A DNA stretch of 33,123 nt, taken from positions 1-33,123 of IMG/VR virus record IMGVR_UViG_3300020473_000079; one strand, written 5' to 3'. The notes under the pieces were generated by a model, which saw nothing but the letters and a program-made list of their open reading frames with translations, had not been told where the DNA came from and made no database searches. Of this stretch, positions 1 through 33,123 are shown piece after piece (position 1 is the stretch's first letter; each line of letters starts with the position of its first letter). The position numbers and the translations under genes were made by a program. This stretch comes from a virus.

Positions 1-104
1 TTAAGAGTAACACCTAACCACTGTGGATAACCATCCCAATGATGATATACAGATAAAATAGCATCATCCGCAAGTTGTAATCCTATTCTTGATCTTGTTG
101 CCAT
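1..104 (-). CDS. Small conserved phage protein, N-terminal part (cut by window edge)
   Basis: The reading frame starts at ATG (102-104) and stays open to the left edge, so only about 34 residues are visible. They begin MATRSRIGLQLADD and continue into a YHHWDGYPQWLG segment. I remember this start and the YHHWDGYP box from a small protein found in many T4-like cyanophages and other phages; its function is not known. No Shine-Dalgarno-like sequence is visible before the ATG, and the preceding ~290 nt is a GC-rich, hairpin-rich leader that may control it. Family recognition is from memory, and the C-terminus lies outside the window. Confidence 0.7.
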   Translation of the reverse strand, partial: MATRSRIGLQLADDAILSVYHHWDGYPQWLGVTL

Positions 105-116
105 TTAAAAAAGGGA

Positions 117-395
117 ATAAAAAACACGTGGGATGTTAGTTCTTTCTTCGGTTGCGAACCGAGAGGCACATCCATCTCCTCGTAAAGGACTTACAGGACG
201 TAATTTCTCTGCTGAACAGAGACAACCATAGATCCTTGCCCAAATTAGATAAGGTGAGAGAAACAAAAAACGGAGACAGTGCATTACTCTTTCATCATGT
301 GTCTGCTTCTTGCCCATACCGTTCGAGGGAGATCTTTTAAATTCCTCACGAGGCGGATACTGTCAGACTAGAAAGAAACCGTCTTTGTTTCCCAT
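117..395 (-). ncRNA. Candidate structured RNA or long structured leader (GC-rich, no convincing gene)
   Basis: This gene-free stretch is about 45% GC by hand count over 121-360, against about 32% in an ordinary coding line (4201-4260). It holds several perfect inverted repeats: 131-136 with 168-173 enclosing 148-153 with 157-162; 206-211 with 217-222; 275-280 with 359-364, competing with 301-305 and 364-368; and 375-379 with 387-391. On the minus strand it starts just after an extended -10 box (402-410). T-runs follow hairpin-like sequence near 264-269 and 117-122 and could end short transcripts. It may be a non-coding RNA, or the 5' leader of the gene at 1-104. I recognise no known RNA family; it does not fit a tRNA or tmRNA. 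A 70-codon minus-strand frame across it lacks a ribosome site and has atypical codons. Confidence 0.4.
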
Positions 396-401
396 ACATG
401 T

Positions 402-410
402 ATAATACCA
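402..410 (-). promoter_or_regulatory. Extended -10 promoter directly after a terminator
   Basis: The minus strand reads TGGTATTAT, an extended -10 (TGn) with five of six matches to TATAAT. There is no good -35 box. It begins immediately after the T-run of the terminator at 412-437, so transcription would restart about 7 nt downstream (around 395) and enter the GC-rich region. The same layout occurs at 5962-5994. Confidence 0.5.
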
Positions 411-411
411 T

Positions 412-437
412 AAAAAAGACCCCTGTATAGGGGTCTT
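412..437 (-). terminator. Rho-independent terminator
   Basis: An 8-bp perfect stem (416-423 with 430-437, AAGACCCC/GGGGTCTT) with a 6-nt loop is followed on the minus strand by six T residues. It lies 20 nt downstream of the stop of the gene at 458-727 and closes that unit. The symmetric stem would also give T-runs on the plus strand, but no plus-strand gene leads into it. Confidence 0.85.
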
Positions 438-457
438 GTTACACTTGTTAAACTGTC

Positions 458-727
458 CTAGTCATCATACACTCTACACTCTAATGCGTCAGGATGATTA
501 TCACAATATACTTCTAACCCCTTATCCTCATGCCTGGTGTGCCAATCATTGATAGCACCATCATTCTTGTCTACTTCTTCTTCACTATGTGCATGGAAGG
601 CATCATTGTGCATTTCTAAATCTGCTTCACTATATTCAATCATACCATGATTAACATGTTCCTTATGATCTTTAGGATCAAGATATACTTCATGTTCTAA
701 ATCGTGGTTTGGTATTTTAGTTGTCAT
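458..727 (-). CDS. Small acidic, His-rich hypothetical protein (89 aa)
   Basis: I do not recognise the family. The frame could begin at 760, but the ATG at 725-727 is preferred because AGGGTGG lies about 4 nt upstream and suits a ribosome site; the protein then starts MTTKIPNHDLEHEVYLDPKD. It is strongly acidic and rich in histidine, with no membrane segment or signal peptide. Three Cys/His-bearing stretches (HARHE-like spacing around residues 60-80, then CDNH and EC near the end) could bind metal, but this is only a composition-based guess. It is the last gene before the terminator at 412-437 and follows the gene at 773-991 at 45 nt, probably in the same transcript. Confidence 0.65.
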   Translation of the reverse strand: MTTKIPNHDLEHEVYLDPKDHKEHVNHGMIEYSEADLEMHNDAFHAHSEEEVDKNDGAINDWHTRHEDKGLEVYCDNHPDALECRVYDD

Positions 728-772
728 AATCCACCCTACTTTGTTGTTGAGTAATCTCATTGTTATTTATTT

Positions 773-991
773 TCAAGAGACTGTTTGGAGTTCTCGAAGT
801 GATTTTTTCCTAACAAACTCTTGATTCATATTATAGTACAATTTATGATTTTCTGTAGTAACATAGTGTCCTTTTATGTCCCCATCCTGACAATGCCACC
901 CATAAGCAATGACTTTTTCTTCTTCACCATCTATTCTTAATTTCTTACTACCATCTAGGTATGAATGGTATCGTTCGTCTAAATTAAGCAT
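773..991 (-). CDS. Hypothetical protein (72 aa)
   Basis: This 72-residue soluble protein starts MLNLDERYHSYLDGSKK and has no motif I can name. The middle (KVIAYGWHCQDGDIKGHYVTTENHKLYY) looks like a few short beta strands. The ATG at 989-991 is the first start after an extended -10 promoter at 1015-1023, leaving a leader of only about 17 nt without a clear ribosome site. It is the first gene of a two-gene unit that ends at the terminator at 412-437. Confidence 0.6.
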   Translation of the reverse strand: MLNLDERYHSYLDGSKKLRIDGEEEKVIAYGWHCQDGDIKGHYVTTENHKLYYNMNQEFVRKKSLRELQTVS

Positions 992-1014
992 GAGTCTATG
1001 AAGTATGTGTTGAT

Positions 1015-1023
1015 ATTATAACA
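1015..1023 (-). promoter_or_regulatory. Extended -10 promoter for the 991-458 unit
   Basis: The minus strand reads TGTTATAAT, a perfect TATAAT hexamer with the TGn extension, in a very AT-rich gap (992-1087). No -35 hexamer resembling TTGACA is found 16-18 nt upstream. The predicted start is near 1008, just before the ATG at 991. Confidence 0.55.
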
Positions 1024-1087
1024 TAGTTATATATTTTATCTATAAACTTTATAATCTCTTCATAATCTATTGGTATAACTTAATACT

Positions 1088-1330
1088 TTATATCAAATCC
1101 AGGTCTTTACCCACTCTCGTTCTCTTCAATGAATATGTAGAACTATTTGATAATAACTCTAATATGTCTTGTGAATGTTTGGCACATACCTGATGATATG
1201 CTATTCTATCAACCACAGTAGTCCTTATAGTATTATACAACTCTTCTGGAGTTACATCACTATCAATCGCCTCCTCTACCCATGCTTTAAGATTATCTAG
1301 AGCATAACTTTTAAGGTCATTGTCTTCCAT
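1088..1330 (-). CDS. Conserved small phage protein (80 aa)
   Basis: The protein begins MEDNDLKSYALDNLKAWVEE and is acidic and mostly helical for its first 60 residues, with a basic tail. I remember similar MEDNDL.. proteins from T4-like cyanophages; the function is unknown. The start at 1330 is well supported by AAGGAGG 7 nt upstream. That ribosome site lies inside the preceding gene (1317-1481), with which it overlaps by 14 nt in another frame, so translation is probably coupled. It is the last of four nested genes transcribed from the promoter at 1838-1866. Confidence 0.75.
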   Translation of the reverse strand: MEDNDLKSYALDNLKAWVEEAIDSDVTPEELYNTIRTTVVDRIAYHQVCAKHSQDILELLSNSSTYSLKRTRVGKDLDLI

Positions 1331-1481
1331 TTTGATCCTCCTTTACTATTTGTTGAATCAGTTTTTCTATTTGTTCAGAAGTAAGTTCATTTAAAAATGC
1401 CCAATTAGGGTCTTTCTTGTCCCATTCTACCTTGAATGTTCCATCATCATTTTGATTGACCTTTAGACTGTCGTTTGGCAT
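1317..1481 (-). CDS. Small conserved phage protein (54 aa)
   Basis: Translating the minus strand from ATG 1479-1481 to TGA 1317-1319 gives MPNDSLKVNQNDDGTFKVEW and a further 34 residues including DKKDPNWAFLNELTSEQIEK. The MPNDSLK...G.F..EWD..DP.W.F.N.LT pattern matches small proteins I remember from cyanophages (function unknown). It is charged, with a likely C-terminal helix. It overlaps the next gene (1088-1330) by 14 nt and the previous one (1447-1605) by 35 nt, each in another frame. The conserved protein pattern makes this a real gene despite its size. Confidence 0.7.
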   Translation of the reverse strand: MPNDSLKVNQNDDGTFKVEWDKKDPNWAFLNELTSEQIEKLIQQIVKEDQNGRQ

Positions 1482-1605
1482 CCTTCTTCTCTTTTTTTAG
1501 TCTCTTCTTTGCTATTTTAGCATACTTTACCTCATCTGTCGTGTACCATTCAGGATGTTTCTTTGATTGTTTGATTAGTTTCTTTGCTGCTTCTAGATCC
1601 TTCAC
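1447..1605 (-). CDS. Small Lys-rich protein (52 aa) with GTG start
   Basis: The frame runs from a GTG at 1603-1605 to TGA at 1447-1449. It gives KDLEAAKKLIKQSKKHPEWY, then TTDEVKYAKIAKKRL and a Lys-rich tail. The pattern (helix, PEWYT, D/EEVKYA helix) resembles short hypothetical proteins of marine myoviruses that I have seen, with no known function. An in-frame TAA about 18 nt upstream of the GTG excludes a longer version; the GTG is the only conventional start early enough to keep the first helix. It overlaps the gene at 1550-1816 by 56 nt and the gene at 1317-1481 by 35 nt. No strong ribosome site is visible, so the start is less certain than the frame. Confidence 0.55.
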   Translation of the reverse strand: MKDLEAAKKLIKQSKKHPEWYTTDEVKYAKIAKKRLKKEKKDAKRQSKGQSK

Positions 1606-1816
1606 TATTGTTAAGATTTGTTATATGTTCTAACATAGTATCTATACGATCTTCCAAATAGTTCTCTAAATTATACATTTGCTTTGCATAATCCATATTT
1701 TCTTGTGTTAATATATCTACATCGCTCTCTAATAACTCTATTCTATTCAGTAATTGGTCTCTCATTATTAACATTTCATCATAGAGATTGTCTATGGGTG
1801 TTGTGCGTCTTCTCAT
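1550..1816 (-). CDS. Coiled-coil hypothetical protein (88 aa)
   Basis: The protein starts MRRRTTPIDNLYDEMLIMRD; residues ~8-66 have a heptad-like spacing of Leu/Ile/Met with many Glu, Asp, Gln and Asn, consistent with a coiled coil. The last 20 residues are Ser/Lys/Thr-rich and probably disordered; they overlap the next gene by 56 nt. It is the first gene behind the consensus promoter at 1838-1866, with a leader of about 15 nt and no good ribosome site. The family is not recognised. Confidence 0.6.
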   Translation of the reverse strand: MRRRTTPIDNLYDEMLIMRDQLLNRIELLESDVDILTQENMDYAKQMYNLENYLEDRIDTMLEHITNLNNSEGSRSSKETNQTIKETS

Positions 1817-1837
1817 AATTGTAAAGTATGCTCTTAG

Positions 1838-1866
1838 ATTATAAAACCCCTGACAGAATATGTCAA
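1838..1866 (-). promoter_or_regulatory. Perfect sigma70 promoter embedded in a terminator
   Basis: On the minus strand TTGACA (1861-1866) and TATAAT (1838-1843) are both exact consensus and separated by exactly 17 nt (1844-1860). The -35 box is the upstream arm of the terminator hairpin at 1847-1869, and the -10 overlaps its T-run. It should drive the four-gene unit 1816-1088 with the host RNA polymerase. Confidence 0.85.
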
Positions 1867-1869
1867 GGG
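1843..1869 (-). terminator. Rho-independent terminator overlapping a promoter
   Basis: A 9-bp stem (1861-1869 with 1847-1855, one G-T pair) and a 5-nt loop are followed by four T residues on the minus strand (1843-1846). It would end transcripts coming from the 52-aa gene at 1949-2107 and the upstream operon. The T-run is short, so read-through is likely. Confidence 0.7.
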
Positions 1870-1948
1870 TTAGTGTGACTATTTAATTTACTTTAAGGTG
1901 GATGTTGATACTTAATCATTTGTTTGTTAAGATAAACGTCTAATTGTT

Positions 1949-2107
1949 TTAAATTAAAACCTCCTTACATATACGTTTACAAACATGTTGGTCGTCTTCA
2001 CAGTCAATCAGGCACTCGTAGTATTCTGTGATTAAATCTCTATGTGAATCGTCATATTCCATATGTTTTGATCCAGCAAGTTGATTAAATGAAATTAAGT
2101 TGTGCAT
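1949..2107 (-). CDS. Small Cys-containing conserved phage protein (52 aa)
   Basis: From ATG 2105-2107 to TAA 1949-1951 the minus strand encodes a 52-residue protein starting MHNLISFNQLAGSKHMEYDD and ending in a segment with four cysteines (EYYECLIDCEDDQHVCKRIC). I remember the start and the Cys-containing end from cyanophage small proteins; function unknown. The four cysteines (C-x3-C and C-x3-C) could bind a metal ion, which is a guess. The start is clear: GGGAGG lies 6 nt upstream. It has its own promoter region (2165-2182) and is followed by the terminator at 1843-1869. Confidence 0.75.
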   Translation of the reverse strand: MHNLISFNQLAGSKHMEYDDSHRDLITEYYECLIDCEDDQHVCKRICKEVLI

Positions 2108-2164
2108 AATTGCCTCCCAATGAACTACAATAACGAAGAGATTTAGATCATCTTGTTATCCCTA

Positions 2165-2182
2165 ATTCTATCATTATTTATG
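2165..2182 (-). promoter_or_regulatory. Overlapping extended -10 and T4-like late promoter boxes
   Basis: The minus strand contains CATAAATA (2175-2182), one mismatch from the T4 late box TATAAATA. It runs straight into TGATAGAAT (2165-2173), an extended -10 with five of six matches to TATAAT. Either or both could drive the 52-aa gene 60 nt downstream. The rest of the gap 2108-2227 shows nothing else. Confidence 0.45.
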
Positions 2183-2227
2183 CAAATTGTGTCTGTATTC
2201 CCTAATACATTTAACAAAAATTTATGC

Positions 2228-2533
2228 CTAGTATTCTCTCTTGTCTGTATAATAACTACCCAATGCTCCACTCATTAGAGTCTCACTAATCTCTCCATTT
2301 GGTGTAGTAATAGTAGGAGTTACATAATTATTCTTTTGACCTGCTTTTAATGGTGGATTATGAGGATTAGGCATTGCTCTTACCATTTCAAGTACTTGAT
2401 CTCTTATCTCCATCAGTTCATGGTAACATTCTTGGTTATGCGCGCATCCTCTTAATCTATCATCAGGTTTATATACCGATTCAAGAAATAGAGTTCTACC
2501 ACGTTCCCATTTCTCTTGTTTAGTTTCACTCAT
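2228..2533 (-). CDS. Hypothetical protein (101 aa)
   Basis: The protein begins MSETKQEKWERGRTLFLESV. The first ~60 residues look helical (with CAHNQECYHELMEIRDQVLEM), and the last 40 are Pro/Thr/Gly-rich and probably extended. I do not recognise a family. Its ATG overlaps the TGA of the gene at 2530-2754 (ATGA), so it is probably translated from the same message, as the last gene of the helicase-nuclease-methyltransferase operon. No terminator lies directly after it; transcripts may run on to the terminator at 1843-1869. Confidence 0.6.
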   Translation of the reverse strand: MSETKQEKWERGRTLFLESVYKPDDRLRGCAHNQECYHELMEIRDQVLEMVRAMPNPHNPPLKAGQKNNYVTPTITTPNGEISETLMSGALGSYYTDKREY

Positions 2534-2754
2534 TTGGATTTCTTAATTTCTTTTAGTATGTAGTTCTTAGCAGATTGATAATTTCGGACAGTATGTACCC
2601 ATTCACCATTATTAATTATAGCAAGTTTCTTACTATCAGCAAGTGGAATTGCTGCCCACATTCCATCTTTAGTCACATAACCCTCTGGACTGCCGCACAG
2701 AGGGTCTAGGATACCTTTGTTAGGGCAGGGATAGAACTTTCTATAGTCAACCAC
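2530..2754 (-). CDS. Hypothetical protein (74 aa), GTG start
   Basis: The protein reads VDYRKFYPCPNKGILDPLCG at the start, then a short beta-rich part (GMWAAIPLADSKKLAIINNG) and a Lys-rich helical end. No motif is recognised; two cysteines (CPNKG, LCGS) are the only notable residues. The GTG at 2752-2754 overlaps the TAG of the preceding 46-aa gene by one base (TAGTG), which supports this start through coupled translation. It overlaps the next gene by 4 nt. Confidence 0.6.
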   Translation of the reverse strand: MVDYRKFYPCPNKGILDPLCGSPEGYVTKDGMWAAIPLADSKKLAIINNGEWVHTVRNYQSAKNYILKEIKKSK

Positions 2755-2894
2755 TATGGACGTGCATTAACACTGATTACCCTAGCATTAGGGTTCCTTG
2801 CAAGTGCAACCTCCCTTGCCTCATCATAGTTCCTTGCATGTACCTGCTCAGTAAATACTGAACCAGCAACATAAAGTTTGACTTCGCACTTCAT
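2754..2894 (-). CDS. Small conserved phage protein (46 aa)
   Basis: The minus strand from ATG 2892-2894 to TAG 2754-2756 encodes MKCEVKLYVAGSVFTEQVHA followed by RNYDEAREVALARNPNARVI and a short end. The layout (beta strands, then a helix RDY.EAR.VALARNP and a final strand) matches a small protein I remember from many T4-like cyanophages; function unknown. It lies 22 nt after the methyltransferase stop and overlaps the next gene's GTG, so it belongs to the same operon. Confidence 0.75.
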   Translation of the reverse strand: MKCEVKLYVAGSVFTEQVHARNYDEAREVALARNPNARVISVNARP

Positions 2895-2916
2895 AATGAA
2901 TTTGTTACTAATTTGA

Positions 2917-3897
2917 TTATACTATATCAAGTATGCTTATGGGTGGTTCTTGTGCCACTTCACTAACTGGTTTATATTCACTCACTCTTTTCTGAATTAG
3001 ATTACCATAGTCCTCATGCAATTCACATCCTATGTAACCTCTACCTAATGACTTGGCAACCGCGGCAGTCGTACCTGATCCCATAAATGGATCTAATATA
3101 ATATCACCCTTCTCACTACCTGCTATGATACATGGTTCAATTAATTCAGGTGGATATGTTGCGAAGTGTGCTCCCTTGTATGGTTTCTTATTCACAGTCC
3201 ATACTGACCTCTTATTCTTCTTCTCATAACTCTTAGTTAATCCTGAGTGTGGTTGCAGTCCTGTTCCTTCATTATGATACTTACCATTAGTTCTATCTCT
3301 GGTTCCCCAATCCTTTGCAGGTTCTTTAATTGCCTCATTATCATAGAAGTATTTCCTATTCTTACTTAAGAGGAAGATATACTCATGTGACTTGGTACAT
3401 CTATCTCTCACACTCTCAGGCATTGGATTAGGTTTATGCCATATAATGTCCTGCCTCAAATACCATCCATCTGCTCTTAATGCAAATGCCAACATCCATG
3501 GGATACCAATAAGATCCTTCTCTTTTAATCCTTCTAATCTATTACTACGTTTAGGTGAATGTTCTGGCAAATCCTGATTATTACTTGCAACAGTTTGTTT
3601 GACGTATGCTTTACCAGGTCTATAATTATTATAACTATCTCCTATGTTTAACCACAATGTACCATCATCAGTAAGACAATTTCTTACTAATGACATTACC
3701 TCTACCATCTGTTCAATATATTCTTCTGGAGATTGTTCTAATCCTATCTGTGATTCTTCTCCACCATAATCTCTTAATCCATAATAAGGTGGAGATGTAA
3801 CGCACATACGCGGTCTCTCAGCAATACCAGTTGTTATTTGTGCATGTAGTGTGCCTAATGTCTTTCGACAATCTCCAAATAGGATAGTGTCTCTCAT
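2917..3897 (-). CDS. DNA methyltransferase, beta-class TSPPY type (N4-cytosine or N6-adenine)
   Basis: This 326-residue enzyme transfers a methyl group from S-adenosylmethionine to an amino group of a DNA base. Catalytic motif IV TSPPY is at residues 34-38, and the AdoMet-binding motif I DPFMGSGTT is near the C-terminus (269-277), the beta-class order. Between them lie WLNIGDSY and a likely target-recognition part (~residues 100-240). SPPY is more usual in N4-cytosine enzymes, though this does not settle the base. Length is typical of the N4/N6 methylase family. Its ATG overlaps the TGA of the nuclease-like gene (ATGA) and GAGG lies upstream, so the two are co-translated. No dedicated restriction partner with recognised specificity is seen, but the adjacent PD-(D/E)XK protein is a candidate. 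It could also be a lone protective methylase. Confidence 0.92.
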   Translation of the reverse strand: MRDTILFGDCRKTLGTLHAQITTGIAERPRMCVTSPPYYGLRDYGGEESQIGLEQSPEEYIEQMVEVMSLVRNCLTDDGTLWLNIGDSYNNYRPGKAYVKQTVASNNQDLPEHSPKRSNRLEGLKEKDLIGIPWMLAFALRADGWYLRQDIIWHKPNPMPESVRDRCTKSHEYIFLLSKNRKYFYDNEAIKEPAKDWGTRDRTNGKYHNEGTGLQPHSGLTKSYEKKNKRSVWTVNKKPYKGAHFATYPPELIEPCIIAGSEKGDIILDPFMGSGTTAAVAKSLGRGYIGCELHEDYGNLIQKRVSEYKPVSEVAQEPPISILDIV

Positions 3898-4505
3898 AGT
3901 TTAACCTCATAATCTTCACATAAATTTTTCATTTTCCAATGAATCATACCTGTTACATCATCAGGTAAAATACTTGTAGGAACAAACCAGACTCTATCTT
4001 CTGGTATATAAACAAATGCCATATGAGTGCAAGTATCTTTATACTTAAGTTTAGCATTATTCTCAAGTCTCCAATTTGGTTTATCCATATTAGAAGATTT
4101 TAATTGAACTGTAAATATTTCTCCATCTTTAATAAGAACAAAATCCACTCCCCATATATCTTCCACTGGAATGTAAACTTGATAACCTTTAATCAACATC
4201 AAATTCTTAAATTTATCTTCTGCTATTCTACCCAGACCAGCATTTCTTGTTGCAATTTCTACATCTTCTTTAGTGAACAATCTATTTTTTAGAAGAGTAT
4301 CTGATTCCATTATCTGATCATATTCTTTTTGTGCCTTCTTTAATGCTTTATCTTTATCTGTTGTTTTAAGAGATATAACTTTCACACTCTTCCAATGAGG
4401 TTGTTTTGTTATTCTCAAATAGTAATTAGGATTAACCCGATCTCCTCTCAAATAGATAATAGATTTATCATTCAATGTAATTTTATTTTTAGTATACTTA
4501 TTCAT
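3894..4505 (-). CDS. PD-(D/E)XK-like nuclease with N-terminal DNA-binding-like region (203 aa)
   Basis: Two parts are visible. Residues ~14-66 contain LRGD...YYLRI and SLKTTDKDKALKKAQKEYD, which resembles the N-terminal arm-binding region of tyrosine integrases. Residues ~91-185 look like a PD-(D/E)XK nuclease core: E96 in GRIAEDKF, D121 in GVDFVLIKDG, and Q134-L-K136 in FTVQLKSSN, followed by a strand with VWFVP. The G-x-D-(x)n-QLK pattern is typical of small endonucleases that cut double-stranded DNA. It sits between a small gene and the methyltransferase with 4-nt overlaps on both sides, and GGAG lies upstream of the ATG. This suggests DNA cleavage paired with methylation. The integrase-arm resemblance is weaker than the nuclease call. 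Confidence 0.7.
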   Translation of the reverse strand: MNKYTKNKITLNDKSIIYLRGDRVNPNYYLRITKQPHWKSVKVISLKTTDKDKALKKAQKEYDQIMESDTLLKNRLFTKEDVEIATRNAGLGRIAEDKFKNLMLIKGYQVYIPVEDIWGVDFVLIKDGEIFTVQLKSSNMDKPNWRLENNAKLKYKDTCTHMAFVYIPEDRVWFVPTSILPDDVTGMIHWKMKNLCEDYEVKL

Positions 4506-4747
4506 TTAGTTTGCTCCGATACTATTGCCTTTAACTTACCATCCTTATCTACAGTTATGTTAACATGATGTGCAAAATCATTCTTAGAATCTAAGACCTT
4601 AATATCTATTGCACCACCTTTACCATAATATGTGATGTGGAACCTATCGGCACTTATATCCCACTTGTTAGGATTTTTGGCATGTTTATATACGGGATTT
4701 GAGTGCTTATCCTCATAACCATTTATCCATTGAAATTGTCCTATCAT
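4502..4747 (-). CDS. Hypothetical protein (81 aa) in helicase-nuclease-methylase operon
   Basis: The protein begins MIGQFQWINGYEDKHSNPVY and has alternating hydrophobic and polar residues (RFHITYYGKGGAIDIKVLD, HHVNITVDKDGKLKAIV) that suggest a small all-beta fold. No known domain is recognised. It overlaps the helicase stop and the nuclease start by 4 nt each, so its amount is probably tied to both. It could be an accessory subunit or inhibitor of its neighbours, which is inference from position only. Confidence 0.65.
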   Translation of the reverse strand: MIGQFQWINGYEDKHSNPVYKHAKNPNKWDISADRFHITYYGKGGAIDIKVLDSKNDFAHHVNITVDKDGKLKAIVSEQTK

Positions 4748-5940
4748 TTTGTTACCACTGATGTTGCTGCTTCACCCTTATTAAAGATAACATCCACAAC
4801 TGCTTCAACCTTCTTAGCAGTAGAAATACCAACTTTAGAGTAGACTGGTACACATATTAAACCATAAGTCTTTTCTTTGCAACCCTTACGGATTACTCTG
4901 CCTATTGTTTGACTGATACCAATGTAATCCATAGAACGTAAGAATAGAACCGCCTCAAGTCCTCTGACGTTGATACCCTCAGATAATATGCTATGATGTA
5001 ATACTACAAACTTCTTCTCCGCATCCTTACCCCATGCAGATAATACCTCAAAGAACTTATCTCTACTTACTTTCTTACCATTGATAACAGCACCAGTTCT
5101 TGCTGTAATATACATGTAATCATAACCTCTTGATGTCAATTCAGCAATAAACTTAGGATATGTAATCAATCCTGTAATCTGCTTAGTTGACTTTGCACAT
5201 ACAAGAATCTTCTTTGTATTGTGGTCATCAATGTTATCAATAATCTGATTACATTCTACATCAAATGTTATCTCATCTTTCTGTAGTATGTCAGTCTTAT
5301 ATACTTTAACTTTAGGTGGTAGAATATAACCACCCTGTACTAACTTAGGTGCAGGTACTTGGCATATTACATTGCCAAATATATCAGGTTCATTCATACC
5401 CACCTTGAAGGGTGTTAAACTATGCTTAGGTGTGGCAGTAAAGAAGTATGTACGATTAGCATACATTGAAAAATGCTCTACAGCACCAATAAAATTCTTC
5501 TGAACACTATTGTGTGCTTCATCAAAATAAACTACATCAACTACAATATCACTCTCTTGTATTTTATGTAATGAATGATATGTTGTAAAGATGATTTGAT
5601 GACTATTTGATTCACAGCACACATTGTTATGAAGTCTAATTACATCTATATTTGTAGTAGAATTGTAATCAGTCTCTCCACTATGAACATGTAATACTTG
5701 AATACCAACATTATAGTTACCATCAAGATTCTGTTCCATAAACTCAGAACATAGTTGACCTGCTAATAGAATACGTGGAGCAACCACAACAATGGTTGCA
5801 ATCTCTTCTGTCCTGAATACTCTCTTAGCATCCTCAATCATACACATGGTTTTACCACCACCTGTAGGGACAATCACTTGCCCCTTATCATTTGCCAACA
5901 TAGCATCAATAGCATCCTGTTGGTGGGGACGTAATTGCAT
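4744..5940 (-). CDS. SF2 DEAH-box helicase / translocase (398 aa)
   Basis: This is an ATP-dependent DNA or RNA helicase of superfamily 2. Motifs in order: Q-like start RPHQQDAI (4-11), Walker A PTGGGKT (25-31), motif Ia VVAPRILLAGQL, Walker B DEAH (140-143), motif III TATP (168-171), and motif VI QTIGRVIRK (344-352). At 398 residues it is a minimal two-RecA core, shorter than T4 UvsW and without extra domains. It resembles UvsW/type III restriction helicase-like proteins of marine phages. It is the first gene of an operon with a small protein, a nuclease-like protein and a methyltransferase, joined by ATGA overlaps. Transcription probably begins at the extended -10 box at 5962-5970. Roles in recombination, replication restart or a restriction-like complex are all possible. 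Confidence 0.93.
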   Translation of the reverse strand: MQLRPHQQDAIDAMLANDKGQVIVPTGGGKTMCMIEDAKRVFRTEEIATIVVVAPRILLAGQLCSEFMEQNLDGNYNVGIQVLHVHSGETDYNSTTNIDVIRLHNNVCCESNSHQIIFTTYHSLHKIQESDIVVDVVYFDEAHNSVQKNFIGAVEHFSMYANRTYFFTATPKHSLTPFKVGMNEPDIFGNVICQVPAPKLVQGGYILPPKVKVYKTDILQKDEITFDVECNQIIDNIDDHNTKKILVCAKSTKQITGLITYPKFIAELTSRGYDYMYITARTGAVINGKKVSRDKFFEVLSAWGKDAEKKFVVLHHSILSEGINVRGLEAVLFLRSMDYIGISQTIGRVIRKGCKEKTYGLICVPVYSKVGISTAKKVEAVVDVIFNKGEAATSVVTK

Positions 5941-5961
5941 TTAAAAAATTCAACTGAAGAT

Positions 5962-5970
5962 ATTATAGCA
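5962..5970 (-). promoter_or_regulatory. Extended -10 promoter of the helicase operon
   Basis: The minus strand reads TGCTATAAT: a perfect -10 hexamer with TGn extension. It directly follows the T-run of the terminator at 5972-5994. No convincing -35 exists; the -35 position falls within the hairpin. The start would be near 5955, giving a leader of about 14 nt without a ribosome site before the ATG at 5940. Confidence 0.65.
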
Positions 5971-5971
5971 T

Positions 5972-5994
5972 AAAAAAGACCCCCTGAAGGGGTC
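5972..5994 (-). terminator. Rho-independent terminator ending the tail module
   Basis: A 6-bp GC-rich stem (5978-5983 with 5989-5994, GACCCC/GGGGTC), a 5-nt loop and six T residues on the minus strand make a strong terminator. It lies about 80-100 nt after the 2OG oxygenase gene at 6073-6564 and separates late-type from early-type units. The stem and T-run are nearly the same as those at 412-437. Confidence 0.9.
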
Positions 5995-5999
5995 GTGTG

Positions 6000-6015
6000 C
6001 CAGTTCCGTCACTGG
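6000..6015 (-). other. Small perfect hairpin upstream of the terminator
   Basis: CCAGT (6000-6004) pairs with ACTGG (6011-6015) around a 6-nt loop. It precedes the terminator at 5972-5994 by a few bases on the transcript. It might protect the 3' end of the late message or help the terminator; no protein-binding site is recognised. Confidence 0.4.
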
Positions 6016-6028
6016 TTCCCTTAAAGAA

Positions 6029-6076
6029 TTATAATCCCTGCCTTAAACCTCTACAAACATAGTTATAAGATTTCAT
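6029..6076 (-). CDS. Possible 15-residue leader-type peptide gene
   Basis: An ATG at 6074-6076 overlaps the TGA of the oxygenase gene (ATGA), has GAGGTG 6 nt upstream, and opens a frame MKSYNYVCRGLRQGL ending in TAA at 6029-6031. Start overlap and ribosome site look as good as for the real genes nearby, but the product is tiny and the frame could be chance. No family is recognised. Confidence 0.3.
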   Translation of the reverse strand: MKSYNYVCRGLRQGL

Positions 6077-6564
6077 ATTTTCACCTCAGTATTATACTTA
6101 ACATCAACAAATAATATCTCTAATGGTTTATCTGAATAATTAAATGCTTGATGTAAATTATTCATCACATCACACAGTTGAGGAACTCCATTCTCCCATA
6201 ATATCTTATCATTATTACCCATCCATTCCATATAACATTTGTTCTTATCTGGAACTGCCAATGGTATTTGTATTCTTTTATATGGGTATCTTAGAATGTT
6301 TGGATCTTTATGTGGTTTTAATATAGTTTCAGGATAGAATACAGCATAGTTTGAAAATAATATATCATTATTCTGATAGATTTTACGAACACTATCAGTC
6401 ATTAACTTATCTCTAAGTATTGTAGTTTTCTTAACAGATTTAATCCAATAGTAATCAATCACCTTGTTAGAATAACCATCTATCGTAGGTGCTTTCTTAA
6501 CTGGAAACTTTACATTCCTTGCCCAGTTATATAATATCTCTAGTTCACTTTTATTAATCATCAA
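6073..6564 (-). CDS. 2OG/Fe(II) oxygenase, aspartyl/asparaginyl hydroxylase-like (163 aa)
   Basis: The central part carries FYPETILKPHKDPN (H85-x-D87 as likely iron ligands), a strand RIQIPLAVP, then MEW...LWENG and DVMNNLHQAFNYSDKPLEIL with H138 as the likely third ligand. This order (HxD, W..G, D......H...N.S) is that of the Asp/Asn beta-hydroxylase family, which uses 2-oxoglutarate, oxygen and Fe(II). The usual arginine that binds 2-oxoglutarate is not obvious; K146 is in about the right place. The gene follows the 166-aa unknown with an ATGA overlap and closes the fibre region, so a phage tail protein could be its substrate; this is inference. Confidence 0.7.
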   Translation of the reverse strand: MMINKSELEILYNWARNVKFPVKKAPTIDGYSNKVIDYYWIKSVKKTTILRDKLMTDSVRKIYQNNDILFSNYAVFYPETILKPHKDPNILRYPYKRIQIPLAVPDKNKCYMEWMGNNDKILWENGVPQLCDVMNNLHQAFNYSDKPLEILFVDVKYNTEVKI

Positions 6565-7061
6565 TTCATATAGAAAAGACCTAGTGCTCCACCATTCAAG
6601 TTTACCTTATATTCTTTGCTTACGTCAAGTCTTGCATATTCATATCTTTTCATGATCTTATTATTCACTATAGGTCTACCATCAAAACATACAAGAAATG
6701 ATATTTTATGTAACTCACGTATGACGTGCAAATCTAGTACCTCTTCATCACTTTTAATGAGTCTACCCTCCCAATTCTGACCCTTCTCAAGCGTATTGAA
6801 TCCAACTAAATGGAAATCTTCCTGCGAATGAAATATTCTAAACTTATGCAAATAACTTCTAACATCAACAAATTCTCCTTCCTTCACTAACACATAATCT
6901 TCAGAGAACATTGTACCTAGTTTACCAATACCTTTAATTCCATAATAGAATATTGTATTAGAATCAATAGGATTCTCTGCTAGTACATAATCTTTCTTTC
7001 CAATGTTTACACAGAGTGTAAAGTCATTACCTATTCTATGAAATCTTCTACATGTAGTCAT
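6561..7061 (-). CDS. Hypothetical protein (166 aa), tail-region
   Basis: The protein begins MTTCRRFHRIGNDFTLCVNI and is beta-rich throughout, with motifs such as FYYGIKGIGKLGTMFSEDYV, GRLIKSDEEVLDLHVIRELH and a C-terminal LNGGALGLFYMN. There is no signal peptide or membrane segment. I do not recognise the family. ATGA overlaps on both sides place it in one translational chain with the 113-aa protein and the Asp/Asn hydroxylase-like enzyme, directly after the polyglycine adhesin. A role in fibre assembly or modification is plausible from position only. Confidence 0.65.
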   Translation of the reverse strand: MTTCRRFHRIGNDFTLCVNIGKKDYVLAENPIDSNTIFYYGIKGIGKLGTMFSEDYVLVKEGEFVDVRSYLHKFRIFHSQEDFHLVGFNTLEKGQNWEGRLIKSDEEVLDLHVIRELHKISFLVCFDGRPIVNNKIMKRYEYARLDVSKEYKVNLNGGALGLFYMN

Positions 7062-7399
7062 AATTCAATTTCATTCAATTCATTATCAGTTCCATAAGGA
7101 ATTGCTATTACCTTATCAATTAAATCATCAAAATCTATTGACTCAATTTCACTTGATGATTTATTTTCTGGTAATGTTGGTTCCTCAATTAAGTACATTA
7201 AGGATCTATCAGATACCAACTCTCTTATGCTTTCTTCAAAATTATACAGACTACTAAAATCAAATCTATCATATGATACTCTTATTGGCACATAATCATC
7301 AATAGGTCTTGATGAATTCTGACGACACATCTTAATTTCTATTGTTTGATCGTCAGGATTATTTTTTATCACCTTAAAAATAATATTAATTGGAATCAT
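7058..7399 (-). CDS. Hypothetical protein (113 aa), tail-region
   Basis: The protein begins MIPINIIFKVIKNNPDDQTI: a beta-rich first half (about residues 1-50) followed by a very acidic, Ser/Glu-rich second half. It starts 3 nt after the stop of the 357-aa adhesin gene, so it is probably expressed with it, and overlaps the next gene by 4 nt. No family is recognised. It could be a fibre chaperone by position, but the sequence does not show this. Confidence 0.6.
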   Translation of the reverse strand: MIPINIIFKVIKNNPDDQTIEIKMCRQNSSRPIDDYVPIRVSYDRFDFSSLYNFEESIRELVSDRSLMYLIEEPTLPENKSSSEIESIDFDDLIDKVIAIPYGTDNELNEIEL

Positions 7400-7402
7400 A
7401 TA

Positions 7403-8476
7403 TTATGCACCACTTCCGGGCCAATTAGGATCTGTACCAGTTAATGTTCTACCCACTTTAGTACCTGAACCACTATATATTGGTGCAGAACCAGATTGAG
7501 TAACTATAGCATATCCATTATTACCACCAGTACTTGCACCTGCTCCTCCAGAAGCGCTTCCATCAGGTGCAGTTACAGCAGTATTTGGACTTGTCATATT
7601 ACTACCTCCTCCAGTACCACCATCACCTGCTTCAGATCCACCACCACCTGCTGAACCAAAATTTTTCTTTGTTGCATTACCACCACTAGTACCACCACTA
7701 CCACCATTAGAAGGAGAACCATTCACACCTCCACCTTGACCTTGAGGATAACCTGCACCACCTCCTCCACCTCCTCCAGTGGATACGGCAGTTTTACGAC
7801 TCTTTTTACCTGATTTAACAGATCTTGAACGACCTGCTCCACCTCCTCCACCACCATACCCTGCCTGTATTCTACCATTATTTCTAATAGTAACAGGAGT
7901 ATTTGTATATTCGATACCTATTGCACTGGTACCAAATCCTCCACCTGTTCCACTATTATTACCTTCACCACCTACACCACCTACACCACCAGAACCATAT
8001 ATGGCACCCTGTGGTCCAACCTTTATTTCAAGTGTTGTTCCATCACTCCAATTCCCAGTTTCTAATGCACAAATAGTATTTCCTGTAGTACGGGTATTTT
8101 CAGAACCCAAAGTCTTATTAACAACAGCAACTACCTTTCTACCTGTTGTATTATTTCCTTGATTAGGTCCATGTCCTCCAACTATTATATAATTATTAGC
8201 TTTAAATCTCTTTTTTACACTTCTTCTATATTCTTCTCCAGAAGGATTACTATAAAAATCTACAACTATATTTCTTCTTGCATTGTAAAAATCACTAAAT
8301 TTAATTGCTCCACTTGTAGGAATACTTGCGTTTGCATTAGGTCCACAAGTATCATTATCTAATGCAAAATCAAATCCACCATAAGATTCTGATACTCTAT
8401 ATCCATCCATGCTTGAGTATCCAAATTCATCCTTAATCTCAGAAAATTTTATCTGTCCAGAAGATGGTAATGCCAT
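7403..8476 (-). CDS. Polyglycine-rich tail adhesin (357 aa)
   Basis: The N-terminus (MALPSSGQIKFSEIKDEFGY...IPTSGAIKFSDFYNARR) is a virion-attachment segment that I remember from several cyanophage structural proteins: two SG(Q/A)IKFS repeats. Residues ~55-130 form a beta-rich part. From ~135 to the end the chain is dominated by glycine runs (GGGGGGAG, GGVGGVGGEG), separated by short loops such as the basic RSRSVKSGKKSRKTAVS near residue 215. This is the composition of polyglycine-sandwich receptor-binding tips such as gp38 adhesins of T-even-like phages, in which loops between glycine helices contact the host. It lies next to the fibre genes and has a late promoter box at 8512-8518. The receptor-binding role is a family inference. 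Confidence 0.8.
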   Translation of the reverse strand: MALPSSGQIKFSEIKDEFGYSSMDGYRVSESYGGFDFALDNDTCGPNANASIPTSGAIKFSDFYNARRNIVVDFYSNPSGEEYRRSVKKRFKANNYIIVGGHGPNQGNNTTGRKVVAVVNKTLGSENTRTTGNTICALETGNWSDGTTLEIKVGPQGAIYGSGGVGGVGGEGNNSGTGGGFGTSAIGIEYTNTPVTIRNNGRIQAGYGGGGGGAGRSRSVKSGKKSRKTAVSTGGGGGGGAGYPQGQGGGVNGSPSNGGSGGTSGGNATKKNFGSAGGGGSEAGDGGTGGGSNMTSPNTAVTAPDGSASGGAGASTGGNNGYAIVTQSGSAPIYSGSGTKVGRTLTGTDPNWPGSGA

Positions 8477-8495
8477 TATTACTCTTTTTAATTAT

Positions 8496-9188
8496 TTAGT
8501 ATTTTTTCCAATATTTATCATCAATATACCCCATAGAGTAATGTAATTGGTCTTCTTTAAGTATTAAAGTAATATCTCCAACAATAGCAAGTCTTTCTCC
8601 TTTAAATTCACCGCCCATAAATCTGGTATTATGTGACAAACTACTAGGAAACATAGCAACATATCCTTCAGGTGGATGTATATAAAATGTCTCACTATTA
8701 AGTTCATTATAATTCTCTACCATACTTCTATGAGGATTATCATCTCCAATATTCATAGTCTTAAACAAATCATTCTTACTACACTCATTTTCAAATTCTA
8801 AACAATGAGAATTAGGCGGTACATTTACATAATAAGAAAATGATATATGACTTGTAGAATGTATGTGCCATCTTATTTCATCATTAGGTTGTCTTGCTCT
8901 TGATAACCAAGTTTTTGTAATCACATAGTTAAATATATCTTTGTATCCTAAAACCTCACAAGTATATTTCTTGGCATGTGAGGCAATCTCAGCAAATAAA
9001 GGATCTAAATTATTTTCCAGATGAATAAAAGGTTTACCTAAATTCTCACTAACAGTATTATCCGCACAAGTTTCCTCATAGTCAAACTTAGGATATACTT
9101 TATAGAATTCTTCCTTATGTTTTTGATGTTCATTCACTTCCCCAACATATACCGTAGTGGGGAAGATATTAAAAGTTTCAAATGTCAT
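8496..9188 (-). CDS. 2OG/Fe(II) oxygenase (230 aa)
   Basis: The protein begins MTFETFNIFPTTVYVGEVNE, the usual FPTPVY-like start of phage and bacterial oxygenases of the 2OG-FeII_Oxy_5 type. The core has WHIHSTSHISFSYYVNVPPN (H108 and H110, iron-ligand region, then the double-stranded beta-helix strand SFSYYVNVP) and PPEGYVAMFPSSLSHNTRFM (H186) with ERLAIVGDI (R199, likely to bind 2-oxoglutarate). HxH replaces the more common HxD but is seen in this family. It lies between the 696-aa fibre and the polyglycine adhesin, in the late module, so it should be made with the virion proteins. The substrate is unknown. Confidence 0.85.
   Translation of the reverse strand: MTFETFNIFPTTVYVGEVNEHQKHKEEFYKVYPKFDYEETCADNTVSENLGKPFIHLENNLDPLFAEIASHAKKYTCEVLGYKDIFNYVITKTWLSRARQPNDEIRWHIHSTSHISFSYYVNVPPNSHCLEFENECSKNDLFKTMNIGDDNPHRSMVENYNELNSETFYIHPPEGYVAMFPSSLSHNTRFMGGEFKGERLAIVGDITLILKEDQLHYSMGYIDDKYWKKY
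8512..8518 (-). promoter_or_regulatory. T4-like late promoter box for the adhesin gene
   Basis: ATAAATA on the minus strand, in the context TGATAAATATTGG, lies in the last codons of the oxygenase gene and 36 nt before the ATG of the adhesin. T4 late consensus is TATAAATA; the first base is G here. Confidence 0.5.
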
Positions 9189-9204
9189 GATAAAGTTGTT
9201 TTAA

Positions 9205-11295
9205 TTATGCTGTATGACTTACTCCTCTCCAACCAACTCCTTGTTGATAAAATTCTAACCTATTTTCACTCGTATTATAAACAAATGCACCACCAGTCAT
9301 ACCTGTTAAAGCATTTCTTTGAGCAGTAGTTACTTTAGGTGGATACATATACATTCTATTCGCAGCATCACCTTCAGCATCTTGTCCTGCTTCTCTAAAA
9401 TCAACTGCGGATTGTGGATTGGTAGTTCCTACTCCAACACTACCAAATGTTGCCTTTCCTTGAAGAGCATTAATAGTGATAGTATCATCAATTACATCAG
9501 TTTTAATACCAATATTACCATCAATGTCTACAAAAAATCTCTTATCATCTTCATTAATATCTAACCTATAGTCATTTGGATTTGTAGTACCAATACCAAC
9601 ACCAGCTAAAATTGAATTAGTTTGTGTTACATTTATTTCACTGAATGTTGAAACTCCAACACTCTGTATTAGAGATGATGCATCAATATTTCCTTGTATA
9701 TATCCAAAATTAGCATTACCAGTAATATTTCCTACAGCAGTTAAAGTACCATAAACAGTTAAATCTCCACCATAATAAGAATTACCAGATACTGTTGATC
9801 CACCAGATACATGTAACTCCATTTCTGGAAGTGTTATTCCAATACCCAAATTACCATCATAAGTTAATGCCATTAATCTTGATGATGTTCCTTTATGCCA
9901 GTAGAAACTTCCAGTGTCTGCTGTACTTACATTAGCATAATCAACATAAAAATTGATATTACCAGTATCATTATTCAATACATCAAATGATTTTCTTGTA
10001 GAATAATCATATGCACTCGTTTCATTACCATATTTCAATGAACCAGATTTAGTTGATAGAGTATTAGTTCCACCATTTAAACGAGCAACATTTATCTGTC
10101 CATATACACTAGCACCTGTTGATACTGTATTAAATTTAAGAGTACCATCATTATATAATTGCACATCCTCATTAGGATTAGCAACAATCATTGATTCTGA
10201 ACTATTACCAAGAATCTTGAATGTAGAACTTGATGTTTTTAAAATAAAATTACCCTCACCATAATCTTGAATAAGACTATCAGTACCACTATGAGATATT
10301 TCTAATCCAGGAGATGTGTCACCATCACCATCATCAAATACTGCCTTGACATTCTGACTAAATGTAAATTCTCCCTCTGACTTATCCCAATTAACTTTAA
10401 TATCTGAACCATTTTTAATTACAATATCATCATTAAATGTAGATACGCCAGCAACATTCACATTATCTAATTCTGTATGTCCGTCTACATCTAAATCTCC
10501 GTTTGCATCTATAGCACCAGTGAATGTAGAAATACCAGAAACAAATATACTACCACCTATAGATACCTCACTGTTGAATGTTGAAACTCCTACAAAAGTA
10601 GAAGCACCAGATACATTAACATCATCCAATTCTGAATGTCCATCTACATCAATACTACCAGTTAATGTTGAATTACCTAAAACTGATAGATTTCCATCTG
10701 CATCTATATCACCTATGAATGTAGAAGCACCAGATACATTTACATCATCTAATTCTGTATGACCGTCTATATCTACACCACCATCAGCATTTATATCCCC
10801 AATAAATGTAGAAACTCCACTTACATATAAGTCATTTGTAGTTGTTAATCCACTTACAGTAAGAACTCCTTCTTTAATACCAACTCCAGTATTATTAAGA
10901 GGATTATTGCCCACCTGCAATTCAAAATCATTAAATTCTGTAGTCTTTATACCAACATTACCTGTAGTTGTCAGACCTACAGTATTTTGAATCCATCCTG
11001 CAGTGGCAATAGCAACTATTCCACCTGCCCCAGAAAGATCACCAGTAAATGAAGTTGCTTCTATAATTCCAGTGGAAGCATTTAACTTAATTCCTGTACC
11101 AATAGTTACAATTCCAACTACTCCAATATGATTGAAGGAAGCAATACCAGAAACTCTACTATCACCATAAACATCAAGTTCTTTATTCGGTTGTGAAGTT
11201 CCTATACCAACTAATCCATCAGGACTTATAACGAAATTAGTATCGTCAACCTGTACCCCATTTCTAAAATTGAATGACTTAGTATAATTTGCCAT
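9205..11295 (-). CDS. Tail fibre-like structural protein with tandem VSGxSTF repeats (696 aa)
   Basis: The N-terminus (MANYTKSFNFRNGVQVDDTN, then SPDGLVGIGTSQP) is one I remember in cyanophage fibre proteins. Residues ~155-290 hold tandem copies of a ~40-residue unit made of VSGASTFIGDI, DADG and VDGH(T/S)ELDDVN. A beta-rich middle follows (KAVFDDGDGD...GNFILKTSSSTFKIL), then GIGITLPEMELHVSGG and VGIGTTNP motifs. The end (KVTTAQRNALTGMTGGAFVY..NRLEFYQQGVGWR) is a common fibre-tip motif. It is likely a trimeric fibre section. It is translated from an ATG 9 nt after the 1945-aa gene, with a late box (11310-11316) in the end of that gene. Confidence 0.85.
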   Translation of the reverse strand: MANYTKSFNFRNGVQVDDTNFVISPDGLVGIGTSQPNKELDVYGDSRVSGIASFNHIGVVGIVTIGTGIKLNASTGIIEATSFTGDLSGAGGIVAIATAGWIQNTVGLTTTGNVGIKTTEFNDFELQVGNNPLNNTGVGIKEGVLTVSGLTTTNDLYVSGVSTFIGDINADGGVDIDGHTELDDVNVSGASTFIGDIDADGNLSVLGNSTLTGSIDVDGHSELDDVNVSGASTFVGVSTFNSEVSIGGSIFVSGISTFTGAIDANGDLDVDGHTELDNVNVAGVSTFNDDIVIKNGSDIKVNWDKSEGEFTFSQNVKAVFDDGDGDTSPGLEISHSGTDSLIQDYGEGNFILKTSSSTFKILGNSSESMIVANPNEDVQLYNDGTLKFNTVSTGASVYGQINVARLNGGTNTLSTKSGSLKYGNETSAYDYSTRKSFDVLNNDTGNINFYVDYANVSTADTGSFYWHKGTSSRLMALTYDGNLGIGITLPEMELHVSGGSTVSGNSYYGGDLTVYGTLTAVGNITGNANFGYIQGNIDASSLIQSVGVSTFSEINVTQTNSILAGVGIGTTNPNDYRLDINEDDKRFFVDIDGNIGIKTDVIDDTITINALQGKATFGSVGVGTTNPQSAVDFREAGQDAEGDAANRMYMYPPKVTTAQRNALTGMTGGAFVYNTSENRLEFYQQGVGWRGVSHTA
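10430..10840 (-). repeat. Tandem coding repeats in the 696-aa fibre gene
   Basis: About four imperfect copies of a unit of roughly 35-40 codons (VSGASTFIGDIDADG plus VDGHTELDDVN) lie head to tail. Nucleotide similarity between copies is high, for example around 10608-10640 and 10728-10760. Copy number is likely to vary between strains through recombination. Confidence 0.7.
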
Positions 11296-11304
11296 TATTT
11301 CTTT

Positions 11305-14300
11305 TTAGTTATTTATCTGTTTTTCAAGAGCATCTACCTTCGCAGATAATTCTTTGACTGCTTCAATTAATAATGGTACTAATTTCTCGTACTGAACAGT
11401 TAGATATTCATTATTACTTGGAGCAGGTTTAACTGCCTCTGGTAATACTTCTTGAATTTCTTGTGCAGATACACCAGCAAATCTTTGGTCTCCTGTATCA
11501 ATATCACATTCTACCTTAGCAGTTTCATTATGCTTATAAGTAAATCCACTAATTGATTTAACTTTCTCAAGAGCCTTTGTTATAGGTGAAATCTCATCCT
11601 TAAGTCTAATATCAGAAGTTAATGCAGTAATATCACCAGTAACTTCTAACTCACCAGTAACTTTAACACCACCAGCATATGTAGTACCATTAGTTGGTTT
11701 TACTTGCAATCTAGTAATCAGATTATCTACACCTTGATTGTTAGGAATATTACTAATATCATTAATAACCTTGAACATTATCTTACCTAGATTACCACCA
11801 CCAATACCATACTGAATACGAGCATCCATATCATTATTAGAAACACCAGATAACTTTAATTTCTTAAAGTCGATATATGGACCACCAGCGGTTTCGGTCT
11901 GATCTGATCTTACTAGTTCAATTCCACCATCACTAGTAACTTCTACAAAGTTCAGATCACTATTATTTTCAGCAGTAGTAAACTTCGTAGAAGTTGATAT
12001 ACCACTAGAATTTAAATGACGACATGTAATATCAGTGAAAGAGGCATCTGGACTTCCAGTTATTCCACTTGCTGGAACATTTGTTAAGTTAGCACCATTA
12101 CCATGGAATGAAGTTGCATGACATTCATTACTAATTGAAACTCCTTTTTCAGTGGTTTCAAACTTAACACCAGGATCAGTAGCACCTCTCCAGTGAAGTT
12201 GAACACCAGCATTAGTAAAGAAAACAGCACTATCATTACCTGATGTGTCTTCGATTGCAACTGCATCAGCACCTTGGAGATGAAGATCACCATCACCAAC
12301 ATCTCTTATAAAACTTGCTGTACCACTATGATATATCTCCAACTCTTCATCATTACCTAATCTTATCTTTGTATTATCAGGAATTTTTAATCCAGCACTA
12401 AATGTAGAAATACCAGTAAACTTAGAATATCCATTAACATTAAGATTCTTACCAACACCAACCCCACCAACAACTGTTAGTGCACCATTTCCAGATGTTT
12501 CAGATTCAGTTGCAGATTTAATTCTAACATCATCATTAAAATTAATATCTTTATTAAATGTTACTGGACCATCAAATTGTGATAATGATTTATTAGATTT
12601 ACCACCTTCAACAACTAATCTTTCTTTAATAGTAACTTCATCAAATACCACACTCAATCTTGCAGGATCTTCACCAGCAACAGTTGGAATTGGAGTGTCA
12701 AATGTAACTTCTTCACCTGTTAATGATGATTTCTTCTGGTTTCCAATATAGAAATCACCTTTATTATTCATACCAGTGTAGACAACTGCACCAGCACTTC
12801 TTTCTTGAGATTGTGATAAGAACTCTTCTTTTTCGGTAAGAGTTTTTACCTGAACCTGTGGTAGTGCTGTTGAATAGTTACCTGGACCATAACCAAGATA
12901 CTCAAATGTATGACCAGAAGCACGTAGTATAGAAGGTCTATGGAACTCAACTGGGATTGGTTTAATTGATTTAACTAATGATCCAGCACTATGATTTTGT
13001 TTTTGTGTTCCTAAAACACCACGAAGAACCTTTAATTTATTATTATTTGTTCCAACAAGAGTAGAACTCTTGATTCTTACAATCTCATTATCAATAAGCA
13101 TATAAGAACCATACTTAAATCTTTCAGATATACCAAGTTTATTATTCAATAAAGTAACTTCAACCGTGTCATCAGATCCAACAGTACCAACTGTACCTAT
13201 ACCAACCTCATTACCAAATAATTCTACACCTCTTACAGAAAGATTTTCATCACCTTTTTGAGAAACAGCATTGTTTGAAGATAATCCATGCTTTAGAATC
13301 CATCCATTACTATATGGTAAGGTACCACTTGGGGAAGTCTTTGTAATGAATTTAGTAGTACTATTACCCCCAGATACACCACCAAGTTTTTCAACAATTA
13401 ATTCTCCTCTATTAATATTATTAGAATCATTATATTGAATTTTATTTCCTGCAACTAATCCATGAGGAACACCATTAACAGTAGTAAACACATATTGACC
13501 ACCAACATCCTGGACATTTGCTTTAATACTAGGGCCAACAATAAAAGCATATTGATCTGGAGTAGGTCTAGTATCTCCTGTTGCTGTTATGATACCAATT
13601 TGATTTGTTCCTGGAACAGTACTTAATCTGAAATATGAATCATCAGTAGTATTAGATCCAGTAAATTGAACTGTAAGATTCTCGTAAGTACCTAAATGAT
13701 TATCAGTAAGATTAGCTCCACCTACAGTAGCAGATAATTTACCAGTACCACTACCAATAACACTTGTATCAAAAAATCCATGACCACCAGTAGACCATCC
13801 TGATCCAGTATTTGTAATTGTAAATGAAGTTATAGCATTAGATTCAACCGTAACATTTGCTAGTGTACCGTTCCAATTAGTTAATCCTGGAGTAGGAAAT
13901 ATTTTTACATTATAATATACACCATTCGTAAATCCAGAATTGTTACTAACCTGAGCAGTCTGAAGACCACGTAAATTGTGATCTCTTTCAAACGTAATTG
14001 TAGAAACATCTACTCCATTAACAATATTACTAATAGTTAAACCAATACCAAGATTTATATTAAGTTTATCAACTGTTTCTCTTGTTATACTTCTATCAGG
14101 ATAATTAGTCGCAACTTCTCCTAATGGTGCCCTTAATGCAAATGATTTAGATGACTTTGGATTATCATTAACATTATCCCTATCAAGTTGTGGATATAAA
14201 TTAACAACATTCTGACTATATTTTAGATTTGAAAATCCTTGATCATCATCAGGTAAACTATTATCAGCATTTAATGGATATACATGATATACACCATCAG

Positions 14301-17142
14301 AATTATCTTCTTTATTATAATCTGAGAAAATTTCACTTCTATAAAGATATACATTTGATTGCATATCTATTCTTTCAAATCTAGGTAATGTTATACCAAC
14401 AGTAACATTACCTGAAAAATTATTTGTACCAGTTGCGGATAATGCTCTTCCTGGAACATATGTAAATGACATATTATCAGGAACACTACTTACTGTAAAT
14501 GTTCCATTATAATCAGAATTACCAATACCAGTAGTATTATTGGCAGATTTTATATTTTTAATAATAATAGTATCGCCAACATTTAAATTATGTGGTCTAT
14601 CGGCATCTATAGATGCTGTTTGATTTGAACTATTATAGGATGCAGCACGGATATACCTTAAATTTCTAGCATAATCATAATCATTTCTTGTTAAGTCATC
14701 AGTTTTAGTAAAATCAGTATTTATTCTATATCCAGTTCTACTAGATTCTTGCATAATGAATCCATTCTCAGGATTTTTGGCAAGACTAGTTTCTCCAGGA
14801 ATTGATAGTCTTAGTTTATAAATTTTATCATCTAAGATTCTATCATCTGATTTTCTCTTAACATAAGTAGGTTCTGTTTTTTGTACTATTCCAGCATCTT
14901 TCAGTGCTTTTACTTTAATATAAAGTGCACTATCTGGGTTAACACAAATATACCATTTATTTGCAGTAGAATCCCATTGAATAGGATGTCCTACATCACC
15001 AGAATCCTTATCAGTAACTCTACTTAAAATCCTAAGATTTGATCCACCATAAACAGTAAGTACTTCACCAAGATCAGCATTTGATTTTGTTGATGCTAAT
15101 TTAAACTTTGTAGTATCAATCCCTATAACATAATATACAGTATCTTCCATTATATTTTCAGGAAGATCACCATCTAAACTTCTAATAATAACTTTTTCAC
15201 CAGTAGAAAGTGTATGTGTTCCAGATGCAACTGAAAATACATCAGATGATGGTGTATTAATTGCATATTCTTTTACAGAACTTGTAGTATGACCATTACC
15301 TTCATCCAGCATTGTAATGGTTGCTTCATGAAGACCATCCTGATTCAAAGATAATACATCATTCTTCTTGGCACCTATACGAAAACCTTGTGTTATAGAA
15401 GGTGGTTTAATATCTTCACTTTCAAATCCAAATAGATATAATTTATCTTTTAGTGTTTCATCTAATGTGGTTGTATCTATTCTTAACCAATCAAGATCTT
15501 CTTCATTAGAAATAATTGCTTTTGGTGTGATAATGTGTGTTAGATAACTTGAGTCATCCTTTTCAAATGCTTCTTTCTTAAATCCTTCAGAAATTAAAGC
15601 AAATTGTCCAAAGTTAGAGTTAGAGTTTGTAATTGAAGCATCACCACCAGTATCAGCATAAAAATGCTTATTATATCCAATAGCAAACACAGAAACTATC
15701 TGAAGAATAGCATCATTAACAATAGAAACATGTGTGGTTTCCCATCCAGATCTATAAATTGCTCCAGAATCTAAATGGTATACCCTAGAAGGGTTTGTTG
15801 ATGATGATTGACTAGCTAATAAAGGTGAATATGATGATGTTATATTAATTCCTTCATATTCTCTATTTGATTTGTTATATTTTACAAATGCCCTATCATC
15901 TTTTTGTAGTGAGACACCAGTAAACTGAGCAACAACCATAGATTTAAATCCAGTTGCTTTATCACCATCTGCCTTCATACCATTCATACCATAAACTGAA
16001 CGTAATGAACAGTTAAAGATGTATGGTGATGCACCATCTACAGTATCAGTCTCAATAGTTACTGTGGCACCAGTTACATTAGAAGCAGGTGTTTTTAAAC
16101 CCTTAGATTCTGCAAGTGTATATGTAAATTGTCTTGGATTTGTTTCACTTATTGTTGTAACTACAGCAGATACATTATATTCTGGTGGATTGACTCCATC
16201 AATTTTAATAGGAGTTCCTACATCAAGATTATGGTCAGTTAAAGTTTCTATAGTAACTGTATTAGTTGCATATGCACCATCACCTGCTACAGCACTAGTT
16301 ATACTAATAGGATCTGCTGCAAATGCACCAACTATTTCATATTCTGGTCTTCTTGATGCAAATCCATCAGGACTTGTAGGGAATTTATTTTGAATATTTC
16401 TCGTAGATGCGGCATCATAAGCTACAGAAAGCTTATAATAATACATATTCAAATCATCTATACCTGTCCTATCATATTTGTTTACACCATCAGCATATTC
16501 AAATACAGTTAGTTTATGGTGAGAGAATGTTGGTCTTTCAGTATCAGAACTATTAATATAAACCTCACTATTCTGATTTCCATCAAATACAGAAAACTGC
16601 CAAAAATAACATCCACCAGTTATTCTGAATATAGAAGAATTTGGTGTATTATCTGTTGGGTTTGGTACATACTTAGGTCTTATTTTTGTCTTTCTTAGGT
16701 CTAATCCAACGATAGATGTACCTCTAGGTACAATAACTCCACCATGAACACTGTTATATTTGTAAAGTATATTATCTGACTGATTTAAATCAAAATTAGA
16801 ATCTAATGTTAAATCAAATATTGACGCATCAACCTCTGCACCAGCAGGTGTCAGTGCCTTAACTCCACTATTATTTAATATTCCATAACCAGGTCTATTA
16901 TCAACTAAGTGTTCACCTGGCATTAATAATATAGTAGTCTTTTCTACTAAATCATTATTGTTTCCTATCTGATATGAAAATCTTGCTGCTTCAATTAATG
17001 CTCTTTGAAGAGACTTAAACGGTCTTGTCTGAGAATTACCTTCATTCGTAATACTATCTGTCGAATCTAAATCACTTGGACTCACATAAAGAATACGACC
17101 TTCTACATTCTTGAGGAAATTATCTAGCTTATTCAGGGGCAT
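11305..17142 (-). CDS. Giant tail fibre / tailspike-like protein with S74 autoprocessing domain (1945 aa)
   Basis: The start MPLNKLDNFLKNVEGRILYV, followed by RPFKSLQRALIEAARFSY and LMPGEHLVDNRPG, belongs to a family of large virion proteins I remember from T4-like cyanophages; this region looks like a beta-helix (residues ~1-230). Long beta-rich repeats follow. Residues ~1500-1840 contain fibre modules (LTVVGGVGVGKNLNVNGYSK, GNGANLTNVPASGITG). The C-terminal 103 residues, from S1843-DIRLKDEI to the end, are a peptidase S74 intramolecular chaperone: it trimerises, helps the fibre fold, and then cuts itself off before the Ser of SDIRLK. GDQRFAGVSAQEIQEVLPEA and the coiled-coil end support this. 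No other gene in the window carries this domain. A late-type box is at 17175-17181. Confidence 0.92.
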   Translation of the reverse strand: MPLNKLDNFLKNVEGRILYVSPSDLDSTDSITNEGNSQTRPFKSLQRALIEAARFSYQIGNNNDLVEKTTILLMPGEHLVDNRPGYGILNNSGVKALTPAGAEVDASIFDLTLDSNFDLNQSDNILYKYNSVHGGVIVPRGTSIVGLDLRKTKIRPKYVPNPTDNTPNSSIFRITGGCYFWQFSVFDGNQNSEVYINSSDTERPTFSHHKLTVFEYADGVNKYDRTGIDDLNMYYYKLSVAYDAASTRNIQNKFPTSPDGFASRRPEYEIVGAFAADPISITSAVAGDGAYATNTVTIETLTDHNLDVGTPIKIDGVNPPEYNVSAVVTTISETNPRQFTYTLAESKGLKTPASNVTGATVTIETDTVDGASPYIFNCSLRSVYGMNGMKADGDKATGFKSMVVAQFTGVSLQKDDRAFVKYNKSNREYEGINITSSYSPLLASQSSSTNPSRVYHLDSGAIYRSGWETTHVSIVNDAILQIVSVFAIGYNKHFYADTGGDASITNSNSNFGQFALISEGFKKEAFEKDDSSYLTHIITPKAIISNEEDLDWLRIDTTTLDETLKDKLYLFGFESEDIKPPSITQGFRIGAKKNDVLSLNQDGLHEATITMLDEGNGHTTSSVKEYAINTPSSDVFSVASGTHTLSTGEKVIIRSLDGDLPENIMEDTVYYVIGIDTTKFKLASTKSNADLGEVLTVYGGSNLRILSRVTDKDSGDVGHPIQWDSTANKWYICVNPDSALYIKVKALKDAGIVQKTEPTYVKRKSDDRILDDKIYKLRLSIPGETSLAKNPENGFIMQESSRTGYRINTDFTKTDDLTRNDYDYARNLRYIRAASYNSSNQTASIDADRPHNLNVGDTIIIKNIKSANNTTGIGNSDYNGTFTVSSVPDNMSFTYVPGRALSATGTNNFSGNVTVGITLPRFERIDMQSNVYLYRSEIFSDYNKEDNSDGVYHVYPLNADNSLPDDDQGFSNLKYSQNVVNLYPQLDRDNVNDNPKSSKSFALRAPLGEVATNYPDRSITRETVDKLNINLGIGLTISNIVNGVDVSTITFERDHNLRGLQTAQVSNNSGFTNGVYYNVKIFPTPGLTNWNGTLANVTVESNAITSFTITNTGSGWSTGGHGFFDTSVIGSGTGKLSATVGGANLTDNHLGTYENLTVQFTGSNTTDDSYFRLSTVPGTNQIGIITATGDTRPTPDQYAFIVGPSIKANVQDVGGQYVFTTVNGVPHGLVAGNKIQYNDSNNINRGELIVEKLGGVSGGNSTTKFITKTSPSGTLPYSNGWILKHGLSSNNAVSQKGDENLSVRGVELFGNEVGIGTVGTVGSDDTVEVTLLNNKLGISERFKYGSYMLIDNEIVRIKSSTLVGTNNNKLKVLRGVLGTQKQNHSAGSLVKSIKPIPVEFHRPSILRASGHTFEYLGYGPGNYSTALPQVQVKTLTEKEEFLSQSQERSAGAVVYTGMNNKGDFYIGNQKKSSLTGEEVTFDTPIPTVAGEDPARLSVVFDEVTIKERLVVEGGKSNKSLSQFDGPVTFNKDINFNDDVRIKSATESETSGNGALTVVGGVGVGKNLNVNGYSKFTGISTFSAGLKIPDNTKIRLGNDEELEIYHSGTASFIRDVGDGDLHLQGADAVAIEDTSGNDSAVFFTNAGVQLHWRGATDPGVKFETTEKGVSISNECHATSFHGNGANLTNVPASGITGSPDASFTDITCRHLNSSGISTSTKFTTAENNSDLNFVEVTSDGGIELVRSDQTETAGGPYIDFKKLKLSGVSNNDMDARIQYGIGGGNLGKIMFKVINDISNIPNNQGVDNLITRLQVKPTNGTTYAGGVKVTGELEVTGDITALTSDIRLKDEISPITKALEKVKSISGFTYKHNETAKVECDIDTGDQRFAGVSAQEIQEVLPEAVKPAPSNNEYLTVQYEKLVPLLIEAVKELSAKVDALEKQINN
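11308..11616 (-). other. Peptidase S74 chaperone domain (self-cleaved fibre tail)
   Basis: Codons for residues 1843-1945. S1843 (codon 11614-11616) and K1848 form the SDxRLK dyad expected for cleavage between D/T1842 and S1843. The remaining part has the DQRxAGVSAQEI-EVLPEAV and VQYEKLVPLLIEAVKEL signatures and a final helix. Confidence 0.9.
11310..11316 (-). promoter_or_regulatory. T4-like late promoter box for the 696-aa fibre gene
   Basis: ATAAATA (minus strand, context CAGATAAATAACT) overlaps the last codons of the 1945-aa gene and lies 15 nt before the next ATG. It fits the T4-like late consensus except for the first base. Confidence 0.45.
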
Positions 17143-17174
17143 GGTATCTTAACGTCTAGAACATTGCTATGATA

Positions 17175-17181
17175 TATTTAG
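17175..17181 (-). promoter_or_regulatory. Late-type promoter box (variant) for the 1945-aa gene
   Basis: CTAAATA on the minus strand lies in the 60-nt gap before the ATG at 17142, about 33 nt upstream. It differs from TATAAATA by two bases and is weaker than the box at 17894-17901. No terminator for the 61-aa gene is visible in this gap. Confidence 0.35.
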
Positions 17182-17202
17182 TAAGGCAGAAATTAATAAG
17201 TT

Positions 17203-17388
17203 TTAACGAGGTGGTATTGAGTCATATTTTATCTCATCTTCATTCAAAAGATCGGTGCATACCTTCAATACTCTCATGAATTGGTCTGTATCCTCACATT
17301 TTAGGTATTTCTCGCACCCTTGATCACTTTTAATCAGAAATGCACGAGAACACAAATCAATTACAACACCAAGAACACTCTCGTCCAT
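17203..17388 (-). CDS. Small acidic protein behind an early-type promoter (61 aa)
   Basis: A GTG at 17395-17397 could add three residues, but ATG at 17386-17388 is preferred; the protein then begins MDESVLGVVIDLCSRAFLIK. The rest includes SDQGCEKYLKCEDTDQFMRV and a helical segment LKVCTDLLNEDEIK. It has four cysteines and is acidic. It resembles small cyanophage proteins of unknown function in my memory. It sits alone inside the late module, but the perfect sigma70 promoter at 17412-17440 implies early expression by host polymerase. No ribosome site is clear. Confidence 0.65.
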   Translation of the reverse strand: MDESVLGVVIDLCSRAFLIKSDQGCEKYLKCEDTDQFMRVLKVCTDLLNEDEIKYDSIPPR

Positions 17389-17411
17389 AGAAGTCACTAT
17401 AAGTTTTTTTA

Positions 17412-17440
17412 ATTATAGACTATCTATTTTATTTTGTCAA
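17412..17440 (-). promoter_or_regulatory. Perfect sigma70 promoter inside the late module
   Basis: The minus strand has TTGACA (17435-17440), a 17-nt spacer (17418-17434) and TATAAT (17412-17417), all exact consensus. The -35 overlaps the stop codon of the 135-aa gene. Predicted start near 17404, giving a short leader to the 61-aa gene. Nothing else in the late module has this promoter type. Confidence 0.88.
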
Positions 17441-17844
17441 GATGGTTTTGTTGGCCAAACTGAATGAGATACATATATAACATCCTTCACATTACTATCA
17501 GTAACATTTGTTGGCAAATCTCTTAGTGCTTGTCTATATGTTGCCCACTCTGTCTTCTTAGTAGAATCTAATGGGGAATCAGGATATTGAGTCCAATCTG
17601 AAGCAACTAATTTTTCATTTCTTTTTTCTCTAACTTGTTTATAATAATCACTTAGAGGTCTTGGATCTACATATTCTGGTATTACAAATTTTCCATCAAT
17701 ATAAGATTGTCCAACACTAACAAACTCTGTAGATCCTATACCAACATACGTAGTTCCAGTAGGGGGTGGATTATTAGTTGTGTCACCATCCCACACTATT
17801 ACATTTGTTACTTTATTATCTTCAATAATAGCGTATGCACCCAT
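17437..17844 (-). CDS. Phage tail assembly chaperone-like protein (135 aa)
   Basis: The protein begins MGAYAIIEDNKVTNVIVWDG, a small beta domain, and then has PRPLSDYYKQVREKRNEKLV, SDWTQYPDSPLD and WATYRQALRDLP. The REKRNEKL-SDWTQ-W..YRQALRD pattern matches phage tail assembly chaperone proteins (Phage_tail_APC), which help fibres or tail proteins fold or attach. It lies between two giant fibre genes and has AGAGG before the ATG, plus a perfect T4 late promoter at 17894-17901. Confidence 0.82.
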   Translation of the reverse strand: MGAYAIIEDNKVTNVIVWDGDTTNNPPPTGTTYVGIGSTEFVSVGQSYIDGKFVIPEYVDPRPLSDYYKQVREKRNEKLVASDWTQYPDSPLDSTKKTEWATYRQALRDLPTNVTDSNVKDVIYVSHSVWPTKPS

Positions 17845-17893
17845 CTTCTACCTCTTAAAAATTAATGTTATTTTGCTACTTTTAATAATACCA

Positions 17894-17901
17894 TATTTAT
17901 A
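17894..17901 (-). promoter_or_regulatory. Perfect T4-like late promoter
   Basis: TATAAATA on the minus strand (context TGTATAAATATGG) lies 50 nt upstream of the ATG of the 135-aa gene. It is the best match in the window to the late box read by gp55-type sigma factors of T4-like phages. Confidence 0.75.
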
Positions 17902-17916
17902 CATTTTTGTTAACTC

Positions 17917-20900
17917 CTATGGAAAAGCTGCAACTATTATTATACCACCATTTCCAGCATTTCCTGCAGCTGGACTATCACATACAGTTTGGCCATGTCC
18001 ACCTCTACCATAGTAATTATTTAAACCCGCACTTCCACCAGGACCACCAGCTTTAAAACCAGTTTCACCTGTAAAATTAATTTTAGAACCAGAAGTATCT
18101 CCACCACCAGTACCACCACCAGTATTACCAGGAGAACTACCATGGCCAGACCTGTTAGATCCTCCACCACCATTAGCAATAAGGTTTATACCAGTACCTG
18201 ATACTTTACTTTGTCCACCAGCATATCCATGACCATTATTCCCTTGATAACTATACTTGGGTCCACCAGCACCACCAGCACCAACGGTGAGAGTATAGGT
18301 ACCACCCATATTAGAATATTGATATCTCCATATAGAGCAACCTCCACCTCCTCCACCACCACTGCTGGAACCATCACAACCATCATCATCTTGACCATCA
18401 GCAGAACCAGATCCACCACCACCACCAACAACCATAAACACAAAAGTCGTGTATCCAGTTGGGGGTGTCCAGTTATTCTGAGTGCTAGTAAATTTCCAAA
18501 GCCGCATTCCAGAAGTACCACCACTACTAGGCGGAGTACCCCAATAAGGTTGTCCACCACTACCACCACTAATTAATACATGATCACCAGCATTACCCCA
18601 ACTTTCATTACCAACATCACCAATACCAAATGCACCAGTTCTACTAATTGCAAACCTTTGAGTTCCTCTTCCTCCAGTAATTGTCTTTTCATCAATAATT
18701 CTAAGCAAAGAATTACCAGCACTACTACCATAAACATCAATACTGTATCCTATGGTATCTTCACAATTATTGATTGTTATTTGACCTCCTTCTAAATTAT
18801 TTAATGTATTTGCCCGAAGCATTAATGTGCCATTAACATCTAAAGCAACTTTATTTGCTATATTATGTCCAGCAGCCACACTAGCATCTCTAGACATTCC
18901 TGGAACAAATCCAATTGTATGATTACTACCATTATTAGATAATATTGCACTGGCAGTCGTACCTCTTGTTATACCTAAAACTCCATCCTTAGTTAACAAC
19001 ATATGACGATGAGCTGTTCCACCAGTTTCAAATAATAATCCACCTCTATCGTTAGTACTATTCCATCCACCATTAGCCATATGTGTTGCCAATTGTATAC
19101 GAGCAGTATAATCATCAGCAGTATTATCTTTAAAATCAACAAATGCTCCACCAGATCCTCCTGTATTTGGATTAGTTCTGCATATCTCTATACCACCATC
19201 TCTAGTAAGTTGGCAAAAATTAGCTGCAGTAGCAGCATCAGCTACTTCAAGTGTTATACCATCATATGTAAATAGGTCAGAACCAGCAACTACTGCACTA
19301 CCACTACTAGTGTCTGTATATAAAACTTGGTTATCAGTTGTATTAACCGTTAATGTTCCTGTAATATTATTGGCATAAACAGTACCCCATGGATCATTCT
19401 GACTACCCAAATTCTGACTACTATTAGTTGGTAATATCGTAGTACTCTTCGCATTCCATGTTACAGTATCTGCATCAGCGAGAGCATCTCCAAGAATAGT
19501 ATTTCCAGTAACATATAAATTTGTTGTCTGTAGTTGGTCTGTATCATTATTATACTTAATAGGCACTGGTGACTCGTCATCTACATAAAGTGTTTCACTT
19601 CCTCCATCTCTAGAATCAACAAATACGAAATGCCATGGATTGGAATGGTTAATATCCGAACACTTACCAATATCAACCGTTGATGCACCAACATCAGCAT
19701 CAGATTCAATAGTTAATGTTTGAGCACCATAACCACTAAATTTAATTCCAGTTCCTGGTTTTATTGTAATTTTTTGGTCAGTTCCAGCAGATCCATTTTC
19801 AGGATATATTTGAAGTACTGCATCTGCTTTGTTAGTAGTTTCTGCATTAGATGCATAAGTATTTTTATATTTAAAAGCAGTATTACTACTAGTATCCATA
19901 CTAATGGTAAATGAACCACCAGTCGTTCCTGGTGATGCTGAACTAATTTTAAGACCAGTTCCTGCGTTTAATTGTATTGCATTTGTATTTGGAGTAGGAG
20001 TTACATTATCAGTTAATGTCCATGTTGCACTTGTAGAGTTTCCTGTAGTAACAGCTGTTAATGGTAAAGTATAATTCCTACCTATACCTGATGCAGTTCC
20101 CTCACCCCATTCCCAAGTAATGTTTGCACCAACTTGTTTAGTTGTTGCAATTTTTCCTGCTGCTGATGGGAAACTTCCATCAGGACTGATTTTAGAGGTT
20201 ATCAACATATCTGATGCTGACCTATATCTTAGGTTACCATCAGCATAAAATGTTTTTGCAGTTGCAGTAGCAGTTGGAGCTCCAATAACAAAAGGTATAT
20301 AATCAGTACCATAATTATCTCTTTCTGTAACTTCAAGTTGCTTTGCCTTATCTGCAGTTGCACCAGTTAAATCAATAGTTTTATTTGATGCTGATGTTAT
20401 TCTACCCTTTGCATCAACTGTTATTTGAGGAATAGATGTTGTACTACCATAAGTACCAAGAGTTACACCAGTGGCATTTAATTGAGCAGAAATTGTATAA
20501 GCACTATCACCAGTAAATGCTGCAGTAGTATTAGAACTAAAATCAACAGTTGTAGTATAAGCACCAGTCGTTAGGTTTATTGTTGCTCCTGGATCTAATT
20601 TTGATGCACTATCAGCATTACCTGTAATAGCACCTTTAAATTCTCTAGCATAAATTGTCTTCCAATATGCACCAGTACTACCAAGATCTATACCTGCAGT
20701 TTTTGCTTCATTAGCTGGTGAATATGGTAATATTTGACCTATACCAAGAGTAAGAGGAGCAGCAATCTTACTATTAAATGTTACTTTATCATCAGCAGCA
20801 CTTCCCAATGTAACATCTTCATCAAATTCTGCATCTTTATTAACCTTAAGTTGACCACCAACAGTTAATTTCTCACTACTTGCATTTGAATTGTATGTTA

Positions 20901-23900
20901 AAAGTCCATTAGTATAAACAGTTGATTGTGTAGCACTATTATGATTATTTTCTACAAATGTAACATAACCATCAATATCATCTGCCTTTTCTGTATTGAC
21001 CTGTGCTACCGATCCAGTCATAGTTCCAGAAAATTCAGTAGCATAAACAATACCCCATTTATCATTTGGTGAACCAATATCATGTCTATCTGCTACAAGT
21101 CCACTAGCAGGTGCTAAAGGAATAATATTACTATCTACTTTAGACTTAAATATTGTTTTATCAGTATTAAGTGCATCACCTAAAGTTGTAATACCAGATA
21201 TAGCTAAATTAGGTACTGTTAATACATTACTATGGGCATTATATGTTAAATTCCTATCAGCATCAAATTTAAGACCTTCATAAGAAGGGTCATCATCACC
21301 TGATTCCCATTCAATAAAAGTTAAACTGAGATCTTTATTTTGATTAGATCCTGATACTTCAACAAGGCCAGCCTTCTGTGCTGTTCCTTGAAAAGCTCCA
21401 TTAAATGTTCTTGCATATACATTATTCCACTTATAAGATGTACTACCTAAATCTTTATCAGTGTAATTCTCACTGTCAGGGGTTCCAGATGGTTGTATTG
21501 TTCCACTTCTTCCAGTCCAAGTTACCTCATCACTAAGTTGATCTCCAAGTTCAGTATTACCCTTAACATGTAACTTAGTAGAAACGTCTATATTAGGTGA
21601 GATTAATGTATCATTACTTGGAAGATATGATAAAGCAGTATCGGTATAAACAGTTTGATTAGTAGGAGAGTCTTTTTCACCAGCACCCATAATCATACCA
21701 AAGTAATGAGTATTTCCTGCATCTTCATTCTTTTGAACTTTAATCTGCTCTGTACTATCTGCAGTTCCACCCAAATGTCCAACAAATTTCTGAGCATAAA
21801 CTTCTGCCCATTTCTTTGTTGCTGAACCTAAGTTTTGTCCACCAGTAATAGTAGTATTAAGATAAAGAATTTTAAGGGTTGCATTACCATCACCACCACT
21901 AACTGTGATTGTATCGTTAACTGCGTAACCTGTACCAGCAGTGTTGATAGTGACGTTGGTAATTACACCACCAGAGGTTGTAATATCAACAGTTAAGTTA
22001 GTACCACTACCACTACTTGAAGTACTAGAAGTTCCATTTGAATAATTTGATCCACCATTAGTGATCTGAAGTGGGTCAATAGGTATACCTTGACTATTGA
22101 TTGTTACATTAGAACTAGGTATAAGATGATTTGTTTCTATCGTAAGATTACCTTGAATTGCTGGCCAAGAACCACCAGCAACCAATTCACCTCTAATTGT
22201 TGGTACTCGAAGAGTATCAGTAATAGTATCAAAAAATAACGTATTTTGAGTTTTTTGATATACTGTTTTTGTTGTTATATTACCTTCAGCAGTATCTTCT
22301 CCACTCCCATTTTGAACACCAAGTAGATATAAAACCCCTCTATTACTAGTCTTTGTAATTTTAAGTTGATTTGATGTACTTGCAGGAATACCACTAACAG
22401 TTTGCCATACAGCTGCAGAATTAGGACCTTTACTGGTCAATACTTGATTATTTGTTCCAAAATCATTAGTCCATGTTCCATCTACATCCTTACTTAAACC
22501 AATTTGTCCAGAAGAACCGATGCGAAGTCTTTCAAGTATATTATTACCTTCATTTGTACCAAAACTTATCACAGTAGGCATTGAAGTTGAACTTACAGTT
22601 CCATCCGTTCTTACTGTTAAAAATGCTCCTGGTTGGAAATTGGTTCCATTTGCTCCTCCCCAATATATTGATCCCATACGATCACCATCTTGCAGTATGG
22701 TATTTTGACCTATTGTTGCATTTCTTGATTTTACAAACTCTAGACTTGCTGAAAATGGACTATCTGAAAAATCAGTAATTCTTATTCCACCTTTTCTATC
22801 ATTCCCGTGAAATTGATTCTGTTGGTTTAATTGTGTCTCTATTTGACCCACACTTTCAGTATTTCCTTTTATTAACATTCCACCTGATGCGATGCGAAAT
22901 CTTTCGGATCCTTCTGTTAATACCTTGAAGTGTCCATCCGTACCAGTATCAACTACTTCTGCAGATGTATTACCTTCTTCAATTTTATCTAATGTTATTG
23001 ATGCATCAGGATCAATAGTTCCCTTAAATAAACCATAGTATTCCTTAGCAGTAACAATACCAACAGCTAAAACTTTATCATTATCATCAAGAGCGGTAGT
23101 AATATTATCGGCAATTGGATTTGTGGTTCCTATACCAACATGACCTTCTGATGTGATACGAAGTGTTTCTACATCAGATGCTGATAAAGAAGGACAATTA
23201 CGGAATACTAAATCAGCAGGATTATAACCAGTTCCATGAACTCCAGATGCAATTGCACCAATTCTTGCAGCTCTAACTGGTCCCCCATCTCTAGAATTGA
23301 AATCAATCATTCCAAGGTAATCACCAGCAACAATAGAAATATCGTTTCTAATAAGTACCAGTTTAGGAGAGGTAGCAGAAGTTAATTGTAGAACTGAACC
23401 AGGATCATTATTAACAGAATAATCATTTGCAGCACCATCACCAATTCTTACTTGACCAGTATCATTAGATGCCTTATAACTATAAACTAATTTACTATCA
23501 CTATACAATTGCTCATATTGTCTATTATTATGAGCATTGTTATCTGTGACAAAAGGAACATAATATTCTTGCACATCATCTCCACCTACATTAGTGGTAG
23601 TTCCAATACCAACCTTATCCGCATTAGTTGCCGTAGATACATTTGTATTCCATTTTACATAATAATCATCTGGAGTACCTGCTACTTTATGTGAAGTTAA
23701 TACCTGACCCTCTGTACCACAAGAACCAGAACAATCAATTATACCTTTACCAGGTCTAATATTAAAATTACTATCACCCGTTATCCATTTATCAGCATTA
23801 ATGCCGATTGATAATTGACAACCTCCTGCTGAACAATAAGTACTAGCATTATATCCAATAACTACATTACAAGATCCTGCTGTTTGGCTCTGTCCTGCCT

Positions 23901-25077
23901 GATAACCCAAGAAAACATTATAACTATGTGCACCACCACCAAGTAATTTACCAGTATCTTTACCAATGGCAACATTACCTTGTCCTGAAAGTGGAGATTC
24001 TCCACCACCAGTAGGTCCACCAAGTAATGAACTATATCCTAATGCAATGTTATCTGTACCAGTTGTACGAGTACCACTATAAAATCCAAGGAAAATATTA
24101 TCATTACATGCAGCATTATTAAATCCTGCCTTATAACCCATAAAGATATTATCACTACCAGTAGTGCTACATCTACCTGCACAAAGACCTAAAAATATAT
24201 TACAACTACCAGTAACACAATATCCAGATTCTTTACCAAATGCAACATTGCATCCACCAGATAGATTACAAAATCCACTATTGGATCCACCAAAAATATT
24301 ATAACCACCTGTAGTATTACTATGACCCGAACATTTTCCTATAAAAATATTTTCATCTGCTATTCCTTCTTGCCCTACATCACCTCCGTAAGCACTAGCA
24401 GTATTTTTTCCTGCTTCATATCCTATAAAAATATTATAACAAGTATGATTATTGATTGAGGAACCAGCATCAGTACCTGCCTTTAAGTTTTCTTTATTAT
24501 CAGGTTCCCAAAAACCAGTACCTGTTAATCCAGTACCATCACCATGAAAACAATTAGCATAAACATTATTCCAACGTAATTCTGTAGCAGATTTTCCTAG
24601 ATTATAAGTATCCGTAACTTTAGGATAAATGTTTGAATCAAATATAGATTGTTTAGCAGCATCAGTATTACCAGTCTCAGAACTAAAAGTAACAATTCCT
24701 ACATCAGCACCAGCACTATCCAATACACTTAATACTAGATGACGTGATCCTCTATTATAAATTCCAAACTTACCATCATTCCCACCCTCACTAATAATAT
24801 CACCATCTGGAGCATCTGATCCTTTTAACCAAAAAGATCCACCTATGGTTAAATGATTTGTAATTGGACTAAAGGTTATTCCAATACCAGTATAAAAATC
24901 CTCATATTGTCTAGAAGTATGACCATGATTTGCATCTACAAAAGAAAGATAATATGCTTTATCTGATGTAGCAAGAGAAGTATTAGTCTGCCCAATAGCA
25001 AGTTTATCAGCATTTCCTATTGCAGAAATACCTGTCGTATTAACCCAAGAACCACCTTTGTATACCTTAATTGCCAT
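17917..25077 (-). CDS. Giant tail fibre/adhesin with YadA-like Cys-rich repeats and polyglycine tip (2386 aa)
   Basis: N-terminal anchor begins MAIKVYKGGSWVNTTGISAI. Residues ~209-425 are ~20-residue repeats of the type (C/D)NIFLGYxAG.. with GNVAIG variants, like the left-handed beta-roll of YadA heads, and unusually rich in cysteine (12 from C213 to C420). After this come fibre modules, including six copies of LGS-x4/5-W-x2-(V/I)YA-x3-F-x-G near residues 165, 1087, 1215, 1339, 1469 and 1895, and a GSGYSNGT..GTGYAVNDTITV segment. From about residue 2191 (RLWKFTSTQNNWTPPTGY) the chain is a glycine-rich tip with GGGGGGG runs and short loops, probably the receptor-binding end. Role in host attachment is inferred from architecture. 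Late box at 25096-25102. Confidence 0.9.
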   Translation of the reverse strand: MAIKVYKGGSWVNTTGISAIGNADKLAIGQTNTSLATSDKAYYLSFVDANHGHTSRQYEDFYTGIGITFSPITNHLTIGGSFWLKGSDAPDGDIISEGGNDGKFGIYNRGSRHLVLSVLDSAGADVGIVTFSSETGNTDAAKQSIFDSNIYPKVTDTYNLGKSATELRWNNVYANCFHGDGTGLTGTGFWEPDNKENLKAGTDAGSSINNHTCYNIFIGYEAGKNTASAYGGDVGQEGIADENIFIGKCSGHSNTTGGYNIFGGSNSGFCNLSGGCNVAFGKESGYCVTGSCNIFLGLCAGRCSTTGSDNIFMGYKAGFNNAACNDNIFLGFYSGTRTTGTDNIALGYSSLLGGPTGGGESPLSGQGNVAIGKDTGKLLGGGAHSYNVFLGYQAGQSQTAGSCNVVIGYNASTYCSAGGCQLSIGINADKWITGDSNFNIRPGKGIIDCSGSCGTEGQVLTSHKVAGTPDDYYVKWNTNVSTATNADKVGIGTTTNVGGDDVQEYYVPFVTDNNAHNNRQYEQLYSDSKLVYSYKASNDTGQVRIGDGAANDYSVNNDPGSVLQLTSATSPKLVLIRNDISIVAGDYLGMIDFNSRDGGPVRAARIGAIASGVHGTGYNPADLVFRNCPSLSASDVETLRITSEGHVGIGTTNPIADNITTALDDNDKVLAVGIVTAKEYYGLFKGTIDPDASITLDKIEEGNTSAEVVDTGTDGHFKVLTEGSERFRIASGGMLIKGNTESVGQIETQLNQQNQFHGNDRKGGIRITDFSDSPFSASLEFVKSRNATIGQNTILQDGDRMGSIYWGGANGTNFQPGAFLTVRTDGTVSSTSMPTVISFGTNEGNNILERLRIGSSGQIGLSKDVDGTWTNDFGTNNQVLTSKGPNSAAVWQTVSGIPASTSNQLKITKTSNRGVLYLLGVQNGSGEDTAEGNITTKTVYQKTQNTLFFDTITDTLRVPTIRGELVAGGSWPAIQGNLTIETNHLIPSSNVTINSQGIPIDPLQITNGGSNYSNGTSSTSSSGSGTNLTVDITTSGGVITNVTINTAGTGYAVNDTITVSGGDGNATLKILYLNTTITGGQNLGSATKKWAEVYAQKFVGHLGGTADSTEQIKVQKNEDAGNTHYFGMIMGAGEKDSPTNQTVYTDTALSYLPSNDTLISPNIDVSTKLHVKGNTELGDQLSDEVTWTGRSGTIQPSGTPDSENYTDKDLGSTSYKWNNVYARTFNGAFQGTAQKAGLVEVSGSNQNKDLSLTFIEWESGDDDPSYEGLKFDADRNLTYNAHSNVLTVPNLAISGITTLGDALNTDKTIFKSKVDSNIIPLAPASGLVADRHDIGSPNDKWGIVYATEFSGTMTGSVAQVNTEKADDIDGYVTFVENNHNSATQSTVYTNGLLTYNSNASSEKLTVGGQLKVNKDAEFDEDVTLGSAADDKVTFNSKIAAPLTLGIGQILPYSPANEAKTAGIDLGSTGAYWKTIYAREFKGAITGNADSASKLDPGATINLTTGAYTTTVDFSSNTTAAFTGDSAYTISAQLNATGVTLGTYGSTTSIPQITVDAKGRITSASNKTIDLTGATADKAKQLEVTERDNYGTDYIPFVIGAPTATATAKTFYADGNLRYRSASDMLITSKISPDGSFPSAAGKIATTKQVGANITWEWGEGTASGIGRNYTLPLTAVTTGNSTSATWTLTDNVTPTPNTNAIQLNAGTGLKISSASPGTTGGSFTISMDTSSNTAFKYKNTYASNAETTNKADAVLQIYPENGSAGTDQKITIKPGTGIKFSGYGAQTLTIESDADVGASTVDIGKCSDINHSNPWHFVFVDSRDGGSETLYVDDESPVPIKYNNDTDQLQTTNLYVTGNTILGDALADADTVTWNAKSTTILPTNSSQNLGSQNDPWGTVYANNITGTLTVNTTDNQVLYTDTSSGSAVVAGSDLFTYDGITLEVADAATAANFCQLTRDGGIEICRTNPNTGGSGGAFVDFKDNTADDYTARIQLATHMANGGWNSTNDRGGLLFETGGTAHRHMLLTKDGVLGITRGTTASAILSNNGSNHTIGFVPGMSRDASVAAGHNIANKVALDVNGTLMLRANTLNNLEGGQITINNCEDTIGYSIDVYGSSAGNSLLRIIDEKTITGGRGTQRFAISRTGAFGIGDVGNESWGNAGDHVLISGGSGGQPYWGTPPSSGGTSGMRLWKFTSTQNNWTPPTGYTTFVFMVVGGGGGSGSADGQDDDGCDGSSSGGGGGGGCSIWRYQYSNMGGTYTLTVGAGGAGGPKYSYQGNNGHGYAGGQSKVSGTGINLIANGGGGSNRSGHGSSPGNTGGGTGGGDTSGSKINFTGETGFKAGGPGGSAGLNNYYGRGGHGQTVCDSPAAGNAGNGGIIIVAAFP
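23818..24441 (-). repeat. Cysteine-rich YadA-like head repeats (coding)
   Basis: This codes for C213-C420 of the 2386-aa protein. About ten degenerate units have the core N(I/V)(F/A)(I/L)G followed by a glycine/serine turn, with Cys at recurring positions before the core. Two further cysteines (IIDCSGSCG) come shortly after. Confidence 0.75.
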
Positions 25078-25095
25078 TATCTATAATTTTTTAAA

Positions 25096-25102
25096 TATTT
25101 AT
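25096..25102 (-). promoter_or_regulatory. T4-like late promoter box for the 2386-aa gene
   Basis: ATAAATA on the minus strand (context TGAATAAATATT) lies in the 39-nt gap before the ATG at 25077. One base differs from TATAAATA. Confidence 0.55.
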
Positions 25103-25116
25103 TCATGATATTCTCA

Positions 25117-28100
25117 TTACCATTGATCAACAATATTGGTTCCGAAATTTTCATCTATTTCATATGAAGCTGTGAATTGCACATCAGCATAATCTGCTTC
25201 TAGTGTACCTATCAGATTTGCATTTATGTTCTCAGTAGTTCCATCATCTTTCATACCTCTTATGTGAGCATAACCTTCTATTCCAGTAAATCCAGTTGCT
25301 CCATTATTAAGCACAGCTGCCAGTCCTACATAATTATTAGCAAAATTAATCTTAGTCGTGAACACACTAGCAACATTACCACCACCAGCAAAAGGTTTGA
25401 ATGGTAAACTTATCCGTAAGTCACCTGAAGCTACGCTTGTTGGAAGTCTTCCAAGATTAAATTGTCTCACGAATACGGTACAAATAGAACCATCTAATCT
25501 ATATTCAACTGTATCTATAGTTGATTCTACCATTTGTTCAGTAGTACCAGCAGTATATATTTTGGGTGTATATAAAAGTGGTCTTAACCCTTGGTTTCTA
25601 GGATAACCTTTAATATTTCCTTTTCCTATGGATATTGTGGGTTGATTAGATCTGATAGCATACTTGGTTGAGTCTGCTACAAGAGAATCCCATGTAGTAC
25701 TGCTAGTTGGTTTTGTTTGATGGACAGTATAGTTATCAATTGATCCTGTATACCTATTATTATCACCTTTTATGTAAATAGCCTGTAAAGGACCATCATT
25801 AAAGGTTATATTATTCATAGTAAAACTACCATTAAGATCATTGTCCAAATCAAAACCTGTATCTGCTTTATCGTGGTAACCATTAACAGTAAAGTTATTG
25901 ATAGACCAATTTCTGGCACTTCGGAAAAGTTGTAAAATTCTTCCATTAGTTGAAGAACTTAATGTGTATTCACAATCTTGCGGACCTCCAATGTTATTGC
26001 TGTTAGGTGCAGTATAAGTAAAAACATCAGTTCCATCAACAATAGCTACTGATGCAACGGTATAGTTACCAGATACACCACCACCTTTCGTGAATCTGAT
26101 TGTAATATCATCACCAGTCGATAATCCGTGATCAGTCTTAGTTACTGTTACTGTTGTACCTGATTGTGAATATGTAGCACTTGTATTAAGACTTCGTAGT
26201 TTGCTTCCTACCTTATAACCATCTTGTATTAATTGACGATCTTTTGTACCATCAGAAACGAGTATATCATTAATTTGCACACCTGCATATGTACTCAATT
26301 CAAAAGCTCTCGTAGGAATATTACCTAGAGTTTGTTGAGTATCAGCACCATTTTCATAATCCCATTTATAGTGAAATATATTCTCCGATGGAGCAATGAT
26401 TTGAATATTACTTAGAGTTACATTATTTGCAGTCGCACTATAACCATTCTCACTGAGAGATGTTAATTGACCATCAGCATCATATAGAGCAAGTAAAGGT
26501 GACGGTATAGGAGTAGTAAGATTCGTACCACCTCCATAAGCTTGCCAACAAGCACCAGTAGAATATGTTATCCATCCTGAATGGTGACATTCAACACCAC
26601 CAACACAATTAATAATTTCCATTCCATCAACAATTACATTATATGCAGCTGGTGCATAACCATGACCTTTAATTTGTAAACCGTTATTACCTTTAGTAGC
26701 TTTACAATTATAGATTTGAACATTTCTACTACCATCATCCACTTCAAAACAATTTGTATTAGGTGTTTCTCCATCACCAAAACCTCCTCTAGGAGCATTA
26801 GAATGACAATTAGTAATTAAAATATCTGATGAACAATGAGTTGTTAAATTATCATCTCCAGCACCCTCAAAATAACATTCATTTACTGTTATGTTCTGTG
26901 CTCCTTTGTGTGAATAATATGTAGCTGTTTCATAATATCTAACCTGACCTGCTTTTCCTGCTGCTGATCTTCTGTATGAAGAAGTTATATCTAAACAATG
27001 TCTATTAGCATTAAGACAACGAACTCGATTGAGGGTTACATCTTTACTATTGTAGATAGTTAAAGCATTACGATTAGCACCATTCACTAAAGCTTTGAAT
27101 GTGCCACTAGTAGGTACACTACCAGCAGATGTATGATATGTGAATTGATTTGTACCTACACTCTGAACCTTAAATTCATTATTCTCAGGACCCTCACCAC
27201 CAGTAGTTTCATAACTTGGAACTATTTTTTCTCCAATTCCGAAAGGTTGATTCGTCATGGGTACAGTAACTACATTTGCAGCAACAGCGGCTGCATCAGC
27301 ACCAGATCCTGTAGTATCACTAGAGTGTGGAGTAATTGTAACTGTAGGGTCACTTGCATATCCAGAACCAGCATTAGTAATATCAATACGAATAATGGTT
27401 CTGCGAACAACAGCAGTAGCTGTAGCTGTAACTGAACTACCACCACCAGTAAAAGAAATACTAGGAGCACTTGTATAACCTTCACCAGGATTAGTAATGG
27501 TAATGGCAATAACTTTTTGACCATCAATATGTGCTACAGCAGTTGCTTGTACACCACCGATAATGTCTGGTCCACCAATATTAACAGTAGGAGTATTTTG
27601 AAAACCTTGCCCTCCATCACTAACATCAATACGACTAATTCCACTAACAACAGCAGTAGCTGCAGCTGAACTACCTCCACCACCAGCAATCTCAACAGTA
27701 GGAGCACTTGTATAATCTTTTCCAGCTGTTTTTAACTCAATCCTAGATATTATTCCTGTAGCACTTCGAGTTATGGTTCCCGTATTAGATTTTGTAGTTG
27801 AGAATATTTGTGTAGCATTATCCTCCTCTTGAGGACTAGAACTACCTGGAATATAACCATGCCATCTAGCAGTATTAAAATCAAAACTTATATCTTCTAC
27901 TATTACATTTTCTGTTGTTGTATCCCAGTCTCCTATAACTCCCAATCCTGTCAATTTACCAACAGTACTAGACATTTTAATAACTGTAGTAAGAGCTCCC
28001 GAACCTTTTACATAAGTATTAGAAGGAATAATTATAGGTTCATGAACTATGTAAGTTCCTGCAGGAAAATAAACTCTATTTACTCCAGATCCTGCTGCAA

Positions 28101-31100
28101 GAGCACTCTTAATCGCTGCAGTATCATTATTACTTCCATCTCCCACAGCACCATAATCCTTTACACTAATAGTATTACCATCAGTTCCAGAAGATTCTTT
28201 AACAGCAGTTGCTAAATCTTCTATCTCAATAGTAGTCCAAATTGGTTTACTACTACCACTAGCATTAGCTGATGACCAAGGAGATGCAGCTCCCATAGCA
28301 TCACCAGCAGAATTTCCAATCTCAGCATAATGTTCAATTTTAATATAGGTGGTGCTCGTAAAGGTTACAACAGGAGCAAATCCCGTTGATCGAGTTTGTA
28401 CTCCGACTTCCAATCCAGGAGAGGCTTCATAAGATACAGGTGCATAATGATAAGTTACACCAGATGCAACTGTAGCACTAGTAGATGAATAAGCTAACCT
28501 AGTAACATGACGAATAACATCCATAGCAGGAGCACTCCATCTAATACTATAAGTACCTGCTGGAATAGTGACTATATTTCCACTAACAGTAATACCCATA
28601 TTTTTTGGATCAGTTACGTCGGTTAAATTTCTATGAACCCATGTAGCACCAGTAAATGATCCTGCTCCTGTATTTCCATAATTACCTATCTCTTCTACTT
28701 TTGCAACCTTTGTTATTCCTGTACTACCATTAACACCACCACTACCAGCTGAACTGGTATCATACCAAATATCACCTTCACAAAGATTACCAGTAGGTTC
28801 AGTATCACCAATATACCTATTACCATAAGCATTACTGGTTGAACCAATACCTATAACTGCAGTACCAGAATTAGTAGAAACAGTAATAGGTGCATCTAAA
28901 GCATCACATGATCTTACAGTTCTTGGATCATTCTGACTTAAATCATCAGAATATTGTTTAACCTCTACAGCAGAAATACCACTACCAGTACCTTCATCAC
29001 CCCAATAAACACTTGCACCAAGTCCATTACTCTTTAATACCTGACCTGATGTTCCATAAATTTGAGCAGAAGTTCTATTATTAGTAGAAACGGTGTCGCT
29101 AGAAGCATCATATACCTGAGCACCACCTTGAATTCCAATTTCACCATCCTTTCCAATACGTATTTTTTCGGTTAATCTACCACTTGTATTACCAGAATCA
29201 TAAATGCCACCACCACCTGTTGAGAAAGTAATTGCAGAAAACTTATCATCACTTGTAGTTCCAGATGCAATATCCATTTGAATGCGAGCATCCATGTCAG
29301 TCGCATCATATTTTAAATCAATATAAGGACCACCATTTGTAACAGTTTCATTAGTTCTCTTTAATTCTAATCCACCATCATGAGTAATCGTTGCAGCATT
29401 TAGAGTGGTGTTAGTGGAACCTGCATTTCTAACTTGTATATAACCACCATTAGTAGCTGTAGTAGTAACATTAGGTTTAAGTATTAAAGTTGGAGCAGTT
29501 GTTGAATTATCAAATAGTAATTCTGCAGCACCTGCAAGAACATTATTGTTATTATACTGAACTTGTTGATTACTTCCAGCTGCAACTGCTGTTCCAGCAG
29601 CCTTTGTGGTCCAACTTAAAACACCACTTCCATCAGTGGTAAGAACTTCATTAGGACCACCATCATCTACAGGTAAAGTAAGTGCATAATCTGCTGTTAA
29701 ACTCGATGTGGCAGGAGGTTGAAGAGTAATTTTATTAGTATTATCAGAATCATAAATTGATATTGAACCATAAACAGTAACTCCTACACCAGAAGTTTCA
29801 AATTTTTTATTAGTAGCATGAAACAATTCTGTCCCATAATCACCAGTATTGTTAAAACGAAGACTTAAATTTGTATGATTTTCATCTGTTATTTCAACTC
29901 TTTGATTACTTGATAAGTATAATGCTGAAGCAGCAGGATTATTATGTTCAATAACACTATTAGGTTCTGTATCATTAGTATCATGATATATTTGTAAATC
30001 GTTACCATCACCGAATGTTGCTTTTACATTATCCTTAAACTCTAGTGCAGAGTTAGATGGGTTCCAACCAATAGATGTTATTCCAGTAACACCACTATTA
30101 AAATAAACCTCACCATTAAACGATGATATACCAGCAACACTTAATGTATCAGATGGGATTGTAGTTCCAATACCAACTCTTCCACCATCTTGAGGGTCAT
30201 AAACAAATAAACCAGTTGAATAAAGAAGTTCATAATCCCTACCATCATGAGGATTATTAGTATCAACAAAAGTTATAAAATGAGTTCCAATACCAACATC
30301 TGCAGCATTAATACTACCTATACCAATTTTATTTGCTTTCTCGAATGCTAAACCACCTGGATCTACCCATTCTACACCACTTGCTTGATTTGTTTGTAAG
30401 ATATATCCACTATTGGCACCATAACTATTACTACTATCATAAAATGCACCATCAAGTCTTAATGAACCAGTAGTAGTAAGACCACTAACCTTAACTCCAA
30501 CATCAGTTGTTAATAACCTTTCTGTTCCATTATGATATAAAAGAGCTCTTGCATTATTACCACTATGTAACTTTAATAATGGATTCCAATTTTGATCAAA
30601 GAATTGGAATGCTCCCGGACCACCTCCACCATCTGACTTAAATACTAATCCACCAGATCCTTTCTCATGAATATATGAGCATCTAGTATTATTAGTAATA
30701 GGATCTCCATTATTATCAACTTCACCTTTAAGTTCCTCAGTATGATATATTCGTAAGTCATTTCCATTTCCAAAATAAGCTTTTACTTCATCCTGAAACT
30801 TTAATATTCCTGTATTACTTTGCCAAGTAAGTGAAGTAAATCCAATATTATTTTGAATACCAGCAAAATATACATCACCTTTAAATGATGTTATACCACT
30901 AACACTTAATGTATCAGATGGGATTGTAGTTCCAATACCAACTCTTTGACCTATTGGATCATAAACAAATAATCCTGTAGTATAAAGAAGTTCATTTTCT
31001 CTACCATCAATTGGATTATTACTATCAACAAAAGTTATAAAATGAGTATTAATTCCAGCTGATGTTAATGGTGTACCACCATAAACACTACCTACACCAA

Positions 31101-32982
31101 TTTTAGTTGCATTTTCTACAGTTAATCCTTGAGGATTTACCCAATTTACTTTACCAGCTCCTGTAGATTCTAAAAGCCATCCAGTATCACCCAAATCACC
31201 ATCTTTATCTTTAATACCTGCTTCAAATCCTACATCACTCTTAAAAGTAGATATACCCACAAAGGTAGACATTCCACCAACAACAACATGACTACTAAAT
31301 GTAGAAAGTCCTACGAATGTTGATGCACCACCAACAATAACATCATTTGTAAATGTCGAAAATCCTACAAATGTAGATAAACCACTTACATATAAACTAT
31401 TTGCAGATCCAATTCCAATACTAGAAATACCAGAACTAAATTGTTTTGCAAATAGTGTACTCTTAGATGTTGTAACTCCTATAAACGTAGAAAGACCAGC
31501 AACAACTATACTTCCACCAATACCAACTTCACTATGAAAAGTAGAAACCCCTACAGAAGTAGATACACCAGCAACAAATATATGATTATTAAAAGTTGTA
31601 AATCCTACAAAAGTAGATACACCAGATGTTACAACTATTCCATCCTGATGTCTTGTTAGTCCAATAAATGTTGATAATCCACTTACCCGCAATTGCTCAG
31701 TATCTACTACTACTGGATTCCATGAACCAGTATCAATATTATTAACATAAACATAATCCCACCTATTATCTTCACTACCTAGATTAAATGAACCAACAGA
31801 AGGAGGACTAGGTATTAAATGACTAGTTACTAATCCAGTTACAGAAAGAACATTAGTAGTTGTAACACCACTAACAGTTACACCCATTCCAGTAACTTCT
31901 AATCTAGTATTTCCACCTTGTTGTAATTTAAGACTTCCTGTTGCATTATCATTAATAATACTATCACTTCCATCATGCAGAATTTGTAAATCATCGTCAT
32001 CACCAAAATATAAAGATGTATTATCAGGAAATCTTGTGGTATCAAGAGTAGCAACACCAACAACTATTAATCCTTCAGAAGTAATCCTAACTCCTTTACC
32101 AGCAGTTACTACTCCAATAGAATCTACATTAGTTACATCTTCATATGTTAATACACCATCAATATTAACATTTCCATCAAAATCAGTTGTACCTGTAAAT
32201 TTAGAATCACCTAGAACATCTAATAATTTAGTCGGTTGAGTACTTCCTATACCAATACGGTTATTTGTATAATCATAAACAAGATTTTCAGCACCACCAA
32301 GATTTCCATCATTATTATGGAATTGAACTTGTGTGGTATGTCCAGCAGCAACAGCAGTTGCACCAGATTGGTCTGCCCAAACTAATCCACCAGTATTACT
32401 TTTTACAAGAACTTGATCGGTATCTCCAGAATCATGAAGTTTATCAAATACATTTCCAGTAATGAATAAGGTACCATCAATATCAAGAGTTTCTTGTGGT
32501 TGAGTACTTGCTATACCAACTCTAGTATTAGTATTATCATAAGACAACCCACTAGCTGCACCAAATTCCCCATTATTATTAAAAAGAACTTCATGATCAT
32601 TTCCTACTGGAGCAGCAGTAATCGTAACTCCTGTTCCTGGATTTCCATCAGCATCTAGATATCCTTCAGCAGTAAGAATATTACCTTTTATATTAATATC
32701 AGTAATACTACTAATACCTGAAGAATTTGGAAGAATACTTCCTTCTTCTCTAATAGTTATAGCACCTGGTACAACTCCACCACCAACTTGTTTCCAAAAT
32801 CTTTCTCCTGGATGAGTTGGAAGAGAAACAATCTGATATTGTTGTCCAGGAGGAATATTATCAACTTCAGGTGGATCACCTAAATTTGGTTCTGCTTGAT
32901 CTAATCCAAGATATTGATACCTATCAGATGTTAATCCACTCTGGGGAGTTCTTTTTACTCTACCACTAAAATACTTAGGCAT
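25117..32982 (-). CDS. Giant virion protein with pectate-lyase-like beta-helix, tailspike-like (2621 aa)
   Basis: The N-terminus (MPKYFSGRVKRTPQSGLTSD, then YLGLDQAEPNLGDP) belongs to a cyanophage structural protein family I remember. Residues ~90-1400 are fibre repeats: GIGSTQP/GIGTTIP units, a run of VSGLSTFVGFSTF units (~430-585), and a 255-residue module present twice. From residue 1606, SVKDYGAVGDGSNNDTAAIK starts a pectate-lyase-3-like right-handed beta-helix (YFPAGTYIV, VIVEDISFDF, NITVNECYFEGAGDD), interrupted by a block of ITNPGEGYTSAPSISFTGGG-type repeats. This part may bind or cut a host polysaccharide, but I cannot place catalytic residues. The end (LEADYADVQFTASYEIDENF) is compact. 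Its ATG is 1 nt after the stop of the upstream gene. Confidence 0.88.
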   Translation of the reverse strand: MPKYFSGRVKRTPQSGLTSDRYQYLGLDQAEPNLGDPPEVDNIPPGQQYQIVSLPTHPGERFWKQVGGGVVPGAITIREEGSILPNSSGISSITDINIKGNILTAEGYLDADGNPGTGVTITAAPVGNDHEVLFNNNGEFGAASGLSYDNTNTRVGIASTQPQETLDIDGTLFITGNVFDKLHDSGDTDQVLVKSNTGGLVWADQSGATAVAAGHTTQVQFHNNDGNLGGAENLVYDYTNNRIGIGSTQPTKLLDVLGDSKFTGTTDFDGNVNIDGVLTYEDVTNVDSIGVVTAGKGVRITSEGLIVVGVATLDTTRFPDNTSLYFGDDDDLQILHDGSDSIINDNATGSLKLQQGGNTRLEVTGMGVTVSGVTTTNVLSVTGLVTSHLIPSPPSVGSFNLGSEDNRWDYVYVNNIDTGSWNPVVVDTEQLRVSGLSTFIGLTRHQDGIVVTSGVSTFVGFTTFNNHIFVAGVSTSVGVSTFHSEVGIGGSIVVAGLSTFIGVTTSKSTLFAKQFSSGISSIGIGSANSLYVSGLSTFVGFSTFTNDVIVGGASTFVGLSTFSSHVVVGGMSTFVGISTFKSDVGFEAGIKDKDGDLGDTGWLLESTGAGKVNWVNPQGLTVENATKIGVGSVYGGTPLTSAGINTHFITFVDSNNPIDGRENELLYTTGLFVYDPIGQRVGIGTTIPSDTLSVSGITSFKGDVYFAGIQNNIGFTSLTWQSNTGILKFQDEVKAYFGNGNDLRIYHTEELKGEVDNNGDPITNNTRCSYIHEKGSGGLVFKSDGGGGPGAFQFFDQNWNPLLKLHSGNNARALLYHNGTERLLTTDVGVKVSGLTTTGSLRLDGAFYDSSNSYGANSGYILQTNQASGVEWVDPGGLAFEKANKIGIGSINAADVGIGTHFITFVDTNNPHDGRDYELLYSTGLFVYDPQDGGRVGIGTTIPSDTLSVAGISSFNGEVYFNSGVTGITSIGWNPSNSALEFKDNVKATFGDGNDLQIYHDTNDTEPNSVIEHNNPAASALYLSSNQRVEITDENHTNLSLRFNNTGDYGTELFHATNKKFETSGVGVTVYGSISIYDSDNTNKITLQPPATSSLTADYALTLPVDDGGPNEVLTTDGSGVLSWTTKAAGTAVAAGSNQQVQYNNNNVLAGAAELLFDNSTTAPTLILKPNVTTTATNGGYIQVRNAGSTNTTLNAATITHDGGLELKRTNETVTNGGPYIDLKYDATDMDARIQMDIASGTTSDDKFSAITFSTGGGGIYDSGNTSGRLTEKIRIGKDGEIGIQGGAQVYDASSDTVSTNNRTSAQIYGTSGQVLKSNGLGASVYWGDEGTGSGISAVEVKQYSDDLSQNDPRTVRSCDALDAPITVSTNSGTAVIGIGSTSNAYGNRYIGDTEPTGNLCEGDIWYDTSSAGSGGVNGSTGITKVAKVEEIGNYGNTGAGSFTGATWVHRNLTDVTDPKNMGITVSGNIVTIPAGTYSIRWSAPAMDVIRHVTRLAYSSTSATVASGVTYHYAPVSYEASPGLEVGVQTRSTGFAPVVTFTSTTYIKIEHYAEIGNSAGDAMGAASPWSSANASGSSKPIWTTIEIEDLATAVKESSGTDGNTISVKDYGAVGDGSNNDTAAIKSALAAGSGVNRVYFPAGTYIVHEPIIIPSNTYVKGSGALTTVIKMSSTVGKLTGLGVIGDWDTTTENVIVEDISFDFNTARWHGYIPGSSSPQEEDNATQIFSTTKSNTGTITRSATGIISRIELKTAGKDYTSAPTVEIAGGGGSSAAATAVVSGISRIDVSDGGQGFQNTPTVNIGGPDIIGGVQATAVAHIDGQKVIAITITNPGEGYTSAPSISFTGGGSSVTATATAVVRRTIIRIDITNAGSGYASDPTVTITPHSSDTTGSGADAAAVAANVVTVPMTNQPFGIGEKIVPSYETTGGEGPENNEFKVQSVGTNQFTYHTSAGSVPTSGTFKALVNGANRNALTIYNSKDVTLNRVRCLNANRHCLDITSSYRRSAAGKAGQVRYYETATYYSHKGAQNITVNECYFEGAGDDNLTTHCSSDILITNCHSNAPRGGFGDGETPNTNCFEVDDGSRNVQIYNCKATKGNNGLQIKGHGYAPAAYNVIVDGMEIINCVGGVECHHSGWITYSTGACWQAYGGGTNLTTPIPSPLLALYDADGQLTSLSENGYSATANNVTLSNIQIIAPSENIFHYKWDYENGADTQQTLGNIPTRAFELSTYAGVQINDILVSDGTKDRQLIQDGYKVGSKLRSLNTSATYSQSGTTVTVTKTDHGLSTGDDITIRFTKGGGVSGNYTVASVAIVDGTDVFTYTAPNSNNIGGPQDCEYTLSSSTNGRILQLFRSARNWSINNFTVNGYHDKADTGFDLDNDLNGSFTMNNITFNDGPLQAIYIKGDNNRYTGSIDNYTVHQTKPTSSTTWDSLVADSTKYAIRSNQPTISIGKGNIKGYPRNQGLRPLLYTPKIYTAGTTEQMVESTIDTVEYRLDGSICTVFVRQFNLGRLPTSVASGDLRISLPFKPFAGGGNVASVFTTKINFANNYVGLAAVLNNGATGFTGIEGYAHIRGMKDDGTTENINANLIGTLEADYADVQFTASYEIDENFGTNIVDQW
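30136..30181 (-). repeat. 46-nt exact direct repeat, copy 1
   Basis: This segment is identical to 30901-30946. The repeats are 765 nt apart (255 codons), in the same frame of the 2621-aa gene, and encode VGIGTTIPSDTLSV. Flanking codons are similar but not identical. Confidence 0.9.
30901..30946 (-). repeat. 46-nt exact direct repeat, copy 2
   Basis: Second copy of the repeat at 30136-30181. Further short identities on both sides, such as around 30261-30285 and 31023-31047, show that the whole ~255-codon module is duplicated and has since diverged. Confidence 0.9.
31230..31690 (-). repeat. Tandem VSGxSTFVGxSTF coding repeats
   Basis: Around seven imperfect units of ~22 codons encode (V/A)(S/G)G(L/V/M)STF(V/I)G(F/V/L)STF in residues ~430-585 of the 2621-aa protein. 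Similar units appear in the 696-aa fibre. Confidence 0.75.
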
Positions 32983-32983
32983 A

Positions 32984-33123
32984 TTATTGTGCTGTTGAGT
33001 TTTCTAAGATACTGCAAACCATTTCCATTTGCAGAGGACCAACTAGTCCACCAGCAGTTGATACTCCCACATTAACTGAAAATTCATTAGCCTTACCAAC
33101 ATTAACCGTAATTGTACCATTTC
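32984..33123 (-). CDS. C-terminal end of a virion-region protein (cut by window edge)
   Basis: Only the last 45 residues are in the window, ending LQMEMVCSILENSTAQ before TAA at 32984-32986; a part such as GTITVNVGKANEFSVNVGVS precedes it. The frame is open to the right edge. The stop is 1 nt before the start of the 2621-aa gene, so it is in the same operon. No function can be given from this fragment. Confidence 0.75.
   Translation of the reverse strand, partial: NGTITVNVGKANEFSVNVGVSTAGGLVGPLQMEMVCSILENSTAQ

Follow-up and report, generated by a model that had tools for sequence, protein, structure and literature searches.

Type IIP restriction–modification (R-M) systems of the MvaI/BcnI kind pair a methyltransferase with a restriction endonuclease (REase), and in some phages such an REase accompanies a methyltransferase of the family analysed here. 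A different kind of DNA-cutting enzyme is represented by the homing endonuclease I-Ssp6803I, which is encoded by a group I intron. In phage T4, free-standing endonuclease genes lie between conserved genes; five of them overlap the upstream open reading frame (ORF), mobE by the sequence UAAUGA (PMC2988022). F-CphI of cyanophage S-PM2 is a free-standing endonuclease of a T4-like cyanophage and has an Endo VII motif (PMC6083498). The cyanophage P-SSM2 carries genes for a helicase, a 58-aa protein and an enzyme annotated as ‘dam’ (PSSM2_039-041).

The window, by which we mean the whole 33-kb stretch analysed (33,123 nucleotides), is a Kyanoviridae (T4-like cyanophage) fragment. On its minus strand, four ORFs encode, in order, an SF2 DEAH-box helicase, an 81-aa protein (P81), a 203-aa nuclease and a DNA methyltransferase. 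The helicase and methyltransferase families and their order are those of P-SSM2, where the genes also overlap, but the slot between helicase and methyltransferase is filled there by the 58-aa membrane-type protein alone and here by P81 and the nuclease. As opposed to an MvaI/BcnI type IIP system, with which it shares the methyltransferase family, the locus has no such REase, holds P81 and a homing-type nuclease in the slot, and adds an SF2 helicase. The predicted catalytic core of the nuclease, with its acidic/acidic/QxK-type active-site residues, matches I-Ssp6803I best, but identity to it is only 18%, the gene is free-standing, and some 75 additional residues form an N-terminal domain. Similar to the T4 seg and mob genes, mobE in particular, the nuclease gene is a separate gene, patchy among relatives, that overlaps the upstream stop codon (PMC2988022); the seg and mob enzymes, however, are GIY-YIG or HNH proteins, whereas the window nuclease is of the PD-(D/E)XK type and its homing is a proposal. 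F-CphI is likewise free-standing in a T4-like cyanophage but has another fold, and we rejected assignment to the F-CphI type because that enzyme uses the Endo VII motif (PMC6083498).

Helicase, methyltransferase and their shared joints

The three joints of the locus, all on the minus strand, are 4-nt ATGA overlaps, between helicase and P81 (4744–4747), P81 and nuclease (4502–4505) and nuclease and methyltransferase (3894–3897). The ORF list and the joint sequences thus bear out the overlaps described in the initial annotation, and the four genes are probably translationally coupled through them. The single promoter that it placed upstream was not recovered: a sigma-70 scan of 5850–6200 found none, and an intrinsic-terminator-like hairpin on the minus strand (5994–5978), assigned to the upstream unit, parts the locus from the gene before it.

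The helicase (398 aa, 4744–5940, minus strand) has a Walker A motif (PTGGGKT) and a DEAH box, matches the ResIII (3e-21) and DEAD (2e-13) profiles, and finds the helicase region of LlaGI/LlaBIII in the PDB. Against the PbeA, DpdF, BrxHI and Dnd restriction families, used as a test for BREX, DISARM, Dnd and Dpd, it gives low-scoring matches only. We rejected orthology with UvsW: P-SSM2, P-SSM4 and P-RSM4 carry this helicase plus a separate UvsW-like ORF of 490–495 aa, elsewhere in the genome, with a weak match to the window helicase. The window protein is the second helicase of these phages, with the methyltransferase as its fixed partner.

The methyltransferase (326 aa, 2917–3897, minus strand) matches N6_N4_Mtase (PF01555) at 7e-57 and PADLOC MTase_II at 1.8e-103. 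Its TSPPY motif (motif IV) precedes DPFMGSGT (motif I), and by these sequence features it is a beta-class enzyme of the type II R-M kind. Among distinct REase-bearing loci, 20 of 23 have an MvaI/BcnI-type REase adjoining a methyltransferase of the window’s family; relatives with this phage R-M module include L003, L312 and L344. The REase gene lies directly 5′ of the methyltransferase gene in these other phages, and its product is identified by matches to the MvaI/BcnI family (1e-42) and to R.MvaI in the PDB (1e-22). Several of these loci also carry the same helicase, with the REase sometimes inside the helicase–methyltransferase slot. In the window locus there is no REase of matching kind, the MvaI/BcnI enzyme being present only in the relatives, and the locus looks like an R-M locus without its restriction enzyme. 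In a tree of the methyltransferases, 17 REase loci form one supported branch and 3 further carriers are scattered among cyanophages, a pattern that would fit either loss or gain of the REase in cyanophages.

A variable slot between helicase and methyltransferase

Helicase and methyltransferase form a recurring pair: dozens of independent phage contigs have them side by side, which is more than chance. Across 84 distinct helicase-to-methyltransferase loci the slot ranges from a bare 4-nt overlap to 2785 bp; it is empty in 11, and in 72 the helicase stop is overlapped by the next gene via ATGA. Its content differs from phage to phage; glycosylase-like, 2OG-oxygenase, nucleotidyltransferase-like and membrane-type proteins are among the residents, and no single theme unites them. 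The slot proteins of L067, L027, L071 and L150 show D...ExK-like motifs by eye only; no library recognised them, so we do not count them among the nucleases. The 203-aa nuclease itself occupies none of the 84 slots, at odds with the four genes being conserved neighbours.

P81 (4502–4747, minus strand) occurs at 38 viral loci and stands directly 5′ of the methyltransferase in 25 of the 37 distinct loci with readable context. It is a common slot resident and likely a small beta-rich protein; its structure model is of low confidence (pLDDT 67) and a fold search with it returned no match.

The 203-aa nuclease as a candidate mobile element

The nuclease gene (3894–4505, minus strand) encodes the residues E96, D121 and Q134-x-K136 pointed out in the initial annotation, and these are invariant in 19 homologues. 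Its match to PDDEXK_5 is weak (4e-5, below the Pfam cut-off), and sequence searches of the PDB, by phmmer and with a three-sequence profile, gave no credible match, so that only the fold search was informative. The structure model (pLDDT 87) finds I-Ssp6803I (2ost) as its best PDB match in Foldseek (E 1.3e-4, prob 1.00), a likeness limited to the catalytic core, with a TM of 0.42 by query length. Close behind in the PDB ranking come, among others, archaeal Hjc structures with an almost equally good score (1.4e-3), and viral resolvases are among the matches in BFVD. The predicted fold and the conserved residues place the protein in the PD-(D/E)XK family. Its predicted catalytic domain (residues about 88–180, 3966–4244) follows an N-terminal domain of beta strands and a long helix (residues 1–74, 4284–4505) that seems weakly like integrase/DUF6538 DNA-binding domains (DUF6538, E = 0.057). 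The nuclease has no hit to an REase family or to a PADLOC defence family, and a profile comparison with the MvaI-type REase of L003 detected no similarity.

Homologues were found at 25 viral loci and in one named phage, and none in the bacterial and archaeal genome collection. Most lie between the clamp-loader genes 44 and 62; others follow purC, stand beside a D12 methylase or lie upstream of the helicase, and the family lives mainly without a methyltransferase of the window’s type. The gp44–gp62 interval often also holds a D12 DNA methylase, and given this proximity some functional tie of the nuclease to methylation is conceivable.

A close relative, L170, provides the empty allele: exactly the nuclease gene is absent, with its edges at the ATGA joints 4502–4505 and 3894–3897, and the rest is kept at 95% identity in the helicase, 95% in P81 and 92% in the methyltransferase and downstream. 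GC content is 28.6% in the nuclease gene and 34–37% in its three neighbours. At the right joint, the first 24 nt of the methyltransferase gene (3874–3897) differ at 5 positions from the sequence common to six nuclease-less relatives, after which the sequences are nearly identical. This patch is possibly a footprint of nuclease import, and may mean that in the donor as well the nuclease adjoined a methyltransferase. An Rfam scan of positions 1–12000 gave no match and the gene is free-standing; for these reasons we class its product with the free-standing homing-type endonucleases and not with intron-encoded enzymes of the I-Ssp6803I type. On comparative and modelling grounds, we interpret the nuclease as most probably a homing-type endonuclease that is mobile and free-standing, and not as the restriction partner of the methyltransferase.

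Weighing the readings

We consider it fairly probable that the locus is a helicase–methyltransferase unit related to type II R-M systems, whose cargo slot varies between phages and has here received a mobile nuclease. The initial annotation had proposed a single restriction-like system: the methyltransferase protects the phage, and DNA of the host or of rivals, being unmethylated, is cut by the nuclease. The overlaps and probable coupling of the four genes, the slots in which a genuine MvaI/BcnI REase accompanies this methyltransferase and the nuclease-like motifs seen by eye in several other slot proteins speak for such a system, but we judge it unlikely: the nuclease normally resides in other operons and in no other slot, a relative of 92–95% identity keeps everything else without it, it matches no PADLOC defence family, and its fold is nearest to that of a homing endonuclease. 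The four-gene self versus non-self system is therefore unsupported, because the set is not conserved, the nuclease family is found mainly elsewhere and its fold is closest to I-Ssp6803I. The interpretation stands in part: an R-M-like character holds for the methyltransferase, by family a type II enzyme paired with an REase in relatives, and not for the nuclease as its partner. About equally improbable is an Hjc/RecU-like role, in which the nuclease would process Holliday junctions or branched DNA during phage recombination and its gene would be a moron shuffled between operons. Although the Hjc and viral resolvase matches and the frequent position among replication genes agree with this, the top match is I-Ssp6803I, the protein has an additional N-terminal domain, and patchy presence, an empty allele and several unrelated positions are atypical of a housekeeping resolvase.

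The functional diversity of the slot residents would also suit a mere recombination-tolerant cargo position, exchanged by flanking homologous recombination and with no resident selfish or linked to methylation. That account seems to us quite doubtful, as it explains neither why one nuclease family turns up at several unrelated ATGA joints nor why an MvaI/BcnI-type REase recurs beside methyltransferases of the window’s type. It would be similarly surprising if the slot were a bay for swapping DNA-cutting weapons (MvaI/BcnI-type, unclassified PD-(D/E)XK-like, HNH and homing-type nucleases) around one shared immunity methyltransferase, with the homing nuclease recruited here, carriers attacking co-infecting phages and all bearers of the methyltransferase immune.

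Under the preferred reading, a helicase–methyltransferase unit with an inserted mobile nuclease, the methyltransferase would act alone and mark the phage’s own DNA, and the mark would block cutting by restriction enzymes of its specificity, whether these come from hosts or from rival phages; the helicase may assist at some step. The nuclease would cut the DNA of nuclease-less relatives during co-infection, its gene being copied in by recombination, and would be translated through coupling at the ATGA overlap. P81 is another slot resident. What plausibly looks like a phage ‘defence operon’ can thus be a transient arrangement of a modular locus. In T4-like cyanophages the nuclease represents a candidate family of homing-type endonucleases that are free-standing and of the PD-(D/E)XK type, of which we found no description in the literature searched. 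Phages also carry an MvaI/BcnI-type R-M module, and many marine cyanophages have its methyltransferase but lack the restriction enzyme; if this methyltransferase protects against the REase of related phages, restriction of one marine phage by another could be tested directly.

Among the neighbouring genes examined in this record, which is a fragment, no other defence gene was recognised. The gene 3′ of the methyltransferase encodes a 46-aa protein (2754–2894, minus strand), and at L208–L211 a small protein resembling it comes after a D12 (Dam) methyltransferase.

Layout of the four-gene run

Within the window, a virus record of 33,123 bases, four ORFs run in the order SF2 helicase (398 aa), P81 (81 aa), nuclease-like protein (203 aa) and methyltransferase (326 aa) at 5940–2917 on the minus strand, with a 4-nt ATGA overlap at each joint. 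The genes of the window match those of T4-like cyanophages of Prochlorococcus and Synechococcus, including the Kyanoviridae P-SSM2, P-SSM5 and the single-cell phages AG-345. The initial annotation was accurate on the genes and overlaps; the single promoter it placed before them stays putative: a scan for sigma-70-type promoters found none upstream of the run, and directly upstream lies a hairpin resembling an intrinsic terminator (5994–5978).

Third-position GC contrasts strongly inside this one phage, from ~9–13% in large genes, probably tail or fibre (7403–32982), to roughly 17–34% in small genes at 458–7399. Two putative dioxygenase genes at 6073–6564 and 8496–9188, of Asp/Arg hydroxylase-like and 2OG-Fe(II) oxygenase types, lie near the tail-fibre region. 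A family of 46–47-aa proteins (window 2754–2894; L208:3816–3959 and L209:5447–5590 in viral loci from homologue searches) trails, in different operons, methyltransferase genes that are unrelated in type (N6_N4 and D12).

A conserved pair around a variable slot

The helicase and methyltransferase are a conserved pair. Counting distinct loci with readable context, the methyltransferase lies ≤3.6 kb downstream in 41 of 50 helicase-anchored loci, and the helicase lies within 3.5 kb in 45 of 54 methyltransferase-anchored loci (39 upstream, 6 downstream). P-SSM2 has the gene order of the window, with a helicase, a 58-aa protein and ‘dam’, and the genes that Sullivan et al. list as common to 14 of 16 cyanophages include an N6A-methylase and a helicase (PMC3037559). 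Among solved structures, the window helicase is closest to the helicase portions of two restriction enzymes, LlaGI and LlaBIII; its identification as UvsW was rejected, a separate, weakly matching UvsW-like ORF of 490–495 aa being present in P-SSM2, P-SSM4 and P-RSM4. The methyltransferase is of the beta class by motif order (TSPPY precedes DPFMGSGT), and its SPPY may point to N4-cytosine methylation.

What lies between the two varies. Across 84 distinct helicase-to-methyltransferase loci, the gap can be as small as a 4-nt overlap and as large as 2785 bp; the slot is empty at 11, contains P81 at 24, a 58-aa-type protein at 22 and an MvaI/BcnI restriction enzyme at 2, with other residents including a phrog_624 protein (176 aa), a nucleotidyltransferase-like protein (145 aa), a 2OG-Fe(II) oxygenase and an HNH protein. 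At 72 of the 84, the helicase stop codon sits in an ATGA shared with the next gene, which makes the slot look modular down to the codon. Of 37 distinct P81 loci with readable context, 25 have P81 immediately before the methyltransferase, and 9 have it with no such methyltransferase. The window’s nuclease is absent from every other slot in the set. The four genes are not a conserved system, and the operon of the window represents one particular assembly of a locus that is modular. The initial annotation observed the locus correctly and interpreted it rightly in part, the parts worth following being the nuclease family and the restriction enzyme–methyltransferase–helicase module of relatives.

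Slot proteins at L067:3450–4001, L027:2687–3205, L071:2171–2689 and L150:6425–6886 have D...(E/I)xK-like motifs and could be further, unclassified PD-(D/E)XK nucleases; family libraries recognized none of the four.

A patchily distributed nuclease at an ATGA joint

The 203-aa protein is a patchily distributed nuclease of predicted PD-(D/E)XK fold, located exactly at an ATGA joint; the close relative L170 has no gene there. In L170, P81 runs straight into the methyltransferase, and DNA identity to the window is 95.3% in the helicase, 94.6% in P81 and 92.3% across the methyltransferase and downstream genes; L170 has instead a 59-aa gene in the helicase/P81 interval. GC is 28.6% in the nuclease gene against 34–37% in its three neighbours; some other window genes are equally low. 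The first 24 nt of the window methyltransferase differ at 5 positions from the sequence common to six nuclease-less relatives, with near-perfect agreement beyond; these few sites suggest that the nuclease may have arrived together with the 5′ end of a different methyltransferase gene.

The residues E96, D121, Q134 and K136 named in the initial annotation are all present. AlphaFold2 gave a good model (pLDDT 87), with homing endonuclease I-Ssp6803I as top PDB match (1.3e-4) and Hjc resolvases close behind. Residues 1–75 probably form a separate beta-plus-helix domain weakly resembling integrase DNA-binding domains; the N-terminal part has a weak DUF6538 match (E 0.057). A 3-sequence profile found 25 viral relatives and no homologues in the collection of bacterial and archaeal genomes. 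In most cases the relative is flanked by clamp-loader genes 44 and 62 and typically begins inside an ATGA overlap with gp44; purC precedes the relative at two loci, a D12 methylase follows it in L209–L211 and an HNH homing endonuclease in DSL-LC03. In phage contig L223, a relative directly upstream of a window-type helicase (L223:479–2464) appears as a second visit of the family to the helicase locus.

Free-standing homing endonucleases are common between conserved phage genes and at genetic-exchange boundaries (PMC2988022; PMC10448857). The nuclease of the window probably spreads through homing. Its ATGA overlap would make its translation depend on that of the preceding gene, a coupling argued for in T4 mobE (PMC2988022).

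A restriction enzyme in relatives

In other relatives, the same slot is occupied by a restriction enzyme. AG-345-L05, whose methyltransferase is 82% identical to the window’s, carries one of the MvaI/BcnI family (PF15515, 1e-42), with PDB matches to R.MvaI and R.BcnI and an intact PD-x4-ExK pattern. A search with this enzyme yielded 40 viral loci; the window-type methyltransferase family adjoins the enzyme in 20 of 23 distinct loci, several also with the helicase, including phage contigs of 145–284 kb. In the methyltransferase tree, 17 enzyme-bearing loci form one supported branch and 3 more are scattered among cyanophages. Spread over diverse phage contigs as long as 284 kb, these loci are a phage-borne restriction–modification module, of which the methyltransferase would be the modification half; in the window phage, it probably protects phage DNA.

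Individual cases of the enzyme beside this methyltransferase family are L312, L317/L318, L320, L344, L349 and L003 (AG-345-L05), several with the helicase. P-SSM4 (L009, record 40590–44739) carries, directly upstream of the window-type methyltransferase and helicase, a gene annotated as restriction endonuclease II together with a further methyltransferase.
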